Part shown: one piece after another, positions 1 to 64,000 of the stretch
Numbering within the stretch: the first letter of the stretch is position 1
Layout of the letters: the number at the start of each line of letters is the position of its first letter
Origin: an uncultured Pelagibacteraceae bacterium
GTDB taxonomy: Bacteria; Pseudomonadota; Alphaproteobacteria; Pelagibacterales; AG-422-B15
Length of the DNA stretch: 64,000 nucleotides
Assembly (NCBI GenBank): GCA_902524285.1
Contig: CABZCR010000001.1
Span: forward strand, 17,774-81,773
Direction: 5' to 3'
Notes under the pieces: model-generated
Databases searched by the model: none
Seen by the model: the letters and a program-made list of their open reading frames with translations, nothing else
What the model was told of the DNA's origin: nothing
Program-made: the position numbers and the translations under genes

Positions 1-1
1 T

Positions 2-1276
2 GCAGAGGCCTATGAAAGGTACAGTCGTGATGTCTTGAGGCAATGCAAAATTATCAAACCGCTATTAAAAATGACACCACCGGATTTAACTTCCTTTAAA
101 CCAAAAGATTTATTTGGCGCCCTGGAGTTTGCAAAACATTTTGCAGCAAAAGACGAGTTAGGTGGACTTGGTGAAAAAGAAATTTATGACACTATTCGAT
201 TTTATACAATGAGCATCAGAGACTATTTAGATGAATATTTTGAAAGTGATATTACAAAAGCGCACTTAGCTGGAAGTGCAATTATCGGAACTGCTCTTGG
301 TCCTTGCTCACCTGGCTCTGCTTACGTATTACTGCACCATTATATGGGAGAAGTAGATGGTTCAGTTGGAGCGTGGGGGTATTCAAGAGGAGGTATGGGC
401 TCTATTACAAAAGCAATGACAGGCTGCCTCAAGGCTCACGGCGGTGAAGTAAAACCAGATAATGAAGTCGTTAATGTCATTACTAAAAATGGTCGTGCGA
501 TTGGAGTTGCTACCAAAAAAGGTGATGAATATTACGCAAAAAAAATTGTATCTAACTTAGATGTTAAAAGAACATTCTTAAAAATTACTGAAGAAAGCTC
601 TTTACCTGGTGAATTTGTTGAAAGAGTTAAAAACTTTAAAATTAGAGGCTCATCGGGAAAACTTAATATTGCCCTAGACGGCCTTCCTGAATTCCCATGT
701 ATTCCAGAAGGTGATCCAGGTGGTGGAGGTGATATGCACTTCACAGAAACTATTGAAGAAATGGAAGGAGCCTATGATGATTGGAAACGAGGTGAATGGT
801 CAAGAAATCCTTATGTAGATATGTGTATTCCTTCTAAAAGCGACCCAACAATGGTAGCTCCGGGAAAGCATTATATGTCTGTCTTTATTCAATATGTTCC
901 ATTCAATCTTGCAAACGGCGGATGGAATGAAGAAAGAAAGCAAGAGTTTGGAAGACATATTGTTGATTGTATTGCTGAGTTTTCTCCTAATTTTAAAGAT
1001 TTAATTAACCACTACGAAGTTCGTACTCCATTAGAATTAGACAATGAAGTAGGATTGACAGAAGGAAACATCTTTCAAGGCGAATTAACAATGGATCAAC
1101 TTATGTTTAATAGACCTGTGCCTGGATATGCACAGTACAGAACACCACTTAAAAATATGTATATGTGCAGTTCATCAACTCATCCAGGTGGTGGAGTTAT
1201 GGGTGCACCAGGAGCGAATGCTGCAAGGGAGGTTCTAATTGATATGAATATCCCTCAAACAGGTAATTATTATTAA
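2..1276 (+). CDS. NAD(P)/FAD-dependent oxidoreductase, phytoene desaturase/PYROXD2-like (5' truncated by window edge)
   Basis: Frame is open upstream of the listed TTG to base 2 (AEAYERYSRDVLRQ...). C-terminal SSTHPGGGVMGAPGANAA motif typical of the family. Confidence 0.85.
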   Translation, partial: AEAYERYSRDVLRQCKIIKPLLKMTPPDLTSFKPKDLFGALEFAKHFAAKDELGGLGEKEIYDTIRFYTMSIRDYLDEYFESDITKAHLAGSAIIGTALGPCSPGSAYVLLHHYMGEVDGSVGAWGYSRGGMGSITKAMTGCLKAHGGEVKPDNEVVNVITKNGRAIGVATKKGDEYYAKKIVSNLDVKRTFLKITEESSLPGEFVERVKNFKIRGSSGKLNIALDGLPEFPCIPEGDPGGGGDMHFTETIEEMEGAYDDWKRGEWSRNPYVDMCIPSKSDPTMVAPGKHYMSVFIQYVPFNLANGGWNEERKQEFGRHIVDCIAEFSPNFKDLINHYEVRTPLELDNEVGLTEGNIFQGELTMDQLMFNRPVPGYAQYRTPLKNMYMCSSSTHPGGGVMGAPGANAAREVLIDMNIPQTGNYY

Positions 1277-2787
1277 TGTCAGATAATTATGACGTAATAG
1301 TTATTGGCGCAGGCCATAATGGTCTCGTTTGCGCTAATATTCTCGCAAAAAAAAACCGTAAAGTTCTGATTTGTGAGGCACGTGAGAATTGTGGGGGACT
1401 TGTTGAAGAGAGTATAACTAACTTCGTTCCTCAGATACCGCTGAGCGTATCAAGCTCTCTTGGTGGACTGCCAGTAAAGTATAAAGCAAAGTCTACGATT
1501 GCACTGTCAGAGTCTGGTCAACATATTCGCTTAGTTGGAAACCAACATATTGACCATAAAGTTATTTCTGGTTTCTCTTCGAAGGATGCAGACAGATATG
1601 TAGAATTTCATGATAAAATGTCGTCCTTTTCAAAGGCTTTAGGTTCTTTCATGATGGCTTCACCACCAAGGATCATGAATAATACTTTCTCTGATTATTT
1701 TAAATTATTCAAACTAGGCATGAATGTTCGAATGCTTGGAAAGAAAAAATTTAATGAGTTTGCAAGAATGATAGGGCTTAATATTGCAGACGAATTGGAA
1801 GACAATTTTGAAAATACTCTTTTGCAAGGCCTAATCGCCCATGACGCGGTGCTTGGCTCTAACTTGGGCCCAAGATCACCCGGCTCACTGATTAATCTAC
1901 TTTATCGTATGGCCACACATGACAACTCAATCTTTGGGGGAATATATGAAATTGATGGTGGCAGTAAAGCTTTTGTAGATACTTTGCTAGATATCAGTAA
2001 TAAAAATAAAGTTGAAATTAAAACTTCTTCATCGGTTAAAAGATGCATTACAGAAAATGATAAAGCAATAGGAGTTGAACTTCACAGCGGTGAAAAAATT
2101 TATGCAAAAAAAATTATTTCTAATGCAGATCCAAGATCGACTTATTTTAGTCTTTTAGGAACTGAGAATTTAGACACTGATGTGAAAAGAAGAATCAAAC
2201 ATCATCGATCAAAAGGAAAAGTTGCAAAATTATCATTAAGTCTTAATAAACAACCTGAATTTATTAACTGCGATAAAAATGATTTAGTGAGTAGAATGGT
2301 AATTGCTCCTTCAATTGATTATATAGAAGAGGCATTTAATCCAAGTAAGTTTGATAAACTTTCTATGGAACCTATTTTAGAAATGAAACTAAAAAATTCT
2401 GACCAGAGTAATCCTGTATTAGATATTCAAGTTCAATATGCTTCCTACGGTGCGCAGGAGGGTTGGGATAAAATTAAAGATAATTACGTAGATGCCGTTA
2501 TAAAATTAATAGGGAAATATGCACCTGATATTCAAAGCTGTATAGAGACTAAAACAATTGTTACTCCCGACGATATAGAGAAAAATTTTTATGTCTCAGG
2601 CGGACATTGGCATCATGGAGAAATTCAAATTGATCAGCTTTTTATGCTAAGACCAATTCCTGGGGCATCACAATATAGAACCCATCTTGACGGACTATAT
2701 ATGTGTGGTGCAGGTACTCATCCGGGTGGAGGTTTAACTGGAATTCCAGGAAAAAATGCAGCTCAAGCTATCTTGGAGGATGCATAA
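1276..2787 (+). CDS. NAD(P)/FAD-dependent oxidoreductase, phytoene desaturase-like (paralog of upstream gene)
   Basis: N-terminal VIVIGAGHNGLVCANILAKKNRKVLICEA Rossmann motif; C-terminal GAGTHPGGGLTGIPGKNAA. Confidence 0.88.
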   Translation: MSDNYDVIVIGAGHNGLVCANILAKKNRKVLICEARENCGGLVEESITNFVPQIPLSVSSSLGGLPVKYKAKSTIALSESGQHIRLVGNQHIDHKVISGFSSKDADRYVEFHDKMSSFSKALGSFMMASPPRIMNNTFSDYFKLFKLGMNVRMLGKKKFNEFARMIGLNIADELEDNFENTLLQGLIAHDAVLGSNLGPRSPGSLINLLYRMATHDNSIFGGIYEIDGGSKAFVDTLLDISNKNKVEIKTSSSVKRCITENDKAIGVELHSGEKIYAKKIISNADPRSTYFSLLGTENLDTDVKRRIKHHRSKGKVAKLSLSLNKQPEFINCDKNDLVSRMVIAPSIDYIEEAFNPSKFDKLSMEPILEMKLKNSDQSNPVLDIQVQYASYGAQEGWDKIKDNYVDAVIKLIGKYAPDIQSCIETKTIVTPDDIEKNFYVSGGHWHHGEIQIDQLFMLRPIPGASQYRTHLDGLYMCGAGTHPGGGLTGIPGKNAAQAILEDA

Positions 2788-2789
2788 AT

Positions 2790-3989
2790 ATGAATAGAGA
2801 TTTAAGATTTACAGCGCTTAAAAAAACCCCTTTTCACTCTAGAACAAGCTTAGCTTCAAGAACAAATAAATATTATAACTGGAACGGTTTTACCGTACCT
2901 ACAGAATACTCAACAACTGAGTTAGAATATACTGCTGCTAGAAATGGCACCTCAGTTATGGACCTCACACCTATGTGCAAATATATGATCAATGGCAGTA
3001 ATGCTAATAAATTTGTTGATTATCTTGTAACAAGAGATTTATCACAGATGGAAGACAATACAGTAGCATACATAATTTGGTGTAATGAAGATGGTAAAGT
3101 AATGGACGATGGCACCATATTTAAATTTTCGAATACAAAATTTATGCTTTGCTGTGCAGTAAAGATCTATAATTGGCTACATGACTCTGCTGAAGGTTTT
3201 GATGTTTCTTTTGAGGATGCAACAGACACAACGGCTGCATTAGCAATCCAAGGACCTACTTCTTGTTCAACACTAAAAAACTACGGAGCAGAGGACCTTG
3301 AATTATTAAAACCATTTGGAATGAAACAATATAATATTAATGGATATGATGTTTTGATCTCACGAACAGGCTTCACAGGTGATTTAGGATATGAATTATG
3401 GACTGATCCAGCTAATGCAGAAAACATGTGGGATAGTATCATGGAAGCTGGAAAAGAATTAAAGATTAGACCTTTTGGCATGCATGCTCTTGAGATGACA
3501 AGGATTGAAGCTGGCTTTATTCAAACCAATACTGATTTTATGGCAGCTGAAGGTTCCTTAAGACCAGTGAGAATGCGTTCACCGTATGAAATTGGAATGG
3601 GTTGGCTTGTTCATCTCAATAAAGAAAGTTACTTTGTCGGTAAACGCGCTTTAAAGAAAGAAAAAGAGACAGGTAATTCTGAAAGATGTTTAGTTGGACT
3701 GGACATAGATGGCGATAAGCCCGCAGTAGGCTCTGTGATTTATAATGAAAAAAAAGAAGATATAGGCATTGTTACGGCAGCAATGTGGTCACCTACTATG
3801 AAAAGAAACGTTGCGCTTGCGTCTCTAAAGCGTCCATATGGAATTAAGATTAAAGAAAATATTTTTGCAGAAATTTATCACCCAGAGGAATTGGAATATA
3901 AAAAAATATGGGCAAAGTGTAAGGTTGTAAAAAGACAATTTTTTAGCCCTGAAAGACGTAATAAAGTACCTGCAGACCTTTATGAATAG
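2790..3989 (+). CDS. GcvT-like aminomethyltransferase / folate-dependent demethylase family
   Basis: MDLTPMCKYMINGSNANKFVDYL, ISRTGFTGDLGYELW, HALEMTRIEAGF motifs. ORF track start (2703) overlaps the previous gene; ATG at 2790 preferred. Confidence 0.85.
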   Translation: MNRDLRFTALKKTPFHSRTSLASRTNKYYNWNGFTVPTEYSTTELEYTAARNGTSVMDLTPMCKYMINGSNANKFVDYLVTRDLSQMEDNTVAYIIWCNEDGKVMDDGTIFKFSNTKFMLCCAVKIYNWLHDSAEGFDVSFEDATDTTAALAIQGPTSCSTLKNYGAEDLELLKPFGMKQYNINGYDVLISRTGFTGDLGYELWTDPANAENMWDSIMEAGKELKIRPFGMHALEMTRIEAGFIQTNTDFMAAEGSLRPVRMRSPYEIGMGWLVHLNKESYFVGKRALKKEKETGNSERCLVGLDIDGDKPAVGSVIYNEKKEDIGIVTAAMWSPTMKRNVALASLKRPYGIKIKENIFAEIYHPEELEYKKIWAKCKVVKRQFFSPERRNKVPADLYE

Positions 3990-4020
3990 CCAAAAATAGG
4001 CTGTTTTTTTAAAATTCAAT

Positions 4021-4040
4021 TATTGAACAGCTGTTCAATA
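4021..4040. promoter_or_regulatory. 20-bp perfect palindrome, putative operator (TATTGAACAG/CTGTTCAATA)
   Basis: Exact inverted repeat overlapping the candidate -35/spacer of the aminotransferase promoter. Confidence 0.7.
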
Positions 4041-4051
4041 TAGGCTATACT
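4023..4051 (+). promoter_or_regulatory. Putative sigma70 promoter TTGAAC-17-TATACT
   Basis: -35 at 4023-4028, 17-bp spacer, -10 at 4046-4051; ATG at 4057 implies a leaderless or near-leaderless mRNA. Confidence 0.55.
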
Positions 4052-4056
4052 TCAAT

Positions 4057-5454
4057 ATGCCCAAATCAACTCCGATTCCTGACAAAAAAGATCTTCTTAA
4101 TACTCTCGATGATAGAATTCTATACCCATGGCAGTATCTTGAGTATCGCGGTGAGGACAGCAGGACATTCATTGATAAGTCAAAAGGAATTTATCTTTAC
4201 GATCAAACAGGAAGACAGCTTATTGATGGTCCTGGAGGAATGTGGAATGTTAACGTAGGACATGGCGTAAAAGAAATTGCTGATGCCGTTTATAATCAGA
4301 TTACAAAAATGCCCTACGCCAGTCCATTCACGGAGTCCACTGAGATTGCATATAACTATGCTTCACGACTTGTTAAATATGCGCCCGGTGATCTTAAAAG
4401 AGTATTTTTCACGTCAGGAGGATCTTCAGCAGTAGACTCTGCATTAAGATTTGTAATGTTTTATAATAATGTTCGTGGGTTAAGAGATAAGAAACAAATT
4501 ATCTCACGTCATGATGCATATCACGGTAGTACATTTTTAGGGGCTTCATGCTCAGGTAAAGAAAGAGATAAAAACAACTTTGATTTTGCAGATAACTTAG
4601 TCCATCATTTGTCTGCACCAAATCCGTTTAAAAAACCAGATGATTTAAGTGATGAAGAATTCTGTGATTTAAAAGTTAAAGAGTTAGAAAATAAAATTTT
4701 AGAACTTGGTCAAGATAAGGTCGCAGCATTTATTGCTGAGCCAATCCTAGCATCAGGCGGGGTAATTGTTCCTCCTAAAGGTTATCACAAAAAGACAAGA
4801 GAAATTTGTACTAAGTACGATGTTATTTATATTTCTGATGAGATAGTAACCGGATTTGGAAGGTTAGGTCATATATTCGCTTCAGAAAATTATTTCGATT
4901 TAGAACCTGATATCATCCTTTTAGCAAAAGGGATTACTTCAGGATACGTACCTTGTGGTGCAGTTGTTATTTCTGAAAAGCTTATGTCTCAACTTGATAA
5001 TAAAGAAAAAGTAATATTTTCAAATGGATTTACTGACTCGGGTCACCCAGTCAGTATGGCAGCAGCAACAGCAACACTTGATTATATTGAAAAAAATAAC
5101 CTCCTTGAACATGTACAGGAAGTCGGCCCTTATTTTCAATCTAAATTAAGTGAATTAATTGATCTACCGATTGTTGGCGATGTACGTGGAGAGGGATTAA
5201 TGGCGGCTGTTGAATGTGTAATCAGTAAAGAAAAAAAAGATCCTCTGAATTTACAATACGAGATCGCTTCTCGCATCAATTCTCATTGTCAAAATCTTGG
5301 TTTAATTGTTAGACCGCTATTTAATACGTGTGTCATGTCTCCTTCTTTGATCATCACTAAGGAACAAATAGATGATCTCGTAAGTATACTTAGAAAAGGA
5401 ATTGAGTTAGCTACAAACGACATCAAGAAAGAAGGCCTTTGGTCTGCATCTTAA
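4057..5454 (+). CDS. Class III (omega) aminotransferase, PLP-dependent
   Basis: IYISDEIVTGFGRLG and LLAKGITSGYVPCGAVV (PLP lysine) motifs. Confidence 0.9.
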   Translation: MPKSTPIPDKKDLLNTLDDRILYPWQYLEYRGEDSRTFIDKSKGIYLYDQTGRQLIDGPGGMWNVNVGHGVKEIADAVYNQITKMPYASPFTESTEIAYNYASRLVKYAPGDLKRVFFTSGGSSAVDSALRFVMFYNNVRGLRDKKQIISRHDAYHGSTFLGASCSGKERDKNNFDFADNLVHHLSAPNPFKKPDDLSDEEFCDLKVKELENKILELGQDKVAAFIAEPILASGGVIVPPKGYHKKTREICTKYDVIYISDEIVTGFGRLGHIFASENYFDLEPDIILLAKGITSGYVPCGAVVISEKLMSQLDNKEKVIFSNGFTDSGHPVSMAAATATLDYIEKNNLLEHVQEVGPYFQSKLSELIDLPIVGDVRGEGLMAAVECVISKEKKDPLNLQYEIASRINSHCQNLGLIVRPLFNTCVMSPSLIITKEQIDDLVSILRKGIELATNDIKKEGLWSAS

Positions 5455-5458
5455 ATAA

Positions 5459-6697
5459 ATGCTTGAGTTTAACCATCTGCTAAAAAACTTTCAGGAGGGT
5501 AAAACTTTACCCCAAGACTTTTATACAGATTCAAATATTTTTTCCGAAGAGATGAAGCGAATCTATTTCAAACAGTGGTTAATGGTAGATCATATCAGTC
5601 GTATTCCTAATCCAGGTGATTATTTTGTTTTTGATGCCGAAAAGGAGTCCATCATAGTTATTAGAGGAAGAGACAATGAAGTAAGAGCATTTTATAATGT
5701 TTGCACACATCGAGGATCAAGAATTTGTTTAGATGAAGAGGGTTCAAAAAAACTTTTAGTGTGTCCCTATCATGCTTGGAGTTTTTCAGCAGAAGGTGAG
5801 CTTAAAGCTGCACGTTTTATGCCGGAGGATTTTAAAAAAGAAGAGTGGGGTCTTAGAGAGTGTCATCTTAAAATTTATGAAGGATTAATATTTATTAACT
5901 TATCATTAGAAGAACCGATGAATTTTGATGAATTCATTGAGCCTCTAAAGGAAATGATGGAATTTCATCAGACGAGTAAGTCAAAAATTGCGATAAGAAA
6001 AAAATATCCAACTCATGCAAATTTTAAATTAGTTCTTGAAAATTTTCAGGAGTGTTATCACTGTCCTACAGCACATCCTGAGCTTTGTGCAGTACAGGAT
6101 AAAGACTGGGTTGTCGCAATGGGTGCTGGAATAGGTACTGCGCCTCAAAAAGAGACTGATGAATATTTAAATAAAATTAAACCTTGGGTCGAGGAATGTA
6201 AAAAAAATGGAACCCCGTCTGAGGTTTACCTTGAGACAGACGAAGGATTAAAAAAAGGCTTAAACAGATATGTTGATAGAACTCCAATTGGAAACGGAAA
6301 CTTATCACAAACCAAAGATGGAAAGCCAGCATCTTCATTAATGGGACAGTTTAAAGATTTTGATGGAGGATTAACCCAAGTAAGCTTTAATCCATTTAGC
6401 TGTTGTTATTTTACAAATGATTTTGGTGTCATGTTTATTTTTAAACCCATCTCACTTCTAGAGTCTGAAGTGGAACTCATATGGCTCGTAAACGAGAAAG
6501 CTCAGGAGAATAAAGACTTTAAGCCCGAGGAAGTAAGCTATATTTGGGATGTTACTACGGCGCATGATACAACAATAATTGAAAATAACCAGGAAGGCCT
6601 TCTATCTCAGTCTTTTAAACCCGGAGTTTTATCTGAAAATGAGTCAGCGGTAACTTACTTTTATAATTGGTATTTTACCAACATGCAGTTACCATAA
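5459..6697 (+). CDS. Rieske [2Fe-2S] aromatic-ring-hydroxylating-type oxygenase alpha subunit
   Basis: CTHRGSRIC...CPYHAW Rieske motif; ENFQECYHCPTAHPEL mononuclear iron motif. Confidence 0.92.
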   Translation: MLEFNHLLKNFQEGKTLPQDFYTDSNIFSEEMKRIYFKQWLMVDHISRIPNPGDYFVFDAEKESIIVIRGRDNEVRAFYNVCTHRGSRICLDEEGSKKLLVCPYHAWSFSAEGELKAARFMPEDFKKEEWGLRECHLKIYEGLIFINLSLEEPMNFDEFIEPLKEMMEFHQTSKSKIAIRKKYPTHANFKLVLENFQECYHCPTAHPELCAVQDKDWVVAMGAGIGTAPQKETDEYLNKIKPWVEECKKNGTPSEVYLETDEGLKKGLNRYVDRTPIGNGNLSQTKDGKPASSLMGQFKDFDGGLTQVSFNPFSCCYFTNDFGVMFIFKPISLLESEVELIWLVNEKAQENKDFKPEEVSYIWDVTTAHDTTIIENNQEGLLSQSFKPGVLSENESAVTYFYNWYFTNMQLP

Positions 6698-6714
6698 TCT
6701 CTGAGCAAGAGAAT

Positions 6715-8070
6715 ATGAAGCAACTTTATAACAAAGATATTTACGACGTTAATAAGCCAGTTAAAAGTTATTGGGAAAAAGTCAGTCAAATAGAGCAAGA
6801 CAAATATCCTAAGCTCACAACTGATGAAAGCTGTGATGTTTGTGTAATAGGCGGCGGCTTTACTGGAATAAGTACAGCTTATCACATTGCAAAAAATTAT
6901 AGTGGCGATGTAAGATTACTAGAGGCTGGACATTTTGGATTTGCAAGCAGTGCAAGGAATGCTGGCTTTTGTTGTTTGCCTGCAACAAAACTATCGGTCA
7001 ACCAACTGATCACAAAATTTGGCCTGGATGAAACAAAGAAATTTTTTTCTTCTCAAATTGAAGGTGTTGAACTTTTATCCTCACTCATTTCTGAAAATAA
7101 TATTGAATGTGAAAAAACGGGTACAGGCAATCTAGATGTTGCTCATCACCCTGATAGTAGTGAGGAACTAAAGGAGTGGGGCAACGATCTTAAAAAATAT
7201 TTTGGTATTAACACCAAGTGGATACCCAAAGAGGAGTTTGATGAAGTTGGGCATCAGTCAACAGAACAATTTGGAGCTGTTTTTACTGAAGCAGGATTTG
7301 CGATGAACCCAATGGCTTTTATGAATGGTTTTGCATCAGCAACTGTAGATGTGGGAGCAAAACTTCATAGTTTTTCTAGAGTGAAAAAATGGGAAAGAAA
7401 CGGTTCACATAAATTAATTACAGATAGTGGATCGATTACTGCAAATAAGGTTGTTGTTGCAACAAATGGATACACGGATGAGTCTCTCCATCCAAGTTTT
7501 GCAAATAGAATGATGCCTGTTTTATCTAATATAATTGTTACTAGAGAAATGTCAGAAGATGAGTTTAAACTACAAAACTATAAAACTCTTAATCCAATCT
7601 GCAACTCTAGAGAGATCTTGTATTACTATAGAAGAATGCCTTCAAACAGGATGTTATTCGGAACAAGAGGCGACACCTACGGTGATGAAAAGAGCGCAGA
7701 GAAAATGCAAGAATTCATGACAAAAAAATTTCGAGGGGTATTTCCAAATTGGGACAAGGTCGAGATTGATCATTATTGGAGAGGCACCGTTGTTATGACG
7801 CGTGACTTTGTTCCGGCATTTGGTGCATTAGAAGAAGATAAGTCTGTATATTTTTCATACGGCTATCAAGCTAACGGCAACAATACAACTGTTTACTGTG
7901 GTAAAAAATTAGCTGAAATGATTTACGAGTCAAATAGTGGGGAGACAAATATTTCAAAAGTCTACCAGGGCCTTTCTCCTAAAATCCCATTCGGATTTTT
8001 AAGACTTTGGTACCTAAGGCTATACTTGTGGTACGCCAACCTTACTGATAGAAGCAAAAAAGAAATATAA
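6715..8070 (+). CDS. DAO-family FAD-dependent oxidoreductase (gamma-glutamylputrescine oxidase PuuB-like)
   Basis: CDVCVIGGGFTGISTAYHIAK; ARNAGFCC. ATG at 6715 preferred over listed 6667. Confidence 0.82.
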   Translation: MKQLYNKDIYDVNKPVKSYWEKVSQIEQDKYPKLTTDESCDVCVIGGGFTGISTAYHIAKNYSGDVRLLEAGHFGFASSARNAGFCCLPATKLSVNQLITKFGLDETKKFFSSQIEGVELLSSLISENNIECEKTGTGNLDVAHHPDSSEELKEWGNDLKKYFGINTKWIPKEEFDEVGHQSTEQFGAVFTEAGFAMNPMAFMNGFASATVDVGAKLHSFSRVKKWERNGSHKLITDSGSITANKVVVATNGYTDESLHPSFANRMMPVLSNIIVTREMSEDEFKLQNYKTLNPICNSREILYYYRRMPSNRMLFGTRGDTYGDEKSAEKMQEFMTKKFRGVFPNWDKVEIDHYWRGTVVMTRDFVPAFGALEEDKSVYFSYGYQANGNNTTVYCGKKLAEMIYESNSGETNISKVYQGLSPKIPFGFLRLWYLRLYLWYANLTDRSKKEI

Positions 8071-8107
8071 ATTGCATCTATTATTTATATAAATTAAAAT
8101 TTTTTTT

Positions 8108-8992
8108 ATGTTACAGGCTTGGAAATCATTGTATGCAAAAAGTGATCCAGCGAAAGCTTTCTCACTACTTTCTCCCGCATTAATTCTTGTTACACTCGCA
8201 ATGCTTGTTCCAATGACACTCATGTTGAGTTTTAGCTTCTTCACTCAGATTAGTTTTACGGAAATTGATTACTCGTTTACAATTCAAAGATATATTGATT
8301 TTTTTCAGAAAAATTTACTTGTTTCACTTCTAATTAAATCAGTTAAAATCTCGTTTATTGTAACGCTAGTAACTCTTCTAACAGCTTACCCTGTCTGCTA
8401 CTACATCGCTTTTTACGTAAAAAAAAATAAAATGCTATGGCTGGTTTTATTAACCTTACCTTTTTGGACTTCTTATCTTTTAAGAGTTTTTTCGTGGAAA
8501 ATAATCCTTGGAACTAAAGGTGTAATTAATTCATCTTTGATTAATGCAGGACTTTTAAGTGAGCCTCTCACTTTTTTAATGTACTCTGAAACTGCAGTTA
8601 TAATTACACTTACGCACGCATGGGCTGCTTTTGCATTACTTCCACTATATGTTTCATTAGATAAAATAGATTTTTCGTTAATAGAGGCAGCTAGAGATTT
8701 AGGTTTATCAAGACTAGAAACTTTTTGGAAAATTACCTTACCACTATCTTTGCCAGGTATAATTGGAGCAATATTAATAATTTTTATTCCGACTGTTGGA
8801 GATTATGTTACCCCCGCCTTACTTGGTGGAACCGATGGAAGAATGTTATCAAATATGATCCAAGCATATTTTGGTAAAGTTAACAATCTTCCACTGGGTG
8901 CAGCTTCAGCAACCATTATGCTAATTACTGTTGCTATAGTTACAATTATTGTTTCATACACGACAAAAAAACTTAGTCAGAGGATTTCATAA
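8108..8992 (+). CDS. ABC transporter permease, spermidine/putrescine PotB-like
   Basis: Multi-TM, EAARDLGLSRLETFWKITLPLSLPGI (EAA loop). Confidence 0.85.
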   Translation: MLQAWKSLYAKSDPAKAFSLLSPALILVTLAMLVPMTLMLSFSFFTQISFTEIDYSFTIQRYIDFFQKNLLVSLLIKSVKISFIVTLVTLLTAYPVCYYIAFYVKKNKMLWLVLLTLPFWTSYLLRVFSWKIILGTKGVINSSLINAGLLSEPLTFLMYSETAVIITLTHAWAAFALLPLYVSLDKIDFSLIEAARDLGLSRLETFWKITLPLSLPGIIGAILIIFIPTVGDYVTPALLGGTDGRMLSNMIQAYFGKVNNLPLGAASATIMLITVAIVTIIVSYTTKKLSQRIS

Positions 8993-9808
8993 GTGGAACA
9001 AAAAAATAATCCATTATTAGTTTATACTTTGTTGTATTTTGCATTTTTGTACATTCCTGTTTTATTCTTACCTATTTTCAGTTTTAATGATGCAAATTAC
9101 ATGTCGTTTCCTCTATCAGGATTTACAACTGAACATTATGAAGAAATGTGGTCAAAAAGAAATTTGCATAATGCACTTTGGGCTAGTATTAAAGTTGGAG
9201 TTGTTGCAAGTGTCGTAAGTACAACAATTGCACTCTTTGCAGCAAAGGCTTTCGCAAGATATAAATTTAGAGGACAAAATATTTCATACGGGGCAATTAT
9301 GATGCCTTTTTTAATACCCGAAATTATATTAGCAGTATCAATTCTCATTATTTGGTTGAGTCTTGGCTTCAAATTAGGTCTTGTACCTGTAACGATTGGC
9401 CATATTCTTTTTTGCACTCCATTCGCAATGCTTATTTTAATTGCTCGTATAGAAGGATTTGATTTCTCTCTTGAAGAAGCATCGAGAGACCTGGGAGAAA
9501 ATGCTTGGGGTACGTTTTATCGAGTATCACTGCCATTATATTTACCTGGAATAATCGCTTCACTTTTATTAAGTTTTATTATTTCATTTGATGAATTTGT
9601 TCTTGCTTTTTTCTTAACTGGAAGTGATGCGACTCTGCCCATGTACATGTGGGCTCAAATGAGGTTTATTCAGAAATTACCACATGTTTTGGCACTTGGA
9701 GCTGTTATAATTGTATTTACTACCTTTATAGTTTTGCTAGCATTCTGGTTGAGGAACCTTGGACAAGGAAAAGAAAAGACAGAGTTTGGAATAAATATAC
9801 ATGAATGA
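8993..9808 (+). CDS. ABC transporter permease, spermidine/putrescine PotC-like
   Basis: EEASRDLGENAWGTFYRVSLPLYLPGI EAA loop; SFIISFDEFVLAFFLTG. GTG start. Confidence 0.85.
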   Translation: MEQKNNPLLVYTLLYFAFLYIPVLFLPIFSFNDANYMSFPLSGFTTEHYEEMWSKRNLHNALWASIKVGVVASVVSTTIALFAAKAFARYKFRGQNISYGAIMMPFLIPEIILAVSILIIWLSLGFKLGLVPVTIGHILFCTPFAMLILIARIEGFDFSLEEASRDLGENAWGTFYRVSLPLYLPGIIASLLLSFIISFDEFVLAFFLTGSDATLPMYMWAQMRFIQKLPHVLALGAVIIVFTTFIVLLAFWLRNLGQGKEKTEFGINIHE

Positions 9809-10883
9809 TTCTTTTATACAGATAAAACAGATTTCTAAGCATTTTGGAAATGTTAAAGCAGTTGATGATGTCTCCTTTCAAATTAAGGAAGGAGAGTTCT
9901 TCTCTTTATTAGGACCTTCAGGATGTGGCAAAACAACATTGTTAAGACTGCTTGCTGGTTTTGAGTATCCAACTAGTGGAAATCTATTACTTGATGGCAT
10001 TGATATCACTGCACTGCCACCTGATAAAAGACCAACAAATATGGTATTTCAGAATTATGCAATATTCCCTCATATAAATGTTGAAAAAAATGTACAGTTT
10101 GGTCTTAGAAAGCTTGGTCTAACTAATGAAGAGATTTATAAAAGAGTAAAGGATGTGTTGACTTTGGTTAAATTAGAGGGCTATGAAGAGCGATTTAGCA
10201 GCCAACTTTCAGGCGGTCAAAGACAGAGAGTAGCATTGGCAAGAGCACTAGTGAGACAGCCTAAAGTGTTATTACTTGATGAACCACTAGGAGCTCTGGA
10301 TAAGAAGCTACGTGATGAAATGCAACTCGAATTAAGAACTCTTCAAAAAGAAATTGGAATTACTTTTGTGTTTGTTACTCATGACCAACAAGAGGCCATT
10401 AGTATGTCAGATAGGGTCGCTGTAATGAGTGAGGGAAAAATTCAGCAAATGTCATCCCCAAATGAGTTATATAAAAACCCTCAGAACATATTCGTAAGTG
10501 ATTTCATTGGTGAAACAAACTTTTTACAAGCCAGTACGAAGTCTAAAGAAGGTGAATTTATAAATGTTGTAATCGAAGAATTAGGTGAATTTAAGATACA
10601 AAATAATCTTAATATTAGTGAAAATTCTTCAGAGGTAACATGCAGTATTCGTCCTGAAACTATGATGATTGATACAGTAAAATCTGACTGGGACATCTGC
10701 TTAGAAGGTGAAATCAAACAAACTTCATATTTAGGCGAAATGACAAAATTTTATGTTAAAACTAAAGAAATAGAAAAAATTATCACAGTTTCTTCACAAT
10801 ATTTTGATAATCAGTCTTTTAGAGATAATAAGTGTTTTATTAGTATTAATTTAAACGATATATCTTTGCTTTACAAAAAATAG
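9801..10883 (+). CDS. ABC transporter ATP-binding protein, PotA-like
   Basis: GPSGCGKTT Walker A, LSGGQRQRVALARAL signature, LLLDEPLGALD Walker B, C-terminal TOBE-like domain. Confidence 0.9.
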   Translation: MNDSFIQIKQISKHFGNVKAVDDVSFQIKEGEFFSLLGPSGCGKTTLLRLLAGFEYPTSGNLLLDGIDITALPPDKRPTNMVFQNYAIFPHINVEKNVQFGLRKLGLTNEEIYKRVKDVLTLVKLEGYEERFSSQLSGGQRQRVALARALVRQPKVLLLDEPLGALDKKLRDEMQLELRTLQKEIGITFVFVTHDQQEAISMSDRVAVMSEGKIQQMSSPNELYKNPQNIFVSDFIGETNFLQASTKSKEGEFINVVIEELGEFKIQNNLNISENSSEVTCSIRPETMMIDTVKSDWDICLEGEIKQTSYLGEMTKFYVKTKEIEKIITVSSQYFDNQSFRDNKCFISINLNDISLLYKK

Positions 10884-10909
10884 CCTACTCTCAAAAAGAG
10901 AGCAGGCTA
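10881..10909 (-). terminator. Hairpin TAGCCTACTCTC-aaaaa-GAGAGCAGGCTA between convergent genes
   Basis: 12-bp stem with one mismatch; on the minus strand it is followed by a T-run (complement of caaaaaa), fitting a terminator for the 10941-12029 gene. Confidence 0.7.
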
Positions 10910-10940
10910 TACAAAGATTGAAATAATCTTTTTTATGTGA

Positions 10941-12029
10941 TTAACCGCCAGCTACCATTTCAGCCCATTGAGCTTCCATATAATCGGTTACTTCATCAGA
11001 TGGCATCACTGAGAACATTCCATTATTAAGGTGTTCAATTGGATTTGAAGCAACACCTCGCTCGGCTAGCTCGTCAGCGGTTAGAGTGCTGAAGCCTTTT
11101 TTGTTGCTATGTCCATAACCCCACTCACTTAGTAAGTAAGCTGAAGTCTCAGCACTTGTAGCACCATTTATCATTGCATATGCTTTATCAAGGTTTGCAC
11201 CTTTCACAATTGCAAGACCACACGCCCAGGTCATCGTGCCATTTGCAGGCTGCATCATTTTAGCTCCAGCAGACCATGCAATTTCATTCCATCCAAGAGC
11301 TACGTCTATTTCTTCGTTACCTAAAGCCTCAATCATTGAAGAAGTATCACCAAAGAAAGCACGTATTTGACCATTATCTCTCATTTCACGGAATTTATCG
11401 ATTCCTTGATCAATAGCAGCCTTGGTTAATTGGTCTTTATCTCTGATATCTATTCCAAGATGGTGCATCATTAAAAACAATGAGTCTGCAGCAGAGTCTA
11501 AAATTCCAACTTTACCTTTTACTCGAGGATCCTCCATAAGAGAAAAGCTTTCGTTAGAAGCATCCATCCAATCAATTCTATCAGCCATGTAAAACAATGT
11601 TGTGTCACCCCAATCTACAGGTGCAAAATAGTGTTTTCCATCAACCATTCCGCTTGGAAGATCTCTAACTTCCGGGAACATGTCATCCCAGTTTTCAATT
11701 CTAGATGGATCAAGTGGCTCTAAAACACCCGCTCTTACCCATCGCTTTATTTCTCCTTGGCATGGCCAAGCCAAATCAACCTGAAAACCAGCTTTTAATT
11801 TTTGTAATCCTTCTTCTGCATCACCAAATATTGAATATTCGGGAGAGCCGTGCTCTTCAGCGTATGATCCAAAAAGACCATCATCATCGTAACCTCCCCA
11901 TAGAAATACAGATCCAGGCTCATCTGCAAAAACTTTTGTTGTGCTTGTTATGCCAGCAATAAAAACAAATGATAGCAATACAACTATAGTTTTTACAAAA
12001 GAATTCTTAATTTCATTGTATCTTTGCAT
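10941..12029 (-). CDS. Periplasmic spermidine/putrescine-type substrate-binding protein (PotD-like)
   Basis: Signal peptide; VDLAWPCQGEIKRWVRAGVLEPLD; adjacent to Pot permeases/ATPase. Confidence 0.83.
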   Translation of the reverse strand: MQRYNEIKNSFVKTIVVLLSFVFIAGITSTTKVFADEPGSVFLWGGYDDDGLFGSYAEEHGSPEYSIFGDAEEGLQKLKAGFQVDLAWPCQGEIKRWVRAGVLEPLDPSRIENWDDMFPEVRDLPSGMVDGKHYFAPVDWGDTTLFYMADRIDWMDASNESFSLMEDPRVKGKVGILDSAADSLFLMMHHLGIDIRDKDQLTKAAIDQGIDKFREMRDNGQIRAFFGDTSSMIEALGNEEIDVALGWNEIAWSAGAKMMQPANGTMTWACGLAIVKGANLDKAYAMINGATSAETSAYLLSEWGYGHSNKKGFSTLTADELAERGVASNPIEHLNNGMFSVMPSDEVTDYMEAQWAEMVAGG

Positions 12030-12100
12030 AATTAATTAATCCTTTTTTTTGTTTAAACCTAAAAATTGTACACCTATTATGGAAATATGGTCAATATATA

Positions 12101-13594
12101 TCAGTCTAGAATAGGCCTATTTTTCGCACTATTCAGCCACGGATCGACCATTTCGTAGTTGTACCCTCCTTGGAATACTAATTCATCACTGTAGGAGCGT
12201 GAGATAATCTGGATGCTAGTAGGTACTCGGTTTGAACTAAAGCCAGAGGGCACTGAAAGAACTGGTAATTTGCCTAACATATTAAATGGGTGAGACATGC
12301 ACCATGCAAAATCTGCACATTCTTGTTCTTTCTCATTTATAATGACGTGGTCATTAACTATATCAATATCAGCCTTGATTGCAGGTAAAGCATTGGTAGG
12401 ACAAATAAACAAATCATATTTTTCTAATATTGGTCCAATTTCTTCGTACATTTTTCCAGTTACAATTGCACTTTCTTCAACGCCATAACCCAAGTGAGCA
12501 CCAATTTGTTCATGATAGATTTTTTTATTATTTCTTAAAGATTCAATGTGCATTTCAGTAACACTGCTGAACATTTTTGTATAATCACTCAGCTGTTCTT
12601 TTTCTGAATCTGAAAGCCCAGAAATCTCTTTATAAAAAGAATTAGCATAATGACTGAAACAAACCGAATTTACTTCATCTTTTTTCCAATTAAGTTTCAC
12701 TTCTGTGACTTGACATCCAAGACTTTCAAATTTTTTTAATGCCATAAGAGTATTCTGTTCAACTTCTTTATCAACTTCAAAAAATCCTAAGTCCATTGAA
12801 TAAGCTATTTTCCAATTTTTAATATTTTCATAATTTAATGGTAATATTTTTTTTGGTCGTAAAGATGTTATATCTTTTTGGTTCGGCCCACACATAATGT
12901 TTTGCATCATTGCAGTATCAACCACTGTTCTTGCAAGCGGTCCTGTTACGCAGTAAGGGTCATGATTGAATGGATAACTTTGAGCATTTCTTCCATGAGG
13001 TGGCTTGAATCCAACTACACCGCATGCGCCTGCTGGTATTCTTATTGAACCTCCAATGTCACTTCCTGTAGTCAACATTGCGCAACCAGAAGCTAATGCT
13101 GCCGCACTGCCTCCACTTGATCCACCAGGTGTCATGTCTAAGTTCCAAGGGTTTCTTGTGACACCATTTAGTTTTGAGTGACAAAAAGAAGTGAGAGAAA
13201 ATTCTGGATTGGTTGTGCGACCGTGAAGTATCGCGCCAGAATTGACTATTGTTTCAACATCAATATCAGTTTTCTGTGCGATATTATTCTTGAGAAGTAA
13301 GCAACCATTACGATTCGGTTGTCCTTTAATATTCACTTCGTCTTTTATTGCTAGAGGTAAACCTTCAAGAGGCAGAACATCATTATTATTGGAAAATTTT
13401 TTCTCAGACTCTTTTGCGAGTTCTAAAGACTTATCAAAATCAAGATAATTAAATGCATTTATCTTAGGGTTAACTGTTTCTATTCTTTTAATTACAGCTG
13501 ACAGGACTTCAACTGGAGATAATTTTTTTTCTTTGTATTTCTCTAACGTATTTGAAGCGGATAAATAACAAATTTCAATATCAGTATCATTCAT
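12101..13594 (-). CDS. Amidase (amidase signature family)
   Basis: Lys LAIKDEVN; GGSSGGSAAALASG; TGSDIGGSIRIPAGACGVVGFKP. Confidence 0.93.
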   Translation of the reverse strand: MNDTDIEICYLSASNTLEKYKEKKLSPVEVLSAVIKRIETVNPKINAFNYLDFDKSLELAKESEKKFSNNNDVLPLEGLPLAIKDEVNIKGQPNRNGCLLLKNNIAQKTDIDVETIVNSGAILHGRTTNPEFSLTSFCHSKLNGVTRNPWNLDMTPGGSSGGSAAALASGCAMLTTGSDIGGSIRIPAGACGVVGFKPPHGRNAQSYPFNHDPYCVTGPLARTVVDTAMMQNIMCGPNQKDITSLRPKKILPLNYENIKNWKIAYSMDLGFFEVDKEVEQNTLMALKKFESLGCQVTEVKLNWKKDEVNSVCFSHYANSFYKEISGLSDSEKEQLSDYTKMFSSVTEMHIESLRNNKKIYHEQIGAHLGYGVEESAIVTGKMYEEIGPILEKYDLFICPTNALPAIKADIDIVNDHVIINEKEQECADFAWCMSHPFNMLGKLPVLSVPSGFSSNRVPTSIQIISRSYSDELVFQGGYNYEMVDPWLNSAKNRPILD

Positions 13595-13646
13595 GACGAT
13601 TTTTTATTTTAATTTAACAATTATTAAAATATATTGAAAATTATTT

Positions 13647-14741
13647 ATGATAAGTGAAAAAATCAAAAGTTTAATACAGAATCAAGATCCACGTGAAGGA
13701 ATGGACCAACTTTTCTTTACAAATTCAGAAATATTTCATGCAAGTTATGATGCAATTTTCAAAAAACAATGGGTTTTTCTCACCCATCTTTCGTACTTTA
13801 ATCAAAATGATATCTTTACATACAACTTAAATAAAGGATTTATAGAGATAAAAAAAACAGATGATAGTCAACTTTCAATTTCCACATCTGATCCAAATAT
13901 TAAGTGTCATTTAAGAGTGTATGAGAGTTTAGTATTTATCAATTTATCAAGCTCTCCTTATTCATTTGATGAATTTATTAAACCACTTGAACCATACATT
14001 AAAATACATGGACTGAACGATGGTAAAATTGCTTTTCAAAAAGATTTTATTTTTAATGCTTCACATTTAGCTACAATTCATAATTTTAAAGAATGCGCTC
14101 ATTGCTGGGGAGGCGAATTTACTCACAAAGATTATCTAAGTGTTCATGGTGAGGATTATTGCAATTCTTATGGAGCAGGTGTTGGTTCGGGGATTGAGGC
14201 TCCTAAACTTTCAAAACGTATTAAAGAGTGGACAGAACAAACATTAAAAAGAGGGTTATTTGTTGGAGAGTTCAGTGAAGATGACTCAAAATATTTTAGA
14301 ATTGCAGAGCGCACACCCTTACCTGAAGGTATTGCATCAGAAACAATGGATGGCAGTTATTCTTGTTCAACATTGATGGGAGATTTTAGGGAGATTGGTG
14401 CTGACAATGGTTATACTGCAATTGGTTTCAGTCCATTTAACAGCTTTGTTGCAAATAACGAATTTGTGATACTTTTTTTATTCTCGCCAATTAGTCAAAA
14501 TAAAACAGTAGTGACCCAATATTGGGTAACTCATAAAGATGCGGAAGTTGATGTTGATAAAATGATTTTTTTGTGGGACCAAACTTCTACTGAAGATTCC
14601 CAGCTATGTGAAATGAACCAAAAGGGAATTGAAAGCAGGTCCTATCAGCCTGGCAAATATGGTGATTTAGAGACAAGTTTAGTTCAATATCAGAAATTTT
14701 ACCTTAATCATTTACAGACACACCTGATCGACTTAGTCTGA
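13647..14741 (+). CDS. Rieske-domain-less paralog of Rieske oxygenase alpha subunit
   Basis: Colinear with the 5459-6697 product (VYESLVFINLS vs IYEGLIFINLS; HNFKECAHC vs ENFQECYHC; YGAGVGSGIEAP vs MGAGIGTAP; CSTLMGDF vs SSLMGQF), but the CxH...CxxH region is absent. Confidence 0.8.
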   Translation: MISEKIKSLIQNQDPREGMDQLFFTNSEIFHASYDAIFKKQWVFLTHLSYFNQNDIFTYNLNKGFIEIKKTDDSQLSISTSDPNIKCHLRVYESLVFINLSSSPYSFDEFIKPLEPYIKIHGLNDGKIAFQKDFIFNASHLATIHNFKECAHCWGGEFTHKDYLSVHGEDYCNSYGAGVGSGIEAPKLSKRIKEWTEQTLKRGLFVGEFSEDDSKYFRIAERTPLPEGIASETMDGSYSCSTLMGDFREIGADNGYTAIGFSPFNSFVANNEFVILFLFSPISQNKTVVTQYWVTHKDAEVDVDKMIFLWDQTSTEDSQLCEMNQKGIESRSYQPGKYGDLETSLVQYQKFYLNHLQTHLIDLV

Positions 14742-14759
14742 TCTTAATTCAAAACCTAT

Positions 14760-16130
14760 ATGGAACTTGCAACACAATCAGAATTTGATGAAGTGCTTAA
14801 TCGTCATCATAATATCCAATATGTAGACGCAATATTTACAGACCTCTGTGGATATGTGAGGGGAAAAAGATTTCCAGTACTAGAGGCAGATAAAATTTTT
14901 TCAGATGGTGTATTGTTACCTTTTTCAGCATTTTATTTAGATGTCCTCGGTGGCGTAACCAACACGATGAATCTTGGTTGGACTGACGGAGATCCAGATG
15001 GGGTTTTAATGCCCGTTAAAAATTCCATTAAGCCCGTTCCTTGGGATAACAAGGTTCTTCAAGTACTAATTTCTATGAGAAAAGAACAGGAAAAATGGGG
15101 CGTAATAGAAAATCCAGCGGAAGTTGATCCAAGAAATATTTTAGAAAAAGTAATGAATAAATTCAAAGGCACTGGATTAAATCCAGTAGTAGCTTTTGAA
15201 TTAGAGTTTTATTTGTTGGATAAGAAAAGAAATGAGGAAGGCAAGCCAGTTCCTGCATTAGGTGCGAGCAAAACTCATGTATATGGAATTCCCGATCTTG
15301 ATATGTTTGGTGACTTATTTGATGAAATTAATGAGAACTGTAAAATTCAAGATATCCCTGCTACAACGGCTTCAAGTGAATTTGCTGCTGGCCAGTATGA
15401 AATTAATTTAAAACATACAGGCGACCTGCTTAAAGCTGCGGACGATGCTGCAATGTTAAGAAGAATAATAAAAGAAACAACTGCAAAGCATGGGTTTGAG
15501 GCAACATTTATGGCAAAGCCATTTCTTGAGGAGACTGGAAATGGAATGCACCTGCATATCTCAGTGTACGATGATAATGGAAAAAATATTTTTGCGACGA
15601 AGAATCGGTACGGAAATGACAAGTTAAAAAATGCTTTAGCTGGTTTCCAAGAAACTTTTTATGACTCATTTCCGATATTTATTCCAAATAGAAACGGTTA
15701 TCGAAGAATACAAACTCGAAATTTTGTTCCAGTGAATAAAAGTTGGTCATGGAATCGAAGAGATGTTTCATTAAGAATACCTGCTGGATCAGATAGCGCA
15801 AAAAGAATAGAACATCGGGTAGCATCAGCTGATGCAAATCCATATCTTGTTTTAGCTTGTATCCTCTCTGGGCTTCATCATGGACTAACAAAAAAACTAT
15901 CACCAACAGACCAAGTAAGTTTTGATAACACTGAGGGTGCTGACAAGACTGCTGATCCCGAAATGCCAAAAAATATGGAGTCAGCACTAAATCGTTTTAA
16001 AGAGTCAAAACTTCTATCTAAGTATTTAGGTAAAGAATATCTTGATTTATATGTATCAGCTAAAGAAGGTGAATTTGAACATATGGATAACAGTTTCATT
16101 CCTTCAGAAGAATACGATTTTTATTTATAG
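14760..16130 (+). CDS. Glutamine synthetase family protein (gamma-glutamylputrescine synthetase PuuA-like)
   Basis: VVAFELEFYLLD, GNGMHLHISVYD, RIEHRVASADANPYLVLA motifs. Confidence 0.88.
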   Translation: MELATQSEFDEVLNRHHNIQYVDAIFTDLCGYVRGKRFPVLEADKIFSDGVLLPFSAFYLDVLGGVTNTMNLGWTDGDPDGVLMPVKNSIKPVPWDNKVLQVLISMRKEQEKWGVIENPAEVDPRNILEKVMNKFKGTGLNPVVAFELEFYLLDKKRNEEGKPVPALGASKTHVYGIPDLDMFGDLFDEINENCKIQDIPATTASSEFAAGQYEINLKHTGDLLKAADDAAMLRRIIKETTAKHGFEATFMAKPFLEETGNGMHLHISVYDDNGKNIFATKNRYGNDKLKNALAGFQETFYDSFPIFIPNRNGYRRIQTRNFVPVNKSWSWNRRDVSLRIPAGSDSAKRIEHRVASADANPYLVLACILSGLHHGLTKKLSPTDQVSFDNTEGADKTADPEMPKNMESALNRFKESKLLSKYLGKEYLDLYVSAKEGEFEHMDNSFIPSEEYDFYL

Positions 16131-16134
16131 ATTT

Positions 16135-16854
16135 ATGACTGATCTGCTTTTCAATCAAGATAGTTACTTAAAAGAAACAGAAGCCAGTATTATTGGAGTT
16201 GAAGAAAATATTATACAATTGGATCGAACAATTTTTTATGCAGAGTCTGGTGGGCAACCTGGAGATCAAGGCGAGATTGTCTTAAAGGACCAAGTTCTCA
16301 AAGTTGTAGACACTAAAAAAGGATCAAAGCCGAATGAAATTTTGCATATTGTTGATGGTCCCATCGATCAAAGCTTAATCAATCAATCCGCCGAACTTAA
16401 GATCAATTGGGAACTTAGATATGCTCATATGAAAATGCATTCGAGTTGCCATATTTTGTGTAGCTTAGTTGATGCCCTTATAACAGGCGCATCGATTGGA
16501 AGTGCTAAATCAAGAATAGATTTTGATGTTGATCCATCAATGCTAAATAAAGAAGAGTTAAATGAGAAGATTAGGGATATTATTAGTAAAGACTATCCCA
16601 TAATCATAAATCAAATTACTGGAGATGAACTAAAATCAAATCCTCACTTAGCGAAAGGAGCTGCCGTTTCACCTCCAGTTATAGATAACAAAGTACAAAC
16701 AGTTCAAATTGGTGAGGGAGAAAACATTATCGATCTTCAATGTTGTGGAGGAACACATTGCCAATCTACGAAAGAAATTGGACCACTTGAGATTGGAAAG
16801 ATTGAAAATAAAGGTAAGAGAAACAGGCGAATTAATATAAGGTTTAGTTCATGA
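16135..16854 (+). CDS. Alanyl-tRNA editing protein (AlaX-like)
   Basis: DRTIFYAESGGQPGDQGEI; AHMKMHSSCHILCS; LQCCGGTHCQSTKEIG zinc motif. ATG at 16135 preferred. Confidence 0.88.
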   Translation: MTDLLFNQDSYLKETEASIIGVEENIIQLDRTIFYAESGGQPGDQGEIVLKDQVLKVVDTKKGSKPNEILHIVDGPIDQSLINQSAELKINWELRYAHMKMHSSCHILCSLVDALITGASIGSAKSRIDFDVDPSMLNKEELNEKIRDIISKDYPIIINQITGDELKSNPHLAKGAAVSPPVIDNKVQTVQIGEGENIIDLQCCGGTHCQSTKEIGPLEIGKIENKGKRNRRINIRFSS

Positions 16855-17615
16855 CGGATATTTTAGTCAGTAAGGATGATGGACAAGTTGTAACGCTCAC
16901 TCTTAATGATGCTCCAGCAAATTGCCTGACAATGGAGATGATGTCAGCAATTAAAATGGAGATAGATCGTGTAAATCAATCCAAAGATCACAAACTTGTA
17001 ATATTTGAAAGTTCAAATGAAAAAATCTTTTGTAGCGGACATAGTTTTAATGAAGTTCAAGAGATGATTAAGAATAATGATAAAAAATCACAAGAACTTC
17101 TATTTGCGGAGTGCTCTGAAATGTTAATGAAAATTAGAACAAGTCCAAAGATTTTTGTTGCTAAAGTAAGAGGTATTGCAACCGCTGGCGGACTAGGATT
17201 AGTCAGTATAATGGATTGTGTTTTTAGTTCTAAATCAGCAAGATTTGCACTTGGTGGTATAAACTTTAATTTTGGTTGTCATCAACCGTCAGTATCTGTA
17301 GCCCGTGCAATATCTTCAAAAAATGTTATGGAATTATTAGTGAGTGGTCAGCCTCTTAATGCTCAAAGAGCACAAGAAGCAGGACTCATCAACGAATATT
17401 TAGAAGATGACAAATTAGATAAAAGGGTAGAACTTTTTTCTCAACAAGTTTGTGATCATACACCCGAAGTACTCGCGCTCACGAAAGAAACATTATATAA
17501 GCAGTCAGCAATGAAAATTTCTGATGCCTACGACTTTGCAAGTAAAGCAATGGTTGAAAATCTACAAATGCCTGAAACCAAAAAAGGTATAGACACTTTT
17601 TTAAATAAAAACTAA
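16851..17615 (+). CDS. Enoyl-CoA hydratase/isomerase family protein
   Basis: SNEKIFCSGHSFNEV; VRGIATAGGLGLVSIMDCVFSS. Confidence 0.88.
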   Translation: MTDILVSKDDGQVVTLTLNDAPANCLTMEMMSAIKMEIDRVNQSKDHKLVIFESSNEKIFCSGHSFNEVQEMIKNNDKKSQELLFAECSEMLMKIRTSPKIFVAKVRGIATAGGLGLVSIMDCVFSSKSARFALGGINFNFGCHQPSVSVARAISSKNVMELLVSGQPLNAQRAQEAGLINEYLEDDKLDKRVELFSQQVCDHTPEVLALTKETLYKQSAMKISDAYDFASKAMVENLQMPETKKGIDTFLNKN

Positions 17616-18550
17616 CGCTGAATTGAGAATTTTTCTGGTTGGATCTCTTTTTTTAGAGCAGTCTCACGTCTAAGAATAAATATTGCTGATAAGATAATAA
17701 ATCCAGCACCGACATAGGTATTCCACGCAGGTATCTCATTCCAAATCATATAACCAAATATTATTCCATAAATTAGACTTAGATATTTCAAAGGTGTAAC
17801 CAAAGAAACTTCGGCATGCTTGAATGCTGAGGTCAGAGCAAGGTTTCCAATTCCCCCAAAAATTCCAACAGCTGTTAAAATTCCAAGGTCAAACCAAGAT
17901 ACTGGTATTTTCCATCCTCCAAAAGGAATCGTAAATAAAGATGCAATGAAACCAAACAAAGTAAAATACCAAGCAATCAAATAGGAAGGTTCGGTCTCAC
18001 TTAATAAACGGATTGAAATCGACACCATCGCAAAGAATACACAAAATAAAATTGGTAATAACATGTAGACACTAAACTCACTGGATGTTGGATTGATTAT
18101 GATCAAGACTCCAGCAAAACCAATCACAATTGCAATCCATCTTCTTACTCTTACAAGTTCACCAAGTATGAATATTGACAGCAGTGTGCTAAAAATTGGT
18201 GATGCAAACGTGAGACTTACAGTGGTTGCAAGGGGTAAATAATGAAGACTTGCATAAACACAAAAAAGTGCAGCTGTTCCAGTGAATGCTCGAATAAACA
18301 TCAAGACGGGTTTAGTAGTATGAAAAAAATTACCCCACCTTTCTTTAGGCACAACTAGAAAAAGAGGGATCAAGCCTCCTATCATACGTGCCGCAATGAC
18401 CATGCCTATTGAATATTCTGCAGTTGTCCATTTTACTGCTATATCCATGACGCTGAAACCTGTAACAGATATCAGCATATAGAAAGCGCCCAACTTAATA
18501 TTATTTCTGTTCATATAGATTTTATTAAAATTTAGATTATCATTAATCAA
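17612..18550 (-). CDS. DMT superfamily (EamA) transporter
   Basis: ~10 TM helices, duplicated EamA pattern; internal ATG at 18514 is a plausible alternative start. Confidence 0.85.
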   Translation of the reverse strand: MINDNLNFNKIYMNRNNIKLGAFYMLISVTGFSVMDIAVKWTTAEYSIGMVIAARMIGGLIPLFLVVPKERWGNFFHTTKPVLMFIRAFTGTAALFCVYASLHYLPLATTVSLTFASPIFSTLLSIFILGELVRVRRWIAIVIGFAGVLIIINPTSSEFSVYMLLPILFCVFFAMVSISIRLLSETEPSYLIAWYFTLFGFIASLFTIPFGGWKIPVSWFDLGILTAVGIFGGIGNLALTSAFKHAEVSLVTPLKYLSLIYGIIFGYMIWNEIPAWNTYVGAGFIILSAIFILRRETALKKEIQPEKFSIQR

Positions 18551-18561
18551 ATTTTAAACCT

Positions 18562-19296
18562 ATGAACATTTGGAAATATTTAATAGCAGCCTCTTTGGGA
18601 AACATGATAGCGGGCCCTTTAGGCGCACTTGCATTTACTGCAGGCGCATACTTTCTTGGAAAGAAAACAAACTTTAGAAATCCTGGAGCTAACTTTAATA
18701 GTAATCAAGGTGTTTATGCTCTAGGGCTTGTAGTGCTTTGTGCAAAGTTGGCAAAAGCAGATGGAAGAGTCACTGACGACGAAATAAGAAAATTTAAAAA
18801 AATATTTAAAATACCTCAAGAAAACATGAAACAAGTTGGGGCAATATGGAAAGAAGCTGCACAAACCAGTGCAGGATTTGAACCTTATGCTCAGCAATTA
18901 AGAGATACTTTCTACCGGACTCCACAAATGTTAGAGCAAGTAATATTAGGCCTATTTGAAATTGGGTATGCTGATCATGATTTATCGGCTCCAGAACTGA
19001 AATATATAAAAAAAGTTAGCCAGATTTTTGGAATTGATCAAACAACGTTCAATAGATTAAGAAATTCTCGACCTGAATTTGTAAAAGAAGACCCGTACAA
19101 GGTGCTTGGCGTTTCTAAATCTCAAACATCTGCAGAAATAAAAAAAGTTTACAGAAATTTAGCTCGCAAAAATCATCCTGATATCGTTCGGGCAAAAGGT
19201 ATTACTGATAAAAGCCTTATTCAAAAAGCAAAAGAAAACTTTCAGAGAATTAATGATGCATACGAACAAATTTTAAAAATTAGAGGTGAAAAGTAG
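18562..19296 (+). CDS. TerB + DnaJ-domain protein (DjlA-like)
   Basis: KLAKADGRVTDDEI; C-terminal DPYKVLGVSKSQTSAEIKKVYRNLARKNHPD (J domain, HPD). Confidence 0.88.
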   Translation: MNIWKYLIAASLGNMIAGPLGALAFTAGAYFLGKKTNFRNPGANFNSNQGVYALGLVVLCAKLAKADGRVTDDEIRKFKKIFKIPQENMKQVGAIWKEAAQTSAGFEPYAQQLRDTFYRTPQMLEQVILGLFEIGYADHDLSAPELKYIKKVSQIFGIDQTTFNRLRNSRPEFVKEDPYKVLGVSKSQTSAEIKKVYRNLARKNHPDIVRAKGITDKSLIQKAKENFQRINDAYEQILKIRGEK

Positions 19297-19355
19297 GCAA
19301 AATTCCTATTCTTTTTTATCATTTTTAAATGTGCATTTAGAGCTATAATAACTTC

Positions 19356-19505
19356 ATGGAATTTTTAACATTCATTGCTGTATGTGTATTAATTTATCTT
19401 GTTTATTTAATTCGACAGGACTTTAAAGATCATTCTGTAAGGATTGAAAGCCAAATGCAGCGTGTTACTGAAGTTGTTATCAAGAATCAAGAAAAGCAAG
19501 AATAA
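19356..19505 (+). CDS. Small membrane protein, 49 aa
   Basis: MEFLTFIAVCVLIYLVYLIRQDFKDHSVRIESQMQRVTEVVIKNQEKQE*; one N-terminal TM helix then an amphipathic region. Below the ORF-track cutoff. Confidence 0.5.
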   Translation: MEFLTFIAVCVLIYLVYLIRQDFKDHSVRIESQMQRVTEVVIKNQEKQE

Positions 19506-19631
19506 TTACTTCTTTTTACTCCAATTATTACGTTTTCTATTTCTAATTAAAGGTGGGTACACACCTGTTGATAGATAGATTTTGATAAATCTGAGTTGTA
19601 AAAACCAAATTTTTTTTAACACTTCAATCAT
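19506..19631 (-). CDS. Small basic protein, 41 aa
   Basis: MIEVLKKIWFLQLRFIKIYLSTGVYPPLIRNRKRNNWSKKK*; its stop directly abuts the stop of the convergent 49-aa ORF. Confidence 0.4.
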   Translation of the reverse strand: MIEVLKKIWFLQLRFIKIYLSTGVYPPLIRNRKRNNWSKKK

Positions 19632-19703
19632 TATTTTTGATAATGCATCTCATTCGCTCTTATTTCAATTCAATTTTTTTACAATTTGACTATAAGTAAA
19701 CTA

Positions 19704-20309
19704 ATGAGCAATGATATTTCTAATTACAACAATTGGTTAGATGCGTGGAATGATTTTTACGAAAAAGAAAAAGAATTAGTAGAACTCGATCCTAATGCCG
19801 CGCTTGTTTCCTCAGTTGATGCAGAAGGTTATCCAAACGCTCGTGTTATACTGATTAAAGACGTATCAAAAAAAGGCTTTATTTTTTACACAAACTATCA
19901 GTCTCAAAAAGGTAAGGAACTTTTTCATAATAATAAAGGACACCTCACATGGTATAGTAGAGCACAAGGTGTTTCTATTCGCATTCAAGGTGAAGTACAA
20001 AAGATTAATGCTTCAATTTCAGATAATTATTTTGCATCTAGAGATCGTAATGCTCAAATTTCAGCAAGTATTTCTAAACAATCAGAAGCGGTTGAAAGCA
20101 GAGAAGTTCTTGATGCTGAATTTAAAAAATTTGCAGATGATTATGAAGGCAAAGAGATACCCAGGCCCGATCATTGGGGAGGGGTTATAATACATCCTGA
20201 AAAAGTAGAAGTTTGGAAAAGTAGAGACGATTATAAAACAAGACTTCACGATAGAATTGTCTTTACATTTTCAAATGATCAATGGACTAAATCAAGACTT
20301 TATCCCTAA
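19704..20309 (+). CDS. pdxH: Pyridoxamine 5'-phosphate oxidase
   Basis: NARVILIKDVSKKGFIFYTNYQSQKGKEL; RPDHWGGVIIHPEKVEVWKSRDDYKTRLHDR. ATG at 19704 rather than TTG 19686. Confidence 0.93.
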   Translation: MSNDISNYNNWLDAWNDFYEKEKELVELDPNAALVSSVDAEGYPNARVILIKDVSKKGFIFYTNYQSQKGKELFHNNKGHLTWYSRAQGVSIRIQGEVQKINASISDNYFASRDRNAQISASISKQSEAVESREVLDAEFKKFADDYEGKEIPRPDHWGGVIIHPEKVEVWKSRDDYKTRLHDRIVFTFSNDQWTKSRLYP

Positions 20310-21238
20310 TGACTTACGTAAATATTTCTCAAAATGAGTATGGAGAAAAAATAAAAAAATCTTCTTTGATCACTCTCGGGGTTGTTCTTTTCTTAATTAT
20401 CATCAAAGCATTTGCGTATTTCGCTACTGGCTCAATTATAATTTTGTCATTGCTTGCAGATAGTTTTTTTGATCTCATTATCACTCTAACTACATTTATT
20501 TTAGTTAGAATATCATTAAAGAAAAATACTAATGAATACCGTTTTGGTTATGGTAAAGCTGAAGCATTGTCTGCATTTATAGAGGGAATTGTTATTTTAC
20601 TAATTTCGATATTCATACTTTATATGGCCTACAAAAACTTTATTGATACTGAAATTATAATTATTAATTCCGAAATAGCACTTATTGTTATTGCAATCTC
20701 AATATTTGCCACCCTTATGTTGGTGAGGTTTCAAACAAGAATAATGAAAGACACTGCTTCATTAAGTGTGGAGTCTGAAAAGCTTCATTACCTTAGTGAT
20801 TTATTAACTAATATTGCAGCCTTTGTTGGAATTATGCTTGTAATGTTTGCTGATTTCTCAAGAGCGGATCCATTAATTGCCGCTTTAATTGCGATATATA
20901 TGATCTATACAACAATTGCAATTTTTCAAAAATCAATTGCTGTATTAATTGATCGCGAAATTGATGATGATCTCAAGTCTGAGATTTTTGACATTGTAAA
21001 AAGCCATAACAAAGTTCTTGGATTTCATGATGTTCGTACTCGTCAAAGTGGATCGAGTAAAGGTAAGTTTTTTATGCAAATGCATATTGAGGTCTCAGAG
21101 CATGTAAGCTTGGAAGAATCGCATAATATTGCTGATCAAGTAGAAGAAAACATACTTAATAAATTTCCAGATGCAGAAATAATTTTACATGTCGATCCAA
21201 GTAATGTTATTGAGGAAAAAGAGTTTGTTGATGCATAA
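20309..21238 (+). CDS. Cation diffusion facilitator (FieF-like)
   Basis: LLADSFFDLIITLTTF; YRFGYGKAEALSAFIEG; C-terminal CDF domain. Confidence 0.9.
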   Translation: MTYVNISQNEYGEKIKKSSLITLGVVLFLIIIKAFAYFATGSIIILSLLADSFFDLIITLTTFILVRISLKKNTNEYRFGYGKAEALSAFIEGIVILLISIFILYMAYKNFIDTEIIIINSEIALIVIAISIFATLMLVRFQTRIMKDTASLSVESEKLHYLSDLLTNIAAFVGIMLVMFADFSRADPLIAALIAIYMIYTTIAIFQKSIAVLIDREIDDDLKSEIFDIVKSHNKVLGFHDVRTRQSGSSKGKFFMQMHIEVSEHVSLEESHNIADQVEENILNKFPDAEIILHVDPSNVIEEKEFVDA

Positions 21239-21716
21239 AATACTGATACCAATATTTCTTTTACTTTTTACAACATTATCAACGTCTTCATCTGACCTTC
21301 CTGTTCCTCGATGGGTTTCATTAAAAGGTGATGCAAACTTAAGAAAAGGCCCATTTCCTGAGGCCACAATTATTTATCGTTATCAACTTAAAGGTTATCC
21401 AATGGAGATTATTAGGGATATTGAAGGCTGGCGACAAGTGCGTGACCCAAAAGATGGAGTAACTGGTTGGATGTCTTATATTCTTTTTTCAGGTAAAAGA
21501 TATGCGCTTACATCAAAAGAACCTTTCAGCTATGGATATGATAAACCAAACAAAAACAAGATACTTGCTAAAATAGATCCTTTTGTTCATGCAAAAATTA
21601 ATAAGTGTGACTCAAGTTGGTGTAGAATTACAATTATAGATAATGAGAAAGAAGTTAAAGTCTGGATTGAAAAAAATAATTTACTAGGAGTATACCCTCA
21701 CGAAATTATCAATTAA
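21231..21716 (+). CDS. SH3-domain secreted protein
   Basis: Signal peptide MHKILIPIFLLLF; bacterial SH3 pattern ANLRKGPFPEATII...GWRQVRDPKDGVTGWM. ATG at 21231 overlaps upstream stop. Confidence 0.8.
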   Translation: MHKILIPIFLLLFTTLSTSSSDLPVPRWVSLKGDANLRKGPFPEATIIYRYQLKGYPMEIIRDIEGWRQVRDPKDGVTGWMSYILFSGKRYALTSKEPFSYGYDKPNKNKILAKIDPFVHAKINKCDSSWCRITIIDNEKEVKVWIEKNNLLGVYPHEIIN

Positions 21717-21725
21717 TATTTATTA

Positions 21726-22127
21726 ATGATAAGAATTTTCTCTGTTCTAATTTTATTAATATCTAATTCATTTGCAGATATACAAATAAGAAAACAAAAT
21801 GATCTGTTTTGTTACGATGGCGATACATGCTATGTAATATATGAAGGAAAGAAAGATAAAGTTAGACTGCTTGATCTAGATACTCCTGAAATTTCAAATC
21901 CTAAATGTGAAAAAGAGTATATACTTGGGATTGAAGCGCGTGAGTATATTAACCAATTAATTTCAGAAGGGAAAAGAATTGAATTTAAAACTGAATACAA
22001 TAGAGACTTTTTCGGTAGAATCTTATCTTATATAATTGTAGATGGTGAAAATGTTTCAAAATTGATGGTCTCACACAGTTTAGGAGTCGTGTATGATAAA
22101 AATAATAAGAAAGACTGGTGTGAATGA
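21726..22127 (+). CDS. Thermonuclease-family (SNase-like) secreted nuclease
   Basis: CYDGDTCYV...KVRLLDLDTPEI...YNRDFFGRILSYIIVDG. Confidence 0.88.
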   Translation: MIRIFSVLILLISNSFADIQIRKQNDLFCYDGDTCYVIYEGKKDKVRLLDLDTPEISNPKCEKEYILGIEAREYINQLISEGKRIEFKTEYNRDFFGRILSYIIVDGENVSKLMVSHSLGVVYDKNNKKDWCE

Positions 22128-22396
22128 GTGAGGATAATAGCTTAGAGCAAGATATAGGAAAACTCAGTTATCTGTTAAATCAAATCAAAGAGCCAATTGT
22201 TTGCGTTAAGTGTTCTGATGAATTTATGACTGGCCAGACAGATGCAAAATCACTTCAGGATTACTCAAGAATCGATGTAGGTTTTACTGAAAGAGGTGTT
22301 CAGTTATGGTGCCAAAGACATCAAATAAATATTTGTCATATAAATTTTAATGGGCAGAAACCAGAGGTTGATTTCAGGTGTCTAGAAAAAAAATAG
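22124..22396 (+). CDS. Hypothetical protein, Cys/His-containing
   Basis: 90-aa ORF overlapping upstream stop; CVKCSDEF...WCQRHQINICH. Confidence 0.6.
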   Translation: MSEDNSLEQDIGKLSYLLNQIKEPIVCVKCSDEFMTGQTDAKSLQDYSRIDVGFTERGVQLWCQRHQINICHINFNGQKPEVDFRCLEKK

Positions 22397-22622
22397 AAAT
22401 TATAAAAAATATACCTATCTAATTTATAAATATCTAAATTAATTAACCAGAGGCTCATTTTATGTAAATTTTATGACCTTTTGGCGAATACTATTTGTAA
22501 GTCGCGATTACTCTATTAATCTTAGTTAAAAGAATTTTGTATTTAAGTGTTTGAATATATCATTTATTTCTGATCAAATTAACAAAGATGAAAATACTTG
22601 ATTGTAATCGTATAACCATTCA

Positions 22623-24758
22623 ATGATTAAAAAAAATATATCTGAAAAATTGGCAAAAAAAATATCTAAGGATCTAGGTAAAGCGGTTATGAATACTCCT
22701 TTAAAAACTACTCGTAGACGCATTCCTACTACTCGTAGACGCATTCTTAAGCCACCACGTGGATTTAATAAGCCGCCAATTAGATTTAAAATGAGCGATT
22801 ATGAGATACGTACTCCGTTAAAAAAAATTGGTATTGAAAATTTCAAAATATATCAAAATAAAACAGAAATCGACCTTACTGCATTAAATCCAATTTATGG
22901 AGAAAATGGTTCGGGGAAAAGTACAATTGCTGAATTATTTCAACTGTTAAAAACTTCTAAAGATCGTGATCATAAAGAGGGAGAAAATATTCTAAGTACT
23001 TATGAAAAAAAATATAAATCTTGGAGTTCACCATCAAAAATATTTTCAAAACATAAAGATAATAAAAGTTTGTTAATTCAATTCGAGACAACAAATTTAT
23101 CTAAATTTAAAGTTACCAAAGAATTAATGCCTAGAGGATTAATAATGAATGACTTTGAAAAAAAAATACGCTTCCCAGGAGTAAAAATTATGGATCTTAT
23201 TTTTAACTGCTTGAGAAAAGAGGAAGAAGGTAGTTTAGATGTGCTAAAGATATTAGATTCAAAAAATTTTAATATTAAGGACCTTCTAGAAAAATTATCA
23301 TTTAAATCTGGAGAAGAAGATTTATTAGAAATGTCTTACAAAGTTCAAATGTATTTTGATGTTATTAAAAAAGATGATCAAAGTGAAAGTTCATCTTTCC
23401 CAATGGACATTATTGCATTGTCATCATTAAAAATTTCAGACTTAAAAACGAACATGAAATTATTAGAATTTAAGACAAGACGAGAAATAAAAAAAATAAA
23501 GAAATATGCTAACCCAGAAAGATATGCTCAAGCCTCACGTTTCATTTTAGAATTCAGTAATTTACTTTATGGCATAAACACAAACAATACTGATCCTGAA
23601 AAATTAATTAAACTTGAAACTGATGATGATTTAGTTTTGACTTATTTATGTAACTCTGGAAAATCAAAAAAATTTTGGAAAATATTATCTAAATTAAGAA
23701 AAATTATAGATGGATTGGATGAAAGTGAAAGAAAAAGAGATGGATTGTCAGAAAAATTAGATTTGGAGGAATTCTTAAATAAAATTGACTCGGAAGCATT
23801 AATGAGATTTTCGATTAATTCCTTATGGACAACTTGTTACGATTTTCTAGGGACAGATTTTGAAATTAATCAAAGAAGTACTCTTTCCAAATCACCAATA
23901 TTTTCCCAATCAAGAGCATTCGGAAGAACGCGCGGCAGTTATTGGAACGATAGAGAATTCAATCCCCTTAATGTATTATTGAGAGGAATAGAAAGTAAGA
24001 TTCACCCTCGCTTTTATGCGGGAGCTTTTGAGGGTCCTTTTTTTAAGTTTTTAGATGATATAATGTATTCATTTAATTCTTTTATTATAAACGCGAGATT
24101 CATTGAACCAATCAGACTTGAATTAGAGGATCTATATAGGATTAGAAACAGAGCCCCGACCAGAACTGAAATTATTCAACAAGAAGTTTGGCATTTAGAT
24201 GCTATTACCACCATGATATATCATGATAGGAGTTTTATAAAAAAATTAAATAAATGGCTTCCCTTGTTAGGGCTGAATTATAAATTAAGCATGAGTGAAG
24301 TTCATAATGTAGGCGGTAAGGCAATGGTAAGCTTATATGCCACTGATAAGTTGTCTGGAGCAAATAAAATTGACTTACAAGATTTGGGTTTTGGTGTCGC
24401 AAATGCAATCAGAATTATCGTTGCACTTTTGAGATCTAAAAACAGAAATATTTTTTTGAGTGAACCAGAACAAAACCTTCATCCTTCAGTACATATTAAT
24501 TTTGTCGAGCTGGCTGTTGAAAGTATCAAGGAGAATAAAAACAGACTATTTATCGAAACTCATAGTGAAAACTTGTGCCTAAAAATATTAAATGTAGTTA
24601 AAAATAAGAAACTTGATCCAGGATTAGTTATAATCAATGTAACTGAGAGAAATAAGAGAGGAAGCAAGGTAAATCAGATTAAAGTTTCTTCAGACGGAAG
24701 GTTTTTATCACCTTGGCCAAAACCCGGTTTTTTTAGTGACCGTTATGGTATTGATTAA
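22623..24758 (+). CDS. AAA/SMC-like ATPase with DUF3696-like C-terminus; candidate defense ATPase
   Basis: PIYGENGSGKSTIAELFQLLK (Walker A), NIFLSEPEQNLHP (Walker B), LFIETHSENLCLKI (H-loop), C-terminal SSDGRFLSPWPKPGFFSDRYG resembling DUF3696 WPxGFF. Confidence 0.82.
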   Translation: MIKKNISEKLAKKISKDLGKAVMNTPLKTTRRRIPTTRRRILKPPRGFNKPPIRFKMSDYEIRTPLKKIGIENFKIYQNKTEIDLTALNPIYGENGSGKSTIAELFQLLKTSKDRDHKEGENILSTYEKKYKSWSSPSKIFSKHKDNKSLLIQFETTNLSKFKVTKELMPRGLIMNDFEKKIRFPGVKIMDLIFNCLRKEEEGSLDVLKILDSKNFNIKDLLEKLSFKSGEEDLLEMSYKVQMYFDVIKKDDQSESSSFPMDIIALSSLKISDLKTNMKLLEFKTRREIKKIKKYANPERYAQASRFILEFSNLLYGINTNNTDPEKLIKLETDDDLVLTYLCNSGKSKKFWKILSKLRKIIDGLDESERKRDGLSEKLDLEEFLNKIDSEALMRFSINSLWTTCYDFLGTDFEINQRSTLSKSPIFSQSRAFGRTRGSYWNDREFNPLNVLLRGIESKIHPRFYAGAFEGPFFKFLDDIMYSFNSFIINARFIEPIRLELEDLYRIRNRAPTRTEIIQQEVWHLDAITTMIYHDRSFIKKLNKWLPLLGLNYKLSMSEVHNVGGKAMVSLYATDKLSGANKIDLQDLGFGVANAIRIIVALLRSKNRNIFLSEPEQNLHPSVHINFVELAVESIKENKNRLFIETHSENLCLKILNVVKNKKLDPGLVIINVTERNKRGSKVNQIKVSSDGRFLSPWPKPGFFSDRYGID
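22707..22746 (+). repeat. Two tandem copies of ACTACTCGTAGACGCATTC (21-bp period) encoding TTRRRIP/TTRRRIL
   Basis: Identical 19-mers at 22707-22725 and 22728-22746 in the basic N-terminal extension of the ATPase. Confidence 0.9.
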
Positions 24759-26134
24759 TGATATTATCTTACATTCTAGACCCTAATCTTATAGATTTTG
24801 ATATTGAATTAACACAAAAACGTATAAAACATTTATTCCAAGCTGTATTGATTATAGACAAAAACAAAAAATTAGAGTCTGAATACAAAAAAATTATCAA
24901 TGAAATATCCTCTAATAATCCAATAAAATCTGGTATTCTCGATTATTATCTTTTTCCGGAAAAATCATCCATAAATACTTTTACGGATTTTACTTTAGAG
25001 AAAAAGTTATGTGCAAATTTTACTTATGAAAAAAATTTCAATGAATTTGTAATAAAATTAGTTAATGCAGGCTTTATACTAGATTTCGTGCTTACAACCG
25101 AAGAAAATAAAAAAATTTTAACTCATGAGCTAAAAAATATAAGTCACTCAAGGAAGATAAGATTCTTAACGGAAAAAAAATCTGAAGATAAGACATTCAG
25201 GGAACGAGAAGAGTATGATCAAAGCCTTGATCTGATTGATGAAATTAAGAATAAAAAAATTAAACTCCCAGATGATAACGAACAGTTTTACAGACTTATG
25301 TCGTTTTCAGACTATTTAGAAATTTCTTTACAAGAATGGTCAAGTACTATTCAAGCAAGCCGTTCCGATACTAAAAATTATAATGAGAAATATAAAGTAG
25401 AAAATTTTAATAGTTATTCTTTCAGTAGAAAAGTTTCAAATTATGATGAATTAGTTCGTACATACAAACAAATTCATTTAATAGAAGATATTATTAGGTC
25501 TTTTATAAGTAGAAAAAGAAGAGGGTGGAAGTATATCAACGGCTCAACTTTTATTCAAAACACAATAAACATAAATGGTGATCAGTTTCTTGAACATTTA
25601 TTATCATTTTCTTACTTTCTCGATATTTACGTAGAATGTATTCAAAAAAAACAAATAAATTATATAAAACATCCTCAACTGGTTTTAGTTTTACCTCAGC
25701 GGTCGAAAGTTAAGAAAAGTAAAAAAGAAGCGATATCAATACCTTGGACAAAACTATTTAAAGAATTAATAGAAAGATATATTGAAGTTAAGTATTCTAA
25801 ATATGATGTAGTGCCTGAAATAGAATTTAAGTTTCTACCTGAAGTGAAAGATAATAAAAAAAAATCAAAAGCTACTCACATGAGATATATTTTAACAAAG
25901 CAAAATGCAATCGATTTGAGAACCTCATCAATTTTTACGTCCACACAAATAAACTCTAGACTAGACCTAAAAAATATTACTGATTTTAACGAATTTTTAG
26001 ATAATTTAGAATTAGTTCATAAAGATTCTGAATTTTCTGTTATTAGAGGTCCAGCAAAACCGAGTCATGAAAGAAATACTGAATTAGATGATTTTATGAC
26101 TTTTAGAAACGCTCGGTTTGAAAATAGAATTTAA
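24758..26134 (+). CDS. Unknown protein paired with ATPase (candidate effector)
   Basis: 458 aa; start codon overlaps ATPase stop (taATGa), implying translational coupling; C-terminal THMRYILTKQNAI. Confidence 0.75.
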   Translation: MILSYILDPNLIDFDIELTQKRIKHLFQAVLIIDKNKKLESEYKKIINEISSNNPIKSGILDYYLFPEKSSINTFTDFTLEKKLCANFTYEKNFNEFVIKLVNAGFILDFVLTTEENKKILTHELKNISHSRKIRFLTEKKSEDKTFREREEYDQSLDLIDEIKNKKIKLPDDNEQFYRLMSFSDYLEISLQEWSSTIQASRSDTKNYNEKYKVENFNSYSFSRKVSNYDELVRTYKQIHLIEDIIRSFISRKRRGWKYINGSTFIQNTININGDQFLEHLLSFSYFLDIYVECIQKKQINYIKHPQLVLVLPQRSKVKKSKKEAISIPWTKLFKELIERYIEVKYSKYDVVPEIEFKFLPEVKDNKKKSKATHMRYILTKQNAIDLRTSSIFTSTQINSRLDLKNITDFNEFLDNLELVHKDSEFSVIRGPAKPSHERNTELDDFMTFRNARFENRI

Positions 26135-26135
26135 G

Positions 26136-26155
26136 TTATTGATTTTAATCAATAA
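26136..26155. repeat. Inverted repeat TTATTGATT-tt-AATCAATAA after the ATPase/partner operon
   Basis: Perfect 9-bp arms starting 1 nt after the stop codon; possible terminator or operator. Confidence 0.45.
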
Positions 26156-26229
26156 TAATTGACTTGAATTTATATAGAAAAATCATTACCTAGTAAATTA
26201 TCAAATTCTAAGTCCACTTTTTTAATACC

Positions 26230-27096
26230 ATGACTAAGAATTTGGAATTAAAAAGTTTTTCACATGCAAAAAGAGATATTGATCTCTTTCTAGATACTGT
26301 CAGTGACGATTATAATTCACAGTCAGCTAAAGATGAAATAGTCCGCTTATATGATCCCTTGATTAAGAAGATCGCTTATAAGTCTTTTACTCATTATATA
26401 AAGAAATCAAATTCAAATAATTACTCCTTTGAAGATTTTTACCATGAAGCAATAATTGGATTTCTTAATTCTTTAGATCATTTCGACATAAATTATGGTG
26501 TTGCTATTCATGGATTAGCACGTCCATATATGGAGGAACAGCTAAACAACTTTAAATTTACAATAAATTCAACGGTAAGAATTTCCTCAACATTAAAAAA
26601 ACACCTAGGTAAAATAAATCAAGCAGCAAGATATCTAAGAAAAGAAGGAAAAAAAATAAATCAAGAAATCTTAGAGGAAATAGCAGGCTATTTAAACATA
26701 AAAGATAAAAATAAATTTATTTCACAATACCAAGCATATACTCAGCAAGTAAATTTTTTTTCAAAAGATGAAGAAGGCAATATCAGTTCATATATTGATC
26801 TTAATCCTGAAGAGGTTGCTTTAGAATTTACTGAGAATACAGAAGAAAATATTCTTAAACATTATGATCAAAATAAATTAAAAGAAAAAATCAGTGCTCT
26901 TCTGAATAAACTAAATTCAAAAGAAAAAATTGTTCTACAGAAAAGATTTTTGCAGAGCGAAAACCCATCAACCTTTCAAGAAATCTCAAAACTATTAGAC
27001 TTAAGTATCGAAAGAGTAAGACAGATCGAGTCAAAAGCTCTTGAAAAATTAAAAATTTCAGGTGGTGTTGAATTGAAAAAATTTTTATCTAACTAA
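26230..27096 (+). CDS. Sigma-70 family factor (RpoH-like/alternative)
   Basis: Region 2 EDFYHEAIIGFLNSLDHFD; region 4 LNSKEKIVLQKRF...TFQEISKLLDLSIERVRQIESKALEKLK. Confidence 0.85.
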   Translation: MTKNLELKSFSHAKRDIDLFLDTVSDDYNSQSAKDEIVRLYDPLIKKIAYKSFTHYIKKSNSNNYSFEDFYHEAIIGFLNSLDHFDINYGVAIHGLARPYMEEQLNNFKFTINSTVRISSTLKKHLGKINQAARYLRKEGKKINQEILEEIAGYLNIKDKNKFISQYQAYTQQVNFFSKDEEGNISSYIDLNPEEVALEFTENTEENILKHYDQNKLKEKISALLNKLNSKEKIVLQKRFLQSENPSTFQEISKLLDLSIERVRQIESKALEKLKISGGVELKKFLSN

Positions 27097-27103
27097 AATA
27101 TTT

Positions 27104-27421
27104 ATGAGTCTAAAACTTAAAAATATTTCAAAAAAAGAAAAAATTATTAAAATTTTTCAATCTTTATTCTCTAAGTACTCAAATAAATTCACTTCTGCAG
27201 AATTACTTCAAATTGCAGAGGACATTGTAACTGCAAGAGTTAAGAGTAAAAATCAGTCTTATAAATTTGGTACACCTGCTGGTATATCTGATTATTTTAC
27301 CAGGGACTCATTTCAAATGCTCACGCAAAATCCATGGGAAGTTGCAGTTAGGGAGAATGAGTTGATAACTCTCAATGATTATAAATCGATAAAACTTAGG
27401 AGTTATTTATGGAAAATATGA
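27104..27421 (+). CDS. Hypothetical protein
   Basis: 105-aa ORF in operon-like array. Confidence 0.55.
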   Translation: MSLKLKNISKKEKIIKIFQSLFSKYSNKFTSAELLQIAEDIVTARVKSKNQSYKFGTPAGISDYFTRDSFQMLTQNPWEVAVRENELITLNDYKSIKLRSYLWKI

Positions 27422-27681
27422 TTAATGGAAATGTCTCTGCTCTAAAAGACCATCTGTTAAAAAACCATAGAGTTTCCCAGCTTGATGCCTTGATACTTTT
27501 TGGAGTTCAGAGATTACCAGGTCTAATAAATTCAATGCGAAAAGAAGGATTTATTGTTCAAACAGAGCGCATTTCGATGATTAAGGTAATAGTAAGGCTT
27601 AATAAGTATTGTTCTGTGACACCTCCAAAAAATTTACCAACTAAGGAAGTATTTGTAACAGATTACTGGGTAGCAAAATGA
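27409..27681 (+). CDS. Phage-type helix-turn-helix domain protein
   Basis: ALKDHLLKNHRVSQLDALILFGVQRLPGLINSMRKEGFIVQTE resembles phage HTH_39-like domains. Confidence 0.6.
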   Translation: MENMINGNVSALKDHLLKNHRVSQLDALILFGVQRLPGLINSMRKEGFIVQTERISMIKVIVRLNKYCSVTPPKNLPTKEVFVTDYWVAK

Positions 27682-27875
27682 GAAGGTTCTTTACAAAAAG
27701 ACAAAAAAAATTTTTGCAACTTCACTCTGGCAACCTTTGTCAACTATGTGGAGTAAAACTTCCTCAGAATTTTCATGGTGATCATATTAAGCCTTTTTCA
27801 AAAGGTGGACAGACCGTCAACATTAACGGCCAAGCCTTATGCGGATCTTGCAATTGTAAGAAAGGAAATCAATAA
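27678..27875 (+). CDS. HNH endonuclease
   Basis: CQLCGVKLPQNFHGDHIKPFSKGGQTVNINGQALCGSCNCKKGN. Confidence 0.85.
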   Translation: MRRFFTKRQKKFLQLHSGNLCQLCGVKLPQNFHGDHIKPFSKGGQTVNINGQALCGSCNCKKGNQ

Positions 27876-29564
27876 GTGAATTTTAAAGAGCGAAAATGGC
27901 AAACAGAGGCGCGTATAAAATGCTTAAAATGGTTTTTAGAAGATACTGATCATAGTTTAGAGTATAGGAATAAATTTCTTATAAATGCTGCACCTGCATC
28001 GGGTAAAACAAAACTCAGTTGCAGTATAGCCAGGATTTTATTTGATAAAGGTGAAATAGACAGAGTGATTGTAATTGCACCTACTGATCATGTTGTAAAA
28101 CAATGGTCAAAAGAATTTTATGAATTCACCAACAAGCCAATGTCACGCGTTACTGGATCTCGTTGTGAGGTAAGTGATGCAGGATTTGACGTATGCGCGA
28201 CGTGGCAATCAGTAAATAATTTTTTAGGTGGCTTTCAAAAAATTTGTGAGGACTCAAAATGTTTAGTTATCTGTGATGAACAGCATCATGCTGCTGTGCA
28301 GGCTTCATGGGGTAAAGGTGCAGCAAATGCATTTCAAAAAGCTAAGTATGTTCTTCTACTCTCTGGTACCCCTATACGCTCTGATCGTGAAGACGCACTT
28401 TGGATTGCAGTTGATAATTATGGGAACATCAAGCACCCAGTAGATGGATCATTTACTCTTACTTATGGAGAAGCGGTTGATGAGGGATATTGCCGTCCAG
28501 TAACCTTTTCCAAAGAAGAAGGTAAATTTAGATGCGAAATTAAAGGTGAAACAGTTGCTGAAGTTTCAAGTGGAGGTGTAAAAAATAAAAAACAATTCGC
28601 AGCTACTTCATTGACGACAAATTTAGACTTATTTAGATGTGCTAAAAGAAGAATTTATTTAAAAAATGGTTTACCAGATCCAAAGTCTTATCAGGCACAC
28701 ATGATTTTTAGTGCTGATGAACAATTAAGCCGAACACGTGAACTCATGCCTGATGCAGGTGCTCTAGTCATAGCTCCCGATATACCAACAGCTAAATATA
28801 TGGCAAAAATTATTGAACATTATTTGAAGGAAAAACCAGTAATTGTTCACTCTCGGGACACATCCTCAGCGTCAAACATTGATAATTATAAAAAATCAGA
28901 TCGTAAATGGCTTGTATCAGTTAACATGGTCAGTGAAGGTGTTGATATTGATCGCTTAAGAGTTCTTGTGTATTTGCCCAATGCAGAGACTGAACTTTTT
29001 TTTAGGCAGGCGATGGGACGTGTTGTGCGTAGCAGGGGTCCTTATGATGATAGCTATGCTTACATTGTTATGCCATTTCACAAAACTTTTGAGGAATATG
29101 CAAGACGAGTTCGTAATGAAATGAGTGCTCAATACCGGGATGAACCTCAAGAACGAAATTTTAAGCGATGTCCAGTGTGTTCAACTGAAAATAATAGAAC
29201 AGCAACACATTGTTCAAATGAGGAATGTGGATACGAGTTTCCCGCACCTCAAATAAATCACATTCCTTGCAGTAAGTGTAATCATTTGAATAGGAATGGA
29301 GCAAGAGAATGTGCAAATTGTGGTGAAGAGTTTGAAGAGGGTTTTACAATTCAACTTGATGATCAATACAGGGATGGAGGTATCAGTAACGGAATTGATA
29401 TTGATGAAGAAACAATGAAATCAGCAGAGGAAAATGATGATGCTGTGAGAGATTACCTAAGAGAAAAAGGATCAGCTGCGTATCACAAATGGTACAAGAC
29501 TACTACACCTGAAGAGAGAGCTTGGATTTTAAATCAGGAAAAAAAATTAAATAAAAAAAATTGA
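27876..29564 (+). CDS. DEAD/DEAH-box (type III restriction-like) helicase with C-terminal zinc ribbons
   Basis: NAAPASGKTKL Walker A, CDEQHHAA DExH box, GRVVRSRG motif VI, CPVCSTENNRTATHCSNEECGYEF and CSKCNHLNRNGARECANCGEEF. GTG start. Confidence 0.88.
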   Translation: MNFKERKWQTEARIKCLKWFLEDTDHSLEYRNKFLINAAPASGKTKLSCSIARILFDKGEIDRVIVIAPTDHVVKQWSKEFYEFTNKPMSRVTGSRCEVSDAGFDVCATWQSVNNFLGGFQKICEDSKCLVICDEQHHAAVQASWGKGAANAFQKAKYVLLLSGTPIRSDREDALWIAVDNYGNIKHPVDGSFTLTYGEAVDEGYCRPVTFSKEEGKFRCEIKGETVAEVSSGGVKNKKQFAATSLTTNLDLFRCAKRRIYLKNGLPDPKSYQAHMIFSADEQLSRTRELMPDAGALVIAPDIPTAKYMAKIIEHYLKEKPVIVHSRDTSSASNIDNYKKSDRKWLVSVNMVSEGVDIDRLRVLVYLPNAETELFFRQAMGRVVRSRGPYDDSYAYIVMPFHKTFEEYARRVRNEMSAQYRDEPQERNFKRCPVCSTENNRTATHCSNEECGYEFPAPQINHIPCSKCNHLNRNGARECANCGEEFEEGFTIQLDDQYRDGGISNGIDIDEETMKSAEENDDAVRDYLREKGSAAYHKWYKTTTPEERAWILNQEKKLNKKN

Positions 29565-29594
29565 AATTAATATAAAAATTACCAATTAAAAATT

Positions 29595-29900
29595 ATGCAA
29601 ACAGATTTAAATGCTCTTACACGACTAGGACTTTATATCTTCTTTTTTTCTTTTCTCTTATTATTAAGTTATCGAGTAGAAAATATTTCTTCATATATAC
29701 CGCCACTAATATTTTTTATACCTGCTGTAGCAGCATGTTTCTGGCTAAGCTTATTACGAAAAAGAAATAAAATTGAAACATTTCATCAAGAAATAATTTT
29801 TATTTTTATTTTTATTTTTTTAATAACAGGTGCGATAAGGGGAGCAATTATAATTTTTCCAGAGATCCCAGTAATTCAGGAGACTACATTTTGCGGCTAA
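29595..29900 (+). CDS. Small membrane protein
   Basis: 101 aa with about 3 predicted TM segments. Confidence 0.5.
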   Translation: MQTDLNALTRLGLYIFFFSFLLLLSYRVENISSYIPPLIFFIPAVAACFWLSLLRKRNKIETFHQEIIFIFIFIFLITGAIRGAIIIFPEIPVIQETTFCG

Positions 29901-30226
29901 ATCAAATTGCCAAATTCGAAGGATGTCAAAAAACTTATGTTTGGGAGTCACATACAGAATTGCACAGATTTATGGAACGTTTATATAGAAAACACAGACA
30001 ATTACCTCTTAATGGAAATAAATTATTTTTAGATAAAGAAAATATAGATTGCTTAAGAGAGGAAGTTAAAAAAAATTATATGCCTATTATGTTTGACTTC
30101 ATGAACCCTCATGACTTTACAGATTTAGCTGTTTTAAAATACAAAGATCAAGATTTAGAGTTTTGTGACTGGGCATTAGCAAACTTAGAAAACGGTAGAA
30201 AAATTTATTATACTTTTTGGGATTAA
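29891..30226 (+). CDS. Phage-like hypothetical protein
   Basis: 111 aa, TTG start, overlaps upstream ORF; acidic/aromatic composition as in phage accessory proteins. Confidence 0.45.
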   Translation: MRLNQIAKFEGCQKTYVWESHTELHRFMERLYRKHRQLPLNGNKLFLDKENIDCLREEVKKNYMPIMFDFMNPHDFTDLAVLKYKDQDLEFCDWALANLENGRKIYYTFWD

Positions 30227-30230
30227 ACTT

Positions 30231-30566
30231 ATGGGAATTGCAGAGGTTATGGCAATTATAGAAAAAGATATGCAATTGGCTGAAAATCGTGCCGCTGGAG
30301 AGTTATTTTTAAGTGAGATCTCTTATGATGAATCAAGTAATAATAGTGCTCACAAAATACTAAAGGAATGGAAAGAAATTAGAGAAAACCCTGATTTATA
30401 TGAATTTTTAAGCCTATGTGAGCAAGTTAGACTGCAGTTGGTAAGAGAGGATATATCAGAAAGAGACGCTATAAATATGATTAAAGATTTGGGATGTTTT
30501 CATAAGGGTTTTCCAACAGAGGTGGAAATATTGGATTATCTTTATAGCGAGGAATTAGAAATTTAA
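30231..30566 (+). CDS. Hypothetical protein
   Basis: 111-aa ORF; its stop overlaps the ExoI start (taATG). Confidence 0.55.
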   Translation: MGIAEVMAIIEKDMQLAENRAAGELFLSEISYDESSNNSAHKILKEWKEIRENPDLYEFLSLCEQVRLQLVREDISERDAINMIKDLGCFHKGFPTEVEILDYLYSEELEI

Positions 30567-31999
30567 TGAGTAAAAAATACATATTTTGGGATTTAGAAAC
30601 GTCTGGTTTATCACCTGCATTTGATAGCATACTACAGTGTGGTGCTATTTTGACTGATGAAAATTTCAATATCTTAGACAAGTTTGACCTAAGAGGTCGA
30701 ATGAAAGAAGAATATCCAATACCTAGTGTAGCAGCACTTTTAGTTAATAAAGTATCAGTGGATCAACTCAAAAATGAAGAGTTATCAAATTCTGAACTAA
30801 TTGCTGAAATTCAAAATAAGTTTCAGTCTTGGGGCGAGGCCACCTATTTTTCATATAACGGTTTAAAGTTTGATGAACTTTTTTTAAGACAAGGTTTATT
30901 TCAAACAGCGTTCAATCCATACTTAACAAATACGAATGGCAATAAAAGAGGTGATGTCATGAAGGTTTTACATACTGCAGCTGCGGTAGCCCCAAATGCA
31001 TTTGCAACACCTATTAGTGACACGACGGGAAAAGTTACCTTTAGATTAGAATTGTTTTCTAAAGCTAATAACATTGAGCATGCATCTGCTCATGATGCAC
31101 TTTCTGATTGTTACGCAACACTTGAAGTTTGTAAATTGATTAGCGAGCGTTGTAATGATGTTTGGCAGTCATCATTAAAAACACTTTCAAAACAAGATGT
31201 CTTTGAATACATAAATCAAGATAAAGTATTTTGTGCATCAAGATTTTTTAGAGGGAAAGAATACACTCATGGACTAGCATACATTACAGTTAATCCTTCA
31301 TATAATAATCAAATATACTGTTTCGATCTTACTACTGATCCTGAGATGATATTTGATTTAGATAGGCAAGAGTTAAAAAAACTCTTTAAGGGTAAAAACA
31401 AATGCTTTCATTTAATTAAGGCAAACGAACAACCAATTCTTCTTGATGAGAAATATTTGTATCAATCTCAAGATTATACAGACACTGATCCAAAAATTAT
31501 TCATGATCGCATGCTTAAAATTAGAAAAAATAAAGCATTCATAGAAAAATTTGGAAATTTACTTCTTGATATGTCGGAAGAAAAATCGCTTACGAGCAAT
31601 CAAGTCGATAAAGAGTTTGAAGACCAAATTTATGATGGTTTTCCAGATGCAAAAGATAATTATCTTATGAAAGATTTTCACGCAGCTGAAGATGACAAAA
31701 AGTACGAAATATCTCAAAAAATTACAGATGTGCGAATTAAAGAATTTGCAAAAAGGGTGCTATACAACAATAATCCAGAGCTGTTGCCAAAGAAAATACT
31801 CAAGGATCATACCCATGCAATTGCTGACAAACTATTAACTACCGATAAATGTGCATGGAAAACAATACCTGATGCAATGGCGGAAATAGATAATCTTAGA
31901 GCAGATGAAGAGAGAGACGATCTAGAACTGATTGATCAGTATGATGCATACATTCAAGAGCTTTGGGACAAGTTCAATAATATTAAGGAGACAAAATAA
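30566..31999 (+). CDS. sbcB: Exodeoxyribonuclease I
   Basis: FWDLETSGLSPAFDSILQCGAI (ExoI), FSYNGLKFDELFLRQGLF, SAHDALSDCYATLEV. Confidence 0.88.
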   Translation: MSKKYIFWDLETSGLSPAFDSILQCGAILTDENFNILDKFDLRGRMKEEYPIPSVAALLVNKVSVDQLKNEELSNSELIAEIQNKFQSWGEATYFSYNGLKFDELFLRQGLFQTAFNPYLTNTNGNKRGDVMKVLHTAAAVAPNAFATPISDTTGKVTFRLELFSKANNIEHASAHDALSDCYATLEVCKLISERCNDVWQSSLKTLSKQDVFEYINQDKVFCASRFFRGKEYTHGLAYITVNPSYNNQIYCFDLTTDPEMIFDLDRQELKKLFKGKNKCFHLIKANEQPILLDEKYLYQSQDYTDTDPKIIHDRMLKIRKNKAFIEKFGNLLLDMSEEKSLTSNQVDKEFEDQIYDGFPDAKDNYLMKDFHAAEDDKKYEISQKITDVRIKEFAKRVLYNNNPELLPKKILKDHTHAIADKLLTTDKCAWKTIPDAMAEIDNLRADEERDDLELIDQYDAYIQELWDKFNNIKETK

Positions 32000-32001
32000 T
32001 A

Positions 32002-33090
32002 ATGGAATTAGCAATTGCCCTAGCTGCTGGTGTAGCAATAGGTTTTTTTATAACAAAATATTTTAAAGATCGTGAAATTAAAATTATCAGAGAAAATACT
32101 TCTGATAAATCCATTCACAATGACCAAATAATTAAAACAATTGAAAGCAGCGTTGAGGAATCAACAAGTAAAGCTCAGAAACCTTATTTTGATGAATTAA
32201 CTAAGAAGGAACAACGTATAGCAACAGCTGAGGAAGAAGTTAAAAGACAGAAGCAGCAGTATGAATTAAAAGAAAGAGAAATAATGCGCATGCATTCTGA
32301 AGCAAATATCAAAAAAAACTATTCTAATATTTCAAGAGGAGCTGATGCTGAGCAAATAATGCAAGACATTATTTTGTCATCAGGTTTCGTAAAAGGTAAA
32401 AATGTTGAATTTAGAAAAACACAAGATGGAATAACTGGAACACCAGATGCAACACTTATTTATCCAAGGGAAAGAAAAGTTATCTGTGATGCAAAAGCTC
32501 CACTTGCAAAATTTGATGAAATTGTTGATGCTGGTCAGGCTGGTAACGAAAGTATGATAGAAAAATTAAAATCAGAATTTGGTGAGAGAATACTAAATCA
32601 TATCGATTGGCTCTCAAATAAAGGCTATCACAAGGCAAAGAATTCGATGAATTTTACAATGATGTTTTTACCTAGTGAAACACATAGAGCCGTAGCAGAG
32701 GAAAGTGTAGGTTTACATCAGAAAGATATGAATGATTATGCAATAAAAAATAAAATTGTAATCGTATCTCCAAATACATTTTATCCTTATGTAGAAAAAA
32801 TAAATGAGCTTTGGCAGTTACATGAAAATGTGAAATCTGCAGATGAAGCATTATCAATTGTAAAAGAAGCGTTTAAAGCCATAAGAATTATTTCTGAAAA
32901 GATCAGTAATGTAATTAAGAAATCAAATGCTACAGTTGCTGAAGCCGATGATTTAAAGAGGTCATTCAATTCGACCTTTAAAAGAGCGAGTGAAAAAGTA
33001 AAATCAACAAACTTTAGCGATGATAACTTAGACAAAGTTGTGGATGAAAAGGCTGATATAATAGATATTACAAATAAAAAAAGTAAGTAA
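32002..33090 (+). CDS. rmuC: DNA recombination protein RmuC family
   Basis: N-terminal TM, coiled coil; KVICDAKAPLAKFDEIVDA; MNFTMMFLPSETHRAVAEE. Confidence 0.82.
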   Translation: MELAIALAAGVAIGFFITKYFKDREIKIIRENTSDKSIHNDQIIKTIESSVEESTSKAQKPYFDELTKKEQRIATAEEEVKRQKQQYELKEREIMRMHSEANIKKNYSNISRGADAEQIMQDIILSSGFVKGKNVEFRKTQDGITGTPDATLIYPRERKVICDAKAPLAKFDEIVDAGQAGNESMIEKLKSEFGERILNHIDWLSNKGYHKAKNSMNFTMMFLPSETHRAVAEESVGLHQKDMNDYAIKNKIVIVSPNTFYPYVEKINELWQLHENVKSADEALSIVKEAFKAIRIISEKISNVIKKSNATVAEADDLKRSFNSTFKRASEKVKSTNFSDDNLDKVVDEKADIIDITNKKSK

Positions 33091-33128
33091 AATCATATAT
33101 TTAACCTAATAAATAACAGTTTTATAGC

Positions 33129-33157
33129 TTGACTTTGACCCCCCTCATACATAAATT
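33129..33157 (+). promoter_or_regulatory. Putative sigma70 promoter for trx (TTGACT-17-TAAATT)
   Basis: Spacing exact; SD aaggaa shortly upstream of ATG 33185. Confidence 0.5.
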
Positions 33158-33184
33158 ACAGACAACTTTAGGGAAGGAATCACT

Positions 33185-33508
33185 ATGGCAACTATTAATG
33201 TAACAGACGCATCTTTTGAAGAAGAAGTATTGAAATCAGATAAGCCTGTTGTGCTTGATTTTTGGGCACCTTGGTGTGGACCTTGTAAGCAAATCGGTCC
33301 CTCTCTTGAAGAGATATCAGATGAAATGGCTGATAAAATCACCGTTGCTAAAATTAATATTGATGAAAACCCTAATACACCCACACAGTTTGGTGTTAGA
33401 GGAATCCCAACCATGTTAGTTTTTAAGAATGGTGAGGCTGCTGCAACGAAAGTAGGAGCGGTATCTAAAACTGCAATCGTTGAGTGGATTGAAGACTCAA
33501 TCGCTTAA
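33185..33508 (+). CDS. trxA: Thioredoxin
   Basis: FWAPWCGPCKQIGP; GIPTMLVFKNG. Confidence 0.96.
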   Translation: MATINVTDASFEEEVLKSDKPVVLDFWAPWCGPCKQIGPSLEEISDEMADKITVAKINIDENPNTPTQFGVRGIPTMLVFKNGEAAATKVGAVSKTAIVEWIEDSIA

Positions 33509-34791
33509 TTCATTTCTAAAACTTTTCCAGCTAAATATAAAGATCCACATATTAGGATACGTGCATCTTGGTAATTATTATTTATATTAGTCAATGCTTC
33601 CTGAATTGAGTCGGCTTTATTTATATTTTCATAATACTTTTTAAGCCCAGCATATAATTCATTTGAATCAATAGCACTCTCTTCATCTGGTATCGTAATA
33701 ACAGTAAGAGCATCAATTTTATCAAACCTGCTTAAATAACTAATTGGATCTTTTGTATTGATCATTCCTAAAATTATACATAACTTTTTATTCGTAAGCT
33801 GATTAATTGTTTCATTTAGATTACTCGCCGCGTCCTCATTATGAGAACCATCTAAATACAATTCATTTGTTGAAGCTATAGTAGATCCTAATTTGCCATT
33901 GGATATCTTTTCCATTCTCCCTGGAAAGTAAGTATTATTGTGAAGATTTTTAGAGACAAAAGACTTGATATCAATATTGGGTAGTTTCGAAGCTGTAGCC
34001 AATGCAAGTCCAAGGTTCTTTTTTTGAAATACATTATGTGTATATAGGTTATCAAATTCAATTTTGTTTTGGTTATCTTCATATATTAACTTGTCATTAT
34101 GTTCCGTTAAGTTCCAGTGAATTCCATGGGCAAATATCGGAGCTTTTTTATATTCAGCCTGATCCGTAAGTATTTCTTTAGCTTCTGGGTAAGGCTGATA
34201 ACCAATAATAGCTGGGATATCACTTTTAATTATTCCAGACTTTTCAAACGCTATCATCTCAATGCTATCTCCTAAAAAATCCTCATGATCCCTAGAAATT
34301 GATGTAATAACTGAGATTGAAGGAGTTATTACATTGCTGCTATCCAGTCTTCCACCTAAACCTACCTCAAGAAGTGTATAATCAGCTGGGCTATTTGAGG
34401 CTGCTTCAAAAAAAGCGGAACTAGTTATTTCAAAGAAAGTAATCGGATCGCTATGATTAAAATCTTTCACCTTATTTAAGACGGAATACAGCTCCTCATT
34501 TGATATTTCTTTATCCATAAGCTGAAACCTCTCATTAAATCTAATTAGGTGAGGCGAGATATAGGCATTCGTCGATTTACTATTACTTTTTAAGATGTCC
34601 TGAATAAATTTCAGTGTAGAAAATTTTCCATTAGTTCCAGCAATATGAACAATATTATTTATTTTATTTTGAGGGTTATCTAATTTTTCTAATAGGTTAC
34701 AAACTCTATCGAGTGATAAATCTATTCTTTTTGGATGAAGTTCAAGAAGCTCGTCTAAAAGCTTATCAATTTGTTCATTTGATATTTTCAA
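33505..34791 (-). CDS. folC: Folylpolyglutamate/dihydrofolate synthase
   Basis: HIAGTNGKFST; LLEVGLGGRLDSSNVI; LDGSHNEDA. Confidence 0.93.
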   Translation of the reverse strand: MKISNEQIDKLLDELLELHPKRIDLSLDRVCNLLEKLDNPQNKINNIVHIAGTNGKFSTLKFIQDILKSNSKSTNAYISPHLIRFNERFQLMDKEISNEELYSVLNKVKDFNHSDPITFFEITSSAFFEAASNSPADYTLLEVGLGGRLDSSNVITPSISVITSISRDHEDFLGDSIEMIAFEKSGIIKSDIPAIIGYQPYPEAKEILTDQAEYKKAPIFAHGIHWNLTEHNDKLIYEDNQNKIEFDNLYTHNVFQKKNLGLALATASKLPNIDIKSFVSKNLHNNTYFPGRMEKISNGKLGSTIASTNELYLDGSHNEDAASNLNETINQLTNKKLCIILGMINTKDPISYLSRFDKIDALTVITIPDEESAIDSNELYAGLKKYYENINKADSIQEALTNINNNYQDARILICGSLYLAGKVLEMN

Positions 34792-35646
34792 TTAGGCTAC
34801 TCTTTTAAGTAATAATGAAATTATTTGAGATAATTTATCTTTGAGTTCTTTTCTATGAACCACTTGATCTATAAACCCATGTTCTAATAGATATTCTGAT
34901 CTTTGGAACCCATCAGGCAGAGTCTCACCTACAGTATTTGAAATTACTCTAGGACCTGCAAAACAAATTAATGCGTTTGGTTCAGCCAATGTAATTGATC
35001 CCAACGATCCAAAAGACGCAGACACACCTCCACTTGTTGGATTTGTATTAACAACTATATATGGCAACTTAGCATCTTTAACCATCTGACAAGCTATTGT
35101 TGTTTTTGGAAGTGATTGAAGAGAATGCTGATTTTCATCCATTCTTGCACCTCCCGAACACGTGAATACAATTAATGGAGTATGATTTGTGACTGAGTGT
35201 TCTGCTGCTTTAATCATTGCCTCTGCAGCTGAAGCTCCCACAGAACCACCCATGAAATGAAAATTTTGAGCAGCAATAGTTACATTGATATTATTAATTT
35301 GCCCGTAACCAATAAGAAAACAGTCATCCATGTCTGTTTTTTGGCGAGCATCATTAAATCGCTCTTTGTAAGTTTTTAATGCTTTAAAATTAAGTGGGTC
35401 AATGAATCCAGAGGGATATTTTATTTCTTCAAATACACCACCATCAAATAGATTTTTAAATCTAATACGAGGATGAATTTGTAAGTGTTCATCACAATTA
35501 GGGCACACAAAAAGAGTTTTTTCTAGATCACTCGAATAGAGCATTGTTTGGCATTGAGAGCATTTAATCCAGGCATTTTCTGCGATATCTAAACTTTTTT
35601 TCTTTCTAGGAAATACTTTTGAAATAGTTCTTGTTAACCAATTCAT
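34792..35646 (-). CDS. accD: Acetyl-CoA carboxylase carboxyltransferase subunit beta
   Basis: CSQCQTMLYSSDLEKTLFVCPNC zinc finger; FTCSGGARMDE; TSGGVSASFGSLG. Confidence 0.95.
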   Translation of the reverse strand: MNWLTRTISKVFPRKKKSLDIAENAWIKCSQCQTMLYSSDLEKTLFVCPNCDEHLQIHPRIRFKNLFDGGVFEEIKYPSGFIDPLNFKALKTYKERFNDARQKTDMDDCFLIGYGQINNINVTIAAQNFHFMGGSVGASAAEAMIKAAEHSVTNHTPLIVFTCSGGARMDENQHSLQSLPKTTIACQMVKDAKLPYIVVNTNPTSGGVSASFGSLGSITLAEPNALICFAGPRVISNTVGETLPDGFQRSEYLLEHGFIDQVVHRKELKDKLSQIISLLLKRVA

Positions 35647-36449
35647 GAGCTTAGCTTTTGTTTTAAATCACTTACCATATTGCCTACATTTGTGGCAGGA
35701 TTAAGTTCTTTATCAATTGACCTTGTTATTTCTCTGCATAATGCTGATCCTACAACGCATGCATCAGTATCCTTAAAATCATATATTGTATCTGCTGTAA
35801 TTCCAAAACCAATTATACATTTTTTATCGGGAGATATCTTTTTAATTAAACTAAATCTTTTCTTAATTTCGTCTGAACTTACTTTTAATTTTTGACCTGT
35901 AGTTGAAAGCATTGAAATATAGTAAACAACCTCATGAGCATCATTTAATATACTTTTTAGTCGGTCTTCATTTGTAGTTGGGCAAAGCAATTGTATGAAT
36001 ACAATACTATTTTCTTTACATTTTTTTGCAAAATCAAGATTAAGTGGCCAGGGCCAATCAACACATATTATGCCTGAAACTTTACTACTTATGCATCTCT
36101 TTAGGAACTCATCTTCCCCGTAAGCCATAATTTTATTCTGGTATGTCATTATGATTACTTCTGTCTCGTAATCTTTTTTGAACTCTTCAATAATTTCAAA
36201 AATGTCATTGGTTTTAATCCCATTAGATAGCGCTCTGTAAGTACTGTCTTGAATTGCACCACCGTCACCAATGTTTGCTCCGTGTCCAAGTCCACATTCA
36301 ATAATATCAACACCTGCATCTGCAATTGATCTAAATATATCTAGAGAAGTTTTTTTATCTGGGTCTCCTCCAACTGTATAAGTTAATAGCGCAGCTCTAT
36401 TATTTTCTTTTGCTCGTTCAAAAGATTTAATTAATGTAGACGATGTCAT
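35643..36449 (-). CDS. trpA: TrpA-family tryptophan synthase alpha subunit, divergent
   Basis: TVGGDP, GVDIIECG, IGFGIT, VVGSALC conserved; PFSDP loop replaced (GHGAN). Sits in trpF-trpB-trpA-accD-folC order. Confidence 0.82.
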   Translation of the reverse strand: MTSSTLIKSFERAKENNRAALLTYTVGGDPDKKTSLDIFRSIADAGVDIIECGLGHGANIGDGGAIQDSTYRALSNGIKTNDIFEIIEEFKKDYETEVIIMTYQNKIMAYGEDEFLKRCISSKVSGIICVDWPWPLNLDFAKKCKENSIVFIQLLCPTTNEDRLKSILNDAHEVVYYISMLSTTGQKLKVSSDEIKKRFSLIKKISPDKKCIIGFGITADTIYDFKDTDACVVGSALCREITRSIDKELNPATNVGNMVSDLKQKLSS

Positions 36450-37675
36450 ATTTTGTAACCAAGTCTCTCAGCGATAATTTTAGAGTCTTTTGCAGAGTCT
36501 CCGCACGAATCTACAACAATAATTGTATCTTTACTTAATTTAGGTGCAATTTTGATTGCTTCTGCGAATGCATGTGAAGGTTCAAGTGAGGGACTCACAA
36601 ATCCCTCATTTTTACTGACTAATTGAAAAGCTTCTATGGCTTCTTCGTCACTTGCAGAAGTGTATCTTGCTCTTCCAGTTTCTTTTAGAAAACAATGAAG
36701 CGGACTTACACCCGGATAATCAAGTCCAGCACTTATTGAATCTGTCTCTTCAATTTCTCCCTGATCGTCTTGAATGACATATTGAGTTGCTCCATGAAGA
36801 ACCCCAATAGGTGAGTCATTTGTCAAGGGTGCAGCATGTTTTGAGGACCCCTCTGGCCCACCAGCTTCTACTCCTATGAGTTCAACATTATCATAGTCAA
36901 TCCACTCATTCCAAAATCCTGCAGCTGACGATCCTCCACCAACGCAATTAATTAATTTCATATCTTTTGGAACTTCACCAAATTCATCCATTACTTGTTT
37001 TTTCATTTCTCTGGATATTTGAGCGGTTGACCAAGCACATATTTTGACAAAAATAGTAGGGCCAACAGTGCTTCCAACACACATATGCGCTTCTTCATTC
37101 TCACTTGTCCACCATCTCATGCATTCTGATACAGCATCCACTAAAGTTTGTGAACCAGAGTTTACAGGAACAACTTCAGCGCCATAACTTCGCATAGAAA
37201 ATACATTTATAGATTGTCTTTCAACATCCTTTGCGCCCATGAATATTTTGCATTTTAAATTAAATTTTGCTGCCGCCATACTGAGCATCTTTCCTGCATA
37301 TCCGGCACCAGTGTCACCCCCTATATAAGTTTTGCCTAATCGCTTACATATTAAGCTGTGAACGACTGCATTATAAGCTTTGTGCGCTCCACCTGTTGCT
37401 TTAGAAACTAGTTTGCAATAAATTTGAGCTCCACCAAGATGCTTCGTAAGGTTCTCTAATTTTATAAATGGCGTTGGCGCTCCAACAAAATTTTTAAAAT
37501 AATAATCTCTCTCAGCGATAAATGTTTCATCATTTCTTAATTTTTCAAATTTACGAGTTAATTCTTCAATTGGATAATTGAGACTTTCAGCAATTTGGTT
37601 TCCACCAAATTTACCGCCCCAATATCCATTTTCGTCATGTTGGTCAATGAGAGGAATTCCTTTTTCTAGTTTCAT
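36446..37675 (-). CDS. trpB: TrpB-family tryptophan synthase beta subunit, divergent
   Basis: FVGAPTPFIKLENLTKHLGGAQIY, GGAHK (PLP Lys), GAKDVERQSINVF, CVGGGSSA, SISAGLDYPGVSPLH conserved; KxEDLNHTGAHK and ETGAGQHG motifs altered. Confidence 0.85.
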   Translation of the reverse strand: MKLEKGIPLIDQHDENGYWGGKFGGNQIAESLNYPIEELTRKFEKLRNDETFIAERDYYFKNFVGAPTPFIKLENLTKHLGGAQIYCKLVSKATGGAHKAYNAVVHSLICKRLGKTYIGGDTGAGYAGKMLSMAAAKFNLKCKIFMGAKDVERQSINVFSMRSYGAEVVPVNSGSQTLVDAVSECMRWWTSENEEAHMCVGSTVGPTIFVKICAWSTAQISREMKKQVMDEFGEVPKDMKLINCVGGGSSAAGFWNEWIDYDNVELIGVEAGGPEGSSKHAAPLTNDSPIGVLHGATQYVIQDDQGEIEETDSISAGLDYPGVSPLHCFLKETGRARYTSASDEEAIEAFQLVSKNEGFVSPSLEPSHAFAEAIKIAPKLSKDTIIVVDSCGDSAKDSKIIAERLGYKI

Positions 37676-38313
37676 TTTACAGCTTTGTTTGCCTTTGATA
37701 TGAATTCAGATATTAATTTTTCATCTTTTATACCCTCTGAATTCTCAACACCAGAGCTAACATCAAAATATTCAGTTTTTTTTAAATTTAATGCTTCTGA
37801 TATATTATTAGTGTTGAGGCCCCCTGATAGAAAAAATGACTTATTTGGGCAAAAATTTTTGATAATCTTCCAATCAAATGTCTGGCCAGTCCCTCCAGGC
37901 ATATCTTTCTTTTTTTTTGAGTCTAATAGAATATGGTCGATGAAAGGACAATATTCTTTTATTTTATCTAAATCAGACTCTTTCGATATGCTAAATGATT
38001 TTATTATTTTAAGATTATAAGCTTCATTGATTTTTCTTACTTCATTTAAACTTTCATTTCCGTGCAATTGAATATGCGTAAACTTCATTTTTGAGTAGGT
38101 CTTTAAATCAATAGGAGTTGGGTTTACAGTTACTGCAACTGTGTTCACTTTGCCATTTATTTGATCTAAAATTTCTGCGCATTTACCGATTGATATGTTT
38201 CTGCTTGAATTTTCAAAAAAAATAAAGCCCAAAAAAGATGCACCACAATTGATTGCATGTTTAGCAATTTTAATATCTTTTACTCCACAAATTTTAATGT
38301 ACGCTTTAGTCAC
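37672..38313 (-). CDS. trpF: Phosphoribosylanthranilate isomerase
   Basis: IKICGVKDIKIAKHAINCGASFLGFIFFENSSR; FFLSGGLNTNNI; DVSSGVE. Confidence 0.92.
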   Translation of the reverse strand: MTKAYIKICGVKDIKIAKHAINCGASFLGFIFFENSSRNISIGKCAEILDQINGKVNTVAVTVNPTPIDLKTYSKMKFTHIQLHGNESLNEVRKINEAYNLKIIKSFSISKESDLDKIKEYCPFIDHILLDSKKKKDMPGGTGQTFDWKIIKNFCPNKSFFLSGGLNTNNISEALNLKKTEYFDVSSGVENSEGIKDEKLISEFISKANKAVK

Positions 38314-39002
38314 TTTATGCTTTGATGAAAATTTTCAGCAGCTTTTCCAGGTGAGTCAGCTGAAGTTATTGGTCTTCCCACAACTATGACATCCGCACCA
38401 AAATCAATTGCTTTTTTAGCTGAAAGAGTTCTCTTTTGATCATTATTATTATCTGTTTGATTTCTTATTCCAGGCACAATAACTTTTAATTTAGATCCGA
38501 ATGTTTCTTTGACTTTTTTTATCTCCATCGGGCTACAAACAATACCATCCATTCCACAATCAAATGCCAGCGCAGATAGATTATCTACATTATTATCAAC
38601 TGTACCGCTCATACCAATTTCACTGATTGAGTCATCATCAAAACTTGTTAGCATTGTGACCCCAATTAAATTTGTATTACTATTTAATTCTTTTTTTAAT
38701 TCGACACATTCTTTTAACATACGGGAACCCCCCGAAACGTGAAGTGTTGTATATGTAGGGCTGTAAGAGAGAATATTTTGAAGTGATTTTTTTACTGTAT
38801 TTGGTATGTCGTATAGTTTGAAATCTAGAAATAATGGAAGTTCATATTTTGAAATTTTTCCAATACCATCCAATCCGCATGAGGTAAAAAATTCTAGACC
38901 TAATTTGATGCCTCCTATATGAGGGTGAATTTCGTCAATAATTCTGATGGCAACATCAATACTATTTGTATCAATTGCACAATAGATTGGATTTTTAGTC
39001 AA
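38310..39002 (-). CDS. pyrF: Orotidine 5'-phosphate decarboxylase
   Basis: FLDFKLYDIPNTV; VPGIRNQ; GADVIVVGRPIT. Confidence 0.93.
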   Translation of the reverse strand: MTKNPIYCAIDTNSIDVAIRIIDEIHPHIGGIKLGLEFFTSCGLDGIGKISKYELPLFLDFKLYDIPNTVKKSLQNILSYSPTYTTLHVSGGSRMLKECVELKKELNSNTNLIGVTMLTSFDDDSISEIGMSGTVDNNVDNLSALAFDCGMDGIVCSPMEIKKVKETFGSKLKVIVPGIRNQTDNNNDQKRTLSAKKAIDFGADVIVVGRPITSADSPGKAAENFHQSIK

Positions 39003-39024
39003 AATTTATGTTTATAAAATTATT

Positions 39025-39333
39025 CTAACCTTCGTCAGAGCTATTTTCTTGTTTATTTAATTTTAATCTTAATTCTTTTCCCGTTTTGAAGCGAGGAATG
39101 AACTTCTCTTCAACATTGACGGATTCACCTGTTCGGGGATTTCTGCCCGTACGCTGTTTTCTATGCTGAACTGAAAATGCACCGAAACCGCGTAATTCAA
39201 CTCTCTTACCATCTGCTAGAGACTGAGTTATTTCATTAAAAATTGTGTTTACAATCCTCTCAACATCACGAACGAAGAGGTGCGGATTGGCTTCTGTAAT
39301 ATTTTGAATAAGCTTTGACTTTATTAAACTCAT
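39025..39333 (-). CDS. ihfB: Integration host factor subunit beta
   Basis: [33 protein letters not shown] (HU/IHF signature); adjacent to rpsA. Confidence 0.92.
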
Positions 39334-39387
39334 ATATCTAATTATATGACATTAAATTTTATTGTAAATGATTGATTGTAAAGAATA

Positions 39388-41085
39388 TTATTCTTCTTTT
39401 TTGTCTCTGCCCAATGCTTTGCCTAGTATTGCTCCAAGTGAAGCTCCCGAGTCTTTTGAGCCGTACTTTTCCATAGCTTCTTTTTCAATTTCTTCTTCCA
39501 TAACCCGTATTGATAAATTTATTTTATAATTAGCTAAGTCAATATTTGTGATTGATGCATCTAGCTTATCATTCTTTGCCCATCTATCAGGTCTTGCGTC
39601 AGATTTTCTCAAAGCTAGTTCTGATTTCTTTATCAAAGTTATTGGCCCCTTATCGCCAACTCTAACTTTAACCCCATAATCACCTGTTTCAATAACACTA
39701 CAAGTTACAATTTCTCCTTTGACTTTTTCTTTTATTTCATCATATGGATTTCCATCAACTTCTCTTATTGAAAGGGCAATTCTTTCATTATCATGCGATA
39801 TTATTTTTACTTTAACTTGATCACCAATCTTATATTTTTTAACTTCTTCTTTCGGATCGTTTTCCCAAGACAAATCTTTGCTAAAAATCGCTCCATCTAT
39901 TTCACCATCTAAATTACAAAAAAGTATTCCATCGTTAATATTTGAAATTGAAGTATCTAATATCTTACCGATTGGGTTCTCTTCACTAAATTTCTGCCAT
40001 GGATTAGGTATTAGTTGTTTTATACCTAGACTCAATCTTCTTTTTTCGTGGTCTATTTCCAATATCTGGCAATCAACTGACTGAGACCTTGCGTATAAAT
40101 TTCCGGGCTTAGAATTTTGCTTAGAACTCCATGTAAGCATGTCTTTATGACAAAGTCCCTCAACTCCATTTTCTATTTCAATAAAAATACCATAGTCCGT
40201 AACATTGGTAACAACCCCTGTTACTTTATCGTTCACATTAAAATTATCTTTCACATTATTCCATGGGTCATCCTCAAGCTGTTTCATTCCGACAGACACA
40301 CGGTTTTTTTCGGGGTCAACTTTTATAATTTTAACTTTAACTTTTTGATCTATTTTTAATACCTCCGAAGGATGTCCAATTCTTTTATATGTAATATCAC
40401 TACTATGTAGTAGTGAGTCATAACTTCCTAAGTCTACAAAAGCACCATAATCTGTAATTGCTTTTATCTTTCCATCAACTACATCACCAAGTTTAAGCTG
40501 CAAAAATCTTTCTTCTCTAACTTCTTTATGCATTTCTTCAAGTACAGCCCTTCGACTTACAACAATGTTGTTTCTTTTAAGGTCCATTTTTAATATTTTA
40601 AATTTTTGAGGTACATCAATAAGGTGACTTACGTCTCTCACTGGCCTAGTATCTATTTGGCTACCTGGTAGAAATGCTGTGACACCTATTTCACACGATA
40701 ATCCACCTTTGACTTTACCGGTAATCACGCCTTCAATAAGTTCTCCAGCTTCGAAAGACTTTTCGATTTCACCCCAGATTTCTTTTGATTTTGCTTTTGA
40801 TCTCGAAAGAATACATTCACCATTATGATTTTCTATTTTATCTAAGAAGACGTCGATCGTATCTCCTATTTCTAATTCTTTTTGATCTTTTTGAAACACA
40901 AATTCTCTTTTCGAAATTCTTCCTTCAACCTTTGCACCAATGTCGACAATGACTGCATCGTTTTCTATTTCTGCAATTTTACCCTTGATAATTGTGCCTT
41001 CTTTTAATTTGCTGCTATTTATGGATTCTGCTAGTAGTGTGTCAAATTCACTAGTGTTATTTTCGTTTATGGACTCTGATGTCAT
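39388..41085 (-). CDS. rpsA: 30S ribosomal protein S1
   Basis: Multiple S1 domains (e.g. ITDYGAFVDLGSYDSLLHSSDITYKR). Confidence 0.95.
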   Translation of the reverse strand: MTSESINENNTSEFDTLLAESINSSKLKEGTIIKGKIAEIENDAVIVDIGAKVEGRISKREFVFQKDQKELEIGDTIDVFLDKIENHNGECILSRSKAKSKEIWGEIEKSFEAGELIEGVITGKVKGGLSCEIGVTAFLPGSQIDTRPVRDVSHLIDVPQKFKILKMDLKRNNIVVSRRAVLEEMHKEVREERFLQLKLGDVVDGKIKAITDYGAFVDLGSYDSLLHSSDITYKRIGHPSEVLKIDQKVKVKIIKVDPEKNRVSVGMKQLEDDPWNNVKDNFNVNDKVTGVVTNVTDYGIFIEIENGVEGLCHKDMLTWSSKQNSKPGNLYARSQSVDCQILEIDHEKRRLSLGIKQLIPNPWQKFSEENPIGKILDTSISNINDGILFCNLDGEIDGAIFSKDLSWENDPKEEVKKYKIGDQVKVKIISHDNERIALSIREVDGNPYDEIKEKVKGEIVTCSVIETGDYGVKVRVGDKGPITLIKKSELALRKSDARPDRWAKNDKLDASITNIDLANYKINLSIRVMEEEIEKEAMEKYGSKDSGASLGAILGKALGRDKKEE

Positions 41086-41723
41086 ATATTCTTCTGATTT
41101 AATACTTTCTTTACGGCGTTAAAAGCCTGTTCTATATCAAGATAACTTGTATCTAGCAATACCGAATTTGCTGCAGGTCTCAAAGGAGCAATTTTTCTGC
41201 CTAAATCTTTACTATCACGGGCAATAATCCCATCATATATTTGTTTAAGGCCTACTTTTTTGCCATTTTGAGTAACTTGTTCGTATCTTCTCTTAGCTCT
41301 TATTAAAGGATCTGCCCATAAGAATACTTTAAATTTTGCTTCTGGAAAAATTTCTGTTCCTATATCCCGCCCTTCAACAATTGCATATTTTTTTCTACTA
41401 GCATATTTTTTTGGAAATTCCCTTTGATAGACTCTTAGTTGATCCCTAAGGTATTTTTTTGCAGATATTTTTGATGCGATTTTATCTATATCACTGGAAA
41501 ATAAATTTATATTATTAATGTTAGAATTTTTTAGCGATTTAGCACATTGAATTATTTTATCTCTATCATTGATATTAATTTTTTTGTTCTTAATTTCTAG
41601 TGCAACTGCACGATAAAGTCTCCCACTTTGGAGTAGGGGTGAGTCATAAAAAACTGATAATTTTTTTGCAAGTGTTGACTTTCCCACAGATGCAGGACCA
41701 TCAATTGCTATAATTTCATGCAT
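41082..41723 (-). CDS. cmk: Cytidylate kinase
   Basis: IIAIDGPASVGKSTLAKKL; VEGRDIGTEIFPEAKFKVFL. Confidence 0.95.
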   Translation of the reverse strand: MHEIIAIDGPASVGKSTLAKKLSVFYDSPLLQSGRLYRAVALEIKNKKININDRDKIIQCAKSLKNSNINNINLFSSDIDKIASKISAKKYLRDQLRVYQREFPKKYASRKKYAIVEGRDIGTEIFPEAKFKVFLWADPLIRAKRRYEQVTQNGKKVGLKQIYDGIIARDSKDLGRKIAPLRPAANSVLLDTSYLDIEQAFNAVKKVLNQKNI

Positions 41724-43011
41724 TACTTTTTTTGAGTAAAAATTTTAAATGTTTTTTAAAGTCAGGATAGCTAATTGCAATACATTTTTGATTGTCAATT
41801 TTTAGTTTATTTTGACAAAGAATATTTAATATAGAAAACGACATCGCAATTCTATGATCATCAAACGATTTTATTTTTATACTTTTTTCCAATTCTAATT
41901 TTTTACCATTAATTGATAAATTATTATTTTTTTCATGAACATCAATACCAAGGTTTTTAAAGTTATAGATAATACTCCTAATTCTATCACTCTCCTTGTA
42001 CCTTAATTCATTTAGACCTTTCATTACTGTTTTACCTTTCGCTTGAGAGGCCGCTATAGACAAAATTGGATATTCATCGATTAAAAATGCTGAGGACGAT
42101 GATGGTATTTTTATCCCTTTTAATTTACTATATTCTGCAGTTATATTTCCAACTTCTTCACCGCAAATTTTTTTTGTCTTTTTAATTTTTATCTTTCCTC
42201 CCATTTTTTTTAATATTTTCAAAAAAGCAATTCTCGATGGATTAAGCATAATGTTTTTTAGGATAATTTTTGAATTGGGAGTAATTAACGCCCCTACAAC
42301 AAAAAAAGATGCGCTTGACGGGTCTCCAGCAACTTCAATATTTTTCGATTTTATTTCAATAGGTCCATTTAATTCAATTTCATTTCTAATATTATTTATT
42401 TTTTTTATATTTACTTTAACACCTAAAAATTTCAAAAGTCTCTCAGTGTGATCCCTTGTAAGAACATTTTCAATAATTCTTGTTTTTCCATGAATATTTA
42501 ATGCTGCGAGTATAAGCGCTGATTTGACTTGTGCAGATGCTTTTTGAATTTTATGTGTCATAGGTAGCAATTGATCAGTCCCGGATATCATCAATGGTAA
42601 ATAGTCTTTGTTTGTGAGCTGGACGTTAGCTCCAATTTTTTCTAGATGTAATGTCACTCTTGACATAGATCGTTTACTAAGAGAGTTATCACCTACAAAA
42701 GTGCAGTTTATTGGATTAGATGATACAGCTCCTATCATAAGACGAGCAGTCGTACCGCTATTACCACAATTAAGAGCTCTATCAGGCTCAATGAAACCAT
42801 TTGTACCATTACCAAAAACAATCCATTCTTTTTTATTTTTTATAATTTTTATTCCAAGATTTTGTAAAATATTTAATGTTCTAATAACATCATCTGATTC
42901 TAATAAGTTAGATATTCTAGTCTTACCAATAGACATTGCTGACAATATCAAAGCTCTATGAGATATAGATTTGTCTCCTGAAATTAATAATGACCCTTTT
43001 AATTTAAACAC
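41716..43011 (-). CDS. aroA: 3-phosphoshikimate 1-carboxyvinyltransferase (EPSP synthase)
   Basis: GDKSISHRALILSA; LNCGNSGTTARLMIG; RYKESDRI; DDHRIAMSF. Confidence 0.95.
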   Translation of the reverse strand: MFKLKGSLLISGDKSISHRALILSAMSIGKTRISNLLESDDVIRTLNILQNLGIKIIKNKKEWIVFGNGTNGFIEPDRALNCGNSGTTARLMIGAVSSNPINCTFVGDNSLSKRSMSRVTLHLEKIGANVQLTNKDYLPLMISGTDQLLPMTHKIQKASAQVKSALILAALNIHGKTRIIENVLTRDHTERLLKFLGVKVNIKKINNIRNEIELNGPIEIKSKNIEVAGDPSSASFFVVGALITPNSKIILKNIMLNPSRIAFLKILKKMGGKIKIKKTKKICGEEVGNITAEYSKLKGIKIPSSSSAFLIDEYPILSIAASQAKGKTVMKGLNELRYKESDRIRSIIYNFKNLGIDVHEKNNNLSINGKKLELEKSIKIKSFDDHRIAMSFSILNILCQNKLKIDNQKCIAISYPDFKKHLKFLLKKSNA

Positions 43012-43109
43012 TTTTTATATTGTCAATTTATATTGTTAGTTTAAAGTTATATATAATTTATTTTTGAGTTATATCATAATTTTATACCATAAATATTAAA
43101 GGACAAGTT

Positions 43110-43478
43110 ATGCCAAAAGTTGAGTGGGGGAAAAAAGTAGTTTGTTTAAATTGTGAAACTAAATTTTATGATTTGAATAGAAAACCAGCTGTTTGTCCAA
43201 ATTGTGGAACTGAATATACTGATCCAACCTTAGATAACATTGTCACAAACACAAAACAGGTTTTCACTGACAATGTAGATACTGTTACTGATGATAATTT
43301 AGTTGGAAGTGACGCAGCGGAGTCAATAGCTGAGGTAGAGGATTTAGAAATTGAAGACTCTATTGATGATGAAACAATTAGCTTAGAAGACACTGAAAAT
43401 GAAGTTCAAGTTATTTCTGATGAAGTAGATGAGTTAGATATTAATGAAAATAATCCTGAGGATTTAAGGGAGGATTAG
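43110..43478 (+). CDS. TIGR02300-family zinc-ribbon protein
   Basis: VVCLNCETKFYDLNRKPAVCPNCGTEY plus acidic C-terminal tail. Confidence 0.85.
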   Translation: MPKVEWGKKVVCLNCETKFYDLNRKPAVCPNCGTEYTDPTLDNIVTNTKQVFTDNVDTVTDDNLVGSDAAESIAEVEDLEIEDSIDDETISLEDTENEVQVISDEVDELDINENNPEDLRED

Positions 43479-43482
43479 CTTT

Positions 43483-43560
43483 GGGGCTATAGCTCATCAG
43501 GGAGAGCGCGTCGCTGGCAGTGACGAGGTGGTCTCGGTTCAAGTCCGACTAGCTCCACCA
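43483..43560 (+). tRNA. tRNA-Ala (anticodon GGC)
   Basis: GGGGCTA/TAGCTCC acceptor stem, GCTC/GAGC D stem, anticodon loop CTGGCAG, TTCAAGT loop, encoded CCA; T stem abnormal (2 extra nt). Confidence 0.85.
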
Positions 43561-44313
43561 TTAAAACTTAAATGAGTCTCCTAAATAAAACTTTCTCGCA
43601 TCCTTATTACCTAAAATAATGTCACTATTACCCTGAGCAATAATCTCCCCAGAGTGCATCACATAGGAATAATCGCAAATATCTAAAACTTCTCTAACAT
43701 TATGATCAGTAATTAATACGCCTATATTTTTATTCATTAATTGTTTTATGAGAGATTTGATATCGTCAATACCAATTGGATCGACCCCAGCAGTTGGTTC
43801 ATCCATCAAAATAATACTTGGATTAGAACAGAGGCATCTGGCAATTTCAGTTCTCCTTCTTTCACCCCCGCTAAGCATGTGAGGCATTGCTCTTCTTAGA
43901 TGCGTAAGGGAGAATTCTGTTAGCAGATCTTCTAAAATATTTTGTTTTTGATCTTTTGGATACTTTTGCAGTTCTAATATTGATAACAAATTATCTTCAA
44001 CTGACATACCCCTAAAGATGGAAGGTTGTTGGGGCAAAAAACCTATACCTAATTGGGCTCTTTTATACATAGGTAGTACTGTAAGGTTTATATCATCTAA
44101 TAGTATTTCTCCACCGTCACATTTTATTAAGCCCATAATCATATAAAAAGTAGTCGTTTTACCTGCACCATTAGGTCCTAACAAGCCAACAGTTTTACCT
44201 CTTTGAAGATTTAAACTTACATCTCTTACAATTTGTTTTCGTGAAAGAGATTTTCTTAATTTTTTTATTTCTAATCCATTTTTCAAGGAAACTAGTTTGG
44301 GTTTTAATGACAT
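43561..44313 (-). CDS. lptB: LPS export ABC transporter ATP-binding protein
   Basis: GLLGPNGAGKTTTFYMIMGL; LSGGERRRTEIARCL; LMDEPTAGVDP. Confidence 0.95.
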   Translation of the reverse strand: MSLKPKLVSLKNGLEIKKLRKSLSRKQIVRDVSLNLQRGKTVGLLGPNGAGKTTTFYMIMGLIKCDGGEILLDDINLTVLPMYKRAQLGIGFLPQQPSIFRGMSVEDNLLSILELQKYPKDQKQNILEDLLTEFSLTHLRRAMPHMLSGGERRRTEIARCLCSNPSIILMDEPTAGVDPIGIDDIKSLIKQLMNKNIGVLITDHNVREVLDICDYSYVMHSGEIIAQGNSDIILGNKDARKFYLGDSFKF

Positions 44314-44319
44314 ATAGTA

Positions 44320-44769
44320 TTAATTAGTAATTATTAGTGCTTCAACTCTTTTTGAAGAATTGCTTTCCATTATACTTATTGCATTTTTCATATCTAGTAT
44401 TAATTTGTCACACTTAACAATATTATCATTTTCAGACACCTCAACATTTCCAAATAAATCTAGTGTATTTGAATCTGGATAATAAATCCCAGTTTCACCA
44501 GTTGCAGTTATACCTTGGTTAATAATTTTTACTTTATTTTCTGCATCAAGTCGATGAATCTTATTTTCATTGTTATTAAATATTATTTTTAATTTTTCTG
44601 ACCATATTTTAATTTCTGAATTGAATGCATAAACATTACCAGAAAATATTGATACTTTATTATTACGATCAACCTCAAGAAAATCTGAGGTAATCTTTAA
44701 CTCCTTTGATAAAAGGTTATTGGATAACAATAAACTTAAGACAAGAATATATTTGAGATACTTTAGCAT
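44320..44769 (-). CDS. lptA: LPS transport periplasmic protein LptA-like
   Basis: ITSDFLEVDRNNKVSIFSGNVYA (OstA-like); lptB/lptC neighbours. Confidence 0.85.
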   Translation of the reverse strand: MLKYLKYILVLSLLLSNNLLSKELKITSDFLEVDRNNKVSIFSGNVYAFNSEIKIWSEKLKIIFNNNENKIHRLDAENKVKIINQGITATGETGIYYPDSNTLDLFGNVEVSENDNIVKCDKLILDMKNAISIMESNSSKRVEALIITN

Positions 44770-45282
44770 TTAGTTTGAACTTTTAAGAATAGATACAACA
44801 TTACCAGAATATTTTATTTTGTTGAAATTATCTGTGATAATTGAATCATCTGATAGAATTAAACCCTTTGAACTTTCATGACTTACATTTTCGCGCAATT
44901 TAATTACGTCATCATTCATATCAAATGATGCATGATTTGACTTTACTGTTTCTCCCTCTTCAGTGTAAAAAATAATATTTTTCTGTAGTTCTATGAAGTT
45001 TGTTATTTGGAAAAAACTACCAGTATCTGCAACTAGGTAAATCCATTTTCCATTTTTCTCAGTTTTGAATTTCCCCTCTACTTCAAACAACTCTAATTTA
45101 TTATCAAATTTCAGACCTTTTTTTGCTTTTATTTCATAAACCTTATCATTTAACCCCTTTTCTGAAAATCTTGGATTATCTATCTCAATAGCTAAATCTT
45201 CACTTTTTAAATAAATATTGGCTTGCAACAAAAAAATTGCGGCTAAGATAAAATATTTTGCTTTAACAATGCTAGTTAACAT
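44770..45282 (-). CDS. lptC: LptC-like LPS export protein
   Basis: N-terminal TM; NPRFSEKGLNDKVYEIKAKKGLK; position between kdsD and lptA. Confidence 0.8.
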   Translation of the reverse strand: MLTSIVKAKYFILAAIFLLQANIYLKSEDLAIEIDNPRFSEKGLNDKVYEIKAKKGLKFDNKLELFEVEGKFKTEKNGKWIYLVADTGSFFQITNFIELQKNIIFYTEEGETVKSNHASFDMNDDVIKLRENVSHESSKGLILSDDSIITDNFNKIKYSGNVVSILKSSN

Positions 45283-46237
45283 ATCTCAGACAGTCGTGAA
45301 TATGAATTATTCCCAGTGGAGACTTACTGTTATTATTATTTATAATAAATAAACAAGTAATTTTATTTTTATTCATGATGTTTAATGCATCAATTACTAG
45401 CGAATCTTTTTTTATTAGTTTTGGCCTAGGAGTCATAATCATTTTAGCTTTGAGTCTTAAAAAATTTTCATCAATGTTTCTCCTTAAATCACCATCAGTT
45501 ATGATGCCAATTAACTGATTTTTTTTATTTTTAACTCCAACATGACCAAAGGATTTTTTGGTCATCTCAACAAGAATAGTTTTCATCGTCGCATTCTCCT
45601 CAACAATAGGCATTTTACTTTTATTGTGCATGATATCTTTTACTTGAAGCATTTGTGTACCAAGTGAACCACCTGGATGAAGTTTTTTATAGTCAGATTT
45701 TTTGAATTTTTTCATTTTCATTAAAGAGACACATAAGGCATCGCCCAAAATCAGCGCCATTGTAGTAGAAGTTGTTGGAGCTAATCCAATAGAGCAAGCC
45801 TCGGAAGCATTTGGTAGAATTAAACTAATGTCCGAGGCTTTTATTAGGTCACTTTCTGAATTTGATGATATTCCTATTATTGAAATTGAATATTTCTTAG
45901 CAAAATTCAAAAGATTTGTTAACTCGTTACTATTTCCAGAGTTAGATAATACAATAATCATATCTTTTTTTGAAATAATACCCAAGTCCCCATGACTCAT
46001 ATCAGTTGGAGAGCAGTATTGAGATGGGGTTCCGGTCGAACTCATAGTGCTTGATATCTTGTTTGCAATATGACCTGATTTTCCAACTCCAGTAACAATA
46101 ACCCTACCCTTAACTTTTGCTAAAGATTTCACAGCTTTGTCAAAATTTTTATCTATCGTTTTACTAAGCTTATTGATGCCTTTTAATTCAGTATCAATTA
46201 CTGTTTTTCCGTCACGAATTATGGAACTTTTTTTCAT
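45272..46237 (-). CDS. kdsD: Arabinose-5-phosphate isomerase (KpsF/GutQ, SIS + CBS)
   Basis: GRVIVTGVGKSGHIANKISSTMSSTGTPS; two CBS domains. Confidence 0.93.
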   Translation of the reverse strand: MKKSSIIRDGKTVIDTELKGINKLSKTIDKNFDKAVKSLAKVKGRVIVTGVGKSGHIANKISSTMSSTGTPSQYCSPTDMSHGDLGIISKKDMIIVLSNSGNSNELTNLLNFAKKYSISIIGISSNSESDLIKASDISLILPNASEACSIGLAPTTSTTMALILGDALCVSLMKMKKFKKSDYKKLHPGGSLGTQMLQVKDIMHNKSKMPIVEENATMKTILVEMTKKSFGHVGVKNKKNQLIGIITDGDLRRNIDENFLRLKAKMIMTPRPKLIKKDSLVIDALNIMNKNKITCLFIINNNNSKSPLGIIHIHDCLRYVN

Positions 46238-46240
46238 ATT

Positions 46241-46852
46241 TTAACTAGAATGGGAAAAAATATCGTTATCCCAACCTCTCAAATCTAATTCAACCCTTGT
46301 AGGTAAAAATTCTATGCACGCCTGAACAAGCTGCTTTCTATTTTGTCTATCTAAAATCTCATCAAGTTTTTCTTTGATATTATGTAAATGCATGACATCA
46401 GTCGCTGCGTAATTAATTTGTTCCTTTGATAAATTTGGATTTGACCAATCACTTGACTGCTGTTTTTTTGAAATATCTATATTTAATAACTCTTTACACA
46501 AATCTTTGTAACCGTGTCCTTGGGAATAAGTTCTAGCAATCTTAGAACTAATTTTAGTGCAATAAACATTTTTGATCATTATTTTTAAATCATGCTTTAT
46601 AGCTGCTAAATCGTGTCGAGCATAATGAAAGATAAATGTTTTATCACTTGCTAATAATTTTTTAAGATTTGGGGCGTCAAAATTTTTTTCTAAAAACTGT
46701 ACTATATGACAATCTCCTTCTCCATCAAAAAGCTGAATTAAACAAAGGGGGTCCCGACTAGGTCGCAGTCCCATCATTTCACAATCGGCTGCTATATTAT
46801 TTGCAAAATCAATGCCATCACTTAAATCATTTTTGTGTAAAATAGTTTGCAT
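46241..46852 (-). CDS. Ribonuclease D-like 3'-5' exonuclease
   Basis: AADCEMMGLRPSRDPLCLIQLF; FHYARHDLAAI; YAATDVMHLH. Confidence 0.88.
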   Translation of the reverse strand: MQTILHKNDLSDGIDFANNIAADCEMMGLRPSRDPLCLIQLFDGEGDCHIVQFLEKNFDAPNLKKLLASDKTFIFHYARHDLAAIKHDLKIMIKNVYCTKISSKIARTYSQGHGYKDLCKELLNIDISKKQQSSDWSNPNLSKEQINYAATDVMHLHNIKEKLDEILDRQNRKQLVQACIEFLPTRVELDLRGWDNDIFSHSS

Positions 46853-46905
46853 TGTCTAAGATTTACTCTATTTCAAATCTGTACATAAAGGTATATTTAA
46901 CAAAT

Positions 46906-47811
46906 ATGAAGAAAAAAACGATCACATTAATTGGCGGATCTGGGTTTTTGGCTAAATATTGTATTTCCGAACTTCTTAAAGAGGGTCACAATTTGAAAAT
47001 TGTATGCAGAAATCCTCATTTGGCTGGTCACTTGAGAATGATGGCGCCAATAGAGCAATTAGATATTGTAAAAGGTAACATTATGCTTAAGCACACAATT
47101 GAGCCATATATAAAAAACTCTGATGTTGTCATTAATTTTGTAGGTGTTTTAAATGATAGTTCTGGTGGTCAATCTTTCGTAAATTGTCATACCTTAGGGC
47201 CTAAAAATATCGCAGATCTATCAGCAAAATATAAAGTTGAGAAATTTATCCATTTTTCATCCATTGGAGCTGATATTCAAAGTGACTCAAAATATCAACG
47301 ATCAAAAGGCTTGGGAGAGCAAAATATTCAAAAGATTTATCCTAATACAATAATAATTAGACCATCAATAGTTTTTGGACCTGGTGATGGTTTCTTTTCA
47401 GTTCAGGCCAAATTATTAAAAAGTTTACCGGTTGTACCACTGTTCGCTAACAACAAATACCAATGTGTTTATGTTAAAGATATTGCTTCAGCTATAAATA
47501 GGCTTCTTTTGGATGATAAATATAATGGTAAGATTTTTGAATTTGGTGGACCAGAAACAATGAGCCTAAAAGAAATATACCAATTAATTTTAGATACTTT
47601 AAAAATCAAAAGACTAATAGTTCCAATTCCATTATCTTTTGCAAACTTTATTGCGTTTATGATGTTGCCCTTACCCTCTCCACTTATAACATTTGATCAA
47701 GTTAAACTTCTTAGAAAAGACAATGTTATCTCTAAAACTGAATTTAATTTAGAAAAATTAGGTATTGAACCAAGTTCACCAAGAAATATTATAAGTTCAT
47801 ATATTATATAG
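46906..47811 (+). CDS. NAD-dependent epimerase, complex I NDUFA9-like
   Basis: ITLIGGSGFLAKYCISELL; KFIHFSSIGADIQSDSKYQRSKGLGEQ. Confidence 0.87.
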   Translation: MKKKTITLIGGSGFLAKYCISELLKEGHNLKIVCRNPHLAGHLRMMAPIEQLDIVKGNIMLKHTIEPYIKNSDVVINFVGVLNDSSGGQSFVNCHTLGPKNIADLSAKYKVEKFIHFSSIGADIQSDSKYQRSKGLGEQNIQKIYPNTIIIRPSIVFGPGDGFFSVQAKLLKSLPVVPLFANNKYQCVYVKDIASAINRLLLDDKYNGKIFEFGGPETMSLKEIYQLILDTLKIKRLIVPIPLSFANFIAFMMLPLPSPLITFDQVKLLRKDNVISKTEFNLEKLGIEPSSPRNIISSYII

Positions 47812-47812
47812 T

Positions 47813-48610
47813 TTAAGTGAAATAAATCAAAATTACTGATCCAAGTATAATTCGATAAATTACAAATGGGACCATCGAATTATTTTTTACCCAATTCAAC
47901 AATATACTTATTGATAAGTATGCAGTAATGAAAGAAATAATGAAACCGGAAAATAAATACAAAAAATTTATTGCAATTGAGTCATTGGCTATTTCAATGG
48001 CAGGAATTGAGGCTGATATTAGTATTACAGGTATTGATAGCAGTATTGAAAATTTTGCAGCCTCGACTCTATTTAAACCAACTATTCTTGAACCCGTATA
48101 AACGACACCTGCTCTTGAAGCACCTGGAATAATCGCGAAAATTTGAAAAAAACCAACAACAAGAGATTTCTTATAAGATAGATTATCCACTTTAAGACTT
48201 TCCTCATTAGATCTGATATCCGCAAAATAAAGCGCTAAACCAAAGACTATAGTTGATAGACCTATAAAATGTAGATCTCTGAATATTTCAGCAAAACCAG
48301 ACATATAAGCTAAGCCACCAATAAAAATTATAGGTAATGATGCAACGATCAAATTTTGATTTATCTTTGTTTTGGATATTTTGTTAGAAGTAAGGAAAGG
48401 CATCATAAATTGAAAGAAGTTAAGTGCCTCAGTTCTAAAATAGATCAATACAGCCATCAAAGTGCCTAAATGAAGGCTAATATCGAGAGATAAATTTTCT
48501 CTTATATTCATCATTTCTGCAGTAATAAGCAAGTGAGCCGAACTTGAAATTGGCAGGAATTCAGTAATTCCTTGAATAATTGCTAAAATAATTATAGGAA
48601 AAATATGCAT
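47813..48610 (-). CDS. uppP: Undecaprenyl-diphosphatase
   Basis: QGITEFLPISSSAHLL; IPGASRAGVVYTGSRIVGLNRVEAAKFS. Confidence 0.94.
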   Translation of the reverse strand: MHIFPIIILAIIQGITEFLPISSSAHLLITAEMMNIRENLSLDISLHLGTLMAVLIYFRTEALNFFQFMMPFLTSNKISKTKINQNLIVASLPIIFIGGLAYMSGFAEIFRDLHFIGLSTIVFGLALYFADIRSNEESLKVDNLSYKKSLVVGFFQIFAIIPGASRAGVVYTGSRIVGLNRVEAAKFSILLSIPVILISASIPAIEIANDSIAINFLYLFSGFIISFITAYLSISILLNWVKNNSMVPFVIYRIILGSVILIYFT

Positions 48611-48665
48611 AACAGATATGAAAAAATAGAGTTTTACGCCAAATAGGCAAGCAAAAGTTCTATTT

Positions 48666-48682
48666 ATGTCATAACGTATGAC
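48666..48682. promoter_or_regulatory. Putative operator copy 1: ATGTCA-taacg-TATGAC
   Basis: Contains perfect IR GTCATA-acg-TATGAC in the uppP/gltD divergent intergenic region. Confidence 0.5.
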
Positions 48683-48737
48683 TATTAATATATTATTAGA
48701 CTGATATAAAATTACTCAAATTATTAATGAGATTCTA

Positions 48738-48758
48738 TATATGTCAATAATTATGACA
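48738..48758. promoter_or_regulatory. Putative operator copy 2: TATGTCA-N7-TGACATA (contains ATGTCA-N5-TATGAC)
   Basis: Perfect 7-bp IR 12 nt upstream of the gltD start; same ATGTCA-N5-TATGAC core as copy 1. Confidence 0.5.
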
Positions 48759-48770
48759 TAATTAAAAGTT

Positions 48771-50210
48771 ATGCTTAAATTTACTGATCTAAATCAAGAG
48801 TATCCTGATAAGAGATTGTCAAAAGATAGAAAAAAAGACTTTCAAGAAATCTATGATAATTTCATTAAAAATAGTGCAAAAGAGCAGTCTAGCAGATGCT
48901 CTCAATGTGGTGTTCCATATTGCACAGTCCACTGTCCACTTCATAACCATATACCTGATTGGCTAAAGCTTGCCGCAGAGGACAGGTTGGAAGAGGCTTA
49001 TGAAATCTCATCAAGTACAAATAATATGCCTGAGATATGTGGTAGGATTTGTCCACAAGATAGATTATGTGAAGGTAATTGTGTAATTGAGCAATCAGGA
49101 CACGGATCAGTAACAATTGGCTCAGTAGAGAAATATTTAACAGATAATGCATTTGAGAATGGATGGATTACCCCTCTCAAGGTTGAAAAGAGGATAGAAA
49201 AAGAAAATAGCGTAGGTGTAATTGGCGCAGGACCAGCAGGACTAGCCGCTGGAGAAGAGCTTAGAAAAAAAGGTTACAAGGTTCATGTTTATGATCGTTA
49301 CGACAGAGCTGGTGGATTGTTAATTTATGGTATCCCAAATTTTAAATTAGAAAAAGATATCGTTCAAAGGAGAATGCAATATTTAAAAGACTCTGGAATT
49401 AATATTCATCTTAATGTTGAAATTGGAAAAGATATAAAATTTGAAGATCTTCAAAAAAAACATGATGCAGTTTTAATAGCTACAGGTGTTTATAAAGCTA
49501 AAGAAATTAACCTGGGTGAAAGTACAAGTAACATAATTCCAGCATTAGAATACTTAACCGCATCTAATCGAAAAGGACTTGGAGATGAAGTTAAGAAATT
49601 TGATGAAGGTGAGTTGGATGCAAAAGGTAAAGACATTGTGGTCATTGGTGGCGGTGACACGGCAATGGACTGTGTACGAACTGCTGTAAGACAAAAGGCT
49701 AAATCTGTGAAATGTTTATATCGTAGAGATAAAGAAAATATGCCTGGTTCTGCAAGAGAGGTAAATAATGCTGAAGAGGAAGGCGTCGAATTCATGTGGC
49801 AATCTCTCCCAATTAATATGAACGTTTTAAAAAATGGTTATCAAATTGAATGTGTCAAAATGAGATTGAGTGAGCCTGATGCTGATGGAAGAAGAACACC
49901 TCAACAAATAGATGGATCTGATTTTAATTTGAAGGCTGATATGGTCATTGCTGCTCTAGGTTTTTCTCCTGAAAATTTACCCACACTTTTTGATATTAAA
50001 GACTTACCAGTGACAAAGTGGGGCACAGTAAGAGTAGGTTTCAATACTATGATGACTGATATTGATGGAGTCTTTGCTGCAGGAGATATTGTTCGAGGGG
50101 CTTCACTAGTAGTTTGGGGAATAAGGGATGGTCGAGATGTGGCCAATTCAATACATAGTTATATTGAAGCTAAAAAACTGGCAGAGGTTAGTAAGGTTAA
50201 AGCATCATGA
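48771..50210 (+). CDS. gltD: Glutamate synthase small subunit
   Basis: CSQCGVPYCTVHCPLHNHIPDWL; VIGAGPAGLAAGEELR; VVIGGGDTAMDCVRTA. Confidence 0.95.
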   Translation: MLKFTDLNQEYPDKRLSKDRKKDFQEIYDNFIKNSAKEQSSRCSQCGVPYCTVHCPLHNHIPDWLKLAAEDRLEEAYEISSSTNNMPEICGRICPQDRLCEGNCVIEQSGHGSVTIGSVEKYLTDNAFENGWITPLKVEKRIEKENSVGVIGAGPAGLAAGEELRKKGYKVHVYDRYDRAGGLLIYGIPNFKLEKDIVQRRMQYLKDSGINIHLNVEIGKDIKFEDLQKKHDAVLIATGVYKAKEINLGESTSNIIPALEYLTASNRKGLGDEVKKFDEGELDAKGKDIVVIGGGDTAMDCVRTAVRQKAKSVKCLYRRDKENMPGSAREVNNAEEEGVEFMWQSLPINMNVLKNGYQIECVKMRLSEPDADGRRTPQQIDGSDFNLKADMVIAALGFSPENLPTLFDIKDLPVTKWGTVRVGFNTMMTDIDGVFAAGDIVRGASLVVWGIRDGRDVANSIHSYIEAKKLAEVSKVKAS

Positions 50211-53200
50211 GTTCAGATTTAAATAGATACAGAAAAAATAAGCAAGTCTTGGAAGAAGGGCACCTTTATAGTCCTAAACAAGAGCACGATGCATGCGGTG
50301 TTGGCTTTGTAGCATCAGTTGATGGTAAGCAAAGAAGGGAAGTTGTAGAAGGTGGTATCGATGCGCTAAAAGCTGTATGGCACAGAGGTGCTGTTGATGC
50401 TGATGGTAAAACAGGGGATGGTGCCGGCATACTTACTCAAATACCTATAAATTTCTTTGATGACGAAATTGCTAAAACAGGCCATGAAAAAAGAGACGAG
50501 CCTCTAGGCATTGGTATGATGTTTTTGCCAAGAAACGACTATGCAGCATTAGAAAAATGTCGAACAATAATTGAGTCTGAACTTCTTGATCATGGATACT
50601 ATATATATGGCTGGAGACAAGTGCCTATTAATAACAGTGTTATTGGTGAAAAAGCTAATTCAACTAGACCTGAGATTGAGCAGGTTATGTTTGTTAATAA
50701 CATTGAAAGAGAAAGTAATTTTGACTATTCAAAAGAATTATATCTAGTAAGACGTCGACTTGAGAAGAGAATAGCAAAACAGCAAATTAATGGATTTTAT
50801 GTATGCTCTCTAAGTTTTGAGTCAATCATCTACAAGGGGCTATTTTTAGCTGAACAACTTTCCATATTCTATCCTGATTTAGCTAATAAAAATTTTGTGT
50901 CTTCTTATGCAGTGTTTCATCAAAGATATTCCACAAATACCTTTCCATCCTGGGGTTTGGCGCAACCATTTAGAATGTTAGCCCACAATGGGGAGATAAA
51001 TACAATTTCTGGAAATACAAATTGGATGAGAAATCATCAAACAAGAATTACATCAGAAATTTTTGGTGATGATAGTGAACAAGTTAAACCAATTATAGAA
51101 AAAAATGTTTCTGACTCTGCTGCCTTAGATGCTGCGTTTGAATTATATGTTAGAGCTGGAAGATCAGTCCCCCTTGTTAAAACTCTTTTAATTCCTGAGG
51201 CGTGGTCAAAAAGGAGTGAACTGATGCCAATTGAGCATAGAAATATGTATGAGTTTTCCAATGCTATTGTAGAACCATGGGATGGACCCGCCGCTATAGC
51301 TGCAGTTGACGGAAATTGGATTATTGGTGGTATGGACCGAAATGGCTTAAGGCCAATGAGGTACTCTGTGTCAAATGACAACATAATATACGTTGGCTCT
51401 GAAACAGGAATGGTCAGAGTTGATGAATCAAAGATAGTTGAAAAAGGGAGACTGGGCCCTGGAGATATAATTGGAATAAATTTAAAGGAAGGAAAAATTT
51501 ATCGTAACTCTGATTTAAAAGACTATCTTGCGAATGAAGCTCCTTATGAAGAGTATGTCAAAAAAATAATTCGATTAGATAAGAGAGTAACAGTTTCAAG
51601 AGAGTCGACAGTTATAGAAACTGAAAAATTAAGAAAGAGAATGATCGCGGCTGGCTTCACAATGGAAGAACTAGAACTTATTCTTCATCCAATGGTGAGT
51701 GATGCCAAGGAATCTACTGGAAGCATGGGTGATGATACTCCTGTTGCTGTATTATCGGACAAGTATCGGCCATTATCTCATTTTTTTAGACAAAAGTTTA
51801 GTCAGGTAACAAACCCTCCAATTGATAGTTTAAGAGAGCAAAGCAGAATGAGTTTAAAAACTCGATTTGGAAATTTGCAAGATATTCTATCTCCTAATCC
51901 GTATGAAGAAAATGTTTTTGTAATTGATAGTCCATTTATAACAAATGGATTGTTCAAAAAGATTTCTACTCGAGGACAAGAATCTACAACTGTGATTGAT
52001 TGTACAGTTCATAAGGATAATTTTAATTTAAAAGAGGAAATAAAGCGTATTCAATTCGAGTCAGAGACTGCAGTTTTAAGTGGAAAGTCTCATATCGTAC
52101 TGTCTGATATTAGTGCGGATCACGACAAATTATCTTTACCAATGATATTGATCACCGCTGCAGTTCACACAGATTTGACACGTAAAGGTATAAGATCTTT
52201 TGTATCATTGCACGTAAGATCTGCAGAGTGTCTGGATACTCATTACTTTGCTGTACTCATTGGTGTTGGTGCCACGACAGTAAACCCATACTTAGCATTA
52301 GACTGTATTTATGAAAGACAACAAAAGGGACTCTTCGGAAATTTATCTTACGAGAAATGTGTTGAGCGATATAAAAAAGCAGTAGACCAAGGCTTGCTTA
52401 AAGTTATGTCTAAGCTTGGAATTTCAGTTATTAGTGCCTACAGGGGCGGATTTAATTTTGAAGCTGTTGGCTTAAGCCGCTCAATGGTCAATGAATATTT
52501 CCTTGGTGTACAAAGTCGTATGTCAGGCATTGGCCTATCTGGAATTGAAAAAAAACTAACCGATCTTCATAATTATGCGTATTCGGATAGCGTACAAACA
52601 TTGCCAATTGGTGGTATATATCGGTACAGAAACGGTGGTGAAACTCATGCTTATGAAGGCAAGTTGATACACCTTCTACAAACAGCGGTTGCGGATGACT
52701 CTTATGAGATGTTTAAAAAATATTCAAACTCCATGAGCAACTTTGCTCCAATCAATATTAGAGATTTGCTCGAGTTTAAAGAAAGTGAAAGTTCAATCGA
52801 ATTAAGCGAAGTAGAATCAATAACGTCTATCAGAAAGCGCTTCGGTACAGGAAGTATGTCACATGGAGCACTTTCAAAGGAGGCCCATGAAACACTAGCA
52901 ATAGCAATGAACCGGATCGGAGGTGCTTCTTGTTCAGGCGAAGGTGGTGAATCGATTGAAAGATCGAAGCCTCTCAATAATGGAGACAGTGCCAACTCAA
53001 GAGTAAAACAAGTAGCTTCTGCAAGGTTTGGTGTAACAACTGAATATTTAAATAACTGTGAGGAAATAGAGATTAAAATAGCACAAGGAGCTAAGCCTGG
53101 TGAGGGCGGTCAGCTTCCTGGATTTAAAGTGACTGCTGAGATAGCCAAGCTTCGTCACTCAACAGAAGGTGTTACACTTATAAGCCCTCCACCACATCAT

Positions 53201-54727
53201 GATATTTATTCAATAGAAGATCTTGCTCAACTTATTTATGACTTAAAACAGGCAAACCCAGATGCTAGAGTTTGTGTAAAGCTTGTAGCATCATCTGGAA
53301 TTGGAACAATAGCGGCAGGTGTTGCGAAGGCTAAAGCTGACGTCATTTTAATTTCAGGACATAATGGTGGAACTGGAGCAAGTCCTCAAACAAGTATTAA
53401 ATACGCGGGTATCCCTTGGGAAATGGGCTTAACAGAAGTGAATCAAGTTTTGACACTTAACGGCTTAAGGCAAAACGTTGTGCTTAGAACTGATGGAGGT
53501 ATCAAAACAGGTCGTGACGTTGTAATTGCTGCAATCATGGGCGCCGAGGAGTTTGGGGTTGGCACAACTTCACTCGTTGCGATGGGCTGTATAATGGTAA
53601 GGCAATGTCACTCAAACACATGTCCAGTTGGAGTTTGTACTCAAGATGAGGACTTAAGAGCGAGATTTTCAGGCAGCCCTGAAAAAGTGGTTAATCTTTT
53701 TAGCTATATAGCTGAAGAGGTAAGAGAAATCTTAGCAAAACTTGGATTCAAAAGCCTAAACGAAATCATTGGAAGAACTGACCTGTTGTATCAAATATCA
53801 AGGGGATCAACTCATTTAGATGACTTAGACCTTAATTCATTGCTTATTCAAGCGGAAAAAGATCCAAACGTAGAATACTTTAACCACTCTATTATCAATG
53901 ATGTTGGTTCAACACTTGACCAAAAAATTATTGAGGATGCATCTAAATTTTTACAAACTGGTCAAAAAACTGAACTAAACTACCCCATTAGAAACACTGA
54001 TAGAGCTGTTGGCACAAGATTATCTTCGACTATATACAGGACTTTCAAAGACAAACAAGTTAATAAAGAGCATCTAACAATTAATCTGACTGGATCAGCG
54101 GGTCAGTCGCTAGGAGCTTTTGCTATTAAGGGTCTAAAAATAAATCTTTATGGGGATTCAAATGATTATGTTGGTAAAGGTCTATCTGGTGCAACTATTT
54201 CAATTCGACCTCATAAGAATAGTAATTTAGTTACAAATGAAAATACAATAATCGGAAATACAGTTTTGTACGGTGCTACTTCAGGAGAATTATATGCCGC
54301 TGGGCAAGCAGGTGAGCGATTTGCCGTTAGGAATTCAGGGGCGATTACAGTTGTAGAAGGATGTGGCTCAAACGGCTGTGAGTACATGACTGGCGGCACT
54401 GTTATTGTGCTTGGAAAAACTGGAGATAATTTCGGAGCGGGAATGACAGGAGGCATGGCTTTTATTTATGATGAGGATAAAAAATTTAATCAGAGAGTTA
54501 ACGCTGAAACTCTTATTTTTGATACTATAGCATCTGATTATTGGACAAATGAACTTAACCAAATTATTCTTTCACATTACCAAAATACGGGAAGTCTTCA
54601 TGCGAAAAGTATATTAGACAACTGGGAAACTGAAATACACAAATTTATACACGTATGTCCAAAAGAGATAGTAAGCATTCTTCCTCAGCCATTAGGATTC
54701 AAAGATCAGTTGAAGAAAGTCAACTAG
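50207..54727 (+). CDS. gltB: Glutamate synthase large subunit
   Basis: HDACGVGFVAS N-terminus after cleavable leader; GHNGGTGASPQTSIKYAG; C-terminal GXGXG repeats. Confidence 0.97.
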   Translation: MSSDLNRYRKNKQVLEEGHLYSPKQEHDACGVGFVASVDGKQRREVVEGGIDALKAVWHRGAVDADGKTGDGAGILTQIPINFFDDEIAKTGHEKRDEPLGIGMMFLPRNDYAALEKCRTIIESELLDHGYYIYGWRQVPINNSVIGEKANSTRPEIEQVMFVNNIERESNFDYSKELYLVRRRLEKRIAKQQINGFYVCSLSFESIIYKGLFLAEQLSIFYPDLANKNFVSSYAVFHQRYSTNTFPSWGLAQPFRMLAHNGEINTISGNTNWMRNHQTRITSEIFGDDSEQVKPIIEKNVSDSAALDAAFELYVRAGRSVPLVKTLLIPEAWSKRSELMPIEHRNMYEFSNAIVEPWDGPAAIAAVDGNWIIGGMDRNGLRPMRYSVSNDNIIYVGSETGMVRVDESKIVEKGRLGPGDIIGINLKEGKIYRNSDLKDYLANEAPYEEYVKKIIRLDKRVTVSRESTVIETEKLRKRMIAAGFTMEELELILHPMVSDAKESTGSMGDDTPVAVLSDKYRPLSHFFRQKFSQVTNPPIDSLREQSRMSLKTRFGNLQDILSPNPYEENVFVIDSPFITNGLFKKISTRGQESTTVIDCTVHKDNFNLKEEIKRIQFESETAVLSGKSHIVLSDISADHDKLSLPMILITAAVHTDLTRKGIRSFVSLHVRSAECLDTHYFAVLIGVGATTVNPYLALDCIYERQQKGLFGNLSYEKCVERYKKAVDQGLLKVMSKLGISVISAYRGGFNFEAVGLSRSMVNEYFLGVQSRMSGIGLSGIEKKLTDLHNYAYSDSVQTLPIGGIYRYRNGGETHAYEGKLIHLLQTAVADDSYEMFKKYSNSMSNFAPINIRDLLEFKESESSIELSEVESITSIRKRFGTGSMSHGALSKEAHETLAIAMNRIGGASCSGEGGESIERSKPLNNGDSANSRVKQVASARFGVTTEYLNNCEEIEIKIAQGAKPGEGGQLPGFKVTAEIAKLRHSTEGVTLISPPPHHDIYSIEDLAQLIYDLKQANPDARVCVKLVASSGIGTIAAGVAKAKADVILISGHNGGTGASPQTSIKYAGIPWEMGLTEVNQVLTLNGLRQNVVLRTDGGIKTGRDVVIAAIMGAEEFGVGTTSLVAMGCIMVRQCHSNTCPVGVCTQDEDLRARFSGSPEKVVNLFSYIAEEVREILAKLGFKSLNEIIGRTDLLYQISRGSTHLDDLDLNSLLIQAEKDPNVEYFNHSIINDVGSTLDQKIIEDASKFLQTGQKTELNYPIRNTDRAVGTRLSSTIYRTFKDKQVNKEHLTINLTGSAGQSLGAFAIKGLKINLYGDSNDYVGKGLSGATISIRPHKNSNLVTNENTIIGNTVLYGATSGELYAAGQAGERFAVRNSGAITVVEGCGSNGCEYMTGGTVIVLGKTGDNFGAGMTGGMAFIYDEDKKFNQRVNAETLIFDTIASDYWTNELNQIILSHYQNTGSLHAKSILDNWETEIHKFIHVCPKEIVSILPQPLGFKDQLKKVN

Positions 54728-55830
54728 ATAAAAGTAATAAACTTAAAAAATTAATAGAGCAGCATGGTTTTGATACTTTTGGTATTGTAGATATAAACCC
54801 GAACTTGGATTTTAAAAAAGAACTAGATGAGTTCTTGGAAAAAAATCATCACGGCGAAATGGTATGGATGGAGGAAAAATCCAATTATAGGTCAAATCCA
54901 AACATTTTGTGGGATGAAGCTCAGTCAATAATTGTTCTTGGAATCAACTATCACTTTGAATGTAATTCGCTTGAGTTATTGTCTGAAAAAAATAAGGGTA
55001 TAATTTCTGTTTACTCAAGGAATTCTGATTATCATAAAATAATTAAAAAAAAATTGAAAAGTCTTTCATTTAAAATTTCAAAGTTGCTTAATTGTAGTTT
55101 TAAATACTTTGTGGATACAGCTCCTGTTATGGAAAAGCCTATTTCTATGAAAGGCGGCATTGGTTGGCAAGGTAAGCATACAAATCTAGTTTCAAAAGAC
55201 TTTGGATCATGGTTATTTCTTTCATCAATTTTTGTTGATAAAAAAATAAATAATACTCATCCAGAAATTGATCATTGTGGTTCATGTACAAACTGTATTG
55301 ATATATGCCCAACTAGTGCAATTGTTGAGCCTTACAAATTAGATGCTACTAAATGTATTTCATATCTGACAATAGAACATAAAGGAATTATAGATAAAAA
55401 TATGAGAAAACTAATTGGAAATAGAATTTATGGCTGTGATGATTGTTTAGCTGTTTGTCCCTGGAATAAATTTGCAAAAAAATCTAAAGAAATTGGTTTT
55501 TATCCAAGAGATGATCTTATCAAGCCTGATTTAGGTGATTTTTTAAGTTTAACAGATGAAGGTTTCAGAAAAAAGTTTTCTAAATCCAGTATTAAAAGGA
55601 TTGGCAGAGATAGATTTTTAAGAAATGTATTGATCGCAGTTGGAAATAGTAAAGAAAAAAAATACAAGAAAGATATTGAGGCACTTTTAGAAGATGAATC
55701 TTCTACTGTAAGAGCAATGGCTGTTTGGTCATTAAAGCAAGTGATTGATAGTAATCATATTGAAAACTATAAAAAAAAATATTTCGCTCTTGAAAAAAAT
55801 AAAAATGTCCAAAAAGAATGGTTAAATTAA
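54655..55830 (+). CDS. queG: Epoxyqueuosine reductase
   Basis: CGSCTNCIDICPTSAI, YGCDDCLAVCPWNKFA 4Fe-4S motifs; DTAPVMEKPISMKGGIGWQGKHTN. True start may be downstream of 54655. Confidence 0.9.
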   Translation: MSKRDSKHSSSAIRIQRSVEESQLDKSNKLKKLIEQHGFDTFGIVDINPNLDFKKELDEFLEKNHHGEMVWMEEKSNYRSNPNILWDEAQSIIVLGINYHFECNSLELLSEKNKGIISVYSRNSDYHKIIKKKLKSLSFKISKLLNCSFKYFVDTAPVMEKPISMKGGIGWQGKHTNLVSKDFGSWLFLSSIFVDKKINNTHPEIDHCGSCTNCIDICPTSAIVEPYKLDATKCISYLTIEHKGIIDKNMRKLIGNRIYGCDDCLAVCPWNKFAKKSKEIGFYPRDDLIKPDLGDFLSLTDEGFRKKFSKSSIKRIGRDRFLRNVLIAVGNSKEKKYKKDIEALLEDESSTVRAMAVWSLKQVIDSNHIENYKKKYFALEKNKNVQKEWLN

Positions 55831-55834
55831 ACTT

Positions 55835-56683
55835 ATGATTTTTATATTTGGTTATGGATATACAGCCAAACATCTTGCAAGCAAGGTAAGTGATAAAGAA
55901 ATTTTTGCCACTTCTCGAAGTCTAAATACTAAACAAATTAATCAAAAAAACATTCGAATCATTGACCCTTCGAAGACCCCAAATATTCTCGAAAAATATA
56001 AAAATGAAATAACTCATTTAGTTATATCTGTGCCACCAGATCAAAGTGGTGATATTTTTTTAGAAAATATAAAATTTAATTTACATGAATTAATTAATCT
56101 TAAATGGATTGGCTACCTATCTGCTACAAGTGTTTATGGCGATCATGACGGTCAATTTGTGAGTGAAACCTCAAGATTACTTACTAAGTCTAAAAGAGGA
56201 ATTAGCCGCCAGCTTGCAGAGGATCAGTGGAGTCAGTTGTCTAGAAAATATAATCTACCCTTACATATTTTTAGAATTGCTGGCATATATGGACCAGAAA
56301 GAAATATTCTTGGGAGAATTCAATCTCGAAATTTCATAAGAATAATAAAAAAGGGACATTTTTTTTCAAGAATATACATCAATGATTTAACAAATATTAT
56401 TTTAGCTTCAATGAATAAACCGAATCCTATTTCTATATACAATATTGCTGACGACTGTCCGTCGACTCTTGATGATGTGATTGACTATATTTCAAAAAAG
56501 ATTTCAATTATCATACCCAATGAAGTTCTCTATGAAACGTTAAGTAAAAAAGAACAAATAGAAAGTTTTTTTTCTGAAAATAAAAAAGTGAGCAACAGGC
56601 TTATCAAAGAAGAACTTGGTATTATTCTAGAATACCCCTCATATAAAGAAGGTTATAATCAAATCATTAATTTAAATAATTAA
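55835..56683 (+). CDS. NAD-dependent epimerase/dehydratase (YeeZ-like)
   Basis: GYGYTAKHLA; YLSATSVYGDHDGQFVSE; FRIAGIYGPERN. Confidence 0.83.
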   Translation: MIFIFGYGYTAKHLASKVSDKEIFATSRSLNTKQINQKNIRIIDPSKTPNILEKYKNEITHLVISVPPDQSGDIFLENIKFNLHELINLKWIGYLSATSVYGDHDGQFVSETSRLLTKSKRGISRQLAEDQWSQLSRKYNLPLHIFRIAGIYGPERNILGRIQSRNFIRIIKKGHFFSRIYINDLTNIILASMNKPNPISIYNIADDCPSTLDDVIDYISKKISIIIPNEVLYETLSKKEQIESFFSENKKVSNRLIKEELGIILEYPSYKEGYNQIINLNN

Positions 56684-57570
56684 ATTCCTGTATTCGACTC
56701 AACTTGTAGTCTACTAATTGCGATCCCAATTACTACAAGTATAACACCAATTAATAATGAAAATTTCAGTGGTTCATTCATTAATGCCCAGCCATAAAAT
56801 ATTCCAAATACAGGAATTAAATATGCCACCTGCATCATGAAAGTAGTTCCCGCAGTTCTAATCAATATTTGTCTCAGACTAAATGCTAGGCCAGTCGGAA
56901 TTATGCCTAAATAAAATAATGCAGAAATCGCTGTAAGATTCATTTCATAATTTATTGGTTCAGCAAATAATAGCATCAATGGAATAAGCCATATGCTTCC
57001 CCATGCGAGCGTATTCATCGTAACCATATCGGAAGGCAAGTTTGAAACTTTTCGAATAATTAAATTTGATACCACATATGAACAACCTGCTAAATAAATC
57101 GCTAGAGCGCCGATAAAACTTGACATATCAGTTACAAAAACTTGCACGCCAACCGCGAACACAACTCCAGAAAAACCAATTATAGTTCCTATCATTTTTC
57201 TAAGGTTTAATTTTTCATCATCTGTAAAATAATGTGCCAATATCAATGCAAGAAAAGGGTTGGCTGACATTATAATCACACCTATGTTGCTAGGCAGAGT
57301 TAATAACCCGTAAGGGATCAAAGTGAAAGGGATCGCGGCGTTAAATAATCCAATGATTGCGTAAGTAAAAGTATTTTCTCTAAAAAGCTGAAGGTTTCCT
57401 GCTCTATATAGAACTGCTAAAAGAAGAAAAATCGCCCCAATAAATGTTCTAAAAAACCCTATTTCAATTGGATTAAACATAAAGTTGCAAAACTTTATTG
57501 CTACAAAAGAGGCTCCCCAAACAGCACCAAGAAATACCAAAAGTGAATAATTATTAAGAGTTGAATTCAT
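56680..57570 (-). CDS. DMT (EamA) transporter
   Basis: Multi-TM; LLVFLGAVWGASFVAIKF; IGFSGVVFAVG. Confidence 0.87.
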   Translation of the reverse strand: MNSTLNNYSLLVFLGAVWGASFVAIKFCNFMFNPIEIGFFRTFIGAIFLLLAVLYRAGNLQLFRENTFTYAIIGLFNAAIPFTLIPYGLLTLPSNIGVIIMSANPFLALILAHYFTDDEKLNLRKMIGTIIGFSGVVFAVGVQVFVTDMSSFIGALAIYLAGCSYVVSNLIIRKVSNLPSDMVTMNTLAWGSIWLIPLMLLFAEPINYEMNLTAISALFYLGIIPTGLAFSLRQILIRTAGTTFMMQVAYLIPVFGIFYGWALMNEPLKFSLLIGVILVVIGIAISRLQVESNTGI

Positions 57571-58316
57571 TACAATAATTCTTCGATATTTTTGTATAAA
57601 GTATTTAGATCAGTTTCTCTTGAAAGACTATGATCTCCATCTTCAATGACTGTCAGTTTTTTATTTTTACTTTCCAACAATTCAATAATTTTCTCAGAGG
57701 TTGTAAAACTTACTACCTGATCTTTCCTTCCATGAAGAAGCCTTACAGGACAAAAGATATTTATTGGCTTTGTTAAGAGCATATTTTTTTTTCCATCTTC
57801 AAGAAATTTATAAGTTATGGTGTAATCTTCAGCGTACTTATCCCAATTAATTATAATTTTACCTTCAGACTTAATTTGTTTTTTTTGTTCAACACTTAGC
57901 CTATTCCATTCACCTACAACAAAATCTGGTGCTGATGCTATGCCTACTAGACCATGCACATAATTTGATTTTTGCTTAGATACGATCAAGGAAATCCATC
58001 CACCCATACTCGAACCGATGATAATATTTTTATTTGATTTAAATTTTTCAAATATTTCACTCGCTTCTACTGACCACTTACTAATTCCGCCATCTTCAAA
58101 TCTACCCTTTGACAGGCCATGACCAGAATAGTCAAATCTCAAAAAATTCAATTTATTTTCAATGCACCATTTACTCAAAGCAGTTGCCTTAGTTCCATCC
58201 ATGCTTGAGCTGTACCCTCCAAAGAAGAAAATTGTTGTTTGAGATTTTAGATCATCTTTTGAATAAGCGATTTGTTCATCAAAAGAAGAATTGATGTAAT
58301 TAATTTTATTTTGCAT
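57570..58316 (-). CDS. Alpha/beta hydrolase
   Basis: FFFGGYSSSMDGTKA; FDYSGHGLS; IIGSSMGGWISL nucleophile elbow. Confidence 0.88.
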   Translation of the reverse strand: MQNKINYINSSFDEQIAYSKDDLKSQTTIFFFGGYSSSMDGTKATALSKWCIENKLNFLRFDYSGHGLSKGRFEDGGISKWSVEASEIFEKFKSNKNIIIGSSMGGWISLIVSKQKSNYVHGLVGIASAPDFVVGEWNRLSVEQKKQIKSEGKIIINWDKYAEDYTITYKFLEDGKKNMLLTKPINIFCPVRLLHGRKDQVVSFTTSEKIIELLESKNKKLTVIEDGDHSLSRETDLNTLYKNIEELL

Positions 58317-58337
58317 AATGATTTACTATTAATCATT
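58317..58337. repeat. Inverted repeat AATGATT-tactatt-AATCATT between divergent genes
   Basis: Perfect 7-bp arms, 7-nt spacer. Confidence 0.35.
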
Positions 58338-58356
58338 TAACTATTAGAAATACTAT

Positions 58357-59496
58357 ATGCAATCAAAAATTTGCGTATTACAAGTAATACCTAATCTTGA
58401 TGTAAGTGGTGCTTCTCAAGGATGTGTTGATGTTGCAAATTTTTTATCAGAGAAGAACTATAATTCTTATATTCTAACTCATTCAGGGCCCAAAACATCA
58501 GAAGTAAAAGACTATAATGAAAAAGTTTTTTATGCTTCTGTTAACTCTAAAAATCCAATCAAAATCTTTTTTAATATAATTAAAATTATAAAACTAATCA
58601 AAAAACTAAATATTACAATTGTTCACGCTCGAAGTAGAGCACCTGCATGGAGCTCATACTTTGCATGCGTTGTAACTGGCACAAAATTTATTACTACATT
58701 TCATGGTACATACAACTTTAGTAACCCACTAAAAAAATACTATAACTCCATTATGTTAAAAACAAATGGAACAATAGCAATTTCAGAGTTTATTAATGAT
58801 CATATATATAATTGTTACCCAACTAAAAATTATAATATTAGAACTATTGCTAGAGGCATAGACTTCAATTTTTATGATCCAAATAACGTTAAAGCTCAGC
58901 AGGTAGAATTAATTATAAAAGAATTCAATATTGATTATGATGCAATTAAGATCCTTCTTGCCGGAAGAATAACGGGGTGGAAGGGACATAAACTTCTTCT
59001 TCAAGCAATTTCTACTATTATTAAAAAAACAAATCATAAATTCGAGATAATTTTTGTTGGTCCTGATGAAAATTATAAACTAAAGAATTCACTAAAAAAT
59101 TTTGCAAATGAACACAACCTTTCAAAATCTCTGCATTTTGTGGGCTCAAGAACTGATCTGAATAATTTTTATAGTTTGGCTGATTTAGTAATTTCTGCGT
59201 CAACTGATCCAGAAGCTTTTGGTAGAATTTCTGTTGAGGCCCAAGCAATGGGTAAATTTGTAATAGCGTCAAATCATGGAGGGTCAGTCGAGACAGTGAA
59301 TGACGGTGAAACAGGCTACCTATTTGAAAATAATAACGCTGAGGATCTATGCAAAAAAATTATTGATGCAATTTCTAATGAAAAATATAAATCAGAAAAG
59401 ACTTCAGAAGCATGCATTGCACATGTTAGAGAAAAATATTCAAAAATTAGAATGTGTGAGGAAACAGTAAATTTTTACAAAGAAGTTATAAATTAA
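58357..59496 (+). CDS. Glycosyltransferase family 4-like
   Basis: LLAGRITGWKGHKLLLQA; STDPEAFGRISVEAQAMGKFVIASNHGGSVETV. Confidence 0.9.
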   Translation: MQSKICVLQVIPNLDVSGASQGCVDVANFLSEKNYNSYILTHSGPKTSEVKDYNEKVFYASVNSKNPIKIFFNIIKIIKLIKKLNITIVHARSRAPAWSSYFACVVTGTKFITTFHGTYNFSNPLKKYYNSIMLKTNGTIAISEFINDHIYNCYPTKNYNIRTIARGIDFNFYDPNNVKAQQVELIIKEFNIDYDAIKILLAGRITGWKGHKLLLQAISTIIKKTNHKFEIIFVGPDENYKLKNSLKNFANEHNLSKSLHFVGSRTDLNNFYSLADLVISASTDPEAFGRISVEAQAMGKFVIASNHGGSVETVNDGETGYLFENNNAEDLCKKIIDAISNEKYKSEKTSEACIAHVREKYSKIRMCEETVNFYKEVIN

Positions 59497-60420
59497 ATGG
59501 TTAAAAATATTTTGGTAATTAAGCATGGTTCTTTTGGAGATATTATTCAAATAAATGGATGTTTAAAAGATATTCGAGAGCATTACTCAAAATATAAAAT
59601 ATATATCTTAACTACACCGGCATTTAATAATTATTTTGGTAAGTGCCCTTTTATTGATGAAGTAATTTTAGATAAGAGGAAGTCTCGATGGAATTTAATC
59701 TACCTATATCAATTGAAGAAATTTTTTAGCAAATATAAATTTGAAAGAATTTTTGATTTACAAAATTCCCATCGAACTGAATTTTATCGAAAGTACCTAT
59801 CTTCTTCTGAATGGATCTCCTCAAGGACAATGTTAAGATTTAATGAAACAAAAGAAGAATTTGATAAAAAAAGTATTTTAGAAAGATTTAAATTACAATT
59901 ATCAAGATCAAAAATAGATACGCAGTATGCGGAAAAACCCCAAGTTTCTTGGATGATAGATGATGATTTTCATATTTCTTCTGAAATTAAAAAAAATTAC
60001 ATAGTTTTATTTCCTTTTTGTTCTCCAAAACATCATCAAAAGATCTGGCCTTATTATGAAGAGCTCATTTCAAAGCTTAAATCAAAGTTATTTGAAATGG
60101 ATATTGTTATTGCTCCAGGACCAGGAGAAATAAATGCAGCAAGAAAATATAATGTAAAGTTATGTTTACATAACAATCAGCCAACAAATTTTTTTCAATT
60201 AGCGAAATTGCTTATTGGTGCAAAATATGTAATTTCAAATGATACAGGACCTGCACACTTAGCTGCTCACTTAGGATGCAGAGGTTTAGCATTATTTGGT
60301 GGCCACACTACACCAGACAAAGTAAGTATTGAAACAGGCAGTTTTTTATCAATTTCTTCAAAAAATATAAGAAATATTAGTATGGAAGAAGTCTTCGATA
60401 AAATAGATTCTCATTTATAG
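59497..60420 (+). CDS. Glycosyltransferase family 9 (heptosyltransferase-like)
   Basis: ILVIKHGSFGDIIQINGCLKDI; YVISNDTGPAHLAAHLG. Confidence 0.9.
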   Translation: MVKNILVIKHGSFGDIIQINGCLKDIREHYSKYKIYILTTPAFNNYFGKCPFIDEVILDKRKSRWNLIYLYQLKKFFSKYKFERIFDLQNSHRTEFYRKYLSSSEWISSRTMLRFNETKEEFDKKSILERFKLQLSRSKIDTQYAEKPQVSWMIDDDFHISSEIKKNYIVLFPFCSPKHHQKIWPYYEELISKLKSKLFEMDIVIAPGPGEINAARKYNVKLCLHNNQPTNFFQLAKLLIGAKYVISNDTGPAHLAAHLGCRGLALFGGHTTPDKVSIETGSFLSISSKNIRNISMEEVFDKIDSHL

Positions 60421-60445
60421 ATAGATGATATAATACTTAAGCCTT

Positions 60446-62185
60446 ATGAGTAACGACGAACCATTTATAAATACTTTAAGACATGATACTGCCCATGTTT
60501 TAGCTATGGCTGTGCAGGAGTTGTTTCCTGATACGCAAGTTACGATTGGTCCAGTAATTGAAAATGGTTTTTATTATGATTTTGATAGAAAAGAGCCGTT
60601 TACTGAAAAAGATCTTGGAACTATTGAAAAGAAAATGAAAGAGATTGTTAATCGTGACGAAAAGACTTCATTCAAAGTAATGAGCAGGGAAGATGCGATT
60701 AAGCTATTTTCTGATAAGGGAGAGAACTATAAGGTAGAGATTATTAAGGACCTACCTGAGAGTGAAGAACTGAAAGTATACTATCACGGTGACTGGTTTG
60801 ATCTTTGCAAGGGGCCTCATCTAGAATCAACAGGTAAAATTGGAAAAGCATTTAAATTGACTAAAGTAGCAGGCGCTTATTGGCGTGGAGATTCAAACAA
60901 CCCTATGCTTCAAAGAATTTATGGAACTGCATGGGAGTCTCAGGAAGAACTAGATAATCATTTAAACATACTTAAAGAAGCTGAAAAAAGAGACCACAGG
61001 AAACTTGGAAGAGATTTAGATTTATTTCATTTTCAAGAGGAAGCTCAAGGTTCAGTTTTCTGGCATAACAATGGTTGGACATTGTTTAGGACACTTATTG
61101 ATTATATGCGTCAGCGACAAGAAGAGGCTGGGTATGAAGAAATTAATACACCAGATATAATGGATAAGTCCTTATGGGTAAAATCAGGGCATCTCGAAAA
61201 ATTTGGTGACAATATGTTTACTACTGAACCAAGAGAAGATCGAGTATATGCTCTCAAGCCAATGAATTGTCCTGGTGGGGTACAAGTTTATAAACAAGGA
61301 CTTAAAAGTTACAGAGATCTTCCCTTGAGAGTTGCTGAGTTTGGAAAAGTTCACAGATATGAGCCGTCGGGTGCTCTTCATGGTTTAATGAGAGTCAGGG
61401 CATTTACACAAGATGATGCACATATATTTTGTACTGAAGACCAAATTACCGAAGAAAGCAAAAAGGTATGCGATCTAGTTTTAAGTATTTATAAAGATTT
61501 CGGATTTGAAAATGTATCAATTAAATTCTCTGACCGTCCTGAAAAAAGAGTTGGCAATGATGATGTATGGGACAAATCTGAGGCTGCTCTTCGTGAGGCA
61601 ATGGAAGCTACGGGATTAGAATATACTTTAAATCCAGGTGAAGGAGCATTTTATGGTCCGAAACTAGAATTTATTCTCAAAGATGCAATTGGAAGAGAAT
61701 GGCAGTGTGGAACGTTGCAAGTTGATCTAAATTTACCTGAAAGACTTGATGCTACTTATGTAGGCGAAGACGGTTTAAAGCACAATCCGGTTATGTTACA
61801 CAGAGCATTATTTGGATCTTTAGAGCGTTTTATTGGAATTTTAATAGAGCATTACGCCGGTAATTTGCCTATTTGGTTGTCACCAGTTCAGGCTGTGGTA
61901 GCGCCGATTACTTCTGACATAAACGAATATGCAGAGAGTGTTTTTTTATCTCTTAAAAATAATGGTATTAGAGTTGAAAAGGACTTAAGAAATGAGAAGA
62001 TAAGCTATAAAATTAGAGAAAACTCTCTAAAAAAAATACCTTATCAATTAATCCTAGGTAAGAATGAAATGGAAGACAATACTGTAACATTGAGGGAGTT
62101 TGGTAATGACAAGCAAGAAAAAATTAAATTTGAAAAATTAAATGATTTTTTTCAAAAAAAATGTATGATGCCGTCGCACCAATAA
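60446..62185 (+). CDS. thrS: Threonyl-tRNA synthetase lacking N-terminal TGS domain
   Basis: [34 protein letters not shown] at residue ~13; [10 protein letters not shown]; catalytic and anticodon-binding domains intact. Confidence 0.95.
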
Positions 62186-62200
62186 ACAAAGGAGATTAAA

Positions 62201-62749
62201 ATAGCACTTCAAAGAAAAAATAATAGAGCCCAGCTATCTACTAAAGGTCCAAAGTTTCGTATAAACGAATTTATAACTTCTTCCACTGTAAGATTAATTG
62301 ATGAAAAAGGTAACAACTTAGGGGTTGTTAATACTGATGAGGCGATGCAAAAAGCTTCAGATGCAGGCCTTGATTTAGTTGAAGTATCACCACAAGTTGA
62401 CCCCCCTGTGTGCAAAATTCTTGATTTTGGAAAATTTAAATATGAGGCTCAAAAAAAAGCTAGTACGTCCAAGAAAAAACAAAAAGAAATTACAATTAAA
62501 GAAATTAAGATGAGACCGGGAATTGATGTTCACGATTACGACTTCAAGGTAAAGGCTGCTCAAAAATTTATCGCTGCAGGCGATAAAGTAAAATTTACTA
62601 TCCGATTTAAAGGTAGAGAGTTCGAACATCATGATATTGCTGAAAATTTGATGGAAAGAATTCGAGAAACAATGGGTACGACAAGTAAAATCGAGCAAGA
62701 GCCAAAACTTGAAGGTCGCCAATTTACCATGATTTTCACTGCAAATTAG
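62201..62749 (+). CDS. infC: Translation initiation factor IF-3 with probable non-canonical AUA start
   Basis: Frame upstream of ATG 62345 encodes the IF3 N-domain (FRINEFITSSTVRLIDEKGNNLGVVNTDEAMQKA); SD aaaggag 6 nt upstream of ATA 62201. Confidence 0.85.
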   Translation: MALQRKNNRAQLSTKGPKFRINEFITSSTVRLIDEKGNNLGVVNTDEAMQKASDAGLDLVEVSPQVDPPVCKILDFGKFKYEAQKKASTSKKKQKEITIKEIKMRPGIDVHDYDFKVKAAQKFIAAGDKVKFTIRFKGREFEHHDIAENLMERIRETMGTTSKIEQEPKLEGRQFTMIFTAN

Positions 62750-62827
62750 CAGCAGTAGTTAATTCTTACCATTAATAAAAAACTTTTGATTTTTTTTTAC
62801 CTAGGGTCTATAAACCGTTCATCCAAT

Positions 62828-63025
62828 ATGAGTAAATTAAAAACAAAAAAAGGTGCTAATAAGAGATTTAGGCTTACAGCTTCAGGTAAAGTTAAATCAT
62901 ATCAAAGTGGAAAAAGACACGGTATGATTAAAAGAACGAATAATCAGATAAGAAACCAAAGAGGTTCTACAATTTTATCTGACCAAGATGCCCGAATAGT
63001 TAAAAAGTTTTTACCCTACGCTTAA
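62828..63025 (+). CDS. rpmI: 50S ribosomal protein L35
   Basis: [26 protein letters not shown] at 62828. Confidence 0.95.
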
Positions 63026-63041
63026 TAAATAGGAAGATATA

Positions 63042-63398
63042 ATGGCTAGAGTTAAAAGAGGAGTTACTGCACACGCAAGACATAAAAAAGTAATTAAGCA
63101 AGCCAAAGGATATAGAGGCAGAAGAAAGAATACTTTTAAAGTCGCAAAGCAAGCTGTAGAAAAATCAATGCAGTATGCCTACCGTGATCGAAGAGTAAAA
63201 AAAAGAGAGTTTAGATCTCTTTGGACTCAAAGAATAAATGCTGGAGCTAGATTACATGGAATTTCTTATTCAGTTTTCATGAATGGTCTTAAAAAATTAA
63301 ACATCGAATTAGATCGTAAAATTTTAGCTGATCTTGCTATGAATGAGCCTACTTCTTTTGAGCATTTAGCAAAACAGGTTCAGTCCTCAGCCAAATAA
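63042..63398 (+). CDS. rplT: 50S ribosomal protein L20
   Basis: [42 protein letters not shown]. Confidence 0.97.
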
Positions 63399-63469
63399 TT
63401 CAGTTGGCATCATATTCTCAAGCATATTATTATTACAGAAAAAACTAAATCTGATATTGTTGTTCCACG

Positions 63470-64000
63470 ATGAAAGATTTTAGAGAGCTAGAAACTGAAA
63501 TTAAAAAAGCTTCAGATAAATTTACAAATATCGAAAGCATAAATGAATTTAGAATAAAATTTCTTGGCAAGAAAGGTATTATTTCTCTTGAAATGAAAGA
63601 GCTAGCCAGTCTTTCTGGAGATGAAAGAAAGCAGCATGCTGAAAAATTAAATAAAATTAAAGACTCTGTTCTTGAAATAATAGCTTCAAAGACTGAAGAG
63701 TTAAATAGCGAGGAATTAGAAAAAAAACTTAACTCTGAAACTTTAGATATCACTCTATCTACTTCAAAGTCATACGGAACTATTCACCCAATCAGTCAGG
63801 TTATAGAGGAAGTTATAACTATATTTGGCGACTTAGATTTTTTTGTTGCAGAAGGACCTGAAGTTGAAACTGATTACAATAATTTTACTGCTTTAAATAC
63901 TTCTGAACACCACCCTGCACGACAAATGCATGATACTTTTTATGTTGAAACTGAGACTGACGGAATGCCAAATGTTCTGCGAACTCATACCTCGCCAGTT
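63470..64000 (+). CDS. pheS: Phenylalanyl-tRNA synthetase alpha subunit (3' truncated by window edge)
   Basis: MKDFRELETEIKKASDK...HPISQVIEEVITIFGDLDFFVAEGPEVETDYNNFTALNTSEHHPARQMHDTFYV...LRTHTSPV. Confidence 0.95.
   Translation, partial: MKDFRELETEIKKASDKFTNIESINEFRIKFLGKKGIISLEMKELASLSGDERKQHAEKLNKIKDSVLEIIASKTEELNSEELEKKLNSETLDITLSTSKSYGTIHPISQVIEEVITIFGDLDFFVAEGPEVETDYNNFTALNTSEHHPARQMHDTFYVETETDGMPNVLRTHTSPV

Follow-up and report, generated by a model that had tools for sequence, protein, structure and literature searches.

Gene neighbourhood

The window (the whole stretch of DNA that was analysed, 64,000 nucleotides long) carries a cluster of genes for flavoproteins, an aminotransferase, a transporter, an amidase and a ligase, together with two related oxygenase genes. 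One of the two encodes an intact Rieske oxygenase; the other has lost the segment that binds the Rieske [2Fe-2S] cluster and is called here the Rieske-less gene. The features of the cluster are as follows:

35..2787, + strand: two CrtI-like FAD oxidoreductases, the first of which begins before the window
2703..3989, + strand: GcvT-like protein (folate-dependent demethylation), whose real start probably lies some 30 codons inside the listed ORF
4057..5454, + strand: class III aminotransferase (PRK07036, above cut-off)
5459..6697, + strand: intact Rieske oxygenase paralog (P0002, 412 aa), the proposed heteromer partner and source of electrons
6667..8070, + strand: DAO-family flavin amine oxidoreductase
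8108..10883, + strand: ABC transporter, two permeases and an ATPase (8108-8992, 8993-9808, 9801-10883)
10941..12029, - strand: periplasmic binding protein, polyamine-type, SBP_bac_8
12101..13594, - strand: amidase, divergent from the Rieske-less gene
13647..14741, + strand: Rieske-less oxygenase alpha-subunit homolog (P0001, 364 aa), from BLASTP, Pfam, alignment and AlphaFold2 model
14760..16130, + strand: glutamine-synthetase-like ligase (gamma-glutamyl-amine / type III relatives)
16042..17615, + strand: AlaX-like editing-domain protein and enoyl-CoA hydratase, downstream and in the same direction

The Rieske-less gene lies 52 bp from the divergent amidase, and the ligase follows 18 bp downstream; the Rieske-less gene and the ligase likely belong to the same operon. 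The ORF at 35-1276 is the 3' part of a longer gene (L090:9422-11050), whose start lies before the window and which encodes a CrtI-like flavoprotein of 542 aa. The gene order of the cluster is common to the whole genus, even at 67% identity, and is also kept in a neighbouring genus. The pairing of the two oxygenases, which the earlier note had pointed out in this window, recurs in relatives: the intact paralog is present in 26 of the 32 genomes with a Rieske-less gene, in 24 of them on the same contig at a distance of about 7-8 kb, and in the other six the contig stops short of the paralog position.

As far as function can be read from the sequence, the gene content points to a route in which an amine or amide is oxidatively N-demethylated and broken down. 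The mix of GcvT-like protein, flavoproteins and oxygenase brought a homarine-type pathway to mind; no literature support was found for such a link, and the candidate was dropped.

Relatives of the intact oxygenase occur in other settings. One (G221, L123:7428-12192) lies beside a trimethylamine-dehydrogenase-like flavoprotein and an amidase, and another, on a Yoonia plasmid (L137:8818-17061), beside an agmatinase, FAD oxidoreductases and an aminotransferase; at these two loci the intact-oxygenase subfamily shows a recurring link with amide or amidine hydrolases. Elsewhere in the window, 22623-24758 encodes an AAA ATPase with matches to the defence ATPases NsnB, PDC-M55A and AriA. It is followed at 24758-26134 by a 458-aa partner with no PADLOC match, and together the two are a possible defence pair. 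A helicase-like protein with a weak PbeA match (27876-29564) lies near these possible defence genes.

The Rieske-less gene and its missing segment

The ORF at 13647-14741 had been described in the earlier note as an oxygenase homolog related along its whole length to the product of 5459-6697, with the [2Fe-2S] segment missing in frame. Its coordinates are exact, and the motifs quoted as shared by the two proteins are all present. BLASTP confirms the full-length relation (116/410 identical, 28%, E 7e-53), and the gap in this alignment falls on the Rieske cluster-binding part. Pfam finds Ring_hydroxyl_A in the 364-aa protein (E 1e-12) and no Rieske domain; the 412-aa paralog matches both. The CxH...CxxH [2Fe-2S] segment is cleanly deleted, here and in every ortholog read.

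N-terminal helices and a strand-rich basal Rieske remnant occupy residues ~1-103, and the catalytic Ring_hydroxyl_A domain residues ~104-364. The description "Rieske-domain-less" is correct for the cluster-binding segment and slightly too strong for the domain as a whole: the strand-rich base at residues 43-99 is kept in the AlphaFold2 model, and the cluster-binding segment is the sole loss. The best NCBIfam model for both proteins is GbcA (NF058607, glycine betaine monooxygenase oxygenase subunit), which scores 134.4 bits with the 364-aa protein and 300 with the paralog; both values are below the curated cut-off of 670, so neither protein is a member.

Conservation and selection

Orthologs of the Rieske-less gene are present in 32 of the 60 genomes searched (own genome included); they are 67-98% identical, own copy excluded, and complete copies are 364 aa long. 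The order-wide search recovered cluster-less orthologs in 43 of 398 genomes, distributed over three genera of one family of bacteria with small genomes, with no match outside that family. No Rieske-less ortholog was found outside the family in 386 genomes of the class (E 1e-40), and the matches read in a phylum sample of 399 genomes are full-length oxygenases with the Rieske motif. Among the plasmid matches listed, most carry the annotation of an oxygenase alpha subunit.

Selection on the gene is strongly purifying. NG86 dN/dS comes to 0.069 in one main clade and 0.055 in the other; in the same order, the catalytic domain gives 0.044 and 0.019, and the leftover Rieske base 0.198 and 0.108. The intact paralog gives 0.026 and 0.027 for its Rieske domain and 0.047 and 0.029 for its catalytic domain. 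These regional values indicate that the catalytic half of the Rieske-less protein is held as tightly as that of a presumably working enzyme, whereas the Rieske remnant has lost constraint. The view that the gene encodes a retained functional subunit and not a pseudogene is well supported by purifying selection, conserved length and family-wide synteny.

Predicted iron site and structure

Two features within the Rieske-less gene define its predicted iron site:

14085..14126, + strand: iron-site motif FKECAHCWGGEFTH, residues 147-160, with bridging E149 and ligands H152 and H160 (H-x7-H, not H-x4-H), from sequence, alignment and orthologs
14595..14597, + strand: codon of D317, predicted third iron ligand (TSTEDSQLCEMNQKG), from alignment and orthologs

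Residues W42, N146, E149, H152, H160 and D317 are invariant in the 50-row family alignment, Rieske-less rows included. H152, H160 and D317, together with E149, are likewise invariant in 27 same-length orthologs and in L032, the most divergent ortholog in the genus. By comparison with the family, the presumed iron ligands (two His and one Asp) and the bridging carboxylate are among these invariant positions. The displacement of the second metal His, noticed at first reading, proves to be a 3-residue insertion (HCWGGEFTH), which gives a spacing of H-x7-H instead of the canonical H-x4-H and leaves all four residues invariant. The full-length oxygenases checked retain H-x4-H. In the carnitine monooxygenase CntA (group V), mutants of the equivalent bridging Glu are inactive and intersubunit electron flow is disturbed (PMC7948474).

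The AlphaFold2 model of the 364-aa protein, built with the 50-row alignment, is of high overall confidence (pLDDT 91.8, pTM 0.91); a 4-row alignment had been uninformative (pLDDT 41) and was replaced. The catalytic fold is recognised both by Pfam (Ring_hydroxyl_A) and by structure (3n0q, TM 0.85 to the model). Confidence is low at the iron loop, with pLDDT ~62 at residues 151-160 and 171-180. Conservation within the protein is highest in the iron-site stretch, with identities of 0.97 and 0.82 between clades vs 0.62 and 0.48 in the N-terminal remnant.

All Rieske-less members but one depart from the family's best-conserved motif: NWKL has become SHLA, H-x4-H has become H-x7-H, and ECYH has become ECAH or ECNH. 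The exception is a 359-aa ortholog, ~39-40% identical, in the 98% complete genome G802 from another genus of the family. It is without the same cluster segment and keeps NWKL, ECYHCGPAH (H-x4-H) and the Asp. In the other members the altered motif could mean changed or lost iron chemistry.

Pseudo-subunits are common in enzyme evolution, and the Rieske-less protein might be one of them: a catalytically dead subunit without redox chemistry that serves the intact oxygenase in structure, substrate binding or regulation. The deleted cluster, the iron motif remodelled in all members but G802 and the low model confidence at the iron loop would fit such a role. This reading is nonetheless unlikely, given the invariance of the bridging Glu and of all three ligands, the peak of conservation in the iron-site stretch, a selection on the catalytic domain as strong as on the intact paralog, and a fully canonical site in G802 despite its missing cluster. 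At the level of sequence, the comparisons show a conserved oxygenase homolog, accompanied by an intact paralog, that is under strong selection and retains the predicted ligand residues and the bridging Glu. Of the readings compared, the likeliest is an iron oxygenase subunit that works, or once worked, with electrons from the Rieske cluster of the intact paralog in a mixed trimer.

History of the two paralogs

The intact G802 paralog is 420 aa long and lies ~5.5 kb from the Rieske-less copy. The Rieske-less and intact copies of the family group together in the tree (86/82). A constraint that places all Rieske-less copies in one clade is not rejected (p-AU 0.55), and a long branch (0.98) separates the G802 type from the remaining Rieske-less members. 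The combination in G802 of a lost cluster and a canonical iron site suggests that cluster loss came first and remodelling of the iron site later. The simplest history would be a duplication at the base of the family, a single loss of the cluster segment, and remodelling of the iron loop along the long branch.

In a fourth genus, g459 (genome 61% complete), an intact oxygenase gene (L178:3267-4508) ends a shortened cluster; DAO, transporter and Rieske-less genes are absent from its immediate surroundings. This intact copy without a Rieske-less neighbour indicates that the intact paralog can probably work alone. The incomplete g459 genome thus hints weakly that the dependence between the two paralogs may be one-way.

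Electron source and proposed mechanism

Rieske oxygenases are usually described as alpha-homomeric, with both centres in each subunit and electrons crossing to the neighbour, and Rieske-type enzymes need a built-in electron-relay part. Six genomes at least 90% complete (G021, G024, G033, G016, G001, G025) gave no match to the FNR-family reductase model PF00175 and no NdmD-type Rieske-reductase fusion, and the own genome gave no match to PF00970. Apart from the paralog, the near-complete genomes contain as Rieske proteins just one further oxygenase and a short protein of bc1 type; ferredoxin-domain proteins are also present. The non-detection of an FNR-type reductase in the six genomes makes an NdmD-like donor unlikely, and, with the Rieske proteins limited to two oxygenases and a bc1-type one, the intact paralog is the most economical donor.

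The other oxygenase (380 aa), which recurs in the majority of the near-complete genomes of this genus, is unlinked to the cluster and is 27% identical to the paralog. Its gene (L091:9356-10498; G000:C1 ~209.4-210.5 kb) adjoins an amidohydrolase and an M24-type peptidase, an arrangement that is ectoine-degradation-like by eye.

The proposed mechanism starts from an alpha-type subunit of a quaternary-amine-type (GbcA/Stc2-like) Rieske oxygenase, which would have been duplicated at the base of the family. One copy then lost its cluster-binding segment, apparently once, and kept its presumed mononuclear-iron ligands and bridging Glu under strong purifying selection. The Rieske-less subunit and the 412-aa paralog would form a mixed head-to-tail trimer, in which the Rieske cluster of the neighbour docks at E149 against the Rieske-less iron site and donates electrons. 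In the amine/amide catabolic route that the two would share, the Rieske-less subunit might catalyse a second oxidation or serve to bind another substrate, and the later remodelling of the iron loop (H-x7-H) in most members would presumably reflect a changed substrate or chemistry.

Among the options raised in the earlier note, electrons from the intact paralog give the best fit, since neither the presumed iron ligands nor the Glu that bridges subunits has been lost and the genomes searched yielded no Rieske-bearing reductase; the option of a non-redox subunit or regulator is less favoured and is kept alive by the remodelling of the iron-site motif in most members. The transfer of electrons from the paralog's Rieske cluster in a mixed trimer is tentatively proposed, at somewhat below an even chance. 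A similarly guarded estimate, just short of even, applies to the wider statement that there is either a division of labour by paralogy (one paralog with the Rieske relay, its Rieske-less sibling with a second, remodelled H-x7-H chemistry in the mixed trimer) or a sibling iron oxygenase without external electrons.

The protein might instead be a reductant-independent iron enzyme, either an Fe(II) scaffold with electrons supplied by the substrate or a non-redox lyase or hydrolase, for which a Rieske cluster would be unnecessary. Conserved ligands with changed spacing and neighbouring residues, the lack of a detected FNR-type reductase in the genomes searched, and a stable cluster loss with the remainder strictly constrained all agree with this. 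It is rather unlikely in view of the invariant bridging Glu, a residue known to accept electrons from an adjacent Rieske cluster, of the G802 form, canonical save for the missing cluster, and of the intact paralog, present wherever contig context allows.

NdmC, a proven Rieske-less oxygenase, receives its electrons from the extra Rieske domain of the reductase NdmD (PMC4408171, PMC10380055). By analogy, electrons could come from another Rieske- or ferredoxin-bearing protein, e.g. the 380-aa oxygenase or a [2Fe-2S] ferredoxin directly, and proteins of both kinds occur in these genomes. Such a donor is quite improbable, however: neither an FNR-family reductase nor a Rieske-reductase fusion was detected in the six near-complete genomes, and the other oxygenase is unlinked and more distant from the paralog. 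A pseudogene, an assembly error or a recent truncation, which the missing family-defining segment might bring to mind, is hardly credible in view of the open frame, the conserved length in ~40 genomes of three genera and in a 40%-identical member, the synteny, and an overall dN/dS of 0.055-0.07.

Comparison with known systems

If the proposed mechanism is true, the pair would form a naturally mixed enzyme, its cluster and iron site set apart, that has lasted as long as the bacterial family itself and without an NdmD-like reductase. It would offer a direct test of intersubunit transfer, and of whether an iron site works without its own relay, as well as a modular design for biocatalysts. The finding also points to an amine/amide catabolic route.

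Among solved structures, the stachydrine demethylase Stc2 (3vca, 4qur) and TM1040_3219 (3n0q) match best, both in sequence and in fold (TM 0.84-0.85 on the query). Both are group-V oxygenases, and the Stc2 substrate is a quaternary amine; both, however, have an intact Rieske cluster, and Stc2 is only ~22% identical to the 364-aa protein. GbcA, the best NCBIfam match, is discussed above. CntA, also a fold match, is a quaternary-amine Rieske oxygenase whose three alpha subunits are arranged head to tail and pass electrons to one another by way of a bridging Glu (PMC7948474); it is a homotrimer with its own cluster in every subunit, and its sequence similarity to the 364-aa protein is low.

The closest parallel for the loss itself is NdmC, the caffeine N7-demethylase subunit of Pseudomonas putida CBB5, which likewise has a non-heme iron domain and lacks the Rieske [2Fe-2S] cluster and whose gene cluster also encodes the intact Rieske N-demethylases NdmA and NdmB (PMC4408171, PMC10380055). 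NdmC requires NdmE and draws its electrons from NdmD, a reductase that has an additional Rieske domain, whereas here an FNR-type reductase or Rieske fusion was not found in the genomes searched and no GST-like NdmE partner is seen within the cluster. The 364-aa protein further differs in being of the GbcA/Stc2 type, with part of the Rieske base kept and, in most members, H-x7-H. NdmC is a precedent for a Rieske-less oxygenase, and the present protein is a GbcA/Stc2-type variant that stands beside its intact paralog.
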